DNA of 64,000 nucleotides, taken from the NCBI GenBank assembly GCA_963575745.1, contig CAUYUJ010019898.1, positions 80,678-144,677 on the forward strand, in the 5' to 3' direction. Of this stretch, positions 1-64,000 are shown in pieces. How positions within the stretch are numbered: position 1 is the first letter of the stretch; each line of letters starts with the position of its first letter. Source of the DNA: Prorocentrum cordatum (lineage: Eukaryota; Sar; Dinophyceae; Prorocentrales; Prorocentraceae). The position numbers and the translations under genes are program-made. Under the pieces are notes generated by a model. It worked only from the letters and a program-made list of their open reading frames with translations, did no database searches and was not told the origin of the DNA.

Positions 1-700
1 CGTTGAACGTGTCTTCTGGTGAATACTCGCATAATCGCGAACACTTGGTCGCGAAACTCATGGCGTTCACATAGCGCCGCGTGGCCATGTAGTCGAACAA
101 CTCCACCCGCGCGCCTTCGCGGCGCCGTTGAGACAGAGCCAACTGCGACGGCGCGCGGGCGAGCGCGACGGCTTGGCGCTTGCATTGTCGAGCGCAGCCA
201 AAGGCGGGCATCGGGGACCTCGTGGGCACTCGCGGCGATCGCCAATCCGACCACCCCCGCCCCCCTACCCCTCTTTCCTTCACCCGCGAGGGAGCGGGGG
301 CATCGCGGGGCCATCCCGGGGCCCTCTTGGGCCCCTCGCGGAGCCCTCTCGGGGGCCCCATCGGGGCTTTCTCGGAGCCCCAAGAGGGCCGTTTCCACGA
401 GGCGCCGCTGCGCCCGCGCGAAAAGGCGCGAAAGGGATAACTAGGAGAACACGTAAGACTGGGACACAGGCCGGGACTCGCGCGCATGCGAGCTCGCCTC
501 GTAACCCGCCCTAATCCTTTTCGTCTTCCCCCCCACACCCCACGCCCACCGCAAAGGCCGGGGCCCGCGCGCGCGCGAGCTCAGGCCCCCGAGGGCCCCC
601 AAGGGGGCCCCCAAAGGGGCCCCCAGGAAGACCCATGAGGCCCCCGAGAGGCTCCGAAGGCCCCCAAGAGGCCCCCAGGAGGAAGGGGATTTCGGAGTGG
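1..700. other. No recognisable gene; GC-rich, with short G/C palindromic runs
   Basis: No conserved protein was recognised in any frame. Stretches near 295-395 and 590-680 consist of short alternations of GGGGCCC/CCCCGAGGG, which resemble the GGCCCAAGAGG-type repeat block at 2.7-4.4 kb and the similar tract near 55.9 kb. The open frames here are rich in Arg, Gly and Pro and look like products of base composition. Confidence 0.5.
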
Positions 701-1279
701 TGGTCGCAGCCTGCCCCCTTGCACCTCGTCGTCGTTGTCCCGGCCACCTTTGCCGCCAACATCTCTGCCTCTATGACGCAGCCCGACCAGGCTGTTGGGC
801 GCACTCCTGCACGCACTCGACAGCGTCGAAGTGCATGGTGAACGGGCGATCCTGCCCGCCCCTCGCGCACGCCCGCAACTGCGCTGCCAGGGTCGCCCCA
901 TCGAACAATGTGAAACACGCGGGGTTCGGGGCGCCTTCGTCTGCGATGTTGCCTTATTCCTCCAAGCACTCTCGGACGCAGTCGCCGCGCCGCCGCCTCC
1001 CCGAAGCCTAAAGCGCCCTCGAAAGCGCCCGTGAGATTGTGAAGGGCGCGCTGGAAGAAAGCAAGGCTGTGGCCGTGCGACCGAGAAGATGCAGTCGCTC
1101 ATGGCACCCATGATGCGAATCGCCCTGGCTGCATTCTCTCGAGGCAAGGTCAACGACCGCGCCCGCCTGCGCGTCGTCGCAGCAGAATGAATAATTCGCA
1201 ACATGACCTCCCCGCGACCCAAGGCGAAGTGGGCTGACCTTTTACCCGCCCACGGGGACGTCGGTGCACCGGACTGCAA

Positions 1280-2540
1280 CATCAAGAGCGAGGCCTTCTC
1301 CAGTAGCTGATGCGGGGGTTCGCGCGGAGCCCGACGCGGCAGTCGCAGCCCTCGCACCAAGACATATCCAGGCCCACCGCGCGCGCGACCACGCAGAGCG
1401 CCTCCGCCGCGGGGGCAAAGGCGGGGTCGCGCTCGCGCTGCCCCAGGTTCCCCGCGAAGGTCGCGTCGCCGTCGAAATCGCCGCCGTAGTAACCCCGAAA
1501 ATGCTCGTGGACCAAGAGAGACTCGCACAGCGCATCTTCGAAATGTTCCCACTTGAATTTAATAAGACGTCGAGATGCACCGCGCAGCAGCTCACGGGCA
1601 TGATACGGCGCGTTCTTGAAAGACCCGTTCAGCAAATCCTCTCTCAAATGCCGCACAGAAATCACCTTGTTGAATGCTCGGAACTTCTCCACCCACTGCG
1701 CCCAGCCTGGCGTTCGCTTCACTGCCTCCTCAAGGGCGCTCATCAAGATGCGGCGTGTCCAACGATCCCTCGCCGGCCAAAATCTTGCTCAAGATCGACC
1801 GCACGTCCTGCTCTGCGCCACCCACCGGCACGACAGGGAGGCCCTTCTCGGCGCCCCGGTCACTAATGAATTCACTATCGAGCATCGCCGGGCCCAAAAT
1901 CCACCCTCGCTGTTCTCCAGAGAAGCAGCGCGCGCCAACTCGAACGCCATCTTCGCCGTGGACCCGCGCCCCGCGGCCGCATCGCTGGCTTGCAAACGGC
2001 GCGCAGACAAAGAGAAACCTCCCGGCGGCTCCACCTTGGAGCACCAGTCGACCGCGCCTCTGACGACCGCTCCTCGATCGCTGCGAAGAAATTCCGTCCA
2101 AGCTGCGGCCCGCTGTCCGGGTTCACGCTGCGAAACACCTTGCCATAATTTTGCTTGCCCCATGCCCTCTCCCACAACATTGCCACGCAGTCAAGTTTGA
2201 TATCGTTCATCCGCGCCTGTTCCGATGAAGGCCATGCCATGTTGGCGACGACACTTCCAAGGCAAAGCACCTCCCCGGCGCCTCGCACAATCTCATGCAC
2301 TTAGTCTAGATTTTAGCCTTGTGTATCGGCCTCGCCAACGAGATGTCGAGCATCGGCCCCCAGTGGGCATGCGCGGTGTCGAGCTTCCGGCAAACTTTGC
2401 CTTCGTTCCACGCCTGTTTTTTCAAGTCGGTTTCAAAGTCTCTGTCTAGTGGAGTCGCCGTGCCACCAATTGGAGTCGCCGTTGCAAACAGCCCGGCTGG
2501 GGGGCCTGGCTGCGGCCGCTGCGCTGGGAACTCCACGCTG
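1280..2540 (-). pseudogene. Decayed dinoflagellate hypothetical protein, 3' part
   Basis: Reading the minus strand from 2536 to 1282, normal-looking protein sequence runs through several frames in turn. One frame covers about 2536-2306, a second about 2300-2080, a third about 2175-1790, and the last and longest 1746-1282. The last segment has an acidic and aromatic composition (for example FKWEHFEDALCES and the Gly/Asp-rich GGDFDGDATFAGN) quite unlike the Arg/Pro/Ala text of random GC-rich frames. No domain or function was recognised. Frame changes and stops between segments suggest an old, non-functional copy, although introns could explain some breaks. The region at 4440-5230 on the same strand may be its upstream part. 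Confidence 0.45.
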
Positions 2541-3883
2541 GCCCCATTCGGTCGCTGACGCGGATGGAGAAGAAGAGCCGACCATCAAATCAGCGACGGG
2601 CACTGGGACCTCCGTGGTAAACACTGGCCGCGACGTCCCAAATACCTTTTGCAAGGAAGTCCCGTCGCCCCGTCGCGGGCCGTCAAATCCCACCGGCCCT
2701 CTGGGCGCAGGCGGTTTGACGAGTTCTTGCCCCCCCCCCCTGCACCCTCGTCGGGCCTGGGCGGGGGCGGGGGGGCGGAGCGGTCAGAGCGTCCAAAATG
2801 GACCGAGATTGTCCCGAGAAGATCGTAGACAGCCCAAGATGGCCTGCGACGTACCTCCAAGAGGCTCCAAGAATACCACAATACGGCCCCACTTCCTTCA
2901 TCGCAACGGGCAATCTATTTTTGTTCGATGGGGGGCGAACATTTCCGCCCATTGGATTCCGATGGGGTCGGGAGTCCGCAAGATAGCCCCACGGCGCCCC
3001 CAGATGGCCCCACGGGCGACCCGAGAGCGCCAGAACACGGCCCCAAGAGCGCCCCAAATGGTCACTGGAAGTGGCCCATTCGAAGGAGAGGAAAACGCAA
3101 TGCGCACCAGAGCGCCCCGGGAGTGCCCCAAGAGGGCACTGGAAGTTGTCAATTCGGCCAATTGTTCCTGCCTGGGCGACCCGTCGGCGAAGATCCGCCC
3201 AGGCACAGGCCACTTAATTTTCGGAGGTCGGGGGCCGCGATTCAGATGAGGGTACCCCGAGGGCTTTTGAAGCCGAGGTGACTTCCTGGGGCCCCCCCCC
3301 TCCACCTCCGCCCCAGTGCTGCTCGAAGCGATTCGGCGCCGACGAGAGCAAGCGCGCTTTCGCCGCGCCCCGCGGCGCGCTGCGCCCTGCGATTTTCGCC
3401 ATCGCAACCGTCATCGCCATCGCCATCGCCATCACCATCATCATCAGCATCATCGATCCAAAAGTCGCCACCAAAAATGCCAGGGCGGCACGGTGGCGGG
3501 ACATGCCGCAGGCACCTGGGTCCGCCGCCCCCTGCTTGCAGGGGTGCACGGCGTGCTGGATGAGCTGTCAGGTTTTGGTTTTGGTTCTTTTTCCAAAAGA
3601 ACTTCCCAGTGGGCTCTGGCAGAACCCGCCGGCCACCCGGAATTTCCCCAAACGTGCTCAACGACCGCAAAAAATCCTCCAAGAACGGCCGTTTCGCTCG
3701 GGACATCCTCAAAAAATCGCGAAGATGGCCCAAGATGGCCTCCAAGTCCGCCCGAGATGGTCCAAGACGGCCTCCAAGACGGCCCAAGAGAGTCCAAGAC
3801 GGCCCAAGACGGCCCAAGAGGCCCCCCAGAGGCCTCCCAGACGGCCCAAGAGGCCTCCAAGAGGTCCTCCAGGAGAGTCCGAA

Positions 3884-3990
3884 GAGGCCAAAATCATTGA
3901 TTTTCCCTTGGTTTTTGAAGGATTTTGGCATTTGCGCCTTTTCGGCTCTCCGACGGCTCAAGACGGCCCAAGAAGCCCCCAAGATCGCCC
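3884..3990 (+). repeat. About 105-bp direct repeat, copy 1
   Basis: An AT-richer segment (CCAAAATCATTGATTTTCCC, then GGTTTTTGAAGGATTTTGGC, then a CTTTTCGG motif and ACGGCTCAAGACGGCCCAAG) recurs with substitutions at 4291-4395. It stands out from the GC-rich repeat block around it. Its function is unknown. Confidence 0.75.
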
Positions 3991-4290
3991 AAGAGGCCCC
4001 CAAGAGAGCCCCCTGATGGCCCAAGTGGCCTCCAAGATGGCCCCTAGAGGGCCCCAAGACGGCCCAAGAGGCCTCCAACACGCCCAAGATGGCCTCCAAG
4101 ACGCCCAAGATGGCCTCCAAGACGGCCCTGGAGCGCCCCAAGAGGGTCCCCCGTTGGCCCAGAAAGGCCCCCAAAACGGCTCCCGACGGCGTCAGACGTG
4201 CCAGGAACCCACCAAGATGGCCGAAGTTGGCTCGAAGCTGGCCCAAAAGGGCCCAAGAGGCCCCCAAGAGGGCCTCCAGGAAGGCCAAAA

Positions 4291-4395
4291 GATGCCAAAA
4301 TCACTGATTTTCCAAGGTTTTTGATGGATTTGGGCATTTCCCTTTTTTCGGCCTTCCGACGGCCCGAGACGGCCCAAGAGCCCCCAAAGATCGCC
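4291..4395 (+). repeat. About 105-bp direct repeat, copy 2
   Basis: Second copy of the segment at 3884-3990. It has the same order of motifs (CCAAAATCACTGATTTTCC, a GGTTTTTGATGGATTTGGGC core, TTTTTTCGGCC, then GACGGCCCAAGAGCCCCC). The shared AT-rich core suggests a longer higher-order unit within the repeat block. Confidence 0.75.
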
Positions 4396-4439
4396 GAAAG
4401 ATCGCCCAAGAGGCCTCCAAGACGGCGACGATGACCATC

Positions 4440-5230
4440 AAGACGCCCACGTGTTCCCCGAAGGCTTTCCAAACCGATTCGGGGAACACATGGTCCGATG
4501 GCTTGGCAGGTCTGGCCTCAACGTTCGGCCACATAGGCGCTTCCACAAAGGCAGGGGGCGGCGGTGATTCGCCGTAGGCGTCTTCGATAAAATTATTCAA
4601 CATTAGCCCCCGCCGATTCTGCGCCCCCGACGCGCGGCCGGGGCGGCTGGCCCGCCGCATTATTCCGCGCTTGTCTGATTCCGGCAAGTCGCCCGGCGAT
4701 CGTTCCTGGATGGGCTGGCGGGGCGGGGTCGCGCGAAGCGACGCAAATTACCAGCGGGCAGGCGACCCTCATCCGCGACCAACGTCACAGGGGCCATCGG
4801 GAATTGAGCCCCGGAGATGGCAACTTCGACCTCCTGCGCGGGATGGGCAGCGCTGACCCGCCACGCAGCGCGGCCCGCGTCCTGTCCGCCGCTGGCGGCA
4901 TTTGCAAACCAACTGCCATCCAGCCAAGCATGCTCCAATTGGGGCCACTGCGAGAAATCTGGTTCGGACTCGACCGCACTGATCTGGATTGCGCCCCTCA
5001 CTTTCCTGGGCGCTCGGCGCTGTCTAGCTCGTCGGGCACGCGCAATGGCCCACGCGGTGCGCGACACCTCAACCAACTTGGGTCTTTTCTTATGACCGGC
5101 ACCCCGCGCGCACAGTGGCAGATCCCCGATGCCAAGGACGACCGGCGGGTCCATTGCTCACCTCTGCCATCTGAAAGAAAGCTTGGGTCAAAACTGCGAA
5201 AAGCGTAAAATCGACTTCGCGGCCCGGGCG
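4440..5230 (-). pseudogene. Coding-like remnant, possible 5' part of the 1.3-2.5 kb pseudogene
   Basis: Two overlapping minus-strand frames look like genuine protein. One runs about 5154-4660 and contains a Trp/Asp/Glu-rich central part (around residues 55-90). The other runs about 4687-4440 and contains NNFIEDAYGES and a VFPESVWKAFGEHV segment. They need a frame change near 4670 to join. No domain was recognised. Shared strand and order suggest that they belong with the coding remnant at 1280-2540, now separated from it by the repeat block. This link is an inference. Confidence 0.4.
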
Positions 5231-5239
5231 GCTCAAAAA

Positions 5240-6340
5240 GTATGGAAGCGGTGGGAATGGCCCCCCCCCCTCAAGAACAAGCACGCTCCCCTGGCGGAGG
5301 GAGGGGGGCGGCCCGGGCGGTTCGGGGTTCGGGGTAGCCAGAAACGCGGGACTCGCCCTCGTCGGACTGGCCCCGTCTTGGCCCCCCTCCCCCACCTTCC
5401 CCCCCCCCCATCTCTCCGGCGAAGGCGCCCCTGGGAGTGGGGCCCGCTCGACGCCGACGAGACGCCGCGCCCGCATCGTGGGGCGCCGGGCCAAGGGCGG
5501 CGCGAGCTGCCCAGAGCTCCAGGGGGCGGTGCACCTGCGAACCCAAGAGCAAGCCTGCCCAGCGAAACTCATCGCTTCCGAGGTGTCGACGCTGCTGGCT
5601 TCCAAATGTCAGAGGTGCGCGTTGCGTCGTCAACGCGGGCCCCGCATGTACATGTATTGTTGGCGCCTATAGTTGTTTTCGGGTTGGGCCCCGCCCGTGG
5701 CGCCCGCCCATCGCTTCTCTTTCAATCCAAAGATTCGAATGGCCGTAGAGCCCCGCCCCGCCAGCAGGGCCCCGCCTGGATACGCCTGAAGAGGCGGCGT
5801 TGTCTACGCCGCCGTCGCGCCGGGTAGCGGCGCGCATTTGGCGCGCGTTAAGGCCGCATCCCACCCACGTAAAACTTAAGGGCCGCGAGGAACGGTAGAA
5901 GCGGTAGAACCCCGTACCCCTTGACGGGCCCCAAAGATGCGGGGCCCCAGAAAGCCTCGCAGGCCCCGTGGAACTCATAGACAACTTTCACGGGCCGCAA
6001 GAAACCTCTGGTGGAGAGCATTGCAGATCAAGTAAGTCGCTCTCGCACCCCCAAACGAGCAAACTGACGGCGGGGAGGGCCTGCGCCGCGCGAGCGCGAG
6101 TTCAGGCCTGAAACCGGAGTTCGTTTGTTTTTGTTTTTGTTTTTTGGGGGGGGGCGCACTTGGGACGCTGGTCAGGCGCCGCGCGCGGGTGGGCCTCCTG
6201 CACCTGCGTCGACACTTGGCGGCGAGAACATCGCGCGACTTCAAAGCGCCCATTCTCGGCGGGCTCGCAGAAAATCCAGCGGCGCGCGCGGCGCGGAGGC
6301 TAGAGGACGAGCCCCCGGACGCGACGCCAGCACATCCCAA
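5240..6340. other. Non-coding or unrecognised GC-rich stretch
   Basis: No conserved protein was seen on either strand. Notable texture includes C-tracts at 5260-5270 and 5400-5410 and a GTTTG/TTTTTG-rich patch followed by a G9 run at about 6121-6157. Confidence 0.4.
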
Positions 6341-6699
6341 ACCCCCCACCTGGACTTCAACAACCAGCCGAAGAAGCGCCGGCGGCAGTATCCGCAGAGG
6401 AATCCAACGAGGAGGAGGTCAAGGACGAGCCTAGACGAGCTGCTTTCGGTCGAGGCCCCATGGGCGATACCGAAAGAGGGCAGAGATATACCCGACGAAG
6501 ATGACGCTCTAGAACAGCTGAGGTATGTGACGGAGGATCAGGACACCTCGGTCACCGACAGGAGTGACGTGATTACGGACTCTGACGTGATGGATGCTTG
6601 GGTGGCCCAGGGGGCAAACTACTGCAAGCCGACAGCGGAGATCATGGATTCTCTGCAGCCCGAGAAGGTCACGCAGATTGGTTTTGCAGCGGAAGCCTA

Positions 6700-8260
6700 G
6701 AAGATGCTGAGTGAAACCTACATCGCGGGAATCCCTGGACATTAAGACGATGTGGTCATCCTGAATTTCTAATTTTCTATGAGGACGGCACCGCAAAGGC
6801 AGTGGTAGAACACGACGACAGAGTCCTGACGCAGGAAGAGAACGTGGAGCACCGAGCGGCAGTTCGAGCCTGACGTCTTCAGGAGTTCCGCCACTGGGCA
6901 GGTTGCAAGGCCATGTCCAGGATCTTGCGGAGGAATGCCAGGAACCTCATCGACGCGAAGTGGGTAGATCAGCGGCAGTGGACTCAAGCACCGGTACTAT
7001 GACGAGAATCATATGTTGCAGGTTGACGGCACGTGAATTCAAAGATCGACAAAATGACTAAGTCAAGGCATTCACTGCAACGAGTACCAAATTGGGACAG
7101 CGAGTGATGAATATCTTAACGGCTCAACACCAGTGGAAGTTGTGCAGCGCGGACATATATTCGGCGCTTCTGCAGGGTATGACTTTTGAGGAAGTCCCAA
7201 AGCTGCTGGAGGAGCCTATTCGCGAGATCTGTTGAGAGTTGCCGACAGGATCGGCAGAATTGCTGTGTGAGGTCAAGGGTTTCGAGGGTGTTACTTGCGT
7301 CTTCGAAGTACTGCGGATGGAGAAGGCAGAATTCGGTCTCAACGGCGCTCCCCGCTTATTTGGCCTTCGACTCGATCAAGTGCTGCTGTCGGTCGGTCTT
7401 CGATCTCCACGCACATCGACGACCTGAAGTATGCTGGAAAAAACAAGGCAGTAAACGAGATGATACAGGCGCTGGAGTCAGTCTTTGGCAAAATGGCCAC
7501 GCATGAGAAGAATTTCGTTCACTGCGGGCTTCGCCACAGACAACTGGATGACATGAGTATTGAGGTAGACCAAACGGAGTACATCAAGAATCTGCAAGGC
7601 AGGAGTGATGGAGATGACCCTCCAGAAAAGCATGAAGCTGTATCCGTCCCTTCTGCGAGCTGTCGCGTGGTGTACCATGACGAAAGTGGATACATGTATA
7701 TACTCGGCGGCTGTACAGAGACACGGCAAAGCACCCAAGGTAGGTCAGATCAAGAAGATGAATGCGTTGCTGAAGTACATGAAGGAGAATATCACGGCCC
7801 TGTTGACGCATCAGCTGAAGTTGCCCGTGAAGCTAGCTACGGATGGTGATGCAGCGTTCAGGAGGGAACCGCACTACAAAGGCCTGGCCATGAGGGGTGC
7901 AGTGTATCTCCTGGTCGAGGACGGCGAAGGACCAGGAGGCACATGCAACGTTCTGGAGCATTGTTCGAGGAAACAAGCTCACGTTGTTCGCACTACCTGA
8001 GGTGCCGAACTTTGTCAGCTATCTGATGCATGTGATCATCTTCTCCTGCTGGCGGGCTTCTTGACAGAGGTTCAGATGGGTGAGTTGAGCGCACGACAGC
8101 TACGAGACATGGTGGATGGAGCCGAAAAACAGCCCGCAACCCGCTTTGCCACTGGAAGCTTGCGTGGACGCGCAGAGTGTGCATGGCCTCACCAAAGGCA
8201 GCGTACTATGAGAGGCACTGAGGTGCGTCGCACGTGGATGGTGGAAAGTACAACACCCGT
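6700..8260 (+). pseudogene. Copia-like pol relic (reverse transcriptase to RNase H)
   Basis: Plus-strand protein fragments follow the order of a Ty1/copia-type reverse transcriptase and RNase H. A pre-RT segment near 6900-6990 includes RNARNLIDAKWV. RT motif A survives as SADIYSALLQGMTFEEVP at about 7150. A GLNGAPRLFGLRLDQVL block lies at about 7340. A degraded catalytic loop (IDDLKYAGK, expected form VDDLK) lies at about 7420, followed by CGLRHRQ. RNase H-like text (KLATDGDAAFR, RKQAHVVRTT) covers about 7830-8000, and CVDAQSVHGLTKGSVL at about 8170-8210 resembles the copia C-terminus. Many stops and frame changes interrupt it, and no LTRs were found. It differs in sequence from the copia element at 28.6-36.9 kb, so it represents a second lineage. 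Confidence 0.7.
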
Positions 8261-8621
8261 TTATGGCTTGGAACTCGACGGGCAGAGTGCTCCAGGGATC
8301 GAGTCAGGTTTCGAGTCGAGCACCTTCGGTGACCCGAAGACCGTCTTCATACGCATATCGATCTTGTTTGAGCTTACTCTCAGGCGGGCAGAGCTGGAGA
8401 TCAACAACCTGGACACGTTCACCACCAGTCGAGCACTGGGTGTGGGACGTGCGGAGCGAGGGCGTCACGGGCGAGCACGGCGACCCGCTGCGGCTGCTTT
8501 GGCTCAAGGCCAAGCGACTGAGGCTGCGCGCGTGCTGCGCGGCATGCGCCCGAGGGCGCGGACCGATGCGTGTTGGCGCGGCAGTGGCGCCAGCGTCGGG
8601 AGGACAGGCCCCTCGACTGAG

Positions 8622-8800
8622 GGGGAGGAGGAGGAGGAGGAAGAGGAGGAGGAGGAGGAGGAGGAGGAGGGGCAGGAAGAGGGCAAGGAGGAGGGGGAGC
8701 AGGGGAGTAGAATGACAGGAGGAAGAAGAGGAGCAAAAGGGGGTGAAGAGAAGGAGGAGGATGAGGAGGATGAGGAGGAGGGGGGGATGGGCACGAAGGC
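8622..8800 (+). repeat. (GGA)n purine tract
   Basis: GGAGGAGGA runs with minor interruptions form a polypurine/polypyrimidine tract. The long Glu-rich (plus) and Ser/Pro-rich (minus) frames here are artefacts. The tract lies beyond the third recognised exon of the minus-strand protease gene, so it may sit in its next intron. Confidence 0.9.
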
Positions 8801-8922
8801 GAGGGGGAGAGCTGATTCTAAATCCATGAATATAACGCGCGTTCAGGGCGGGATAAAGCGACTGAGTGTCCGTCTCCTCCTGGACCCAGTCCCTCCCTGG
8901 TGTTGCTGCTCCCCATGCCCAC

Positions 8923-9347
8923 CTGTGACATAGCCAGTGCGGTTCGACGCCGTCAGGAGGTTCCATCTCAGAGACTCGTGCATAGATTGTGCCGTTGGGT
9001 TCGCCTCGTACATGATGGCAGCGAGCCCCGCAACGTGCGGACAGGCCATGGACGTGCCACTCTTAAAGACGGTCGACGTGTCGCTCGAGTGGGACGCCGA
9101 GAGGATGGTCGAGCCCGGAGCCCAGACGTCGACGCAAGGGCCGTAGTTGCTGAACCAAGACTTTGCCACCGCCCGGCGCAAGGGCCCCTCTCTGGCCCCA
9201 TACTGGGCATAAGATGCCACCGTAATCGCCGACGTGATCCATGCAGGGTTGAATCCGCATGCATCTGCGTTCTCGTTCCCTGCAGCCACCACCACGGTGA
9301 TGCCATCATCTACTAGAGCGTCGACGGCCCAGGGGAGTATCGGGTTC
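8923..9347 (-). CDS. Subtilisin-like serine protease, exon 3 (catalytic Ser)
   Basis: This exon carries the second half of an S8 (subtilase) catalytic domain. In order it reads AVDALVDDGITVVVAAGNEN, which includes the oxyanion-hole Asn of the AAGN motif, then SNYGPCVDVWAPGSTI, then the nucleophile motif GTSMACPHVAG. The 5' end is set at an AG at 9349-9348, because the reading frame then continues naturally from exon 2 through NPILPWAVDAL. The 3' end is set at the donor CAG|GTGGGC after the TGYVT segment, with the GT at 8922-8921. Further coding sequence is expected downstream but was not identified, so the gene is incomplete here. The enzyme would cleave peptide bonds with an Asp-His-Ser triad, and exons 1 and 2 supply the signal, propeptide, Asp and His. 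Confidence 0.8.
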
Positions 9348-10377
9348 CTCCCGAAAGGAGAGTTTTTCCTTCATTGCACTCCTCTACCGACAGGCGAACC
9401 ACCCAGCGGCCGTGAGAAAAACCCAACGACGCCAGGCTCTATACCCTGCCTCCTGCGCCCTCACCGACTTCCTGGCGCGCGCAGGGCGCTGCCCCTCTTT
9501 CCACTCAAAGCAGGCTGTCTCCTCTGATCCCTACGCCTCCATTGCGGGGCCTCCCCAGACAGCCCAAATCGCCTGATCAGGTCGAGCCTCCTGTAAAATC
9601 GGGCCTGCCCTCCACGGCCGCTTGATTGCCTGCCGCTTCCACCTCACGCCGCAGGTGCAACACCCTGCACCTTCCACCCCGACAAACGCCAGGTCCGCTG
9701 GGCCGTACGTCCTACCCCCTTCACCCTCACCGACGAGACCCTCCTGGCCCTCCCGGGACCCGACACCATGCACCCTACACGCTCCCGTCCCCCTGAATCT
9801 AATGTCGGCTCCTAGGACAGTCCCTCCCCGCCCAAGACGTCGTCGACAAGAAAATTAGGACCCTACGTCGAGAGTGGCAAGCAAAGCCCAGGTGGGCGAG
9901 TCCACCGATGAAGGACTGAGCAGTCCCTCATCGGTGGACGCGGCAATCGGCTCCCTCCCCCATGAGGCCCACAGACCAAGGAAAGTATTTCACGTCACCC
10001 TTGCGGGCGCCCAACGTCGAGCCACAAATGCCAGTCGGGCCCACTTGAGGCCCACCGACACCTGGTCCGTGGGCAACACGACACTGTACACCCTCACCGC
10101 AAGGCTACACAACCACAACCGCTGGACCCAGCATCCCCCACCGCGCCCCACACCCTACCACAGGAGCGTATATGATCCAGGGCTCCGCCCCCCCCCAATG
10201 CTAATGAGATCGGGCGCCCCCCCCTCACTGAATGGGTACGCCAGCGAGCCTTGCGAAAACCTCGCACATTGAATCGCCCCCCCCTGTGGTTATGGCCCTG
10301 TGGGCGTGGCGTGGTGGAAAGGGGTACTGAGTAGCCCCCGCCCCTCCCCCCGTAGGTGTGGGTGGTGCTGCGGTGCC

Positions 10378-10574
10378 GTCGTCATCGTCGTCGTCGGTCG
10401 TCGGTCGTCGGTCGTGGTCGCCGCCGTCGTCGTCGGTCGTCGGTCGTCGGTCGTCGGTCGTCGGTCGTGGTCGTCGCCGTGGTCGTCGACGTCGTCGTCG
10501 CCGTGGTCGTCGTCGTGGTCGTCGACGTCGTCGTCGTCGTGGTCGTCGTCGTGGTCGCGGTCGTCGTCACCGTA

Positions 10575-10612
<38 letters not shown>
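10378..10612 (+). repeat. (GTC)n / GTCGGTC microsatellite
   Basis: Runs of GTCGTC with interspersed GTCGGTC and GTGGTC units. On the opposite strand it reads as Asp- or Thr-rich frames, which are artefacts. It lies inside putative intron 2 of the protease gene. Confidence 0.95.
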
Positions 10613-10613
<1 letters not shown>

Positions 10614-10701
10614 CCCATCCCATCGGGGGGAGGTGCCTGTGGAACGTTGGGACCCATCCCCCTGGGGTGGGGGTAGCCTGTGAACCGTCGACCCCGGATC
10701 A

Positions 10702-10727
10702 TAAATATATATATATATATATATACA
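10702..10727 (+). repeat. (AT)n dinucleotide run
   Basis: An alternating AT run of about 24 bp, the most AT-rich stretch of the surrounding 5 kb, within putative intron 2 of the protease gene. Confidence 0.95.
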
Positions 10728-11011
10728 CATACCTCCAGCCTCTGCGTGATTACCTCCACAAGGGTCACCTCAGGCTTTCTGGATTGCTACCCCCAGCCTC
10801 TTCGGTGATTACCTCCAGGCCCTTTGGGTGTTCACATCCAGGCCCTGTGGGCGACCACTTCAAGGCCGCTGGGCGGGTCCCGTCTGGAGAACAATGCAAT
10901 ACAGCGTTCTCCCTTCGGGAGAGCAATGCAACAGAGTACTCTCAGAGATGGGGAACAGTACAACGATATACTTTTCGGAAGCAATACGCTACCCCCCTGG
11001 GGCTAGAGAGC

Positions 11012-11634
11012 TTCTCCGCATTGTTATTGCCAGCGCCACCGAGACTCATGCTAACCACCGCTGGTCTTGGGGCAGACGCCAAGATATACTGCTCGGCTGC
11101 GATGGACCAAGACGTGTAGCCATTGCCATTGTCGTCAAGGACCTTCATTGACCACAAGGTCGCACCATCCGCGACGCCGTACGTCGCGGCCCCCACCGTA
11201 CCTGCGCAGTGGGTGCCATGACCATGGGTGTCATTAGCGCACGTGGTGCTTCTGTTCGGGCATATCACCAAGGAGCCGGTGGAGACGTCCACTCCAGCGA
11301 AGGCCCGGCCGCCGAACTCAACGTGGGTAATGCGAATACCTGTATCCAAAATAAAAACTCTCACCCCTACGCCCCGTCCCCGGACCACGTTCGCATTGAT
11401 GTCTTGGATGCCCCAAGGGTAGGTCCGCCTCTCCAGGTGCTGTTCTTCATCCATGTGCTCCGGGATCCTGCTCTCAAGAATGTCCTCTTCGACCAACTTC
11501 ACGAGCCCGATGTAGGTCTCGAGCAACACCATCAGCTCGTCGACGGTCAAGCGTCCCTCCACAAAGGGCAACTCGCCGTTGCCTGGGTTGGTCTTCATCG
11601 ACGGCGGGTGAAGCTCCTGAAGAAGAGCTTCCGC
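11012..11634 (-). CDS. Subtilisin-like serine protease, exon 2 (propeptide, Asp, His)
   Basis: The exon begins with the second half of an I9-like inhibitor propeptide (AEALLQELHPP through the VEEDILESRIPE region). It continues into the catalytic domain: WGIQDINA, the aspartate motif VFILDTGI (about residue 180 of the joined protein), and the histidine motif HGHGTHCAGT (about residue 222). It ends after VVSMSLGGAGNNN. The acceptor at TTTCGAGAG|GCG joins exon 1 in phase 0 and makes a continuous propeptide. The downstream boundary near 11012 is less certain because AG and G repeats allow several choices. All residues expected of an active S8 protease are intact in this exon. Confidence 0.85.
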
Positions 11635-11804
11635 CTCTCGAAACAAAAATTATCACGGCAAAGCAACCTAACAGCGATGTGTAGGAGCACATCTGGAAGC
11701 ATTCCCCTTAAGATTCGGATGAGAATCCCAGTTGTAGAACTCTGCTGTTCTCGCAGTCGTAGTCGCATTCGCGATGACAGTCGCAGTCGCAACGGCAGTC
11801 GCAG

Positions 11805-12537
11805 TCACAGCCTCAGCCTCAGCCTGCCTCAGCCTCAGCCTCAGCCTGCCTCAGCCTCAGCCTCAGCCTGCTTCAGCCTCAGCCTCAGTCTGCCTTCAGC
11901 CTCGGCCTCAGCCTCAGCCTCAGCCTCAGCCTCAGCCTCAGCCTGCCTCAGCCTCAGCCTCAGCCTCAGCCTCAGCCTCAGCAGCCTCAGCCTCAGCCTC
12001 AGCCTCAGCCTCAGCCTCAGCCTCAGCCTCAGCCTCAGCCTCAGCCTCAGCCTGCATCAGCCTCAGCCTCAGCCTCAGCCTGCCTCAGCATCAGCCTGCC
12101 TCAGCCTCAGCCTCAGCCTCAGCCTCAGCCTCAGCCTGCTTCAGCCTCAGCCTCAGTCTGCCTTCAGCCTCGGCCTCAGCCTCAGCCTGCCTCAGCCTCA
12201 GCCTGCATCAGCCTCAGCCTCAGCCTCAGCCTCAGCCTCAGCCTGCAGCCTCAGCCTCAGCCTCAGCCTCAGCCTCAGCCTCAGCCTCAGCCTCAGTCTG
12301 CCTTCAGCCTTGGCCTCAGCCTCAGCCTCAGCCTGCCTCAGCCTCAGCCTGCATCAGCCTCAGCCTCAGCCTCAGCCTGCCTCAGCATCAGCCTGCCTCA
12401 GCCTCAGCCTCAGCCTGCCTCAGCCTCAGCCTCAGCCTGCTTCAGCCTCAGCCTCAGTCTGCCTTCAGCCTCGGCCTCAGCCTCAGCCTGCCTCAGCCTC
12501 AGCCTGCCTCAGCCTCAGCCTCAGCCTGCCTCAGCAT
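11805..12537 (+). repeat. (CAGCCT)n hexanucleotide array
   Basis: CAGCCT units with scattered variants (CTGCCT, CTGCTT, CTGCAT) extend for about 730 bp. The variants recur in blocks, which suggests higher-order duplications within the array. Ser/Leu-rich and Pro/Gln-rich frames across it are artefacts. It lies within putative intron 1 of the protease gene. Confidence 0.95.
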
Positions 12538-12540
12538 TCA

Positions 12541-12910
12541 AAATGTGGCCCGGGAATGGAATTCTGGGAACTCGAAGAACACGAAGTGGCCTACAGTTGG
12601 CTCCGGGCATTCAAAATCATGCCCAGGAATGGAGTTCTGGGAACTCGAAGACCACGAAGTGGCCTACAGTTGGCTCCGGGCATTCAAAATCATGCCCAGG
12701 AATGTGGCCCGGGAATGGAGTTCTGGGAACTCGAAGAGCACGAAGTGGCCTACAGTTGGCTCCGGGCATCCAAAATGTGGCCCGGGAATGGAGTTCTGGG
12801 AAGTCGAAGAGCACGAAGTGGCCTACAGTTGGCTCCGGTTATTCAAAATGTGGCCCGGGAATGGAGTTCTGGGAAATCGAAGAGCACGAAGTGTGTGACT
12901 GTTGGCTTAA
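12541..12910 (+). repeat. 73-bp minisatellite, about five copies
   Basis: The motif CCCGGGAATGGAGTTCTGGG recurs at about 12549, 12622, 12708, 12781 and 12854. The period is 73 bp, with one 13-bp disturbance near 12695. Each unit also carries ACGAAGTGGCCTACAGTTGG. It abuts the (CAGCCT)n array inside putative intron 1. Confidence 0.9.
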
Positions 12911-13202
12911 AACGAGCCCGGCTCTGTTCCCGGCCCTCCTCCCCGGCACCCGCCCAGACCCCCCTGAGGAGTCATGATGCTCTCCTTTGACCCTACTAGA
13001 AACCTATCAGCAAAAGCTGTTAGGTAACAATCTTAAACCTTCGGAGGACCGCCAGGAATTCCTGGATCGCGCCGGAGCCCCCCTGGCAAAGAGCACGCCA
13101 GGGACGGCGCCGGAGGCTCTTCCAGGAGTACCCAGCACCGATCCCAGAAATCCGCGCGGAGCTCCGAAAGCGTATGTTAATGCAGTTCTGTCTTCCCAGG
13201 AC

Positions 13203-13451
13203 CTCCAGATCCGTAGCATGCTTTTTGAGAATGAACATCCAAGTCTTGTAAGACCCCATCTCGCGTCTATTGCTGACCGTACGGGGGAACACGGGCACAC
13301 CGGCATACGTGAAGAAGTCCCTCCCCAGCTCATCCTTCGAGGTTGTGGGGATCGTCCTCGAGATCTGCATCAACTCCAGGTCGCCCGAAGAGGCCAAGCC
13401 AGATGCACTGCTGGCCTGGACGAGGCTGGCGAGCAGAAGAGCTCGTGCCAT
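13203..13451 (-). CDS. Subtilisin-like serine protease, exon 1 (signal peptide, propeptide start)
   Basis: The ATG at 13451 opens with a signal peptide (MARALLLASLVQASSASG), so the product is predicted to be secreted or to enter the endomembrane system. An 83-codon exon follows. Its end (KTWMFILKKHATDLE) is the first strand and helix of an I9-like propeptide that is completed by exon 2. The donor GAG|GTCCTG follows codon 83. Reading on past this donor loses protease-like sequence and soon reaches a stop, which supports the splice. Transcription is presumably followed by spliced-leader trans-splicing, but no acceptor was pinpointed upstream. The role of the enzyme in the cell is unknown. Confidence 0.7.
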
Positions 13452-13646
13452 CTGCGAAAGGTCAACACATGTACGGTGCTGAAGAAAGTTTACGTAATAT
13501 GCTAGACAAACTGACTTGAGCCAGCGGGAACCAGCAAGCTGGACGTCGCCGAAAAACAGCGCGAACGCAGGCTTTCGATGAAAAGCACGAGCGCATCTCT
13601 GAACATGAGCCTACTAACAGCGAGAAGTCAAGCGTTTACGCACACA

Positions 13647-13681
<35 letters not shown>

Positions 13682-14504
13682 CTCAATATCGCGGCCTGAG
13701 ATGTTCCTTCCACTCTGGTTCTTGGCTTCCGCAGACGCGGACAGGAGCGCGGGGTCGCTCCGGACTCGACGGCATCGAGACTAAGACAGACGCCTGCCAC
13801 AGGAGCTGACCAGTTCACGATGTGGGTTTGCTGTCCTTCTGGGACCTTGTACTACCATTCAGCTCCGAATGAAGAGATGTGAAAACTATGTTGTTCAACC
13901 CTCTCATTCTGGCCCCCGGGGAGTCGCCGAACCACGGATTAGCCTCGCTCTGGCTGAGCGCCTTGGGCCTATACCGTTGCGAACCCGCTCAATCTCGCAA
14001 CTGAGAAAGAGAGCCGCCACCATTCGACCCCATCCAACCTCCGTCCTTCACAAATCGCACGTGGGATCCTGAGCTCCGAACACCGCCCTCCGCGATCGTG
14101 CCCCGTCCCCTGGCACAACCGCGGGCTCCTGGCCAGGTCGCGCGGTCGTCGCCGCCGACGGCCGGCCTTGCCAACCATCCTGGCACGCCAAGAGGGGTAG
14201 CCTTTACATCACCGCCTCATCCCTCCTCCTCCTCCTCCTCCTATTTCTCTTCCATCCTGCCTCCTTCTCTAGGGGGAAAACAAACCTACCTCGCTTTTGA
14301 CCACCCTCGCTTCCAAGAGATACCAAACGATGCCAAATTGCAGCCTGTACTGGTCAGGCCCCTTGACGAGGAGGCGCGTGGTATGGCTTGGTTTTGCCTG
14401 GAAGCGAAAGCGGGGTAGGTAATTCACGCTCTGATTCTCCCCTTCCCCTTCACCTCCTCCGTCCCCCTCTCCTCCTCCCTGCCATTCCTGAACTTTTGAA
14501 CACC
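13452..14504. other. Upstream flank of the protease gene; one possible plus-strand exon
   Basis: This holds an (AC)n run at 13641-13676 and a CCT run at about 14220-14245. The plus strand at about 14265-14418 reads as ordinary protein text (AFDHPRFQEIPNDAKLQ, then LDEEARGMAWFCLEAKAG, then stop), which could be an exon or a relic. Nothing else was recognised, and no dinoflagellate promoter motif can be assigned with confidence. Confidence 0.35.
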
Positions 14505-16990
14505 TATACGACCACCCTTCGGGTGACAAGGAGGTTGTGGGGGGGAGAGGGGGGGAACCAACATCTGACTCAATCGATGTCACTATCGATCTCACTCAAC
14601 GGGCCACCACGGACCACCACGGGACATCTCTCGACCTCACTATCGGTCTCACTATCGATCTCACTCAACGGGACACCACGGGACACCACGGGCCACCACA
14701 GGACACCACGGGACACCACGGGACACCTCCCGATCTCACTATCGGTCTCACTATCGATCTCACTATCGGAGAGAGCGCGTTTCACGGGCGCTTGCCTTGG
14801 GAACATTCGGCGGCGAATTTCAAACCGGGGGGTGGGCCCACCCAACACTCGGCGCCATCGATCAAAACCAGGGGGACTCCCCTCCCCCCCCTCCCCTTCC
14901 CGGAGGGGGGGGGATTCAAACCCCCTCCCCCCTCGGCCGCCAGCAGCGCCGACGGCGGGGACGCAGCGACGATGACCAGAGGCAGCCAAAGGGAGGAAGG
15001 GTTCAAACCCCCCCCCTTGGGGCCGGCGCCGGCGCCGGGGCTGGCGGCGGCCAGCAGCGCCGGCGCTGGCGCCGGCGACGGCGGGGACGCAGCGACGATT
15101 ACCACCACTACCACCACCACCACCACTACCACCACCACCGCCGCCTCCACCCACCACCACCACCACCAGCCCACCACTCAGCCACCACCACCACAGCCAC
15201 CACCACAACCACCACCACCACAACTCACCATCACCACCACCACCACCACCACCACCACAAAAAAAACACCACCACTACCACCACCACCACAATCTACCAC
15301 ACCACCACCACCACCGCCACAACCACCACCACCACTACCAGCAGCACAACCCACCACCACCACCACCACAAACCACCACACCACCACCACCACCACCGCC
15401 ACCACCACCACCACCACCACCACCACCACCACCACCTCCACAAACCACCGCCACCCCCACAACCCACAACCTCCACCACCACAAACCACTACCACACCAC
15501 CACCAAACCACCACCACCACCACCACAACTCACCACCACCACCATCACCACCACCACCACAAACCACAACCACACCACCACCAAATCACCGCACCACCAC
15601 CACCACCACCACCCACCACCACAACCACCACCACCACAACAAACCACCACACCACCACCAACACAACCACCACCACCGCCACCACCACCACAACCCACCA
15701 CCACCACCAACACCGTCGTCCTCGTCGACGCTCCCCGCCGCCGCCGCCCGCCGCCGCAGGCGCAGGCGCCGGCCCAGAAAAGGAAATCCTCGAGCCCGCC
15801 GCCGCCGCAGCCGCCGCCGACGCAGGCGCCGGCCCGAGGAAAGAGGAGAGGGAAGGAAGAGGGGAAGGGGGGGGGGGTCGAACCCCCCCCCACCCCCTTC
15901 TGTCACGGGAAGGGGGGGGGCGGGGGTTCGAACCCCCCCCCTCCATCCAGGGAGAGGGGGGGGGGTCCGGTTCCAAACCCAAGGGGAGGGGTCTGGTTCC
16001 AATCCCCCCTCCAAGCGACCGCAGAACGCGCTCTTTCCACTATCGATCTCATTCAACGGGACACCATAAGACACCACGGGACACCACGGGACACTTGTCG
16101 ATCTCACAATCGAACTCACTATCGATCTCACTATCGATCTCACTCAACGGGACACCATGGGACACCACGGGACACCTGTCGATCTCACTATCCATCTCAC
16201 TATCGATCTCACTTTTTGGGACACCCCGGGACACCTGTCGATCTCACTATCGATCTCAGTATCGATCTCACTTTTTGGGACACCACGGGACACCACGGGA
16301 GACCTCGGGGCACCACATCGATCTCAGTATCGATCTCACTATCGATCTCACTTTTTGGGACACCACGGGACAACAAGGGACACTACGGGACACCTGTCTA
16401 TCTCACTATCGATCTCACTTTTTGGGACACCACGGGGCACCACGGGACACCTCGGGGCACCACATCGATCTCACTATCGATCTCACTATCGATCTCACTA
16501 TCGATCTCACTCAACAGGACACCACGGGACACCACGGGACACCACGGGACACCGTGGGAGACCGCGGGGCACCACGAGCCACCGCCGGACGCACGGACGG
16601 ACGAGCGGGCGGGGGAGAATCAGTTGTCTTGACTTCGCCCTAGCAACGGCGGACACCACTGGACACCAAGGGACACCGCGGGACACCGCGAGCCACCGCT
16701 GGACGGGCGGGCGGGGGAGAATAATTTGTCTTGACTTCGCCCTAGCAACGGCGGACACCACGGGGCACCACGGGACACCACTGGACACCGCGGGACACCG
16801 CGAGTCACCGCCAGACGGGCGGGTGGGGGAGAATCATTTGTTTTGACTTCGCTCTAGCAACGGCGGGTTCATTCCTCTCGCGCACCCATGCAGCTTCGCC
16901 TCGCCCGCACGCACGACACGAACAAAACGAAACAATTTCCCGGTTGGGGGTCGCCGTTCCACTGCGACCTCACCCCCGAACCTCCGATTT
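14505..16990 (+). repeat. Compound satellite module, copy I
   Basis: An ordered composite follows. It starts with a head (TATACGACCACCCTTCGGGT) and a satellite mixing a 12-mer (CTATCGATCTCA) with a 10-mer (GGGACACCAC). Next come a GAGAGCGCGTTTCACGGGCG segment at about 14771, GGCGCC-rich DNA with G/C tracts, and a (CCA)n block at 15101-15714. Then come GCCGCC-rich DNA, TTCGAA-centred G/C palindromes, more 12-mer/10-mer satellite at 16030-16560, and three units of about 105 bp at 16600-16860 with GAGAATCA and TTGACTTCGC. It closes with a unique tail at 16861-16990. The same parts recur at 57.6-63.4 kb. All long frames across it are artefacts. Confidence 0.85.
15101..15714 (+). repeat. (CCA)n / (ACC)n microsatellite I
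   Basis: Roughly 615 bp of CCA triplets with ACA and CAA interruptions. Frames read poly-Thr, poly-His or poly-Pro on the plus strand and Gly/Val/Trp-rich text on the minus strand, none of which is a gene. The flanks match those of the larger (CCA)n block at 58711-60153. Confidence 0.97.
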
Positions 16991-17054
16991 TCATCGTCGC
17001 TGTCTTCGTCGTCGTCCCCCATCAGCGTCGGCGGCACCGGCCGTAAGTCCCTCG

Positions 17055-17260
17055 CAATCGAGCTGGAATCAGCTAGAATCAAGCTGGAATCGCCGAAGCG
17101 GGAAAATCGAGCTGGAATCGGCGAGGGGCAAAAATCGAGATGGAACTGGCTGGAATCCAGCTGGAATCGAGCTGGAATCGGCTGACATCGAGCTGGAATT
17201 GACACATCGTCGGCAGTAACATCGCCGAAGGGGGGAAAATCGGGCTGGACTCGGCGGCAC
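17055..17260 (+). repeat. ATCGAGCTGGAATCGGC short tandem repeat
   Basis: About ten degenerate units of 15-17 bp built on ATCGAGCTGGAATC follow the tail of satellite module I. No coding sequence was recognised. The following stretch to 17675 shows no gene. Confidence 0.75.
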
Positions 17261-17675
17261 ATCGACGACAGATCGGCGGTGGGCACCAGATAGCAGATCC
17301 GCAAGTTCCTGAGCGGGGTGGGGCATCGGGCCCCAGTCGGCGATGAATGGGCGATTGGGGGACGATGCGTGCCCCCATGAGCCGATCCCCCCCTCCACCA
17401 ATGTTCAGATCCCAGAGTCATCAGGGCCGGGGGCAGTCAGGGGTAGTTAAAGGCTCGCACCTCGGGGTTCCAAACCAGAGTTGCCCCAGAGTCGATCCCC
17501 CCCTCACGAGCGGCGCACGTATCTGCATCGCGCCCTCGCGGTCTGCATTCCGGGGCGCGGTCCCGCGGATGCGCAATGGCACGGATACGTTCCGCGCGGG
17601 ACATCCGCGCAAAAACGCCCCGTACCCGCGGGGTCGCGGCCAAGGGACCTGGCCCGCGAGGCCGCGGATACGGAT

Positions 17676-17687
17676 ATGTCTTTCGCC
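17676..17687 (+). repeat. LINE A target-site duplication, left copy
   Basis: ATGTCTTTCGCC occurs one base before the spliced-leader relic. It recurs at 37764-37775 directly after the A-rich 3' end of LINE A. The match at both ends defines the insertion. Confidence 0.85.
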
Positions 17688-17688
17688 C

Positions 17689-17725
17689 TCCGTATCCATT
17701 TTGGCTCAAGCCATTTTGGCTCAAG
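17689..17725 (+). other. Tandem spliced-leader relic at the 5' end of LINE A
   Basis: Positions 17689-17710 match the 22-nt dinoflagellate spliced leader, with one change at position 7 (CCGTAT in place of CCGTAG). It is followed without a gap by a second, 5'-truncated leader CCATTTTGGCTCAAG at 17711-17725. The truncation starts exactly after the internal AG of the leader. This pattern is expected when a retroposed copy that already carried a leader is transcribed and trans-spliced again using that internal AG as acceptor. Confidence 0.93.
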
Positions 17726-17826
17726 TGTTAGCTGCGCCAGCTTTCCTTGAGTTGATCTGTAAGCCTACAACAGAGCTTCTGCCCTCTCGCCGCACCTGCT
17801 TCGCCCAGACTCTGCGGGCTGAGTCG

Positions 17827-19634
17827 ATGACGCAATGGTCGAGGCAAGGAGGGCAGGGAGGCTCGTCCTCTGCGCAGCAGTCTGCGGAGTGGAGGAAGGA
17901 TCCGAGTGGCCAGTGGCACTACGTCGGCCAGCGAGGCGGTGGGCAAAAGAACGCCTCGCGGCTGTGGGTGTGCAGTGGCTGCCAGAGCAGCAGTTGGACC
18001 AAGAATGCATGCAGCACCTGCGGCATGCGCAAGACGTTTGCGGAGGCAGCGAAGGCGGCATTGCCAATGGGTCAGAACAATGGTGCACCGCCTGCGCCGT
18101 CGCCGCCCCAGAACCAGAACCCGATCAGCAAGCAGTTGGCCGAGGTGGCTGCCAAGCTCCAGCGAGCTACAGCGGGTACTTCGACCACGGCTGGGCCGCC
18201 TGCAGCGACGCCGCCAGCGTCGCCTGCGCAGGCCCCGCCCCTTGCGCCGACGGCGACGGACCAGCCTCCAGCGCCGGCGGCGAAGGGCCAGCTGCCGACC
18301 GCCCCCACGAGCCCGCAGCTCCGGGCCTCGGTCACGCAGATCGAGAAGGCCTCGGCGGCGCTGGAGGGCCAGGACGGGGCCGTGCGCGCGCCGCTGCTGG
18401 CGCAGCTCGAGGAGAAGAAGCTCCTGGGCGAGCTCAACCCCAAGCCAGTGGGGAAGAGGCTCGATGGAGCTCGAGCCGCCCTGGAAGGGGCGACCAAACG
18501 CCAGCAGGCCGCCGAAGAGAGCGTCGAGCTGGCGCTCGCGGCGCAGAAGGCGGCAGCGGCGGAGGTGTCGCAGCTGCGCACCGAGGTGGCACAGCTGGAG
18601 CAGGAGTGCGCTGCTGGGCGTGTTGCGAACGAGCGGCTCCTCCAGCCCCAACATCCAGCAGCTGGAGGCCGTCCTCAAGTCCACAGTGGGGGAGCTCCAG
18701 GCCTGCTCTGCTGTGAGCGAGACGGCGGTCGCCGAGGCCACGCAGCAATCGCGGGAGCTCCCGGAGAAGTTCCGGCCGACCCTGGACCTGGCCCACCAGG
18801 TGGAGAGCACTCACGCCGCGCCCGCTCGCCGCCTCCAGGGCAAGCAGGAGCCCCAGGCGGGAACGGCACATCCGGTCGTCCCGCCGCCCGTGCGCAGGCT
18901 GGTGGGCAAACAGAAGGCGCTCACCCGGTTTGGCTTCGTGCGGAAGTCGGGCGAGCTCAAGGCGAAGACCACCACCTCAGCCTCGGGGTTTCCAGTCAAA
19001 ACCAAGAGCGACGCGTCGGCGTGACTCTTGCCACCGCCAATGTGAACACACTTCTACCCTGGCAAGAGAAGTGTGCGTATGCGCAGATTGCCAACGCATG
19101 GGTGTTGAGCAAAGTGCAGATTTTGGAAGATCAGTTCGTCGCCGCGGGCGTGGACGTGATCGCGATGCAGCAGGGCCGTGCCCCCGCGTCCGTCAGCAAG
19201 GAGGGCCACTCGTACACGCTGATGTGCGCGGCTGCCTTCGAGGATGGGTCTTGCGGCGTCCAGATCTGGGCCCGCCATGGCCTGTTCATCAAGACTTGGG
19301 AGGCCGTATCGGCTCGTCTCATGTTCGCTGTGGTGTCCAAGAAAGGCATCGACTTTGGTATTGTCTCTGCTCATGGCCCTCATCTTCTTGCTCCTGAAGC
19401 AGAACGGGCTGCATGGTGGGACTCTCTTGGCACCCAGGTGACGACCCTCAGGCAGACTTACGCGATTCCCTGGTATGTGTGTGCTGACACCAACGGCCGT
19501 GTAGGATCGGCATCGTCTCCCATGATTGGGCCCACGGTTCCTAGCCGTGAAAATGAAAATGGCAGTCGGGTCCGCGAGTTTGCCGAGCAGCAGCAGATGA
19601 TGGTCGCCAATACGTGGGGCCCTGAAGCTGGCCA
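17827..19634 (+). pseudogene. LINE A 5' coding part: zinc finger, coiled coil, endonuclease N-terminal half
   Basis: The first ATG after the leader (17827) opens a frame of about 600 codons that reaches the LINE B insertion. Residues about 30-75 hold a Trp-rich zinc finger of the C-x2-C...C-x2-C type (WVCSGCQSSSW then CSTCGMRK). Residues about 80-390 are Ala/Pro/Glu/Gln-rich with long predicted helices, like the RNA-binding ORF1 region of other LINEs. From about residue 398 the frame matches the N-terminal two thirds of an exonuclease-endonuclease-phosphatase fold (LATANVNTL, ADTNGRVG). The frame then runs into LINE B. The remainder resumes at 26146 after the duplicated target site, and the joined reading GPEAGHTWTSS is continuous. 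Confidence 0.85.
19619..19634 (+). repeat. LINE B target-site duplication, left copy
   Basis: GCCCTGAAGCTGGCCA abuts the T8 run (19635-19642), which is LINE B's poly(A) tail on the minus strand. It is identical to 26146-26161. Confidence 0.95.
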
Positions 19635-19811
19635 TTTTTTTTCTATGCTCGGGCCATACGCACGCGGCTCTGGCCAGTCACCCTCCAGGTGGGGTGGCCC
19701 GACGGTGCCTGGGCGTGCCAGTGGCGGAGACCCAGGGCAGAGACCGTCGGGCGGGTGGCCCCTCACAAGCGCGCAGCACCGCCGAGGTGGCGGTGGGCCT
19801 TGGACGGGGGC

Positions 19812-22800
19812 CTAGTCCGACGATCCCGAGTCGTCCTCGCCGAAACCCACAGGAGGGATGAGTTCCCCATCCTCCTCTTGGCGCCTGCTGGAAAGCTGCT
19901 GGCGCCCTCGACCAGCCTCGAACCTCTGTGGGCGAGGCACCGAGCTTGGGTGCGGCTGACTCGGGAGTGGCATCGCTGCGCGCGCTGCTGCAAGTTCACG
20001 CTGCGCCCGCTGCTGCCTTTGAATTTCTGCGGTGTTGTACCGCTCGGACTCTGAAGCAAAATCTGAAAACCTTGGATGCTTGCCAGCCAGAAGACGATTT
20101 CTGATGTTCGCACGTCCGCCACTCTTGGGAGGGCGTCCAGGACAAGTGGCTGGCAAGCCTCTGAAAGCATACTGGGCATAGCGCCCACAGACTAAACAAA
20201 AGACAACTGGCACGGCAAAATGCGCTATTGCCATCTGGTGGCTGGCGTGGATGCCTTCAAGGCCGCGCCTGAATGCGCTGGCCAGAGGCTGGCATGCTTG
20301 TCTCTCTCGTGCGACGGCTGCCTTATAAGATCGGGCGTACGTAAAACATGCTCTGCACCTGTACGGTATCGGCCCCTGAAGAACCTCCCAGTCGTGCACG
20401 ACGATGGTGGCCTGAACCTTACAGGGCAGAGCGGCTCTCTCGCACTTGTGCCTATTGCGCTGGCATAGGGCGAGAACTCTGGGCGCATATAAACCAATCG
20501 CTCGAGCGGCCTCTATTTTGCGCTGCCACTCCTGCAGCGCTGTCGGGTTGAAACTTGGGTGGCAGTCCATTGCCGCCTTCGCCATCTTGTCCGCTGCTGT
20601 GTTGATCTCGGCAGCGAGTCTGGCCTCACCAGCCAATAAGTTCACATTCTGATGGCTCTTGACCTTAGAGGCCGTCTCGAGGAGGTGTCTGCTGTCCCGC
20701 GCAAGCGCTAGCTTGTGCAGGCCTGAGTACTTTAGCTTACTGCTGAGACGTGTCGGCAGTGGCCTAGCGTGCTGATCAAGGACCGCTTTGCAGTCCACCC
20801 AGGCCTTGGAAGGTTTGGTGAGGGCCTCCTGGAGAACCAGGAAGCCCATGTGCTCCCCAGCCTGAGAAGTCTGGGGAAGGTTGGCTGCAACAGCGCCATA
20901 AAAGGAGGCCTCTGGGGCCCCGTCGGTACTGTAAGCCACTACCGAAAACGTCGCTCTGTCTAACTCCGCAATGCCTGTCTTGGTGCACGACCCGTCGGTT
21001 CCCGTGAGCCCCCCAAAGTACGGTACCGTGTCTGGCTGTCCGTCGTGTCTGACAAATCGAACAATGGGCTTCTCCCTGGGCAGCGGAAAATCATCATGCT
21101 GCTCCCCTGGATGCTCGAAAAGACCGAAGCAGTACAGGGGGCTGTTCTCTGGCGCCTCCAGCGCGGCCTGCAGAACGTCTGGCGGCAGCAGCTCTGTCCT
21201 GAGGGCGACTACCTCTGGATGCTGACAAGAGAAAAGACGGTGGTGTATGGTGTCCCCGAAGGCTTTGCAGAGCGGGCATTCATTAGGCACATCATAGCCT
21301 AGATTAGCGAGTATTTCCTCGGTCCACCAACCCTGGACCACAAGGGTTTGGAGGATAGCCTTAAACCTGGGGGGTAACTTCTTGCTTTTGGGGGAAAGCA
21401 GGGAACGGACAATGTCAAAACACACTCGCTTCATGGGGGTTGGGCTGGGTATGCTCTTAGCGGCAATGGTTTCCCATCTCCTCTGGCATCCTTGGTGAAG
21501 CAAGTCGGAAAGCAGGCTCGGCGAGGTGTCAGTGAGCCTGACCGTCCTGCCAAAGTGGTCCTGCAGCGTAAACGCGGATGTGAAACTCCAGCCAATACGT
21601 TGAAGCGCGTGAGCTGCCGCGCTGAGTGGTCCTCGCACGGCGTTATAACTCAAATGTCCTGCTGGCTGCACGTGGTTATAAATCTCCTTGAGCTCGAGCA
21701 GTCCTATGGTCCCTGGGGTCACATACTTGCCGAGCGTAGTGTTCCACACTTCCTGGGCCCACCTGAGGACGGGCCCGAGGGCCCAGCGGTCGGCCCTGGA
21801 CCCCGTGAGGGCGAAGGCCGCGCTTCTGGATTTCCTGGAGGAACACGGAGTGATCTGTGCAATCTCAAGAGATTGCAGCCTATACAAGGACTTGTTGCTG
21901 AGCCCGTCGACGGCTGCCCCGAAGGCCCCAGCGGGAAGGAGCCCAGTGGTAACAATCTTGCGACATCGTTGACCCGCGGTCGCGGTAAGCTTACGCAGGC
22001 GTTGCCCTCTGACCGTCGCAGTCCTGAGCCTGACCTTGCGCTTAGCAGCAGCGCCATTGCACCCGAAGGACTTGCCCGCCGTAAAATCACAACCTAAGTT
22101 GGTGGCGACCGCTTGGAGCTTGCCCCCAGAGGTCCCAAGGGCAGAGGTGAGAAGCCTGGCTAACGACACCGACGACGCAACGACGGCTCCTTTGTGAACC
22201 GCAATCCTGGCTTCTAAGTCAACCTCGATGAGTCGGGCAAGCTCCTTGGCGGCACTGACAACACGCTTGAGCACCCTGACCGTGGTGCCGTGACAGGCGA
22301 TGGTCAGGTCATCCAAATAGAAATCGAAATAGACGGCCGAGTGCAGCGACGTGATTCGCAGGAAGGCGTCAAAACAATAAATCCTGACATAAAGTATGCA
22401 GAAAGAACAGCCCGCCACTATGCCGTTGGCGGCCGCAATAGGCTGGGCCACACAGCGCTTCCACGCTATGTGCCTCCAAGAGCCGTACCCTGCGAGATGA
22501 TATGCTAGCAGAGTCTCAGGAAAACCTAAAGCAAGCGCTCGGGCCCGCAATTTGCTTCTCTTGAAGCGCTCGAAGAAAGCCTCCATATCCCAGAGGACGC
22601 CCGCGGAAGCCCCACCTCCTGAGACGGCCCCTTCAGCTCTGAGACTCCGCCGCCATACCACGTCGACTGGTGATCTGCCGGCACCGCAGGCAAACCAAGA
22701 GTGATCGTGCTTGGCAATCCAGTCCTGGGCGAAATGGAGGCGCAGCTTGCCTGTGATTCTGTACATCATGGGAAAGATGCCGATGGGCCTGTAGCCGCCT

Positions 22801-23808
22801 GTGACTTTGCGGAGGAGGGCCACGAGGACCCACTGGAGCTGCCCAGGAAGCTCCCCCAGCACCTCAGAGACGTAGATGAGTTTGGCGAAGGCCTCTAGGG
22901 CCTCGTCCGTTAACATACTGAGATGCCTCATGTGGAACCCGTCGAGAGAGACGGCGGAGGACTTGGGGTAACTCTTGGAGAGGTCCCTGAGAGCTTCCAC
23001 TGAGGGGATCCCGATGGGCTCGTGGAGGACGTTGTCCCTGTGGAGGGGCTCGGCCGAGGGCTCCCAGAATTTCCCGAACTTGGCCTGGTAGGTGTCCAGG
23101 GTACTCTGAATGGAGGCGGTGAGCTTACCCTCAATGACCACAGTGTCGGGCTCCCATTTGGTGCGCTCCTTAATGAACTTGTGTGCAGCCTTGGCCCCTT
23201 TGTCGAGGGCCTTGTCGACCCAATCCTTCCAGGAGCTGGCGTTAGCTGACCGCACATCTGAAATGAGCTTCTTTGCGCATGCGTCAGCTCTGGCCTTGAA
23301 CGAGAGCAGCTGCGCGACTGTGGCAGCTATCTTGCTGCAACAAAAAGCTTCAGCCTCGAAGTCTGCGTGCAAGGCCGTGATAAACTGCTGGATATCTCTC
23401 AGGAGCACGCGCGTGCACTCGTTCTGCATCACGTGCTGTGGCCTGGCGCGCAAAACTCTGGAAATAAGCTCGAAAACTGCTGGCCTAGATGCTCTGCCTA
23501 TAACCTTCCCAGCATACCTTTCCTCCTCATCTTCCAAAAAGCAGGCGAGGCGGTGCATGCGTGTGGCGATCCAGCTCGGCGCCGTAGGGAGGAGGCCGTA
23601 CTGCTTGTGAGCTCTATCCTTCTTTGTTATGGATCTGAGTGTTGGCTGTGGGGCTCTTGCTCTCAAGCCAGTAGACTTGCGCTCACGAGTCCTTGTGTTG
23701 GTCCGCTGCGCGAGCTCGAGCTCGGCGGCGTTGGCCCAGTGCGCGTAGGCCGAGGCGAAGTTGAGACGCAACACAACCTTGTGACGGTTACCTAAAGCGG
23801 AGATAAGC
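19812..23808 (-). CDS. LINE B reverse transcriptase and RNase H region
   Basis: The frame reads from about 23808 to the stop at 19812 (about 1,330 codons). The N-terminal linker leads into the RT fingers and palm. Motif A is LWDMEAFFERF at about 22570-22600, and the catalytic loop is FYLDDLTI at about 22305-22330, so both metal-binding Asp of YxDD are present. An RNase H domain follows, with TGTDGSCT (about 20990), AGEHMGFLVLQEAL (about 20850), WVDCKAVLD (about 20790) and TAADKMAKAA (about 20600). The C-terminus has Cys pairs (CRACF, CLVCG) typical of dinoflagellate LINEs. The first apparent start is a GTG at 23774. The coding sense clearly continues upstream through a short A-run, where a one-base loss separates it from the endonuclease frame. 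Confidence 0.92.
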
Positions 23809-24800
23809 TTTTGATATGATCTAGAACTTTATCCCTAGAGACGGTGCTGTGATGCACTATATCCTCACCCTCCTCATCCTGGTCGAATGAGGAGGGGAGG
23901 GGGGGTATGGTAGGGAATTGAAGGACCTTGACCTCTCCAAAATCTGGTGGCAGATCCAGCATAACGGGGAAGTGCGGCCTAGCATCCCAGTCGAAATCGA
24001 CGTCGATGCCCCGCACTGCGTTGGCGAGCTGCTGCTCGACAATGAACATGTCTATAACGGAACTGCTGGCCGTGCAGGTGCCCATCGTGCATACTGGCGC
24101 GAAGAGCTGACCCTTGATATAATTGCAGAACTCCGAATGCTCAAGCTGGTCTTGAGTGACATTGAAGTCTCCTGCTATGATGTACTGCAGCCCTGAAACC
24201 TTAACCAGGTCGGCTACGGCCTCGAGGATGGCGAGATTGTCAGGCGAGAGGCCCTGACTCACGTGCCCATACAGAGATAGACAGAGGATGCCCGAGGTCT
24301 GGGGGAACTCCACAACGACTCCCAAGACGCGTTGTGGCACCAAAATGCCTCCAGGGGGCCCAACGGGTTCCTCGAGAGTGTAGCACCCAAGATCTTCGGC
24401 CACGAAGATGGCGACCCCAGCTGACGAGCCTATATCCCCTAAACCATTCGTCGAGGGGGAAAAAGCGGCAGTGGCAACCGACGGGGCCCAAAAACTCTTC
24501 CAGCCGTGCCTAGAGGCCCAGTCGGAGGCCTCGGCAATGCTTAAATCAGAGACTAGGTGCACCTCCTGAGCAAACAAAACTTTGGTGGGTCCCCACGCAA
24601 GCTCGAGGAGGCGCTTCTTGATGGAGCCCCAAGAGGACCCATTGAAAGTCTCAAAACGGGTGCACTGAGGAGAGGAGGGAGGAGAAGAAAAGTTGGCCTT
24701 CCCAGCGCTGGCACACGCTGGTGAGGCCGTCGGCTCAGATGACTGGCAGTCACGACTCTCCGTCGAAGCTGTCGTCGCTGTCGGCGCGCTGCCGTTACCC
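23792..24800 (-). CDS. LINE B APE-type endonuclease domain
   Basis: In a frame offset from the flanking segments, this encodes an exonuclease-endonuclease-phosphatase fold. Motifs in order are TFNGSSWGSIKKRLLEL, LFAQEVHLVS (metal-binding Glu, about 24560), SLYGHVSQ, AGDFNVTQDQ (about 24160), SSVIDMFIV (about 24050) and the terminal DARPHFPVML (about 23965, catalytic Asp-His region). The enzyme would nick target DNA to prime reverse transcription. There is no ATG before the domain in this frame, so it must be reached by frameshifting from the ORF1 frame, or the offset is a mutation or sequencing error. The stop at 23792 follows an AAAA run, where a one-base shift restores the RT frame. Confidence 0.9.
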
Positions 24801-25958
24801 GTACGGGCGGTGGGCCCGACGGCTGCCAGTCCCCTTGCTCGATGGTGCGCCCAGCTGCCGCGCGGCCGCGGCCTGCTGGTCCTGGTATGCAGCTCTGGCC
24901 TTCTGGATGGCTTCGAGCTCCTTCTTCGGCACGTGCTTGGCAAGGGACTCCATCTCAGCTTTGAAGAACTCGGAATCGAAAATCGGTGCGTCCGTGGTCG
25001 ATGGCGCTGGCGAGGGCGGTGGCGCCGCCTTCTCGGGCAATGTCCCCACCATGCTGGCCATGTCATTGATGAATTGGAGGATGTCTGCATTGTCTGCGAA
25101 CTTCTTCTTGGCCTCCTCGATCTTGGCCTTGGACGTCTTGGTGAACTCAGCGAGCGATTCAGGAACCTCGTCTGGTGCCGTGTCAGCCCAGACAGACTTG
25201 GCGTCCTGCTCCTCGCGCTGCTGGTCGTCCATGGCCTGCTCGAGACGTGTCTTCTGCTCGTCCATGGACTGGATGTTGGCGTCGAGCTGCTGCTGCAGCT
25301 CCTGCTGGGTCTTCTCCAGCTCTGAGATCTGGTTCTTGATCTTCTCGACCTTCTCGGCGGCTCGCTGCACACGTGTGTGGCAGCGCGCCATGCGCTGCGC
25401 TGGCGGCAGGCTAGCAGCCTGCGCTGCGCGCGCCTCCACCAGGTCGGCTCTGGCCTGCTGCAGCTTGGCGGCCACGTCGGGCATGACGCTGGCGTCCAGC
25501 TGCTGGTAGGTGCTGACGAGAAGCTCGAGTTGCTCGATCTTCTTGTCCCTGTCGTTGGTGTCGGCCACCTCGGACGCGGGCGCGGCTGCGTCCTTGCCCT
25601 TGCCCGTGCCACGCGAGCCCTTCCCGCGGCCGGGCGCGGCGCCTGCGGGGGGGCTGCCAGCTGCTGGCGGCAGGGGGGCGCCAGCGGCCGCTGCCAGGGT
25701 GGAGACGCGCTTGGCGATGGCGTCGAGCTGCTGCTTGGAGAGCCCAGCAGCACCACCTGCGCTGCCCGCACCCTTGCCGCCGCCTGCGTTCTTGCCAACG
25801 CCCTTGCGGCGACTGGCTCCACGCTGCGGCTGATCACCCTTGTAGTAGTAAAGCCCGCAAATGTGACACCACAGCTTGCCGCTAGCCAAAGGAGTCCAAG
25901 AGCGCGGGCCACACTTCTTACACTGAACCCATGCAGCTGGCCCTGCGGCCTTCGCCAT
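24795..25958 (-). CDS. LINE B ORF1-like protein (zinc finger, coiled coil)
   Basis: ATG at 25958, stop at 24795, 387 codons. Residues about 8-35 form a zinc-binding motif (CKKCG and, 14 residues later, CHICG). An Ala/Gly/Pro-rich linker follows. A long Glu/Gln/Lys-rich helical region at about residues 150-300 is predicted to form coiled coil. Proteins of this layout in LINEs bind the element RNA and form the ribonucleoprotein. The upstream in-frame sequence to 26162 lacks an ATG and crosses the leader, so the start at 25958 is preferred. The stop overlaps the endonuclease frame, which lies one base forward. Confidence 0.85.
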   Translation of the reverse strand: MAKAAGPAAWVQCKKCGPRSWTPLASGKLWCHICGLYYYKGDQPQRGASRRKGVGKNAGGGKGAGSAGGAAGLSKQQLDAIAKRVSTLAAAAGAPLPPAAGSPPAGAAPGRGKGSRGTGKGKDAAAPASEVADTNDRDKKIEQLELLVSTYQQLDASVMPDVAAKLQQARADLVEARAAQAASLPPAQRMARCHTRVQRAAEKVEKIKNQISELEKTQQELQQQLDANIQSMDEQKTRLEQAMDDQQREEQDAKSVWADTAPDEVPESLAEFTKTSKAKIEEAKKKFADNADILQFINDMASMVGTLPEKAAPPPSPAPSTTDAPIFDSEFFKAEMESLAKHVPKKELEAIQKARAAYQDQQAAAARQLGAPSSKGTGSRRAHRPYG

Positions 25959-26122
25959 TGCTGAGGACGTGCCGTGCTGGCCAACTGCTTTTGAGCGAGA
26001 ATGATGAGTACGCGAAGGCACCGTCCGGTGCACGAACAAAGACTCACAGGCTGACCCCAGGGACGCGGGCTGGGCCAGACCTGGAGCGTGCGTTGGCCCT
26101 GCGCCACCTCGAGAGATGGCAA

Positions 26123-26144
26123 CTTGAACCAAAATGGCTACGGA
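26123..26144 (-). other. Spliced leader at the 5' end of LINE B
   Basis: Read on the minus strand, these 22 bases match the dinoflagellate spliced leader (DCCGTAGCC..., ending TTTTGGTTCAAG) with a single C-to-T change at position 17. One extra base (G in sense) separates it from the 16-bp target duplication. The leader therefore marks the exact 5' end of the inserted cDNA. Confidence 0.95.
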
Positions 26145-26145
26145 C

Positions 26146-26161
26146 GCCCTGAAGCTGGCCA
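26146..26161 (+). repeat. LINE B target-site duplication, right copy
   Basis: Identical to 19619-19634. On the plus strand it restores the LINE A endonuclease frame, which resumes immediately as HTWTSSYGTQARIDF. Confidence 0.95.
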
Positions 26162-28583
26162 CACGTGGACGTCGTCATATGGCACGCAGGCTCGTATCGA
26201 CTTCATCTTTGTCCCTGTCGAACACTTCGACGACATCGATTACTGCCGGCCTAACTACACCATCGACTTGACCTTGACCTCGTGGGCGGACCACAACGTG
26301 GTAGAGCTGGCGACTACTGTGCGAGCGACCTCGTCTGGGTTACAGTCTGCTGCCCCCTTCCGCCTCAACAAGCTGAACCTCTCCCAGCAGCACCGCGTGG
26401 ACCGCTTCCAGCGGCTGATGTGGTCTTTCCCGCATGTGAACGACACCGTGCAAATTGACGACCACCTTGAGATGTTCAACGCATATGTGCGCTGGGCTGC
26501 TCGCTGTGCTTTTGGCGACCCAAAGAGGCAGCCTCGGAAGAAGTGGATCAGTGCTCAAGTTTTGAAACTACTTCAACATGTTGCTCCTCTGCGTCGAGCT
26601 CGTCATGCTTGCCTGGTGGAAGAACGCAGGGCCTTCCAGTGCATGTGCCTGGCTGCGTGGCGGTCGGTCGTCTGCCCTGGATTTCGAGCCCAGCACGGTC
26701 TGTTCAGAGAACGTTCCGGAGAGCGTCTTCCGGAACGTTCTGGTGCGCACTTTCTGGGCCCGCCTCGCAATTGGCACTACTACGGCGCCGCTGTGGATCA
26801 TGATCTGGTTGTACGTCGATATCGGTGGCAAGGAGCGCTGGCTCATGCCACGATCTTCCGTCTGCAGTATTGTGTGAAGCCGGTATTGGAACGAGATCGT
26901 GCAGCTTTCCTGGACTCCATGGCGATGGCTGCGTCAACCCCCCTTGGGGAACACGATCCTCGTCAGGCACATGCGGTTGTCCGAGCCCTGAGTGGCAGTA
27001 ACCATCGAGTGACTCCGTGCATGTTCCTCAAGGATGGCACAGTTGTATCGGACCCCCCAGCTGCACGCGGCGATGGCTTGAACACTTCTCGGAGGTCCCA
27101 GGCGGTGTGCCAACTGAGGATGCTGCCCTTCGTGAACCTGCCCGCCCGCCTCGTCAAGCCCCCTCGGGGCTGGACGTAGGCCCCGAGGCGACGCGCCTAG
27201 CGTTCAAGGCGCTGGGCTGGAACAAGGGCGTGGGCTACGACCTGATCCCTGCCGAGCTCTTGCAGGTTGGAGGCGATGCGCTGGCGTGTAAGTTTGCGAC
27301 GGTCAACCTACGTATTCTCGGCAATGGATCCTTGCCCAAACAGTGGCGCGGAGGCCGATTGCAAGAGGTATACAAGAACAAAGGTGATCCCCGAGACCCA
27401 GACTGCAGTCGTGGCACCCTCTTGGCAGACCACCCAGGCAAAGCCTTGGCTGGAATGTTGAAGGCGCACCTGGACCCCACGTACGTCGACCGCATGCCGC
27501 TGACACAGTTCGGAGCAGTGCCCAAACGTGGTACCGATGCGGCGACGCTGCTGATTCGTGCTGCCCTGGAGGCCGCTCATCTGAAAAAACCTTTCGGTGA
27601 TAGTCTTGTTCGTTGACCTTGTCAAGGCATTCGATCGGGTGATTCGAGAACTGGTCTTTGGCTGGGGCCCCGATCCACCTGCTGATCATGCTGCGCAGGT
27701 TGCACACCTGAAGGCCTTGGGTGTAGCTGACGCCGCGGTGGACTGGATCCTCCGCTACCTGCGTGAGCGGGGCCACCTCTTTGCCCAGTGGCAGGTCGAC
27801 CCAGGAGTGGCCGACCTGTGCAAGTCCCTGCACGCCGGCGCTTGGTTCGGGATGTCGGGGGTTGAGTCTCGTGTCGTGAATCGTACGGGCGGGCGGCAAG
27901 GATGTAAGCTAGGAGCTTTAACATTTAATGCTGTGTACTCGATTGCGCTTGACCTGGTGTCGTGGACGTTAGAGCGGGCTGATATCACGCTTCGTCTCCC
28001 TGTGCCAGAGTCTCCCCTTTTGGGCTCCTCCAGAGGTCTCGAGGTATGAGCCCGGACTCACCTCTGTAGTTGACGCTGCGTTTGTAGACGACGAGTGTTT
28101 CGTGTTGATGACTGCGTCCGGGGCTCTCCTGGACAAAGCTATTGACGCTTTGCTGGGCCAGCCTTTCGGGGTCTTTGAAAACCCTCCACCTCTCGAAAAA
28201 CTGTAAGTTTGGAAAAACAGAGGCTCTTTTAAGACATCGTGGATACCAGTCTGCGCAGCTGCGCGAGGCCCGTCGGTGTCCCGACGGAAAGTTGCGTCTC
28301 CAGGTCCCTGGTCGCCCAGGATTTGCGATCGACGTAGTAGATAGCTACGTACGCTTAGGCACGCATGCTTGTGTCGACGGCTCGTGCTTTAAGAACGCTT
28401 CCCATCGGCGCTCGAGTGCGATGGCCGCGTATGCTCCCTTGTCGTCTAAGATCTTTGGGGCCGAGAGCGTGCCTATACCAGACAAGCTCTGTTTCATGAC
28501 CACCCTTGTCATGTCGAGGCTGCTTGTTTCGGTGCTTGTAACTGTGCCGGCACCGAACGCTATAAAAAAATGAATGGAATGTA
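26146..28583 (+). pseudogene. LINE A endonuclease C-terminus and reverse transcriptase
   Basis: The endonuclease ends with ARIDFIFVPVEHFDD and the catalytic Asp-His of WADHNVV (26290). After a spacer, RT sequence follows in shifting frames. One segment has KGVGYDLIPAELLQ and GTDAATLLIRAALEAA (27220-27590). Motif A is FVDLVKAFDRV (27605-27640), motif B is GGRQGCKLG (27888-27915), and the catalytic loop FVDDECFVL lies at about 28078-28105. At least four frame changes are needed. The segment ends in an A7 run at 28564-28570, where one base appears lost, just before the copia insertion. The downstream remainder is at 36911-37697. Confidence 0.85.
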
Positions 28584-28588
28584 CATGC
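28584..28588 (+). repeat. Copia target-site duplication, left copy
   Basis: CATGC directly before the TG of the left LTR. It recurs at 36911-36915 directly after the CA of the right LTR. Five bases is the usual duplication for this class of integrase. Confidence 0.9.
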
Positions 28589-28754
28589 TGTAAATGATGC
28601 GTTTTACCTGCAGCGAGGGCTTAACAAAGCCGTGATGCCAAAGGCTGATAGGTGCACCTGAACGCACAGACAATTTGGGAAGAAACGCCATCGGCATGCG
28701 AGCGCATACACACGTGCACAATATACGCATGTCAACTAAGTTCGCGCATTCACA
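28589..28754 (-). repeat. Copia 3' LTR (166 bp)
   Basis: Starts TGTAAATGATGC and ends ATTCACA, so it has TG...CA termini. It is 166 bp, the same length as the copy at 36745-36910, and differs from it at about 7 positions (about 96% identity). The element is on the minus strand, so this is the 3' LTR. No clear polypurine tract lies beside it at 28755-28780. Confidence 0.93.
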
Positions 28755-28831
28755 CTGATCTTAAAAACTTGTTCCCGAAATTGGCTGAAGCACGATAGCA
28801 CGGATTATATGATTATTTGACTACCTACCAG

Positions 28832-28979
28832 ACCACCCCAACCCAACCCGAAGACCCGAATTTGACTCGAATTTCGGGTTGGGGGGGGTACGGATTCCAT
28901 GTGTTTTCTCAACGTTCTCCGACCCCCCCCCACTGGAAATCGAGGATAAATTGAGGCCTTCGGGTTGGGTTGGGGTGGT
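28832..28979. repeat. 22-bp perfect inverted repeat with G/C-rich loop
   Basis: The 22-nt arm at 28832-28853 (ACCACCCCAACCCAACCCGA...) is the exact reverse complement of 28958-28979. The loop contains a second, smaller inverted pair (ACCCGAATT / AATTTCGGGT) and G/C homopolymer runs. It lies between the end of pol and the 3' LTR of the copia element, in its 3' untranslated region. Confidence 0.85.
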
Positions 28980-29070
28980 TTGGTGGGTGGTGATTATTGT
29001 CGCCGTCAGGCGTAAAATAAATACCACAAGATACGAAAGCTATGCAAATGTAAACGTGTTTGCTCGGCGT

Positions 29071-30606
29071 TCAGGCACAAAAAAAACACTGGCCCTCGTC
29101 CGGGCCTGGCAAATTCCTCGGGATGTGCAGCGAACCCGAGACTAAGCGACAGAACTGACCTGTCAAATCCATCGTCTTAGTGAGAACGTCGGCCAACATA
29201 TAAGCCGTGGGGACCCACCGCATCGGCACATCTGCCACGTTCATACTCTCGCGGGGGTCCACGGCAGCCTCCAGCTGCATGGCCTCATGCAGCCAAGCCA
29301 GATCCATGATCAGGCGCTTCTCCTGCGGGAGCTTACCGGCGTCCCGCTGGAGGGTGTCATACAGCGACTTGCAATCCGTCACACACGCGATCGGGAGCAT
29401 ACGAATGTTGGCTATCATCTCACGGTTGGTCACATCTAGGTCGGCATACATCATCTCGAGTATCACAGCGCGCACAAACTCTGCTGAGTCAAACGCCTCG
29501 GTACAACTCTGAGTCTCGGCAGCGAAGGTACTCCTAGCCACGCGCGGCAGCGCGTGGCTTCTCCAATCCACCAGGATCGCCTTTCCCGTGCGTCCTTCAG
29601 CAACTGCACGCTCGCACAGGTAGACCAGGTACCCCGCCTGCGAGTGGGCCTTCCCCCCTTGAGCGATCCGACGCAGGGCCTCATCCTCGGCGAGCGCGTT
29701 TCCCCATGCAGCGTCGTGGTAGACTATCAGGCACCACGGGGACTCCACGTCCAGCTTGGGGATGTGAAACTTCTCGCTGGCCGAGCTCTGCAGCACTCCG
29801 ATGGCCTTGTTGACGTCCAGCAGGTCTTGGATGCAGGGGGCATTCTGCTTGCGCTGGGCCATAGATACCGTGCACGACAGGTCCAGTCTCGTCTCTCGAG
29901 CTGGCCATCCCAAACTGCCGACTACACTGCGATTGTCCGCGATCTCGCGGGCATTACACTCCAGGCTCGGATCGCGCTTGCGGGCCTTGTCGATCTCGAT
30001 CGGCTCGAGCCTGCCCTCGACGAAGGTCGACTGGTCCAGCAGGAAACCTCCTTCTGGGTCCGCCTGCAGCAGCTTCCCGCAGAACACCACAGGCACGTGA
30101 CGCCACTCGCCGAAGTTGAAGAGACCTCGAACTCCCTGACGTAGGGCCTGCGACTTCGTGGCTACGAGGAGATCGTCAGCATGTACGCAGACCAAGATAC
30201 ACGGCCTGCCGTCCTCGTTGAAGCCGCGGAACACCGTCGGGTCGAGCCGGGACTGCATCATGAGGATGGGCTTGACATCCTCGTCGTTCAAGTCCGCCTC
30301 GACCAGGCCCCGACGCAGACGTCGCCACCACAGCCGCGGCGCATCCGCAAGCCCGAAGATGCCCTTCTTGACCTTCAGGAGGCACCGAGGGTCCATGTTC
30401 GGCAGGCCCTCCTTGGGCTGAGACATGTAGAGCTCCTCGGCGCGCCCGTGCTCCTCGCCCTGCATGAAGGCACACTCGACGTCGCCGGCCACGATATCGA
30501 AATCGTACGCCGCCGCCACTGCCAGGAAGGTGAGCACCGAATGCCTCGACACGGTCGGTGCGTCGGTCCTGAGCCATCGTGAGGTCCGCGTCGTTGTGGC
30601 CACCAC
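29071..30606 (-). pseudogene. Copia reverse transcriptase core and RNase H
   Basis: About 510 codons after a frame change from the integrase frame. The RT palm has DVECAFMQGE (about 30480), the copia-type KKGIFGLADAPRLWW, and a catalytic loop CVHADDLLVA (about 30175), with both Asp present. RNase H follows, with YHDAAWGN (about 29730), RSTFAAETQS (about 29530), CVTDCKSLYD (about 29375) and the terminal DVLTKTMDL. The frame stays open to the stop at 29071. The domains look catalytically complete, but they are disconnected from the upstream frame. Confidence 0.92.
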
Positions 30607-33600
30607 AGCACAGCCGAGCCTTCGGCTTGGGCGGCGCGTCCTTGACTCCAGCGTTCTTGTTCCGGTAGAGGAACCTCGACGTCAAGATGCGGCTCTGGTG
30701 GACTCGCTCACGACACTTCTGACTTTCCTCGACTGAGAGCGGCTCGACGGCGTCGTAATTCTCCCACTGCTTCCACTGCAACTCGGCCGCCTCGCGATAG
30801 AGGGGGCGGTCGCTGGCTGGAATCATGTCCCATGGCATCTCCTTTTCCAGCGCTCGACGTTGCAGCCTAGTCGTGTTCCAGCTCCGCTTCGCGATCAGGC
30901 CGAAACTGAAATTTGCGAAGTGAACGGGTTGTTCTGGATGATCGCCTGGGTGCTGAAGCGGTCCGACGGGGAACGGACGGAACACCTGGCTCTGCCGGGC
31001 TTGTAAAGCCGCCCGACGCTTCTTGAACTCCTCCTTCGCGTATGGAGCCCCTTGTTCGGGTAGAGCTGGCTGAGAGGGCGTCGCTGTCGACGCGGGAGGC
31101 TCCGCGCGGGTCGATGACGCGGGAACCGATGACGCCGCTGCCTCCTGCCGCTTGCGGGGCGGCTCGTCATCCCGGCGCTCGGCAGCGTCAGCCGGGCGCG
31201 TGTCCCTCTCGATCTCCTCGATCTCCAGCTCCAACTCTCTCGCTTGCTCCTCGAGGGTGTCCCCGAGGCCCTGGCCTTCTCTCCGCTGTAGAGGTTGGGC
31301 CTTCTCTTCCGCTTCACGCGGTCCCCGCCCTCGGTCGTCGTCGTACTCTGGCTGGTCCTCCTTCTCGACCTGGCGGATGAGTTCGTTCAGCTCCTCGATG
31401 TTGGGATCGTCGCCCTGACCGGGCCACCAGATCTCCTCATCCTCAGCGGGTCGGAGCTGCTCGTGAGAAACTTGCACTGCCCCAGCACCATGCGAGAGCC
31501 AAAAGTTGGACGCTCCCGCTGGGCCGATGACGACGGCTGGGCCTCGCCACTCGTGGAGCTTCGCCCCCTTGCGCAGCCGCCAGTAGAACGCCAGGTCCCC
31601 GTTCTGGTAGTTGATGCGTGCGACCCTCGGCTTCCGCAAGAGTGCTCGACGGAGCGCTTGACTATTCTGCAGCTCCACGAAGGCCGTCCGCGCAGCCGTG
31701 CGGATAGCCATCCTCCTGGCGAGCTCCGTGGACACGCGATGCATGCTGTGCTCTGCACTCTGGCCAGGCCGATCGATCAGGTCGGCAGACGTGGTAGGCG
31801 AGCATCCGTACACCCATTGCGACGGTGAAAAGCCGCAGACCCGACGCATGTCGCTCTTGGCCTGGCAGGTCTCCCAGACGGCGGTCACAAGGTCACCGCG
31901 GCTCGTGACTGACTTGTGCTCGACGACGCGGTTGACCATGAGCTTGAGCCAGCCGCCATGCCGCTCAATGCGGCCGTTCTGCCACTGCGCCTGGCCCGCC
32001 ACGGCCTTGACGCGGACCCCCATCATGTCCATGGCCTCCTGAAACTCGGTGTAGAACATGCCGCCTGGGTCGAGCCTGACCACGCTAGGCGGTCCAGCCG
32101 GCCACAGCTCTCGGCAGACCTTAGCCACGGTGGCTGGCTTCCTGTTCCTCAAGTAGCGTGCGACGTGGTACGTCGTGGAGGCCTCGACGAGCGACAGGAA
32201 CAGGTAGGGCTTCCCGCGCGCGTTCCGAAGGTAGAGACCGTCGACGCCCAGCTCGTCATTGAAGCCGCCGACGGGCGACAGGCGAGAGACTCGATGAGAT
32301 CCCGCAGCAGGCTTGGTCCTGTTGCACGCAGCACAGCGCAGGTGCTCGTCGCCGCGGACGAGGGCATCGTCCGCGCCTTTGAGCCTCAGTTTCCTGGCCA
32401 GGTCGTCGTTCGAGGGATGCCCGAGGTTCTGGTGAAGGCGTCGAAGGTGAGATCGAACCTCCAGCGGCAGAATGCCAGCCTTCTCCCCGAACGAGATCGC
32501 TCTGGAGCCCATGGGCTCCTCCTCGGGTGCCTCGTCGCCCTCGTCGTCGACGTCCGCCGCCATGGCCTGGTAGCTCTTGTTGCGCACCTCCTCGAACGCA
32601 TCGACGATGCGCCGACTGAAGTCCTTGGTGTAGACCTGGCTCCAGGAGATGCCCTTACTGCCATAGCCCTTCAGCTCCGCGTGGTCGTGGTCCTCTGTGC
32701 ACCGCAAGCCGCAGTGCTTCTCGGAAGGTGCGTGAGTCGCCAATATCCTCGTAGGCTTCTTGACTGCCTCCCCGGTCTGAGGGCAGGTGAGGCCGTGCGC
32801 GCGCGCATCAGTCTGGAACTCGACCACGCCTGGCAGTTGTCTGAGCCTCTTCCAAGGGCCCTCGTTCCAAGACTGCCCCAGCCACGGGCGCTCCAGCACA
32901 GCCATGCGCCCGCCCTCGTACTGCAGCCCGAAGAGCTTCTCGACTAACTTCAGCGTCGGCAGCTCCTTCACCCGCGCCCGCCGCAGGCGCTGCTTGTCCC
33001 CCTTGAACACGAGGTCCTGCATGTGGCTCCAAATCCTGCATGTCTGCTCGAGCACCAGGCAGTCTGGCTTCTCGCGATCCACGAAGTCGATCAGCAGCTG
33101 CTGAACATTCGGCTTCTTGAGATCGTCACCGCGCTCGATGTCCCAGGGCTGGCCGACACGAAAACCTCGACGGGCGGCCTCGCGCGACGCCGCGGCCTTG
33201 CCACCCCAGATCTTGGCGCCGTCCTCGTCGACCGCGACGCGGACCTCCTCGGCGGCGGGCTCCCCCGCGACCTTGGCGAAGCTGGCAAGGTTGAGGCCAG
33301 CCGACTCGCCGATGGTCGCCGCGAGGCACATAGCTGGCAGCGCCCACGAAGTCAGAGCGCCACGAAGCCCGCTAATCACGCGCTTCTTCATCCCGCGGCG
33401 CAGGGGCCGCTTCACCTGACCAGTTGGGAACCGAGATCGAGGTGGTTCATCAGCTCCTTGTCCTGGTCGGTCTCGGCCGCGCTCGACTCGGTCTCCGCCT
33501 CGCTCAGCTCGGACTCGTCGCTCTCCTCGTCGACCCTCGCGAGGTCCTGGCCCGGGTCCCAGTCCACCTCCGCCGCCGGGACTGGCGTCGTCACTGCTGT

Positions 33601-34390
33601 CCGAGTCGGTGCCGTCCGAATCCTTGCCAAGCGATCTTCTTTGGTGTCCAGGCTCATGTGAGATGACGTACTCGGGGGACCTCGCTTCTTGACCTTGGCC
33701 TGGATCTCCCTCGCCATGGGAGGTGTGCTTGGAGTTGCCTTCGGGGGCGGCCCTGCGCTGCTCGACTGCACGGACCTTCTCGAAGGAGTAGCCGAACCCA
33801 GCAAGGACATCGCGGAGACGGCGCTTGATGGCATCGGACCTTCTGCTGCTGCCCACGCCTCGATCCTGAGCTTCAGGGCGTCCGCCGCCCCGTCGAACGC
33901 GATGCCTGCAGCCTGGCAGAAAGCGATGGCCTCGGGCTTCTTGAGCTTGCTGAATCCCGACGCCAGCGTTGCCCCGGGGGCCCCCTTTCTGGTGTTTTGC
34001 CTCCTCGGGCGGTCGAGTGGCTCGCAGGCTTCCCCGCAGGGCTGCACACGTCTCGCCCCCCGAGGTATCCACTCCTATGGTCAGCAGCTCCGCGCGCAAC
34101 TCCGCCTTCGTCATCTGAGTGATCCCCTTCCGAATCGGTCTCACATGAGTCAACCTCGAGATGATACACTTCCGGTAGCCCATGCTGATCATTACGCCGC
34201 GCATGGGTGCCATGAGAGCCTGGGCCGCATCCATCATCATCTGGGCGAAGCGCCACCGTGCCCGCCGAGGATCTGGTCGCTTCTGAATATGGCCCGGCAT
34301 GTGCCGTAGAGAGTCAAACTGATATGGAACATGAAATTTGACATCCTGAGAGGTTGATTTGAGCCTGGGGCTACGGAAGTCGATGTACAC
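30590..34390 (-). pseudogene. Copia integrase and linker region
   Basis: The frame opens with a basic linker containing a SAP-like helix pair (TKAELRAELLTIGVDTSGGE), followed by Gly/Glu/Arg-rich text. The integrase zinc-binding HHCC motif is LHQNLGH (about 32440) with CAAC (about 32330). The DDE core has Asp in ELGVDGLYL (about 32240), Asp in VRLDPGGMF (about 32070) and Glu in QNGRIERHGG (about 31965), so the triad is intact. A connector rich in Glu, Arg and Pro follows. RT then begins with ASDRPLYREAAELQWKQW and is lost by a frameshift at about 30590, after which the same strand carries RT in another frame. Text to 30176 in the old frame is out of frame. Confidence 0.9.
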
Positions 34391-34485
34391 GTTTGACCAT
34401 CTCGAACGTTTGCTTGCTGCTTGTTTTGATACTGCTCTGCATGTTGTCTGGCTCGACCTCCGTTTTGATAAATTCGCTCTGCATT

Positions 34486-35223
34486 TTAATAAGCTCGATC
34501 TGCATTTTGATAAGCTCGATCTCCATTTTGGCGATGCTGATCTGCTTTATCATGCTGTTGCTGCTCCAGGGCTTCGTATTGCTGCTCAATATCGTGCTGC
34601 TGCTGCTCGTTTTTGTAGACCATGAGCGTTTGCTTGATGTCCTGGACCTGGCCCGGCACCTCTGGATGCTGAACCTGGCGATGAGACGGCTGACGATCAT
34701 GATGATGATCTTGACTATGATATTGAATCTCTGGCGCCGTCTCGCCCAAGACTGCCCCTGGCGGCGCCACCCAGCCTTCTGCTGGGAACTGAAACAAGTT
34801 GAGCAGCGGATGCTGGGAGTCAGCTTCTGTGACCGGCACGGGTGGCACGCCCAGCTCCTCGGGAAAACTGAAGGCGCTGGTCCTCGGGTCGTCGCGGATC
34901 CCGAGCTGCTTCGCCGCTGGCCTCGAAAAGAGCAGCGGCAGGTCGCCCGGCACAATGCAGACTCGCAGAATGCCCGAAATACGATGTGAAACACATATCG
35001 GGATCAGCGATGCAAAGGTGCTCCAGACCGGGTCGCCAGCTCCAAACCGAAACCGCTCCTTCTCGTCGACCCGCTGGTACCTTAGGCCACGCGTGCAGCG
35101 CCTCAAGAGCGCCGCCCACAGCTTCAGCACGTTGTAGCCCATCACGCCCCTGGCGCAGCCGCTGTCATAGATCGCGAACCCGACGCGCCTCCGCGTCTCC
35201 TCGAAGGAGGCGAAGATGAACAC
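34486..35223 (-). pseudogene. Copia aspartic protease and Gln-rich tail
   Basis: A frame of 246 codons. The retropepsin-like active site is AIYDSGCARGVMG (Asp at about 35166), and a flap-distal motif LLFSRPAAKQLG follows about 85 residues later. Both are typical of dinoflagellate copia elements. The C-terminal third is Gln/His/Asp-rich (QQQHDIEQQYEALEQQQHDK). It lies between gag and integrase, in frames different from both, so a frameshift or decay separates them. Confidence 0.85.
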
Positions 35224-35237
35224 CGGGAACGAGAGGG

Positions 35238-36674
35238 TCAGGAAAGAGTAGAACCCGAGCTAGTGTTCGGCTTCTTCTCGCCAATAGGCTCGGGTGCGCT
35301 CCTGGCCGTCGTCGTCGCCCTCGAACTCGTCGCTGTCATGACCTTGTGCGGCTCCGCCTCCGCACAGCCGCTGTCATGGATTGCCAACATCGGCTTGCGC
35401 GCTCCCGACGAGGGCGGTCCTCCTCCACGGGTCTTGGGGCACTCAGGGTCGCCCTTCCGGTGCCCTCGCTGGTCGCGGGCCTTGCAGACTGAATTCTTCT
35501 TCAAGTCGTCAATCTCCTTCTGCCTCTTGGGGTCTCGTTGAACCTGATGCGGCGCTGATGGCGGAGGGTAGCCCCGCTGGTTCTTGAATTCCTTCATTTT
35601 GAACTTTGCACTCGTGAACTTAATTCGAAACTTATCCTTCTGCTGGAAACGTTTGTTGCTCTCACGAAAACCTGCCACGTACGCCTCCGCCAGCGCCGCC
35701 ATGGTCTCATCCTGGTCGTCACCGGGCCCCTGGTCGCCAGCGTCATCCTCGAACTCATCCAGGCCCGGGAGGTCGGTGAGGTCTCCACCGTTCGCCAAGA
35801 AAGACTCCACGGCTTGGTGCTCGTCCTCGTCCAGGTCGCGCAGGTAGTCCTGGACTGGGTCGTGCACCTCCTCGTCGTCGGGCTCGGCGTGCATGGCACG
35901 ATGTTGCCCACCTCGTGGGGCGAACCTCTGAAACTTCTTGGGCTTGAATGTCTGATCTTGTCCGCGGCTGCCTGGTCGGTCGAACTCAGCAACATTTGGG
36001 CAATTTCTCTCGGCCGCCGCGGACATCACCTTGAAATCGTAATCGTTGTTCGCACTGGCCAACACCATCGCACGTCGATCGCTCGGCAGCCGCAGCTTCT
36101 CCAAAAAGATCCATCCGAGCACGATCGCGGGCAACGTCACGGCGAACTTGGCCAGGCGATGCACGAGAGTGTTGAACCTCCTCTTGAACGTGCGCATCTG
36201 CTCCTGGGGCCGCCTTTCGAGCAGGACAAAGAACTCATGCAGCACATCTCCTTGTCGCAGTATCTCCTGCTCCTCAAAGCGGTCTTTGAGCTCGAGCATC
36301 AGAAACTCGAGCCCTCCTGGCTCGGCGAGCCTCTGCATGTCGATGTCCTCGACGGCGGCCCAAGCATCATCCTGCAGCCTAGCGTAGAGCGCTGGGCCGC
36401 GACGCTCGGACCTGAGGGAGGTCGCCAGCTGCCAGGCGTCGACGCGCCGCGAGAAGTCGCGCAGGCCACTCCCGTCGAAGATCGGGATGGGGAGGTTGTC
36501 TCGCGTGCCGCCGCCGTCTCTGTCGGCGCCTCCGACGGGTGTCTCGGGCGCCGCCTCGTAGTCCTCCGCCTCCTCCTCGTCGAGCTGTTCGAAGTCGTCG
36601 TCGTCGTGCCTCTGTGGAGGCGGAGCCCGATCCGCACGGCCACGGTCGGGGGACCTCCATGCGCGAGCCGCCAT
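35238..36674 (-). pseudogene. Copia gag-like protein
   Basis: ATG at 36674, about 478 codons. An acidic N-terminus is followed by a gag-like helical domain (SGLRDFSRRVDAWQLAT, then ERRPQEQMRTFKRRFNTLVHRL) and then an acidic and Gln/Lys-rich region. Near the C-terminus the zinc-knuckle region reads CKARDQRGHRKGDPECP, which lacks the second Cys of a CX2C knuckle. A DSGCA motif like the protease active site appears again near residue 450, which could be a partial duplication or an overlapping remnant. Gag would form the particle that packages element RNA. Confidence 0.85.
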
Positions 36675-36729
36675 GGCGCGCGCTGCAGGTCGGCGCAGAG
36701 TGTGAACGTAGCGCTGACCGAAACACACA

Positions 36730-36743
36730 GGCTCCGGCTACCA
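36730..36743 (-). other. Candidate primer binding site of the copia element
   Basis: One base inside the 5' LTR the minus strand reads TGGTAGCCGGAGCC. It starts with the TGG expected to pair with the CCA end of a tRNA. The matching tRNA was not identified. Confidence 0.6.
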
Positions 36744-36744
36744 A

Positions 36745-36910
36745 TGTAAATGATGCGTTTTACCTGCAGCGAGGGCTTAACACAGCCGCGATGCCAAAGG
36801 CTGAAACGTGCACCTGAACGCACAGACAATTTGGGAAGAAACGCCATCGGCATGCGAGCGCATACACATGTGCACAATATACGCATGTCAACTAAGCTCG
36901 CACATTCACA
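36745..36910 (-). repeat. Copia 5' LTR (166 bp)
   Basis: Same length as the copy at 28589-28754 with about 7 substitutions. On the minus strand it starts TGTGAATG and ends TTTACA. Confidence 0.93.
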
Positions 36911-36915
36911 CATGC
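36911..36915 (+). repeat. Copia target-site duplication, right copy
   Basis: CATGC, identical to 28584-28588. LINE A coding sequence resumes here as RVLRRLLGDSRF. Confidence 0.9.
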
Positions 36916-37697
36916 GAGTCCTGCGCCGTCTCCTTGGCGACTCTCGGTTTTCCACTCATGTGAAATGTAACGATCGTGAGGTGCGTGAGCAATTTAAGCA
37001 GCCGTCCATTGATTGTTCGATCAGCCGTGGCCGTCTGCTGCTCTGGGGGAGGCTTGTGCGAAATCGCCCTCGAGTCCTCGCCCTCCTCCACGTGCAGGAA
37101 AAAGACAAGCTTCTCCCATGGGCGCAGCGCTTGTTAGATGATGCTGCTCTGTTGCGTCGGGCGGTCATGCCCCCAGACTTTCCCGCCCCCTTTGAAGACC
37201 CCCAGCGGCGGGAACAGCTGCTGCAGGATGAGCGTGCGTGGAGCGATTCAGTAAATCGCTAGATTTCGTGGAGTCTATGCGTGATCCCGCTCCTCCCATG
37301 ACCCCCCCCCCCTGCCTCCCAGCATGTCACGTGGACGCGCACGCAGTGTAGCGCCTCGTTCGCGTCGGAGCGTGCATTGCGCAGTCATCGACGTGCCAAG
37401 CATGGTGAGCGAGCAGTGATTCGGACATATCTGTCGTCGCCTGCGTGCCCTTGCTGTAAAACAAACTTCCAACAACGGCTCCGACTGCTGTCTCATTTGT
37501 CCGATTGTCGGCGCCCGAGGTGCCGCGAATGGGTCTTAGAGCATTGTCGCCCACTTCCACCCACGGAAGTGGCGCGCCTCGACGCTGAAGATCAGCGTCT
37601 TCGGCGCGAAGCTCAACGAGCAGGCCACCCCCACCACCTCGCCCGAGGCCCCGCCAAGCGGGCCTCAGGAGCTGTCGTGGGCAGGGTCGTGTTTTAG
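36911..37697 (+). pseudogene. LINE A C-terminal region with zinc fingers
   Basis: Continues LINE A after the copia insertion. A thumb-like helical segment (RVLRRLLGDSRF, then SISRGRLLLWGRLVR) runs to a stop at 37262. After a C13 run and a frame change, two zinc-finger-like motifs follow. In the first (about 37335-37400) the spacing fits C-x2-C-x12-H-x4-H but the first Cys is replaced by Arg. The second is CPCCKTNFQQRLRLLSHL (about 37447). The frame ends at 37697. Paired C-terminal fingers are common in dinoflagellate LINEs. A short 3' untranslated region and AATAAAAAAA follow. Confidence 0.8.
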
Positions 37698-37763
37698 ATT
37701 TTGTTTAAAACGCACTGTCGAAACTGGCTTACCATGCGGCTCCAATCCTCGGCCAATAAAAAA

Positions 37764-37775
37764 ATGTCTTTCGCC
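37764..37775 (+). repeat. LINE A target-site duplication, right copy
   Basis: ATGTCTTTCGCC directly after the A-rich tail of LINE A, identical to 17676-17687. The first A is shared with the tail and so is ambiguous. Confidence 0.85.
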
Positions 37776-38370
37776 AATGACCTCCACCAACGTGGCCCCT
37801 GACGAGCGCTAGGCCGAATGCACAACTTGACCCCTCGAGCCAAAACTGGCCGCGGAGAGAGTCGGAGGACGCGGCGACGAGGACATAACTAGAGGAGGAG
37901 GTGAACGGGGAGCGGCAGCAGGAACGAAGAAAGCGGAGGAGAGCGAGGGGGAGGAGAGAGGGAGACGAGACAGGGGGCGGGAGACGGTGAAGTTAGGCGA
38001 CGAACGAACAACACACACCCAGATCTATGATAAGGGGACGGGAGGTGCCATGGGTGCATGCTGTAGGATGGGGTTCCCCACTCAAACGGGAACCTCCCCC
38101 GCGGTTCGACAAGCCGCACCCATCTTCGGGGGCGCGCAAATATGGATTAGCAATCAATCGATTTGGCGCGCGATGCGGTCGCCAAATCCATGGATCGGGG
38201 GAGGCGCCCTCCACAAAATGCGGCCCGTGCCGCCTCGTCCGGCGGCGGTTATCTGCGATTTCTCGTGGAAACGGGACCCGTCTCTAATCCACGCCCTCTT
38301 GATCCATGTTTGCGATCGCCTGACCCGTATCCATAGCACGTCCTCCTTCGTCGGATCCCCCTGTGGGTAT
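37776..38370. other. Unique flank, no gene recognised
   Basis: Host sequence beyond LINE A. It has a purine-rich patch at 37850-37990 and no conserved protein in any frame. Confidence 0.45.
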
Positions 38371-38371
38371 G

Positions 38372-38376
38372 GGTGC

Positions 38377-38452
<76 letters not shown>

Positions 38453-38671
38453 GTGTGTGTGTTGTGTGTTGTGTGTTGTGTATTGTGTGTTGTGTGTTGT
38501 GTGTTGCGTGTTGTGTGTTGTGTGTTGTGCGTGTTGTGTGTTGTGTGTGTGTTGTGTGTTGTGTGTGTTGTGTTTTGTGTGTTTTGTGGGTGTGGGTGAG
38601 GGTGTGTGCGCGTGTGCGCGTGTGCGCGTGCGCGCGCGCGTGCGTGCGTGCGCGCGTGCGTGCGCGCGCGC

Positions 38672-38715
<44 letters not shown>

Positions 38716-38987
38716 GCGCGCGTGCGTGCGCGCGCGCGTGCGCGCGTGCGTGCGTGAGTGCGCGCGCGCGCTTGCGCGCGCGCGGTGTGTGTATGTGTGT
38801 GTGTGTGTCTGTGTGTGTCTCTGTGTGTCTCTGTGTGTCTGTGTGTCTGTGTGTCTGTGTGTCTGTGTGTCTGTGTGTCTGTGTGTCTGTGCGTCTGTGT
38901 GTCTGTGTGTCTGTGTGTCTGTGTGTCTGTGTGTCTGTGTGTCTGTGTGCCTGTGTGCGTGTGTGTCTGTGTGTCTGTGTGCGTGTG

Positions 38988-39051
<64 letters not shown>

Positions 39052-39138
39052 TGTGCTTGTGTGCTTGTGTGCTTGTGTGCTTTTGTGCTTGTGTGCTTGT
39101 GTGCTTGTGTGCTTGTGTGCGTGTGTGCGTGTGTGCGT
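38372..39138 (+). repeat. Stack of simple repeats ending in an assembly gap
   Basis: Consecutive arrays change unit: (GTGTAT)n to about 38456, (TTGTGTG)n heptamer to about 38590, alternating GC/GTGC at about 38600-38785, (CTGTGTGT)n octamer to about 38990, (GTGC)n to about 39052, then (GTGTGCTT)n. All are alternating purine-pyrimidine. Frames on both strands (poly-Cys/Val or poly-Thr/His) are artefacts. Confidence 0.95.
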
Positions 39139-39238
39139 NNNNNNNNNNNNNNNNNNNNNNNNNNNNNNNNNNNNNNNNNNNNNNNNNNNNNNNNNNNNNN
39201 NNNNNNNNNNNNNNNNNNNNNNNNNNNNNNNNNNNNNN
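39139..39238. other. Assembly gap (100 N)
   Basis: Exactly 100 N within simple repeat, so probably a gap of unknown length. Confidence 0.99.
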
Positions 39239-39650
39239 CCCAGAGCCCTGATTCTTCAATTTATTGAGGATCTGAGGATCATGATTATGTTGATCAATTT
39301 CTTCAACCCCATCATCATATGCCATCAATATAATTTATCACATATCAATTTCAAAGTAACATATAACTACATAACATGACATAAACAACTACTGTAAACC
39401 AACATCGACTTCAACCGAACATAAATACGACGTAATCGCCGAGCGGCCAGGAGCACTCCCTGCCCTCCCTCCCCCCCTCCCTCCCTCCCTCCCCTCTCCC
39501 TCCCTCCCCCCCCACTCCCCCCCCCACCCCCCCTCCCTCCTTTCTGTTACCCATGCCTGGCGCTAGTTGACGCGGGTGACTTGTTTCCAATCAACGTGAA
39601 AGCATGCCCGCCAACGAACAAAAATCGCTGGTGGTGCCACCAATAGAGAC
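39239..39650. other. AT-rich patch and (CCCT)n tract
   Basis: 39240-39440 is unusually AT-rich for the window, and no gene was seen there. A CCCTCC-rich polypyrimidine tract occupies about 39460-39542. Confidence 0.7.
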
Positions 39651-39651
39651 T

Positions 39652-41574
39652 CTATCGCAACACGCCCCGCTCCAACCTCAAAACGACTGAAAGCCAGCGC
39701 TTGGCCAAAACTGCTCTCTGCACGTGCGCCGCGTATTTCCCATGTACTGAAGCTTTCCACGCCTTCTGGGTGCCCCCGATCAAAGATTCATCGAGGTAGC
39801 AATTCTCGAATTTAGGATGTATTATTGCAGCCTGCTCTGGAATATGCATTGCCTTGTGTACTTTCGGCCGAACTTGCCACCGCAAAAGATTATTGCCCCG
39901 ACCCCATTCTCGAAGACGCTGGTACGCACCCCCAAAATCGTCAACCACCTCTCTCATATGACGCAGACTGGCGTCGGACATGAACATAGAAGATCTGTCC
40001 ATCAACGAATATAATTCTACCAACGCCGACGTGGCTTGACGAGTAGCAACATGCATTTCCCCATCGCCATTGAAATATTCAAGGGCCAGGCTGGCGAAGA
40101 AGGGGGCAGCCGCCCTGGCGTTCGCTGCCTTGAACGCTGGTCCGCGCAGCTCAGCCCAGCCCTCTTCATTTTTGAAACTCTAGGGCAAGATTTTCGGAAA
40201 CTTGTGTGACCCAGGGTGCTGGGTGTAAAATGCATCCAGCTTGGCGTTGATGACGTTCAACCTCAGTTGCTGGTTATTGCCCAAACGCATATCCGTGACC
40301 AACGCTGCCACATCGAGCCAAACACGAAACTGCTGACGCCCTTGCAGTCAAGCACGTGCATGACGTCGACATAGGAAAAAATACCTCCAACAAAAGTCGC
40401 TGTCGACCAATGGGTGTCTGGGGAGCTTCGCTCGAGCTCGGTATTGCGCGAGGGTCATTGCCGACGTGCTCCTCCACGCTGCGCACATCCTCAGGTCAGT
40501 CCAAGGTCGCCCAGTTCTGTCCGCGAGGCACTCGCTGCACACTTCGACCGCGCCTTTGTGGTCCTGAAGCCCCCATTCGTCGGCTCTCACTTGCTCGTCA
40601 GCTTTGGCGAAAATCAAAATGAACTCCCAGAAACTTCCATCGGCGAAGCCAGTGGGGGCCACGGGGCGACCATTCACAACTCCAGCAAACAAAACCTCAA
40701 AATCTGCCAGCAACGTTGTCCACATTGGCGCGTTGTCAAATGATTCGGCACGTCTGCGCTTGATGTACGTCGCAGATAGGAAACTAGTAAACTTCTCACT
40801 CCCTGAAGCAAGAACGCTGCCAAAAGAAATGCAATTCGCACTCGCGCGTTTTGTCACTGGTCCAGCGTCCTCGCGCAAGGAAACAGGGATGCAGTACTTC
40901 AACTCGTCCGCGCTGAGCGCGCCCAATTTTGCATGGTCTCTGAAATGGAGTCGGTTCCGAGGGTGGCGCAACGAATCCCAGAAGCATTTTATGTGTCCAA
41001 GATCGGCTCCGAAAATCTGTCTGAAATGCGATGGGCAATGTATGTGCATAGCTTGTATAACAGAACTCGGAAGCAGAATGCGCGAGGCAGCTTCGCCAAT
41101 ACTGCCTGGCACGCGCCCGATCTGATCCAATATTTGCGTTCTGTTTTCCAGGAGTGCCATGAGGCCCCCATGGGCATGTCCCCCCTCTCCGACTTGAGAT
41201 CCACGAACTACCATTGGGTCATTCAAACCATCGCGCATTGCATCCGCCATCGTCTCCTGCAGTCTGGATGCAGATATGTCACCCGAGCTCCACAACAACA
41301 TTTGCCGCCAACATAATTGTGACACACTGCTGGGCTCAACGGACTCGGTGTGATCTATGGCCACCTGCTGGCGCCAGCCACCTCGCCGACGTCCCGTCGC
41401 GTCCCCGATTGGCTCCCAGAGCCGACTCAACATCACGATACACGAACATGCACTAATCAAGAGTATCAAACTGTGCACGTGGTTCATGCGTCCTGACAAT
41501 GGGGCCAAAACGGCTGCGACGACGGCGATGGCGGTGGTGATGATGGCATTGAAGCCGTTTGTGAGATGCCGCAT
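39652..41574 (-). pseudogene. Degenerate copy of a dinoflagellate hypothetical protein family
   Basis: ATG at 41574, with coding sense to 39652 in one frame (about 640 codons). A hydrophobic N-terminus (about residues 10-50) could be one or two membrane segments. Cys/Trp-rich blocks (VCSECLADRTGRPWTDL, DSDFCWRYFFLCRR) and a C-terminal block (WQVRPKVHKAMHIPEQA, then CYLDESLIGGTQKAWK) look strongly conserved. The frame is broken by a TGA at 40348, where the motif MHVLDCKGVSSFVFGS appears in a neighbouring frame, so two nearby compensating indels are likely. A TAG at 40180 is a second break. No enzymatic domain was recognised and the function is unknown. Such proteins seem to be repetitive in dinoflagellates, which would fit a mobile or retroposed family. 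Confidence 0.65.
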
Positions 41575-41589
41575 GGTTCATCGTTTCGC

Positions 41590-42385
41590 CGACCATCGTA
41601 ACCCCAAGGGTGGGGGGACCCAAGAAGGAAGACCCAAAGGTGGAGGCGCCTTGAAGGGCGGGAGCCCAAGGATGGGGACCAGAGGCCCAGGAGCGGGAGG
41701 CCCAAGTGGAGATCCAAAGCGGGGGGGTTCAAGGGCAAGGCATAGGCATCGAAAGCGATACACATGTTCTGAAACAGTTGAGAACATGTCCACGATCTGA
41801 GACCATCGCATGCCCAAGGGTGGGGCGGGGGAACCGAAGACGGAAGACCCAAAGGTGGAGGCGCCTTGAAGGGCGGGAGCCCAAGGATGGGGACCAGAGG
41901 CCCAGGAGCGGGAGGCCCAAGTGGAGATCCAAAGCGGGGGGCCCAAGGGCAAGGCATAGGCATCGAAAACGATGCACATGTTCTAAAACAGTTTAGAATA
42001 TGTCCACGATCTGAGACCATCGCAACCCCAAGGGTGGGGCGGGGGAACCTAAGACGGAAGACCCAAAGGTGGAGGCGCCTTGAAGGGCGGGAGCCCAAGG
42101 ATGGGGACCAGAGGCCCAGGAGCGGGAGGCCCAAGTGGAGATCCAAAGCGGGGGGCCCAAGGGCAAGGCATAGGCATCGAAAACGATGCACATGTTCTAA
42201 AACAGTTTAGAATATGTCCACGATCTGAGACCATCGTAACCCCAAGGGTGGGGCGGGGGAACCTAAGACGGAAGACCCAAAGGTGGAGGCGCCTTGAAGG
42301 GCGGGAGCCCAAGGATGGGGACCAGAGGCCCAGGAGCGGGAGGCCCAAGTGGAGATCAAAGCGGGGGGGGCCCAAGGGCAAGGCC
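41590..42385 (+). repeat. 214-bp tandem repeat, about 3.7 copies
   Basis: The block GCGCCTTGAAGGGCGGGAGC recurs at 41646, 41861, 42075 and 42289, giving periods of 215, 214 and 214 bp. Each unit also has GGCATAGGCATCGAAA, an ACATGTTCT segment and TGTCCACGATCTGAGACCAT. The last unit is cut short at about 42385. The reading frames inside change phase at each unit and are not genes. Confidence 0.95.
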
Positions 42386-42471
42386 GCCTGTGGCGGTGCC
42401 GCCGACGCGGCGCTGCGGCGGTGGCGCTGTGGCAGCATTACGAAGATCTGAAATCTGTGGCGCTGTGCCAG

Positions 42472-42576
42472 CCTCCTCCTCCTCCTCCTCCTCCCCCTCC
42501 CCCTCCTCCCCCTCCTCCCCCCCCGCGCTCCTCCTCCTCCCCCTCCGCCTCTCTTCCCCCTCCTCCCCCTCCTCCC

Positions 42577-42614
<38 letters not shown>

Positions 42615-42650
42615 TCCCCCTCCTCCTCCCCCTCCCCCTCCTCCTCCTTT
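42472..42650 (+). repeat. (CCT)n/C-run polypyrimidine tract
   Basis: CCTCCT and CCCCCT runs, including a run of more than 30 C. It sits between the 214-bp array and the palindromes. Confidence 0.95.
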
Positions 42651-42664
42651 GTATGCAGCAAGGA

Positions 42665-42716
42665 GAAGATCTGAAATCTGAAAATCTGAATTCAGATTTT
42701 CAGATTTCAGATCTTC
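42665..42716. repeat. 52-bp perfect palindrome
   Basis: Every base from 42665 (GAAGATCTGAAATCTG...) pairs with its partner back from 42716. The centre is GAA|TTC at 42690/42691, with no loop. Built from TCTGAAA/TTTCAGA units, it could extrude as a cruciform or form a long RNA hairpin. Confidence 0.95.
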
Positions 42717-42742
42717 GCAATGCCGCATGTATGCAGCATTAC

Positions 42743-42802
42743 GAAGATCTGAAATCTGAATATCTGAATTCAGATTTTCAGATTTTCAGATTTCAGATCT
42801 TC
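42743..42802. repeat. Second, imperfect palindrome of the same family
   Basis: Starts GAAGATCTGAAATCTGAATA and ends TTTCAGATCTTC. The arms match the 52-bp palindrome, with one extra ATTTTCAG unit and one substitution. The sequence GCATTACGAAGATCTGAAAT precedes it and also occurs at about 42434, where the hairpin is missing. Confidence 0.9.
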
Positions 42803-42805
42803 TCA

Positions 42806-42925
42806 TTCTCCCTCCTCCTCCCTCCTCCTCCTTCTTCTCCTCCTCCTCCTTCGCCTCCTCCTCCGCCTCCTCCTCCTCCGCCTCCTCCTCCTCCGCCTTC
42901 TCCTCCTCCTCCGCCTCCTCCGCCG
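42806..42925 (+). repeat. (CTC)n polypyrimidine tract
   Basis: CCTCCTCCT with CTT and CGC interruptions, adjoining the palindromes. No gene. Confidence 0.9.
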
Positions 42926-43147
42926 TGTCTTCCTCGCCGGCTGTCGGCTGCTGGCCCCTGGCCCCCAGCGGGCCCCCGACCCTCGAGGACAAGGCGTGCT
43001 TCTTTTTCCCTCGTTGGTAGCGGGGCAGAGGCCATGCGTAACCACGTTCCTCTGCCGCGCTGCGCGGCAGCCCCCTTGATGGAAGCGAAGAAGTACAAAC
43101 GAAGCTGAATGCCGCGACTGGCTTGAAGCGAAAGCTGGCCTAGCACC

Positions 43148-44338
43148 TCAGATCTTGAACCATGGCTTCATGGCCGCGCAGATCTTGTTCCCCCCCTTGA
43201 TGACCTCCTTGAGCTGGTTGCTGTAGTTGGCTGCGTCGGTGACTTCATTCGGGCTGAAACGCTCGCCCCGAGTGAACTTCTGCTCCAAGGCGCAGAGCTG
43301 ATCGTCGATGGAGTTGCCCTGGAGGGTGGCTCCGTTCAAGTCGGATTCGAACTTGCACCCCTTCGTGTTCTGATTGCTAGCTGACTGGGCCACCACGCCC
43401 GAGTACTCACGACGTGCTTTGTCCCACGCGTTGTGCGCTTTCCGAATGTGCGCCACGCACGCCCTGTCCCTGATATCCTCAGCGCTCGGCGGCGCAGATG
43501 CTGCCGCCATGCCTTCTGGCAAGATCTGCTTGGCGACCCCCTCCGAGGCGGTCGACGAGATGGAGCTGAACGCGTTGCTGCCCGTCTGCAAACGATCCCT
43601 GGCCCACTGCAAGCCGAAAGCGATCCCAGCGCCTTTTTCCACGTTGGACTGCACGTTGGACTCCTCATCAGTCTTGATCTTGGAGCGCTTCTCTTTCTCA
43701 GAGATGAGCTTGACCTGGAGGTTTCGTGGCCATTTGATGTCAGACGACGGGGGCAAGCGAGGGCGCGGGCGAGACTCCACCGTGCGCGCGTTGACTTGGG
43801 CAAGCAGGACGTCGTAGCCCTCCTTGGCCTCCGCCTCGGCCCATGCAACCCAACCAGCCTCCTCGCCCTGCGTCTCCACGTTCTTGATGCTCCTCTTCTT
43901 CTCATTGGATTCCTTCGCGTTGTAGCCGATGACCTACTCCACGAACTCGTCGAAGCGCTCGGGGGCGACCATCTCATGAGATCTCACGATCTTCCACTCG
44001 TCATGCCAGGACGATGGCACCAAGCGAAGCTTGTAGTTGAATCGGTTGTACCTCGCCTTGTCGCTGCTGAACGCTGAGCGCGCATGGGTCGCAACTCCTG
44101 CCGCTGATGGAGCATCTGCCGCACCTGCGGGCGGGGGAGCTGCTCCTGGAGCAACCGCCTCATCATCAGGGTTGGGTGGGGGCTCCTTCTTCACGGCTGC
44201 CGTGGCCCCACGGTGCTGGCAAACGGCTGCGCCGATCGACGAAGCCATCTTGATCCGAGCCCTCTCTGCGTCGAACCGCTCTGCCCGCCGAGCAGCGGCC
44301 TCAAAGGCTGGGTACGCGCCAAGCTGTTGGTTAGCCAT
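43148..44338 (-). pseudogene. Hypothetical protein with one in-frame TAG
   Basis: ATG at 44338 opens a frame that reads as natural protein to the stop at 43148 (about 396 codons). A single TAG at 43934-43936 interrupts it after RFDEFVE, and the text continues in the same frame as VIGYNAKESNEKKRS. The N-terminal third is Ala/Pro/Arg-rich with helices. A block SSWHDEWKIVRSHEM precedes the stop. The C-terminal part is helical (DKARREYSGVVAQSASNQ, GCKFESDLNGATLQGN) and ends KPWFKI. GAG to TAG is the simplest explanation of the interruption. No known domain was recognised. It lies about 400 bp after the gene at 44733-45649 on the same strand, and the two may belong to one dinoflagellate-specific unit. 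Confidence 0.6.
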
Positions 44339-44339
44339 A

Positions 44340-44600
44340 AATGCTACGGTGATGTTGATGATATGCTGATGATATGCTGATGCTATGCTGATGCTATGCT
44401 GATGTTATGCCATGCTGATGCCATATGCTATAATGGTGGGAAATCCGACGGCTATGCTGAGCGTGATGGTGATGTTGACGACGGCGATGATGATGAGGAT
44501 GATGGTGACGGTGATGAGGATGCTGACGATGATGATGGTGATGGCAATGACTCAGATGAATGCAACGATGACGAAGATGGCGGTGGGTTGACGATGCTCG
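44340..44600 (+). repeat. GATGCT and GATGATG short repeats
   Basis: GCTGATGCTAT-type units at 44345-44425 and GATGATGGTGACG-type units at 44463-44585 fill the spacer between the two minus-strand genes. Confidence 0.85.
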
Positions 44601-44732
44601 GTCTCTGCGCACTGTGGCCGTGCAACTGCCATAGTGAGAAGAACACTACTGGTCGGAAATACCAACCGCTCACCCGAGACTGCGCGCCCCTCACGAGCGC
44701 AGTCAAACGTGCACACGTAGCTTGGATGACTA

Positions 44733-45649
44733 CTAGCTGATGGACCAGTCCACCTGGCCCTGCACCCACTGCTTCGCGTCGCTGGGGTTCGTGATGCCAT
44801 TGGCCTCGATGAGGCATTTGAGCTCAGTAATGATCTCGATGTACTTGGCGTGCCTGTTGCTGCTCAACCCGACGACGAAACTCCTCTTCTTCTTGGGATC
44901 GGAGGTGCCGTGCTGGAGGTAGGCCTCGCCGATCATACGAGGTGGTTCGGGCGCCCTCTTCGTCATCGTGATGGGCCAGAACCACTTCGTAAAAGTCCCC
45001 TCGGTCCTCGCGGCGCTCTTCGCAAAGATACGCCTGGCCTTCCCTCTGCGCGGCGGCTTCCTCGGGGGGGGGGCGCCTGGGTCTTGACAAACTGCTTGCC
45101 TTTGAGCCTGCGCCTTGGTGCCTCTTTCTGCACCGTCGTCTCTGGGATCTCGGTCTCGCGACGCTGCCCTCCAATCGCTGCGCTGGGCGCGCCTGCTCGG
45201 CAGTCAGGGCAACGGCAACTGACATTCAGGACCTCGACGTCGCTATCGGAAATCTCCATCGTCTCGTCGGGCTCAGAACCTGAGAATTCCGCAAACTCTG
45301 GCGTGGCAGAAACGATTGGCGGATCCGCGTCGGACAGCAGCGTCGGCTGGCCCGTCGGGGGCGGGTCGCGCAACTTGACAAGGTCGACGAGCTCAATCAT
45401 CTCGGGGCCGCACACGCCAGACTTCTGCATGTTGTAGACGTCCTTGCACATCACGCGCCACACGTCTGATGCGTTTGCCGAGTCGGCTGCTCGCCCTCTG
45501 GTCTTCTTGGGGCAGAAGATGGTGAACTTCGCGTCGAGGTGAACGAATGCGGCCTTCAAAGTGGTGTGAGTTGGGAACCCCGAAGGGGCCAACTTGAGGA
45601 GTTCCATCAGGGCTTCTTGTACGTCAGGAGCGAGCTTTCGTCGGCGCCC
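44733..45649 (-). CDS. Conserved-looking dinoflagellate hypothetical protein, frameshifted
   Basis: Coding sense enters from upstream (a frame KLAPDVQEAL leads into the ATG at 45607 as MELLKLAPSGFP), so an upstream exon is likely. An N-terminal helical part (WRVMCKDVYNMQKSGVC, PEMIELVDLVKLRD) is followed by an acidic Ser/Glu stretch (SGSEPDETMEISDSDVEVL) and a C-x2-C pair (CRCPDC). A basic region comes next. At a G10 run (about 45066-45075) the frame breaks. Shifting one base restores natural text (GKARRIFAKSAARTEGTFTK, then GEAYLQHG and KCLIEANGITNPSDAKQWV) to the stop at 44733. The break may be a homopolymer error or a mutation. No domain is known to me; the acidic region and Cys pair hint at a nuclear protein, but this is a guess. 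Confidence 0.6.
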
Positions 45650-45847
45650 TGGTTCCTACTCGGCCGAGTATAGTCACTGCCACCCCACTCCCACCCAGGC
45701 TTTTTCAAGCAGAGCCACTGCTTCCAACACGCCTCCAAAGCGCGCGCTAGCACGACGTGAGTCCTTGGACGAAGCCCCGTGTCCGTGCAAGCTCTGCAAA
45801 GAAAAAACAAGATCCAGCAACTTGGGCCGAAATGGCTGCGGGCGCGG

Positions 45848-45965
45848 GGGAGGGGGGGGGAGGAGGAGGAGGAGGGGGAGGAGGAGGAGGAGGGAGGAGG
45901 AGGAGGCGGAGGGAGGAGGAGGAGGAGGAGGAAGAGGAGGAGGAGGAGGGGTTGGAGGAGGAGGA
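45848..45965 (+). repeat. (GGA)n purine tract
   Basis: GGAGGA with GGGGGA and GAAGA interruptions. The Glu/Gly/Arg-rich frames are artefacts. Confidence 0.95.
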
Positions 45966-46740
45966 AAAGAGCAAATCCGCCGACCCATAGGAGTTGACCA
46001 GGCGCGCGAGTTCCACGCGCGCACAACCCAGCTAATAAACAACTACATCGACGTAGCGCGTTTGGAGCCAACTAGTCATATACAAATATGATAGATTGTA
46101 TGATCAAACTATCATTAATTATGATTAGAGCGCGCCAGTTTTTATGCTCGTAGTTGCAGGTATGCTGTTTCTGTAACTCTTCAATGAAATGCTGGATCTG
46201 GTGCTCTGGGGCCGCCAGCACCCCGCCGGCGGCGGCGGCGGCGGGCGGCGCCCCGGCCGGCGTCGCGGCGGCCGATGCGCACTTCTCTGGGCGATCGTTC
46301 ATTTGGCGGCGCTCCATACAGTGGCGACACTGCGCGCGAGGGGCAGAGCCACAATGATGTCGCGGTGTACTCGGCGCCGTCGCCCTCAGCTGCAACGGAG
46401 GGCGCGTCCTGCTCCGCCCCACAGAACGGGGCGAGCTACGGCTTCGGGTTCCTGGTGGGATCGCGGTCGTGGACGGCTCTGAATTTCAAGATTGCTTGAT
46501 CTATGTCGCGCCTCATTGCGCGGGCGCGCTCGGTCTGCTTCCCACGCCATTTCTTCTCCCGGGGCCGAGTTTCCACTCGGCGTCTCTGTGAGACGCCACA
46601 GCCTGGAACGCATCGAGCGCCTTCGGCTGGCCAACCCCTCGCACGGCATGCATCGGGCCCGCGCGCATCTCGATGGCACCCGTCTCTCGCGGGCCACGCA
46701 TCTCCTGAACCGAGAAGCGAAAGCGCGCCGGGGGAAGAGG
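45966..46740. other. Unassigned stretch before the A86 tract
   Basis: 46060-46140 is AT-rich. A GGCGGC run occurs at about 46217-46240. The minus strand at about 46330-46170 reads as plausible protein (CRHCMERRQMNDRPEKCAS, then EHQIQHFIEELQKQHTC), which could be an exon. Nothing could be identified. Confidence 0.35.

Positions 46741-46826
<86 letters not shown>
46741..46826 (+). repeat. Uninterrupted A86 homopolymer
   Basis: 86 consecutive A bases with no substitution. It could be the tail of a retroposed transcript on the plus strand, but no spliced leader or target duplication was found around it. Confidence 0.97.
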
Positions 46827-46829
<3 letters not shown>

Positions 46830-46904
46830 ACCCCCCTCTCCTTCTCAATCTCCTCCACTCCTCTCCTTCTTCTCGCTATATTATCATCGTCCTTCTCCTC
46901 CCTT

Positions 46905-47166
46905 AAGCTGCTTCCCAGAAGGGGTTCCAGGAATGCGCTGGGCCCCAGACTTCTCTCTGCATGGAATCAAGGCCGACGACGTCATATTCAGCGAAATCGC
47001 AGTGCCAAGCCCATCCAGCTCGGCGGGCGCGGGAGAAGACATCTTCGAATGCTCGGCAGAATGCGCAGGCACGTGCGCAGGGGGAATCACTGAGCAACAA
47101 CGCAGCCAGATAATTACCCCAGTGCGACCCGACATTGGAGTTGGAGCCTCTAGGAAAGCGCCATGA
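46905..47166 (+). CDS. Possible short exon of unknown function
   Basis: A plus-strand frame ending at the stop after 47163 reads as ordinary protein rather than repeat text. It has MRWAPDFSLHGIKADDVIF, an acidic stretch, and a Cys-containing part (EDIFECSAECAGTCAGG) before QIITPVRPDIGVGASRKAP. The upstream frame runs into the A86 tract, so if real this would be a 3' exon with an acceptor near 46905. No family was recognised. Confidence 0.3.
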
Positions 47167-47225
47167 GTAGGAGCGGTAAACGCCGTCCTCCTCCTTCTCC
47201 TCATCGTCGTAGTTGTAGCAGCAGC

Positions 47226-47226
47226 G

Positions 47227-47310
<84 letters not shown>
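47226..47310 (+). repeat. (GTA)n trinucleotide array
   Basis: About 28 perfect GTA units. One plus-strand frame reads TAG stops and another reads poly-Ser. Confidence 0.97.
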
Positions 47311-47520
47311 TGCTGTGCTATGCTCCGCTCTGCTCTGCTCTGCTCTGCTCTGCTATGTTATGCTATGCTATGATGTGATGTGCTGAGCTGAGCAATGCTA
47401 TGCTGGGCTAGGCTGGGCTAAGCGAGGCTATGGTACGCTATGCTATGCTATGCTGCGCTATGCTACGCTGCGCTAAGCTATGTTATGCTATGTTATGCTA
47501 TGCTATGCTATGCTATGTGT
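47311..47520 (+). repeat. TGCTA pentanucleotide-like array
   Basis: TGCTATGCTA and variants (TGCTC, TGCGC, GGCTA). It grades into TTTGCTTTTGCC-type text to about 47640. Confidence 0.9.
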
Positions 47521-47639
47521 TTGCTTCGCCTTCGCTTTTGCCTTCACTTTTGCCTTTGTTTTTGCTTTTGCTCGGCGCCCAGGGAGCGCAACTGGGGGAA
47601 CCGCCGGTTGCTTTTACCTTTGCCGTTGCTTTTGCCTGG

Positions 47640-48112
47640 CCCGGGCTCCCAGGGGGCTGGGGGAACCGCCCGGAGCGATTTGCACTGCCCCCCCTTAAGC
47701 GAGCAAAGTAAGAACCCTTCTAGGCAGAGCCTAGGTAGGGAACGAAGAAGAAACTGGACGGAACGGCGCGCAAACAATCCCTTCCGATGAACCGCACACA
47801 ATTCTCAAGCGGCAATAAGGGCATCTCAAGTATTTCGGTGACCTTTGGGGAACCTCGAAATAGATTGCTGGCCGTTCTTGGCGCGGGGGCATTGAGTCGT
47901 CTTGCTTCTTGGGGGGGCCTTGATATTCACGGTGCATTAAGTGTTGGTGTTCACAAGCGCATCTGCTATATGTTATGTTTTGGAACAGATTTCATGGTTT
48001 GGATCAGATATGGTGGTTTGGATCAGATTCACGATGCTTCCTGGGCTGGAAAAGATGCGACGGTTCGAAACAAATTCTGCATTTTAGAAAAACCTGGATC
48101 AGCTGAGCTGGC
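47640..48112. other. Unassigned flank
   Basis: No conserved protein. Contains a short repeat of TTTGGATCAGAT/GGTGGTTTGGATCAGA near 47998-48030. Confidence 0.4.
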
Positions 48113-49190
48113 CCCGCGGACCTCTGGGGCCCCCCCGCCGCCGGCGGCCCGCCCCCCCCCCCCCCCCCCCCCGCGCAAGCGCGCCGGGCACAGGCGGGCC
48201 GCCCCCCTCCGCCAGGCGCCCCCCTACACGCCTCGCCGGCGGGCCGCCCCCCCTCCGCTGGCGGGCCGTTCCATCCCGCGCTGGCGGGCCGCTCCCCCTG
48301 CGCCAGTGGGCAGCCCTTTCCGCGTTTGCACTCCTGGCCTGCCCCTTGGCCGCCCCCCCTCTCCGCGCGGCTGGGCCGCGTGTCCCCGAACTCTCCGCCC
48401 TCGCCGTCGCCCGGGCGCCCCCAGCTGCCCCTGGCCTGGGCCCCCGCTCTCCCTGCCTGGATTTCAAGCCGGCCCCCCGTCCATTCACCGGCTACTAGCG
48501 CGCGGGTCGCTGCCGCCTCTCCGCGGCGCGTTGCGCTGCCCTCCATCCAGCCCCCGCGCCTCGCAGGCCCTCTGGTCTCGGCGCTCGCCCTGCCCTGCCT
48601 GCCCTCGGCCCGCGCCGCTCGCCCCTGCGGCGCGGCCCCTCCACCAGCCCCCCGTTCGCAGGCCAGCGCATCCCGCGCTCTCGCGCATCGCTGCGGCTTC
48701 TGCTGCCCCGCCCCCCCGCCCCCCGCCGCGCCTCGAAGGCACCCCTGGCCTCGGCGCCCCCGCCCGTCCGTGGGCCCGCTCGCTCGCCCGATCGCTGGCG
48801 CCCCAGGCCCCGCGCCGCCCCCCCATTGGAACGGCTCCGATTCTGGGGCGCACTTCTCTGTCCTCGCGCCGAGCTGCGGCGTCGCCTTCTTTCGCCGCGC
48901 CCTCGCGGCTGCGCGCGCCCCGCCTCTCGCTCCGCCGCGCCTCGCAGGCCCGCTGGGCTCGGCGCCATGAGTCGTCTCTGGGACTGCGCCCTGCTGGCCC
49001 ACGGCGGCGCGGTCTCCGCTTCACGCACGGCGCCCCCCCTCGGGCCGGTGATTTGCCTGATCGGGCCCAGCCCCCCCCCCCCCCCTTGTCGCGCCGAGCC
49101 CCCCCTCGCGCATCGCGGCCACCATCTGCACGCAGCGCGCCCCCCGTTGCCAGATCGCCCGAGCAGTCGCCCACTGCCCAGCCGCCGGCG
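48113..49190 (+). repeat. C-rich, GCCGGCGGGCC-containing block
   Basis: C-tracts (including a run of about 20 C at 48155-48173) alternate with GGCGGGCCGC-type motifs, and CpG is very frequent. Pro/Arg/Ala-rich and Gly/Arg-rich frames are open on both strands because the C-rich sequence lacks stops. No gene was recognised. Confidence 0.7.
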
Positions 49191-51275
49191 CAAAAAAAGC
49201 GCGCGCGTGCGCGCGCGTGCGCGCGCTGCGCGCGCGCGCTGCGCGCCGCGCGCTGCGTGCGTTGCGTCTGTGTCGCGCGCGCTATGCGTGTGATGTGTGC
49301 GTTGCGTGCGTTGTGCGCTTTGCGCGTTGTGCCTTGTGCGTTGTGCGCGTTGTGTGCGTGGTGTGCGTTGTGTGCTTTGTGCGTCGGGCGTGTTGCGCGT
49401 GCGTTGCGCGTGCGTCGCGCGCGTTGCGCGCGTTGCGCGCGTTGCGCGTGCGTTGGGCGCGTTGGGCGCGTGCGTGAGTTGTAGTTTGTGTGCCTTGTGC
49501 TTGTGCGTGCGTAGTGTGCGTTGTGCGTGGTGTGTGTTGTGCGTTGCGCGTTGTGTGTTGTGCGTTATGTGTCCTGCGTTGTGCGCGTTGCGTGCTGCGC
49601 GTTGTGCGTTGTGCGATGTGCGTTGCGCGTTGTCCAATGTGCGTTGTGCGTTGTGTGTTGTGACTTGTGCGGTGTGCGTTGTGCATCGTGCGTTGTGCGT
49701 TGTGCGTGGCGCGTTGCGCGTTGCGAGGCGCGCGTTTGTGCGTTGTGCGTTGCGCGTTGTGCTTTGCATTGTCGGTTGCGCGTTGTGCGTTGTGCGTCGT
49801 GCGTTGTGCGTTGCGCGCTGCGTGCTGCGCATTGTGTGTTGTGCGTTGTGCGTTGGTGTTGTGCGTTGCGCGTTGTGCGTTGTATTTTGACAATGGAAAT
49901 GCGCGTGGCGCGTTGTGCGTTGCGCGCTGTGCGTTGTGCGTTGCGTTGCGCGTTGCGCGTGGTGCGCTGTGCGCTGCGCGTTCTGCGTTGCGCGGCGTGC
50001 GTCGTGCGTTGTGCGTTGTGCGTTGCGCGTTCTGCGTTGCGCGCCGTGCGACGCGCGGCTCGCGGCGCGCGGCGCGCGGTGCGCAGCGCGCGTTGCGCCG
50101 TGCGCTGTGCGCGGTGCGTTGTGTGTGATGTGTGTTGTGCGTTGTGCGTTGTGCGTTGTGCGTTGCGCGCTGTGCGCGGTGCGTCGTGCGTTGCGCGTTG
50201 TGCGATGCGCATTGTGCGTTGTGCGTTGCGCTGTGCATGGCGCTTGTGCGTTGCGCGTTGTGTGTCGTGCGTTCTGTGTTGTGCGTTGTGCGAGGTGCGT
50301 TGCGCGATGCGCTGCGTGCGTTGCGCGTTGCGTGCTGTGCGTTGTTATGTGCCTTGTGCGAAGTGTGGTGCGTTGTGTTTTGTGCGATGCGCACTGTACA
50401 TAGTGCGTTGTGCGTTGTGCGCTGTGCGTTGCGCGTTGCGCGTTGCGCGTTGCGCGTCGCGCGTTGTGCGTTGCGCTGTGCGTGGCGTGCGTTGCGCGCT
50501 GTGCGCTGTGCGTTGCGCGTTGTGCGCTGCGCGCTGTGCGCTGTGCGTTGTGCCTTGCGCGTTGTGCGCGACGTTGTGCGTTGCGCGCTGTGTCCTGCGC
50601 GTTGGGTTTTGAGCGTTGAACGTCGTGCGTCGCGCGGGGCGCGCTGTGCGCCGTGCGCTGCGCGTTGTGCGTTGTGCGTTGTGCGTTGTGCGTTGTGCGT
50701 TGTGCGTTGTGCGCTGTGCGCTGTGCGTTGTGCGTTGTGCGTTGTGCGTTGTGGTGCGCGCGCGCGTTGTGCGCTGTGCGTTGTGCGTTGCGCGTTGCGC
50801 TTTGCGCGCTGTACGTGGCGCGTTGAGCTCTGCGCGTTGCGCGTTGCGCGCGGTGCGTTGTGGGTTGTGCGTTGTGTCTTGCGTGGTGCGTTGTACGCGG
50901 TGCATTGCGCGGTGCGCGCGGTGCGCTGCGCGTCGTTCGCTGCGCGTTGCGCGCAGCGTGTTGCGTGGTGCGTGCGGTGCGTTGTGCGCTGTGTGTTATG
51001 TGCGTTGTGCGGTGCGCGTTGTATGTTGCGCGTTGTGCGTTGTGCGTTGCGCGTTGCGCGTTGTGTGGCGTGCGTTGCGTGGTGCGTCGTGCGTCGTGTG
51101 GTGTGCGTTGTGTGCTGTGTGCTGTGCGTTGCGCGTTGTGCGTTGCGCGCTGCGTTGCGTTGCGCGTTGCGCCGTGCGTGTGCGCGCTGCGCGTCGGGTG
51201 TTTGGCGGCGTGCTTTGCGCGGTGCGCGTCGTGCATTGCGGGGTGTGCGCTGTGCGTTGTGCGCTGTTAATTCTC
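49191..51275 (+). repeat. Heptanucleotide TTGYGYG satellite, block 1
   Basis: Dominated by TTGTGCG and TTGCGCG units with CTGTGCG, TCGTGCG and GCGCG variants. Since 7 is not a multiple of 3, each strand repeats the same 21-nt cycle in all three frames. Plus-strand frames read as Cys/Ala/Leu/Val/Arg repeats and minus-strand frames as Thr/His/Asn/Gln/Ala repeats without stops. The frames of hundreds of codons here are artefacts. Confidence 0.97.
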
Positions 51276-51298
51276 TTGCACAGGGTGTCTAGAGCTCC

Positions 51299-51362
51299 GA
51301 CCACTTTATTTCGGCACCGCACCCCCCCCCCCCCATCATAATCACCATCATCATCATCATCA

Positions 51363-51400
<38 letters not shown>
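51299..51400 (+). repeat. 109-bp unit fragment and (ATC)n run before a gap
   Basis: GACCACTTTATTTCGGCACC at 51299 is the start of the 109-bp unit found at 51585-51826. It is followed by C12 and an (ATC)n run that reaches the gap. Confidence 0.9.
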
Positions 51401-51500
51401 NNNNNNNNNNNNNNNNNNNNNNNNNNNNNNNNNNNNNNNNNNNNNNNNNNNNNNNNNNNNNNNNNNNNNNNNNNNNNNNNNNNNNNNNNNNNNNNNNNNN
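51401..51500. other. Assembly gap (100 N)
   Basis: Exactly 100 N flanked by (ATC)n and the 109-bp repeat, so probably of unknown real length. Confidence 0.99.
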
Positions 51501-51830
51501 CCGTCTCAGCGCCCCCGCGCGGATCCAGCGCCCGCCCAATGCCCTCCCGCGGCTCCAGCGCCCGCCCAGTGCCCCCTCCGCCTCGACCACTTTATTTCGG
51601 CACCGCACCCCCCCTCCCCGCTCCGCCCCCTCCCCCGCGCCGTCTCAGCGCTCCCCCGCGGCTCCAGCGCCCGCCCAGCGATCCCTCCGCCCCGACCACT
51701 TTATTTCGGCACCGCACCCCCCCTCCCCGCTTCGCCCCCTCCCCCGCGCCGTCTCGCCCCCCCCGCGGCCTCCAGCGCACCGCCCAGCGCCCCCTCGCCC
51801 CGACCACTTTATTTCGGCACCGCTCTGTTT
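51501..51830 (+). repeat. 109-bp tandem repeat, about three copies
   Basis: GACCACTTTATTTCGGCACC begins units at 51585, 51694 and 51802 (periods 109 and 108). Each unit continues with C-rich DNA and GCGGCTCCAGCGCCCGCCCA. The same unit lies on the other side of the gap at 51299. Confidence 0.93.
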
Positions 51831-51935
51831 TGTTCACTCCTTCTGCGATGTCTGGCATCCTCTCCCCCCCCCCTCCTCCTCCACATCCTCCTCCTCCCCC
51901 TTCCTTTTTGTGCAAGAGCCATGGCACATGTGCCA

Positions 51936-53730
51936 CTTGTTGTGCGTTGCGCGTTGCGCGTTGCGCGCTGCGCGTCGCGCGTTGCGCGATGCGCGTTGCG
52001 CGTCGTGCGATGTGCGCTGTGCGTTGTGTGCTGTGCGTTGCGCGTTGTGCGCTGTGGGTTGTGCGCCGCGCGTTGAGTGTAGCGCGCGTGTTGCGCGGGT
52101 GTTGCCTGGCGCGCGCTCTGTGGCGCGTGCTGCACGTTAGGCGTTGCGCGCGGCGCGTGGCGCAATGCGCGCGGCGCCTTGCGCGCTGCGCGTTGCGCGG
52201 CGCGCGTTGCGCGTGAGTGGTTGCGCGTTATGCGTTGCGCGTCGTGCGTCGCGCGTTGTGCGTTGCGTGTTTCGCGTTGCGTGGCGTGCGTTGTGCGTTG
52301 TGCGTTGTGTGTTGTGCGTTGTGCACTGTGCGCTGTGCGTTGTGCGTTGCACGTTGTGCGCTGCGCGTTGCGCGGTGAGCATTGCGCATTGCGTGCTATA
52401 TGTTGCGCGTTGAGCGTTGCAGGCTGTGCGTTGTGCGATGCGTGGTGCGCGCTGCGTGTTGCGTGTTGTGCGTTGCGCGTTGCGCGTTGCGCGTTGCGCG
52501 TTGTGCGTTGCGCGTGCATGTCGCGCGCTGCGCGTCGTGCGTTGCGCGGCGCGCGATGCGCGTTGCGCGCTGCGTTGCACGTTGTGTTGTGCCCCGTGCC
52601 CTGCGCGTTGTGCGTTGTGCGCTGTGTGTCGCGCGATGTGCGCTATGCGCTGCGTGCTGCGCATTGCGTCGCGCTTGTGCGTTGTGCGTTGCGGGTTGTG
52701 CGTTGTGCGTTGCGCGTCGTCCGTTGCGCGTTGCGCGCTGTGTTTGGCGCGCGGTGCGCGGTGCGCTGTTCGCGGCGCGTTGCGCGCTGCGTGCCGCGCA
52801 CTGCATGCTGCGCGCCGCGCGCTGCGCGCTGCGGGGTGCGGGGTGCACTGCGCGCTGCGCGCTGCGCGCGGCGTTGTGCGTTGTGTTCTGTGGGTAGTGC
52901 GCGCGCGTGGTGCGCTACGTGGTGCGCGTTGTGCGTTGCGTGTTGCGCTGCGCGTTGTGCGTTGCGCGCTGCGCGCTGTGCGTTGCATGGCGTGCGTCGT
53001 GCGTTGCGTGCTGCGCGCTGTGCGCTGTGCGTTGTGCGTTGTGTATTGTGGATTGCGCGGGGCGGTGTTCGTTGTGCGCTGTGCGTTGTGTGTTCTGTGT
53101 CGTGCGTTGTGCGTCGTGTGCGTTGTGCGATGTGCGTCGTGCGTTGTGTGTTGTGCTTTGCGTGGTGCGCTTTGCGCGTTGACTTGTGTTGTGCGTTGCG
53201 CGTGGCGTGCGTTGCGCGGTACGCGGTGCGCGTTGCGTGCGTTGAGCGGCGTGCGTTGTGCGTTGTGCGCTGCGTGGTGCGTGGTGTGCGGTGTGCGTTG
53301 CGCGTTGTGCGTTGTGCGTTGTGTGATGTGTGCGCGCGTTGCGCGTTGTGTGCTGCGTTGTGCGCTGTGCGTTGTCTGTCGCGCGCTGCATGTTGTGCGT
53401 TGTGAGTTGTGCTTTGCGCGTTCTGATGCGTGTCGCGCGCTGTGCGTTGTGCGTTGTGCTTTGTGTGTTGTGCGTTGCGCGTTGTGCGCTGCGCGTTGTG
53501 CGTTGCGCGCGTTGGGCGATGAGTTGTGCGCCGTGTGTTGCGCGTGGGGTGCGTTGTGCGGCGCGCGGTGCGCGGTGCGCGTTGTGCGTTGCGCGTTGCG
53601 TGCAATGCGTTGCGCGGTGTGCGTTGCGTGGTGTGCGTCGTGTGTTGCGCGTTGCGTAGTGTGCGTTGTGAGGTGTTCGTTATGGTTTGCGCGTTGTGTT
53701 GCGCGTTGCGCGCTGCGCGTTGCAAGCGCG
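51936..53730 (+). repeat. Heptanucleotide TTGYGYG satellite, block 2
   Basis: Same unit family as block 1, richer in TTGCGCG. Separated from it by the 109-bp repeats and a short CCTCCT tract. No coding sequence. Confidence 0.97.
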
Positions 53731-54060
53731 CGCGCCTCGCGTGCGCGCGCGCGCGCGAGCGCGGGGGCGCGCGGGCGCGCGGGCGCGCGGGCGCGCAGGC
53801 GCGCGGGTGCGCAGGTGCGCGCGCGCGTGCGCGCGCGTGCGCGCGTGCGTGCGCGCGTGCGTGCGCACGTGCGCGATCGCGAGCGCGCGCGCGTGCACGA
53901 GCGTGTCCGCGTGCGTGTGCGCGCGCGCGTGCGTGTGCGCGTGCGCGCGCGCGTGCGCGCACCTGCGCGTGCGCGTGCGCGTGCGCGTGCGTGTACGCGC
54001 GCGCGTGCGCGTGTGCGTGTGCGCGCGCGAGCGCGTGTGCGCGCGCGCGTGAGTGCGCGT
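53731..54060 (+). repeat. Alternating GCGC/GTGC tract
   Basis: Almost pure alternating purine-pyrimidine (GCGCGC, GTGCGC, GCGCGGGC) for about 330 bp, a composition prone to Z-DNA. It joins TTGYGYG block 2 to the TTGTGTG block. Confidence 0.95.
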
Positions 54061-55235
54061 GCGTTGTGTGTTGTGCATGGTGTGCGTGTTGTGCGTGGTG
54101 TGTGTTGTGTGGTGTGCTGTGTTGTGTGTTGTGTGAGTTGTCTGTTGTGTGTGTGCGTGCTGCGTGCTGTGTGTGTTGTGTGTTGTGTGTGCTGTGTGTT
54201 GTGTTGTGCGTGGTGTGTGTTGTGTGTTGTGTGTCTTGTGTGCTGCATGGGTTGTGTCTGTGTGTTGTGTGTTGTGTGTGTTGTATGTTATGTGTGTTGT
54301 GTGAGATGTGTGTATGTTGTGTGTTGTGTGTATGTGATTTGTCTTGTGTGTTGTGTGTTTTGTGTTGCGTGTGTCTTGTGAGTTGTGTGCTGTGTGTGTC
54401 GTGTGTGTGTGTGTCGTGCGTGTCGTGCGTGTCGCGTGTGTCGTGTATGTCGTGTGTTGTGTGCGTTGTGTGTCGTGTGCGTCGTGCGTGTCGTGTGCGT
54501 TGTGTGTGTTGTGTGTTGTGTGTTGTGTGTTGTGTGTTGTGTGTTGTGTGCGTTGTGTGTTGCGTGTTGCGTGTTGTGTGTTGTGTGTTGTGTGTTGTGT
54601 GTTGTCTTTTTGTGTGTTTTGTGCGTGTGGTTTGTGTTGTGTGTTGTGTGTCTGTTGTGTGCCTGTTGCGTGTGTTGTGTGTTGTGTGCTGTGTGTTGTG
54701 TGTGTGTCGTGTGTGTGTCGTGCGTGTCGTGCGTGTTGTGTGTGTGTTGTGTGTGCTGCGTGTGCTGTGTGTGCTGTGTGTGCTGTATTTGCTGTGAGTG
54801 CTGCGTGTGCTGTGTGTGCTGTGTGGGCTGTGTGTGTGCTGTGTGCTGCGTGTGCTGTGTGTGCTGGGTGTGCTGTGCCTGCTGTGCCTGCTGTGTGTGC
54901 TGTGGTGCTGTGTTGGTGCTGTGTGTGCTGTGTGTGCTGAGTGTCTTGTGTGTGCTGTGTGTGCTGTGTGTGCTCTGTGTGTTGTGTGCGTACTGTGTAT
55001 GTGCTGTGCGTGCTGTGTGTACTGTGTGTGATGTGTGTGCTATGTGTGCTGTGAGCTCTGTGTGTGCTGTGTGTGCTGTGTGTGCTTTGTGTATGCTGTG
55101 TGTGTGCTCTGTGTATGCTCTGTGTGTGCTCTGTGTGTGCTCTGTGTGTGCTCTGTGTGTGCTCTGTGTGCTGTGTGTTGTGTGCTGTGTGCTGTGTGCT
55201 GTGTGTATGTGTGTGTGCGTGCGTGCGTGTGTGTG
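54061..55235 (+). repeat. TTGTGTG heptamer grading into CTGTGTGTG arrays
   Basis: TTGTGTG units dominate to about 54700, then TGTGTGCTG and CTCTGTGTGTG units to about 55235. The array is continuous with the upstream TTGYGYG blocks. Cys/Val-rich and His/Thr-rich frames are artefacts. Confidence 0.95.
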
Positions 55236-56035
55236 TGTTGGCTCGTTGTTGGGAGGAGGCAGATCCTGGGAGGCACTCGTGGGATGGGGCCGGTTCAGCC
55301 TAAGGAGCAAGCTGGGCCGAGCCGGATCGCAGGAGTAGAAGCCTCCTAGATGGGGTCCAAGTAGATGGGGTCGAAGAAGCATCGAAACACATCGTCAATG
55401 CATCGGCGGTACGGCGCGATCCTCCGACCGCATCTACTCCGACACCATCTAGGAGGCCTAGAAGGAATGTGCCAGGCTGCGCCTGTTTCCGACCATGGAC
55501 TACCCCGGCGAAGGAGTTGCATCCCAGCGGGAGAAAGGCCATAGGCAACGAGGGAGGGGACGGAGGGTCGGAGGCGTCCAAAAGGGGAGTGTAACTCCAA
55601 AATCGAGGCCCGAGGCATGCGCGCGGCCCCAGGGGCGGGGAGGGGACGTATTGGAATTCGCCGGCCCAGCGGGCCAGAGGCGTGCTAAGATCTCGGGTAA
55701 CTGGTTGACAACATTTCTAGCTCGCGCGCGCGGGGCGGCCCCTGGGGGTCCCCGGGCAGAAGGTACCCCGGGCAAGTCCCGGTAGGGTCGGATCAGAGAT
55801 GCCGGACCGGGCAATTTGTCGACACCCCTCACGAGGATCGTGGCCTCCGAGGGGAGGGCCGCAATCGACTACGCCCCCTCCCGCCCAAGAGACCCCCAAG
55901 AGGCCCTGGGGGCCCCCGAGACGCCGCCAAGGAGCCCCAAGAGGTCCCCAAGAGGTCCCCAAGAGGCTCCCAAGAGGCCTGAAGAGGGCTCCAGGGCCGG
56001 CGGAATGAGCGAAGCGATTCAATGAAAAGAGGCCT
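55236..56035. other. Flank with CCCCAAGAGG-type short repeats
   Basis: No gene recognised. At about 55885-55985, GAGACCCCCAAGAGGCCC-type units resemble the repeat block at 2.7-4.4 kb. Confidence 0.5.
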
Positions 56036-56102
56036 GGATCGTCCTGAACGGCCACTGAGGTCGGATCATAACTCGACCTCTAGCGGCCGTTCAGGACGAT
56101 CC
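56036..56102. repeat. Two-tier hairpin (18-bp perfect inverted repeat)
   Basis: GGATCGTCCTGAACGGCC at 56036-56053 is the exact reverse complement of 56085-56102. Inside, GAGGTCG and CGACCTC pair again across a loop of about 10 nt. The predicted structure is a stem of about 25 bp with one small internal bulge. It could be a foldback element or a structured RNA. No TSD was noticed. Confidence 0.8.
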
Positions 56103-56840
56103 GGGCACCTCCGAACGCTGACGACGATGCGCAGGTGCTGAAGAGCACCCCGAGACAACCTCCAGGAACCAGACAAACCTGCCTCCCCCCTTCTGTGATC
56201 CGACGTCACGAAAGAATTGCAACATCGTGGCAACACTCGGCCGGGAGCCCCAGTCATCGGCCCCCTCTTGGCCGCCCACGAGAGGGGGCGAGAACGAAGA
56301 CGGCGGCTCATCACCACCGCTCGTGTGCTGCTGCTGGCGCTGCTCCCTCGGGGCCCCGCGTGGCGCGGCAATCTTACGCCATGTGGGATCCTGGGCCGCC
56401 GACGTCGCGATTATTGTCACGACGTGAGCCGGGTCCTCCGCCCAGCAGCGCGGCGCAGCCAGCAGCGTGGCAGCCGGCGGCGGCATGGCGCCCGCCAGCT
56501 GCGTGGCGCCAGCCAGCAGCGCGGCGCCGCCAGCAGTGTAGCAGCCGCCAGCGGCTTGGCGCCGCCAGCGTCGTGGCGGGCGTCCGGCGGCGTGGCGCTG
56601 GTGGCGGCGGCGTGGCGGGCGTCCGGCGGAGTGGCAGCCGCCAGCCGGCCCGCCAGCGATGTGGCGGGCCGCACGCGGCCGCGCCGTACCGCGCGCGCGG
56701 TCTGCTCCGCCGCCCCGCAGCACCCAGCTCACTCCCCGCCCAGCAGCGTGGCGGCCACCGCGCCGCTGGAGCGCGGCGGCGCCGCCGCGGGCCCGGGCCT
56801 GCGCCCGGCGGGGGCCCAGGCGGCGACGGGCCTCTCTCGG
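56103..56840. other. GC-rich stretch with GCGGCGTGGC-type short repeats
   Basis: No gene recognised. 56440-56680 repeats GCAGCGTGGC, GCCAGCAGCG and similar 9-12-mers, which give Ala/Ser/Gly-rich frames on both strands. Confidence 0.5.
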
Positions 56841-56843
56841 GTA

Positions 56844-57007
56844 GGGGATCGACTGCAAAATTGACTTACCCCCTAATTGATTTTCTCGTCGAGTCTACGA
56901 ACAAATACGTAGCAATACGGTAGTTCTATGGAACAATATTCGTAATGTTTGTCGTAGATACAACTGGAAATCAATCTTGGAGCAAATGAATTCTATAGTC
57001 GATCCCC
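56844..57007. mobile_element. Candidate MITE with TA target duplication
   Basis: A 164-bp AT-rich segment in GC-rich surroundings. It begins GGGGATCGACT and ends AGTCGATCCCC. These 11-bp ends are perfect inverted repeats and extend imperfectly to about 45 bp. TA flanks both ends (56842-56843 and 57008-57009), as for Tc1/mariner-type elements. It has no coding capacity. A related end sequence occurs at 61333. Confidence 0.65.
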
Positions 57008-57009
57008 TA

Positions 57010-57577
57010 CTAGTCGAGTCTCGGCGGCTCCAAAACCCTAAACCACATATGATCACGTCGTTGAAAGATCACGACGGCAATGTTTGCTGCCGTTTTCGGC
57101 CTCTCTGGGGGCCCTCGCCGGGCCCCCGGGACCTTCCAAGAAAGACTCGCGATCGAAAAGCTGGGCCCGGGGAAAGGGCTGGGACTTCCAAAGACCCCGC
57201 ATCGAAAAGTCAGGACATCGCATGTCTGGGAAGGCACACCAAGGCCCCCGACCACGACGGCGGCAGCGACGACGGCGCCGTGACCCGGCAGAAGGAATGA
57301 CGCCGCGATGGGCTGGGTGCTCGGAGAACGGGGGTAAAGCCAGAAGAAGGGGCGAGAGCAGAGCCGCGACGGGCGGCCCGGGAATCGAGTGGGCAGTGGA
57401 GATGCTCGGCCTGCGGGTGGACTCCCGGACAGCAGCCCAGATCTCCGACGAGCGGGTGTGCTTAATCCCGGCATTTTGTTCCCCGACGTGTCGGCCTCTG
57501 CAGGCCCGTTGTCTGGCACCGGGGCCATCAGAAATGGGTATGGGACGAACCCCAGAGCAAAGGGTCGGGACCTCTCA
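57010..57577. other. Unassigned stretch
   Basis: No conserved protein and no obvious repeat were seen between the candidate MITE and the satellite module fragment. Confidence 0.4.
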
Positions 57578-57700
57578 GAGAGCGCGTTTCACGGGCGCTT
57601 GCCTTGGGAACATTCGGCGGCGCGTTTCGAACCGGGGGCCCCCCCCCCAACACTCGGCGCCGTCGATCGGAACCAGGGGAACCACCCTCCCCCCTTACAA
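57578..57700 (+). repeat. Satellite module II, GAGAGCGCG segment
   Basis: GAGAGCGCGTTTCACGGGCG and the following 100 bp match 14771-14890 closely, including CAACACTCGGCGCC. Here the segment is not preceded by the 12-mer/10-mer satellite. Confidence 0.9.
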
Positions 57701-57858
57701 AATACTCAATATGAATACTGTTTTCCTCTCTCCCCTGAGTCTGTGGCGGAATCTGTCTCGGAGTGTTCGGCCCACCCCTCGCGTACTGTTTTTTTCACAC
57801 ATGATGTCGGCGACTTGTTGTTTCGCTTCTGTTTTTTGTTCTAAATGCTGCTCTCGCT

Positions 57859-58028
57859 GAGGCGCTGGCCTCATTTTCGGGTTTCCGCTCGTTCCGAATC
57901 GTGCTCCCGCTGCAGCGCTGGTTTAATTTCCGCGTTTCCGCTCAATCCGAATCGCGTTCCCGCTGCAGCGCTGGCTTCATTTCCGCGCTTCCGCTCGTTC
58001 CGAATCGTGCTCCCGCTGCAGCGCTGAC
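57859..58028 (+). repeat. 53-bp tandem repeat, about 3.2 copies
   Basis: TGCAGCGCTGG-centred units recur every 53 bp (57911, 57964, 58017). Each has ATTTCCGCG and CGTTCCGAATCGTGCTCCCG. Confidence 0.93.
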
Positions 58029-58199
58029 GTCATAATTTCCATTGCCATGCCACGGCATGCTTATCGGTCCTCCCAAATAGGCCCCAGAATCTAGAAAATG
58101 GCCGCTCGAAAAAAAAAAATCATAAGTGATTACACATTCGATATCGATTCGTTGATATTTTGGGCCGCAGAAGCCCCCCCCACTTTGGGGCGTCGCCAC

Positions 58200-58710
58200 G
58201 CCATGCTATGTCATACTATGCATTGATGTTCAACGCCATGCTATGCCATGTAATGATATGCCATGCTACGAGCTCCAACTGTGCGAATAGAGAAGAGATC
58301 TACGCCATGGTAAGGAATGGGAGGGAAGGGTAGGACGTCAGATATGACGCGAGCGCACCTAGCTTGGGCCCCCCCCTCACCCAATCCCCCCCCCTCCCAG
58401 GAGGGGGGTCCAAACACCCCACCCCCGGGGCGTCGACGCCGGCGCTGGCGCTGGCGGCGGCCAGCAGCGCCAACGGCGGGGACGCAGCAACGATGACCAG
58501 AGAGGGCCAAGAGTGAAGAGGCCGCAGAGGGGAAACAATAAGCGCCATATCGAGCCCTCGCCCCCCAAAGGCCACCGAGAGGCACTTAGGAAGGGGAGGC
58601 TAAACAAATGCGCCTCAAACGCCCCCGAGATCCCTCTGACGAGACCTCAAGAGGCATCCAGTAGAACTTTGACCCAAAGCAAAAACACGGTGGCACGAAG
58701 ACCCGAAGGC
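58200..58710. other. Left flank of (CCA)n block II
   Basis: 58200-58270 has CCATGCTATG-type repeats. 58380-58520 matches the left flank of the first (CCA)n block (CAGCAGCGCCAACGGCGGGG, then CGATGACCAGAG). No gene. Confidence 0.7.
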
Positions 58711-60153
58711 CACACCACCACCACCACCAAAAACCACCACACTACCATCACCACCACAACCACCACCACCACCACAACCACAACCACCACAACCACCACC
58801 ACCACAACCAACACCATTACCACCAACCACTACAGCACCACCACGACCACCACCACCACCAAAAACGCCACCACCACCACATACCAGCACAACCACCACC
58901 ACAACCACCGCCACAAACCACCACACCACCACCACCATCACCACCACCGCCACCACCACCACCAAAACCCACCACCACCATCACAAACCACCACCACATA
59001 CCACCACACCACCGCCACCACCACGACCACCACCACCACCACCACAACCCACCACCACCACCACCACCACCAGCAGCACAACCACCACCAACACCACAGC
59101 CCACCACCACCACCACCACCACCACAACAACAACAACAACAAACCACCACGCCACCACCACCACCACCACCACCGCCACCACCACAACCAGCAGCACCAC
59201 CTAAACCCACCACCACCACCACATACCACCACACAACCACCACCACCACAGACCACCACCACCACCACCACCACAACAACCCACCAACACCAACACCACC
59301 ACAACAACCACCATCACTACCACCATCACCACGATCTCCCACACCACCGCCACCACCACGACCGCCACAACCACCGCCACCACCACCACCAGCACAACCC
59401 ACCACAACCACAAACCGCCACACCAGCACCACCACAAACCACCACACAACCACCACACAACCACCACCGAAACAACCACACCAGCACCAGCACCACCACC
59501 ACCGCCACAACAACCACACCACCAGAACAAACTACTACCGCCACCACCACACCACCACCACCACAACCCACCACCACCACCAGCACCACCTCCATAACCC
59601 GCCAACACCACCACAACCGCTACCACCACAAAGACCACAAACCACCACACCACAGCCACCACCATCACCGCCACCACCACCACCACCACAACCCACCACC
59701 ACCACAACCACCACAAACCACCACAACACCACCACCACCACCACTGCCACCCACCACCACAACAAACCACCACACCACCACCACAACAACCACCACCACC
59801 GCCATCGCCACCACCACCACCACCACAACCACAACCCACCACCACCACTACCAGCTCCACCACCACGACCACCATTACAAACCACCACACCACCACCACC
59901 ACCGTCACCACCACAACTCACCACCACCACAACTATCACCACCACCACCAGAAACCACCACAGCACCACCACAACCCACCACAAACGCCACCACCACCAC
60001 CAGCACCACCACAGCCTGCCACCACAACAAACACTATCACCACCACCACCACCTCCAACACCACCACCAGCAACCACCACACCACCACCAGCACCACCAC
60101 CACAACCACCACCACCACCACCACCACCACGACAGCCCACCACCACCACCACC
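58711..60153 (+). repeat. (CCA)n / (ACC)n microsatellite II
   Basis: About 1.4 kb of CCA triplets with ACA, CAA and CGA interruptions, more than twice the size of the block at 15101-15714. Both blocks are followed by CGTCGTCCTCGTCGACGCTC and GCCGCC runs. Frames are artefacts. Confidence 0.97.
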
Positions 60154-60620
60154 TCAGAGAGGCCCCAAGAGACGCCCAAGAGGCGCCCAGGAGGCTTCAC
60201 AAATGCCCTTCAGAGGCCCACGAGAGCCCTCCGACGAGAACCCAGGAGGCACTCATTAGGACTATGACCCAAAACCGAGGCATGGTGGCGGTACGTCGTC
60301 GTCGTCGTCGTCGTCATCGTCGTCGCCGTCGTCCTCGTCGACGCTCCCCGCCGCCGCCGCCGCCGCCAGCCGCCGCAGGCGCCGGCCCAGAAAAGGAAAA
60401 CGTTGTCTTCATCGACGCTCCCCGCCGCCGCCGCCAGCCGCCGCCGACGCCAGCGCCGGCCCGAGGAGAGGGAGAGAGGAGGGGGGGGGTTCGAAACCCC
60501 TCCCCCCCCTCCGTCATTTGAGGGGGGGGGGCGGAGAGGGTTCGAACGCCCCCCCTTCAATCCAGGGGAGGGGGGGGGCAAGCGCCCACAGAACGCGTTC
60601 TTTCGGACCTCTGGGGCCAC
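60154..60620 (+). repeat. Right flank of (CCA)n block II with G/C-tract palindromes
   Basis: (GTC)n at about 60294-60345, GCCGCC runs, and a duplicated GGCGCCGGCCCAGAAAAGGA segment that also follows block I. G8-TTCGAA-C4-type sequences lie at about 60481-60500 and 60530-60560. Confidence 0.8.
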
Positions 60621-62132
60621 ATCCTGAAAAAACAAACCTCGTCGGAAATCTGGAGGGATAGGGCCCGAGGACCGGTCGGGGCCCCGCTCCTCTCCTCAGG
60701 TTCTGTGACAACTCATGGGAGCCTCCCAGACCACCTTGACGAGTCGACGCTAATCGACGCTCATGGAAGCCTCCCAGACCACCTTGACGAGTTCTGTGAC
60801 AGCTCATGGGACAACTCTTGCGAGTCGACGCAAATCGACGCTAAACCAACGCTACCTCGACGGCAACCGACGCTAAGCCGGCGCTGTCGCATCCACTACC
60901 AGACGCTAATCGGCACCAGTGTACTCTGAAGGAGAAGTTACGAGGGCACAGAAGGCTCTCATGACTTGCTACCGAACCCAAGGCTGAGTGTCGGGGTTCG
61001 GCTCGGGGCCCCGCTCCCAGACCCCCGACGGCATGATTTTTCACAACGTCTACCCGGGCACCGGCTTTCATCCTGAGCCGTGTTTTGACGGTCCCAGGGC
61101 CCGGTAAGGCCCCCGGAAGCCAACAACAGCGAAAAAACACCCATCGCGTTACGACGCGATCACGTTTGGGCTCCTCTCCTCGAGGCCCCGCTCCTCGAGG
61201 CCCCACTTTTCAGCCCCCGAGCCTCGTGAACAGGTCTCCGAGCGGCCGCGCCGGGCCAGCCAGCTCCGCCACCCCCGCACGACGTGGAGCCGTGTGGTGG
61301 CGGGCAAAGGGTTGGGCGCCCGAAATGTGAATAGGGGATCGACTACAGAATTGATTTACCCCAACATGCAGAATCAACTTTTCCAGAGAGGGCGCCCAGA
61401 ACTCTCTTTTAGTAGTGTTCCACTGTGCAGGACCTGAACTTGGGTAGGGCTCAAGAATTGATTTAGCGAATTTATTTCTCGATAAATCCGCCGACCCAGT
61501 CGGCGTGTATAAAAGGCTTTACGACGCGAGGCCAGCCCAACCAAAACTGAAGTACGCCAACCATCTTTGAATCGTCGTCGTAATTACATCGAGGGGAAGC
61601 CCCGTCCCGTTGTCCCTTCCCCGCCGGCGTCCTGGGGCGGGAGGGAGGGGTCCCGTGGAAGGCCCCGGGGGGAGCCCCGAGGGGAGGTCCCAGGGGTGCC
61701 CCGGAGGTCGTGACCCCCACCCCGTGCGGTCTCCCCTGTGGAGAAGGATAACAAAAGGGGGTGGGACGTTTCCGTCTGGCATCGGACCGCCGACCCTTCC
61801 TCTCCCTCGCCTCCTGCCCCCCGTCCCCTCCCCTCCCTTCGGGCCTAATTGTCCCTTTCTTTCCTGTCGGGTTTCTCGTCATCAGGACTCCCATTTCACG
61901 GCCAGCGTCGACGCTCGCCAGTGTGACCACGCGAATTCCATGGTTCCATATGGCGCCATGGCAGTCGCGTGCTCATTGAGCGCCCTGGGGGTGTAAGAAA
62001 GCCACCCACAGTTCCGACAGGCTCCGTGAGTGCGCGCGGTGCTTCCAGGGCCCCACCAGCACGGGGTCATCCCTACTGCCCGCGCTGAGGTCCCGATTAG
62101 GTTCCACGTCGTTCGTATGGGCCCCCTCTAAA
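60621..62132. other. Unassigned region with small repeats
   Basis: A unit of about 50 bp containing CCTCCCAGACCACCTTGACG is present twice at about 60712-60800, followed by a run of CGACGCTAA-type repeats to about 60890. At 61333 a candidate MITE end lies beside TA. No conserved protein was recognised. Confidence 0.5.
61331..61362 (+). repeat. Second copy of the candidate MITE end
   Basis: TAGGGGATCGACTACAGAAT and the following bases match the left end of the element at 56844, with AATTGATTTACCCC. No matching inverted end was found downstream, so this copy is truncated or rearranged. Confidence 0.6.
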
Positions 62133-63360
62133 TATACGACCACCCTTCGGGTGATAAGGAGGTTGTGAGGGGGGGAGGGGGGAACCACCATCTGACTCAA
62201 TCGATCTCAGCATCGATCTCACTCAACGAGACACCACGGGACACCATGGGACAAAACGGAACACCAGGGGACACTTGTCGATCTCACTTTCGATGTCACT
62301 ATCGATCTCACTCAACGGGACAACACGGGACACCACGGGACACCATGGGACACCGCGGGACACCTCTCGATCTCACTATCGGTCTCACTATCGATCTCAC
62401 TATCGATCTGACTCAACGGGACATCATAGGACACCACGGGACACCACGGGACACCTCGGGACATCACATCGATGTCACGATCGATCTCACTATCGATCTC
62501 ACTACCGATCTCACTCAACGGGACACCACGGGACACCACGGGAAACCTGTCGATCTCACTATCGATCTCACTTTTTGGGACACCACGGGACACCACAGGA
62601 CACCTCGGGGCACAACATCGATCTCACTATCGATCTCACTATCGATCTCACTATCGATCTCACTGCCGATATCACTATCGATCTCACTCAACGGGACACC
62701 AGAGGACACCACAGGACACCACGGGACACCTCGGGACACCACATCGATCTCACTATCGGTCTCACCATCGATCTCACTATCGATCTCACTCAACGGGACA
62801 CCACGGGACACCTCGGGACACCACATCGATCTCACTATCGGTCTCACCATCGATCTCACTATCGATCTCACTCAACGGGACACCACGGGACACCACGGGA
62901 CACCACATTGATCTCACTGTCGACCTCACTGTCGATATCACTATCGATCTCACTATCGATATCACTATCGATCTCACTATCGATCTCATTATCGATCTCA
63001 CCCAACGGAACACCACGGGACACCACGGGACGCCACGGGACACCGCGGGACACCGCGAGCCACGGCGGGACGGACGGACGGGCGGGCGGGGGAGAAGCAT
63101 TTGCCTTGACTTCACCCTAACAACGGCGGACACCACGGGACGCCACGGGACACCGCGGGACACCGCGAGCCACGGCCGGACGGACGGACGGGCGGGCGGG
63201 GGAGAAGCATTTGTCTTGACTTCGCCCTAGCATTGGCGGGTTCATTCCTCTCGCGCGCCCACGCAGCTTCGCCTCGCCCGCACGCACGACACGAACAAAA
63301 CGAAACGATTTCCCGGTTGGTGGTCTCCGTTCCACTGCGATTTCACCCCCCAACCTCCGA
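62133..63360 (+). repeat. Compound satellite module, copy II (head, 12-mer/10-mer, tail)
   Basis: The head TATACGACCACCCTTCGGGT matches 14505. It is followed by about 850 bp of mixed CTATCGATCTCA and GGGACACCAC units, then two units of about 112 bp with GGGGGAGAAGCATTTG, and the unique tail from about 63234 that matches 16861-16990. The (CCA)n part is absent here and lies separately at 58.7-60.2 kb. Confidence 0.9.
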
Positions 63361-63639
63361 CTCATCTTTTTCCATGGGGCCGTGAATTGGATTGATCCCC
63401 TGCCGGCTGACGGCGCCTGTTAATGTCAGTATACCATCACACTCTAGCGTCAGATGCCAACCACCAAATCAGTAGAGCCCGTTCGTGTATTCAGGCCGGT
63501 CACGTGCGTGACCGGGAGGGGCGGTTACGTCGCGCCAGTCACGCCAAGGCGGGGGTGCGCATGGGGTGCCGCAACATGCCCGTAAGCAACGCAGTGCGCC
63601 TGCGAAAAACAATCGCCTGTGACCAGCGCCACAAAAGCT

Positions 63640-63890
63640 TGCGATCCGATCAACGCGACGTGCCTGTGGACACCAATGCTTTTCAAGAGCACAGCGTCCG
63701 TGAACACAGCGCCTGTGAACATCAAAGCGCCCGTGAAAACAGCGCCTGCGAACACCACAGCACCTGTGAATACCACATCGCCTGTGCACACAACACAGCC
63801 GGAACACACCAAAGCGCTTGTGAACACCACAACGCCTGTGAACGCAGCAGGCGCGAGCACCGCAGAGCCTGGGGTCCCGCGGCAGTGCGC
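63640..63890 (+). repeat. 18-bp tandem repeat (GTGAACACCACAGCGCCT)
   Basis: About ten degenerate units with the frame-preserving period 18. The resulting Glu/His/Ser/Ala and Val/Thr/Gly repeats in the two strands are probably not proteins. Confidence 0.85.
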
Positions 63891-63895
63891 AAGCA

Positions 63896-64000
63896 CTAGC
63901 AGTAGCAGCAGCAGTAGCACATGTCGTAGAAGCAGCAGCACAGCAATAGTAGTAGCGGTAGTAATAATAATAATAATAATAGTAGTAGTAGTAGTAGTAG
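63896..64000 (+). repeat. AGCAGT and (TAG/TAA)n repeats at the window end
   Basis: AGCAGT units to about 63945, then TAGTAG and TAATAA triplets to the window edge. The array continues outside the window. Confidence 0.95.

Follow-up and report, generated by a model that had tools for sequence, protein, structure and literature searches.

Copies of a dinoflagellate LINE begin with the spliced leader, suggesting mobilization of the element as its own processed mRNA

In the dinoflagellate Prorocentrum cordatum, a LINE designated LINE-A carries the spliced leader (SL) at its insertion boundary. It is very probably an endonuclease-type LINE that is mobilized as its own processed mRNA, by way of a trans-spliced leader, polyadenylation, target-primed copying and a treadmilling 5' end. 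This interpretation is drawn from DNA sequence, in which leaders at the boundary, target duplications, A-tails, a number of leader units that differs among close relatives and, with a single exception, junctions at AG dinucleotides can be read.

The window, i.e. the whole analysed stretch of 64,000 nucleotides, includes one copy of LINE-A on the minus strand (Table 1). The features reported in the preliminary description, namely identical 16-bp duplications around a minus-strand LINE, an A8 tail on one side and, on the other, a 21/22 leader match one base inside the duplication, were all confirmed. Sites matching GCCCTGAAGCTGGCCA with at most two mismatches are limited in the window to the two flanks of LINE-A, and a chance origin of the leader was rejected, with 3e-7 matches of 21/22 or better being expected across the window. 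A degenerate third SL match (18/22) is located at 45842-45821 (-). LINE-A is inserted inside a second LINE, LINE-B, the frame of which is restored when the flanks of LINE-A are joined (...NTWGPEAG/HTWTSSYGTQARIDFIFVP..., the slash marking the joint). Because this frame closes once LINE-A is removed, and does so without a leader, the empty target would have had none, and the pre-existence of the leader in the target site was rejected.

Table 1. Features of LINE-A and LINE-B in the window (slashes mark junctions)
Feature	Positions	Strand	Remarks
LINE-A insert	19635..26145	-	6511 bp (~6.5 kb); flanked by the duplications
Target duplication, A-tail side	19619..19634	.	16-mer GCCCTGAAGCTGGCCA, identical to partner
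Target duplication, leader side	26146..26161	.	16-mer GCCCTGAAGCTGGCCA, identical to partner
LINE-A A8 tail	19635..19642	-	T8 on +
LINE-A spliced leader	26123..26144	-	TCCGTAGCCATTTTGGTTCAAG; 21/22 match
Extra sense G between LINE-A leader and duplication	26145..26145	-	recurs in six more copies
LINE-A 5'UTR downstream of leader	25959..26122	-	
AG serving as downstream junction (GAG/GTGGCG)	26108..26109	-	L047 and L053 ancestry
AG serving as downstream junction (CCAG/GACTGG)	26081..26082	-	L120 subfamily
LINE-A ORF1	24795..25958	-	387 aa; N-terminal region with two CxxC pairs recognized by eye; not assigned to any trusted family
LINE-A endonuclease-like region	23798..24715	-	Exo_endo_phos E 2.8e-4, 21.1 bits; under cut-off 24.5
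LINE-A reverse transcriptase frame	19812..23828	-	RVT_1 and zf-RVT matches
LINE-B outer leader	17689..17710	+	T at position 7
LINE-B leader relic	17711..17725	+	15 nt
LINE-B segment preceding LINE-A	17726..19618	+	
LINE-B segment following LINE-A	26146..28549	+	ends at last base alignable to L085-L087; stops break frame

The reverse transcriptase (RT) domain of LINE-A is indicated by zf-RVT, which scores above its Pfam cut-off (28.5 bits against 27.5), and by RVT_1, which falls below it (E 6.1e-6, 26.5 bits against 29.6), while the motifs of the predicted AP-type endonuclease were picked out by eye, the Exo_endo_phos score lying below the Pfam cut-off. A protein search with the RT revealed no relative among 7993 scored candidates, comparison with PDB sequences found nothing, and a search of IMG/VR for related loci gave no result. 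Among prokaryote genomes the SL matched two MAG contigs, with no LINE among their listed ORFs.

Comparison with the window's own genome (4.13 Gb) identified 25 places that match the LINE-A insert, of which 21 have its full or almost its full length. Scoring was confined to the copies with the best matches (24 out of 179 and 40 out of 52 candidates), and among them a complete SL begins 36 of 38 independent 5' ends; of the other two, one has its SL cut by an assembly gap and one (L121) is without a leader. One copy, L063, starts at element position 2431 and is leaderless. The first base of the 36 complete leaders is T in 33, G in two and A in one, and so varies like the known D at this position. 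Leaders are DNA-encoded in these copies, as in DinoSL-relic retrocopies, and 19 of the 36 contain at least one 15-nt relic of the leader in addition. An assembly artefact was rejected, the copies being located on many contigs and most having their own duplication. At least four further LINE families include SL-headed copies.

BLAST of the upstream flanks (first set, 22 loci, approximately 60-1500 bp) found no shared in-register sequence, its matches being scattered repeats at differing distances and the pair L054/L064, which is one locus; within the nearest 30-45 bp, compared by eye, agreement was confined to L041/L102 and L117/L119, which are same or duplicated loci. Nearly every LINE-A copy examined appears to open with a freshly added leader instead of a 5' end belonging to the element. 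The preliminary proposal that the mobile RNA is the processed mRNA gains support from these 36 complete leaders among 38 ends, together with the lack of both a leader in the empty target and in-register sequence upstream, the two findings that the description had named as refuting.

The ends of the copies are LINE-like, with duplications of variable length, an A-tail and apparently no LTRs, and the two ends differ, one being a leader and the other an A-tail. A clear duplication of at least 12 bp abuts the SL in 27 of the 32 copies read at both ends. Duplications are mostly 12-20 bp long; none was found in L041, L116 and L120, and those of L042 and L112 are ambiguous owing to simple repeats. 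The A-tails span 7 to 101 nt. Eight copies have one extra base between duplication and leader, which is G in seven and is perhaps a copied cap; of the 36 leaders, 21 are immediately preceded by G. Just upstream on the sense strand, at least 18 of 20 bases are pyrimidines in 13 of 36 copies, versus 7.4 % in the first-set flanks, and at least 18 of 20 are purines in none of the 36.

These ends also bear on the unlikely alternative that LINE-A mRNA is a passenger, inserted like host retrogenes by another RT, from either a second LINE or a Ty1/copia element. Identical relics are present on host genes, a copia-type RT lies in the window (29071-30681, -), and a 2018 review, in its available part, judged Ty1/copia the likelier machinery (PMC6050394). 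Against this, duplications of mostly 12-20 bp and A-tails are LINE-like, and the window copy retains long uninterrupted reading frames that match RT, zf-RVT and, below the cut-off, an endonuclease. The nature of the mobile RNA is, in any case, independent of cis preference.

The leaders of LINE-A vary in number and in junction. One SL at the usual junction was found in 15 copies and one SL at a downstream site in two, while 16 copies have two units and three have three. On a tree of 21 LINE-A bodies, the leader state requires 10 changes against a minimum of 3 and does not cluster (mean of 8.9 after shuffling). The downstream junctions, GAG/GTGGCG in L047 and L053, which lie apart on the tree, and CCAG/GACTGG in L120, end in AG, as do the LINE-A junctions generally. 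The sole exception is L048, the junction of which reads ACG rather than AG in its nearest relative, L046. The 15-nt relic starts exactly past the AG inside the leader. Such variation among relatives, without clustering, indicates that each cycle makes the 5' end anew, apparently replacing it, extending it by 15 nt (accretion) or trimming it. The earlier suggestion that the leader replaces the 5' end at each cycle is therefore borne out, with accretion in 15-nt steps and trimming to downstream acceptors as additions to it.

Inheritance of the leader as element DNA, whether captured as a promoter or as a 5' end, without renewed addition in each cycle, was considered in view of three observations. 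The TTT(G) of the leader has been proposed as a promoter (PMC6050394, available part). The inner units of LINE-A were expected to be more mutated because they are necessarily older than the outer ones, and no such excess was found: inner relic units and outer leaders are equally intact (3/300 versus 6/756 bases, p 0.72, L060's gapped unit being left out). Finally, T occupies position 7 of the leader in 15 of 17 fetched LINE-B 5' ends, as well as in the window copy, as if inherited. Sister copies of LINE-A are, however, unlike in how many units they have, in their downstream junction and in the first base of the leader, with no clustering on the tree, and the relic starts precisely after the leader-internal AG. 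Inheritance as DNA is on these grounds highly improbable, and for LINE-A it was rejected.

LINE-B, which itself starts with an SL and a 15-nt relic (17689-17725), was not mentioned in this respect in the preliminary description. Its assignment as a LINE is based on by-eye motifs and on its ends; Pfam searches with its RT and endonuclease pieces, separate or X-joined, found nothing relevant. No target duplication was found for the window copy, while among three other copies read at both ends two have a duplication and the third lies within a TA repeat; all three 3' ends read are without an A-tail. Should the genome have no SL RNA gene with T at position 7, LINE-B would carry its leader as DNA or that position would be misread by its RT. 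Neither an SL-headed LINE nor, as sequence text, the leader with T at position 7 was found in the literature searched, which mostly excluded subscription papers.

LINE-1 is known to jump from its own template to small RNAs, as in U6-L1 chimeras, and a comparable jump of the RT from LINE RNA to SL RNA in mid-copy would make a trans-spliced mRNA unnecessary, but this was rejected as the least credible of the alternatives because jumping has no cause to respect leader-end and AG sites, whereas all complete outer units end at the last leader base (AAG) without SL RNA intron sequence and continue at TTGCC, at the relic's CCATT or, L048 excepted, right after a body AG.

In the favoured mechanism, mobilization as processed mRNA, a transcript would start outside LINE-A, receive the 22-nt leader by trans-splicing and be polyadenylated. 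The RNA would then be reverse transcribed at a nicked target, probably by LINE-A's own proteins, as far as the cap and at times into it, yielding the order target duplication, (G), SL, body, A-tail and target duplication. In the next round, use of the AG ending the old leader as acceptor would replace the leader with zero net change, use of the AG within it (TCCGTAG/CCATT) would leave a 15-nt relic and lengthen the 5' end, and use of an AG lower in the 5'UTR would trim it. The 5' end would consequently treadmill and not be passed on as DNA. More tentatively, and with somewhat less than even confidence, these LINEs may be entirely devoid of a promoter or 5' end that is inherited: every round would start from transcription of target DNA, SL RNA would supply the cap and the first 22 nt, the end would treadmill by 15-nt growth or trimming, and the preference for pyrimidine-rich targets would be an adaptation. 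If so, a pyrimidine tract acquired with the target would let the AG at the end of the old leader serve well as trans-splice acceptor in the following round. Independently of this tentative reading, LINEs that persist with no fixed 5' end, as LINE-A appears to do, allow the old question of how a promoter is kept to be addressed directly by comparing related copies, each of which would record some recent cycles in 15-nt steps.

Mammalian LINE-1 inserts by target priming, with an A-tail, target duplications and at times a further G where its 5' end joins the target, and inherits an internal 5'UTR promoter, its RNA not being trans-spliced to a leader. LINE-A resembles it in the duplications, the A-tail, the occasional G and, probably, target-primed insertion, but would have a leader added by trans-splicing. 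The trypanosomatid L1Tc/ingi elements are also LINEs of hosts that trans-splice mRNA. According to the available part of one report, these have in common a fixed 5' sequence of 77 nt, Pr77, which acts as a promoter and, in L1Tc and NARTc, additionally as a ribozyme, and their transcripts are unspliced (PMC8190864); LINE-A, by contrast, bears leaders, with a 5' end variable in leader number and junction and no comparable fixed sequence. SymbioLINE-Dnmt, a dinoflagellate LINE, is described in the accessible text as having an endonuclease, RT, target duplications, conserved 5' and 3' UTRs, a methyltransferase ORF and no poly(A) tail (PMC5890265). LINE-A shares with it the (predicted) endonuclease, the RT and the duplications, but differs in its variable leader 5' end, its A-tail and the absence of a DNA methyltransferase from the Pfam matches of the frames searched. 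LINE-B resembles SymbioLINE-Dnmt, as so described, in the missing A-tail of its three 3' ends. The DinoSL-relic retrogenes of dinoflagellates were reportedly described by Slamovits and Keeling in 2008. Such retrogenes, in the portions of the reports available, are leader-bearing host mRNAs reverse transcribed into the genome by machinery called unknown, with tandem 15-nt relics (CCATTTTGGCTCAAG) that tally the rounds (PMC12014239, PMC6050394, PMC7245778), and the 2018 review likewise calls the element behind them unknown (PMC6050394). LINE-A is like them in that a leader-bearing mRNA appears to have been copied into the genome with tandem 15-nt relics, but the RNA copied would be the LINE's own, and most copies read at both ends have duplications and an A-tail. 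LINE-A would thereby represent a dinoflagellate RT system with a template that has a leader and an A-tail, and so resembles processed mRNA, and may offer the machinery for the numerous leader-bearing host retrogenes.

LINE-A, the minus-strand LINE, ends in A8 at one side and, at the other, in one extra G followed by a sequence that matches the dinoflagellate spliced leader at 21 of 22 positions; the chance expectation for so good a match in the window (61% GC) is 3e-7. This arrangement between identical duplications agrees with the preliminary description. ORF1 comprises 387 aa, an endonuclease-like region scores under the Pfam cut-off, and in the reverse transcriptase (RT) frame zf-RVT is slightly over and RVT_1 slightly under its cut-off. 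ORF1 overlaps the endonuclease frame, which overlaps the RT frame, so that frame changes, re-initiation or small indels have to be assumed. Once the LINE-A flanks are joined, the endonuclease-like frame of LINE-B, the plus-strand LINE that LINE-A landed in, closes with no base missing (frame recognised by eye, without a Pfam match); the leader is absent from this empty target and thus arrived together with the insert.

Features in the window and selected loci elsewhere
Feature	Positions or loci	Strand	Remarks
LINE-A insert	19635-26145	-	6511 bp; flanked by two identical 16-bp duplications
LINE-B leader	17689-17710	+	LINE-B start; followed by a 15-nt relic; T at position 7
GGCGGA(TATA) stretch before LINE-B	17664-17688
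Copia-type RT	29071-30681	-	RVT_2, E 4.4e-11
Degenerate leader match	45842-45821	-	18/22; 0.003 expected in window
TCACTATCGATCTCAC (16-mer)	14579-16510 and 62295-62976	+	23 occurrences
86-A run	46741-46826	+
LINE-A, single leader on downstream site	L047, L048
LINE-A, triple leader units	L041, L060, L118
L121 (LINE-A copy)	G000:C14664:41050-41380		without leader
L096 (leader-plus-relic site)	G000:C2048:90400-91080
L001 (IMGVR_UViG_3300045993_001077)	1936-2913	-	AT-rich IMG/VR contig; two exact dinoflagellate leaders

Copies were sought in the window's own genome, whose assembly totals 4.13 Gb in 21,875 contigs (for Prorocentrum cordatum, the published figures are 4.15 Gb, 22,724 scaffolds and 59.7% GC; PMC10666404). 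The first search, biased to long, similar copies (best 24 of 179 candidates scored; full-length copies 89-100% identical to LINE-A), gave 25 rows: 21 loci reaching the 5' end (L040-L060), two interrupted by assembly gaps (L061, L062), one starting at position 2431 without a leader (L063) and a second row for the L054 locus (L064). The second search (query 5'UTR plus ORF1 start, leader excluded; best 40 of 52 candidates scored) led to 20 places absent from the first set, of which 17 were kept; L110 (contig end), L102 (flank of L041) and L119 (flank of L117) were left out. Among these best-matching copies, 36 of 38 5' ends carry a complete leader. The leader of L045 is interrupted by N, and the leaderless L121, whose 5' end joins PIF1-helicase-like coding sequence (by eye), is either a truncated copy or a fusion.

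A duplication of at least 12 bp adjoins the complete leader in 18 of 20 first-set copies, the exceptions being L041 (none) and L042 (ambiguous, CT repeat). For the second set, 3' stretches were fetched for 15 of the 16 copies headed by a leader, L115 being too close to the end of its contig; 12 show an A-tail, and nine of these a clear duplication, while L112 is ambiguous (ACT repeat) and comparison of both ends found none in L116 and L120. Altogether, 27 of 32 copies read at both ends have a clear duplication of at least 12 bp at the leader, those of L052, L060, L107, L109 and L118 lying in CCT repeats, where duplication length means little. One extra base separates duplication and leader in eight copies (G in L040, L050, L053, L060, L109, L114 and L118; T in L046), and the base immediately before the leader is G in 21/36. 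Judging from other LINEs, a copied cap would account for this G.

Counted by hand, the 36 complete ends fall into 15 single leaders at AAG/TTGCC (slash, junction), two single leaders on downstream sites, 16 doubles and three triples; a script gave 18/16/2, halting at the second unit of L060, which has a deletion. Complete relics, the 15-nt remainders of older leaders, begin at CCATT, directly after the AG in TCCGTAG. The junction GAG/GTGGCG is common to L047 and L053, which stand apart on the tree; L120 has CCAG/GACTGG, and the nearest relative of L048 has ACG at the site where the L048 junction lies. In a tree built from 21 bodies without the 5' end, with L045 scored as double, the leader states need 10 changes and do not cluster, and comparison of the first-set upstream flanks revealed no shared sequence in register. 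Taken together, these features indicate that at least 19 of 36 copies descend from a leader-headed, fertile copy, and they support the earlier proposal that the leader replaces the 5' end at each cycle. Copying of LINE-A from its own processed, leader-bearing mRNA is supported by the same sequence comparisons, and leader-headed LINEs provide a countable signature of the process. Contrary to expectation, inner relics are as intact as outer leaders (changed bases 3/300 and 6/756, p 0.72, the gapped unit of L060 left out); either cycles are fast relative to mutation or selection keeps the relics.

An acceptor at position 7 or at the end of the old leader would need an upstream branch point, for which the 22-nt leader is too short. 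We therefore infer that, in such a cycle, the RNA began in flanking DNA, through read-through or an internal promoter firing upstream. The TTT(G) of the leader has been proposed as a promoter (PMC6050394); a start inside the leader would preclude accretion, the splicing of a new leader within the old one, at TAG/CC. The 20 nt upstream of the leader are at least 90% pyrimidine in 13/36 copies and at least 90% purine in 0/36, whereas 7.4% of random stretches from first-set upstream flanks reach 90% pyrimidine (binomial 9e-7, copies treated as independent). Pyrimidine-rich targets may reflect endonuclease preference only, or may aid the next trans-splicing.

For LINE-B, the best 40 of 96 candidates were scored and 20 5' stretches fetched, those of L083 and L084 on the strength of short matches. 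A leader is present in 17, a partial one in L068 and L069, and none in L080. Position 7 is T in 15 of these 17 (C in L077, G in L079). Such T7 leaders also head some other repeats, while all 36 LINE-A leaders have G7. The T7 change eliminates the AG used for accretion, and in LINE-B it is a weak point of the copying model; an SL RNA variant, an inherited leader or a misreading are possible explanations. Three LINE-B 3' ends, from copies ~99% identical to each other, lack an A-tail (0/3). L073/L085 has a duplication of ~12 bp with five more bases before the leader, L075/L086 one of ~14 bp, and the third lies in a TA repeat. By eye, GGCGGA(TATA) precedes most LINE-B copies (L065-L084) and is often flanked by a hairpin-like stretch on its upstream side and a TA run downstream; GGCGGA lies ~25 nt upstream of most leaders, farther where TA runs are long. 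It represents either a preferred kind of target or, at the distance expected of a promoter, a TATA-like element.

The LINE-B search also matched short sites consisting of leader plus relic; 11 of them were fetched (L088-L098; a biased set, the query carrying T7), with T7 in L088-L092 and G7 in L093-L098. Three of these, each picked for resembling a second one, were extended (as L099, L100 and L101). L099 and L100 have RVT_1 and Exo_endo_phos over the Pfam cut-offs; L101 gave no Pfam match in the profile search, and its RT is 26.5% identical to that of LINE-A. Hence, at least five LINE families, including LINE-B, have leader-headed copies. L088/L099 carries four leader units. In L096, a leader-plus-relic unit and its following sequence occur twice, 389 bp apart, and read as tandem copies of a leader-headed unit.

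Elsewhere in the window, the degenerate leader match adjoins a GGA-rich repeat and precedes a minus-strand stretch, and the copia-type RT lies beside an open frame of 1456 aa that matched no Pfam family. The TCACTATCGATCTCAC regions are a dispersed repeat array, and the 86-A run is possibly the tail of another retrocopy. In L001, the leader at 2766-2746 heads a 254-aa ORF (GC ~50% vs 24-26% upstream), with A6 near 1785; the unit looks like a retroposed copy of a dinoflagellate mRNA within the genome of a large virus.

That dinoflagellate genes carry leader relics is an established finding (PMC12014239, PMC7245778, PMC8045281), and leaders near endogenous viral genes have been interpreted as retroposition (PMC10235124). 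A 2018 review described the element responsible for leader retroposition as unknown, with Ty1/copia more likely (PMC6050394), and our literature search found no report of leader-headed LINEs. Trypanosomatid LINEs, as described in PMC8190864, keep a fixed promoter and produce unspliced RNA, unlike the leader-headed LINEs found here.
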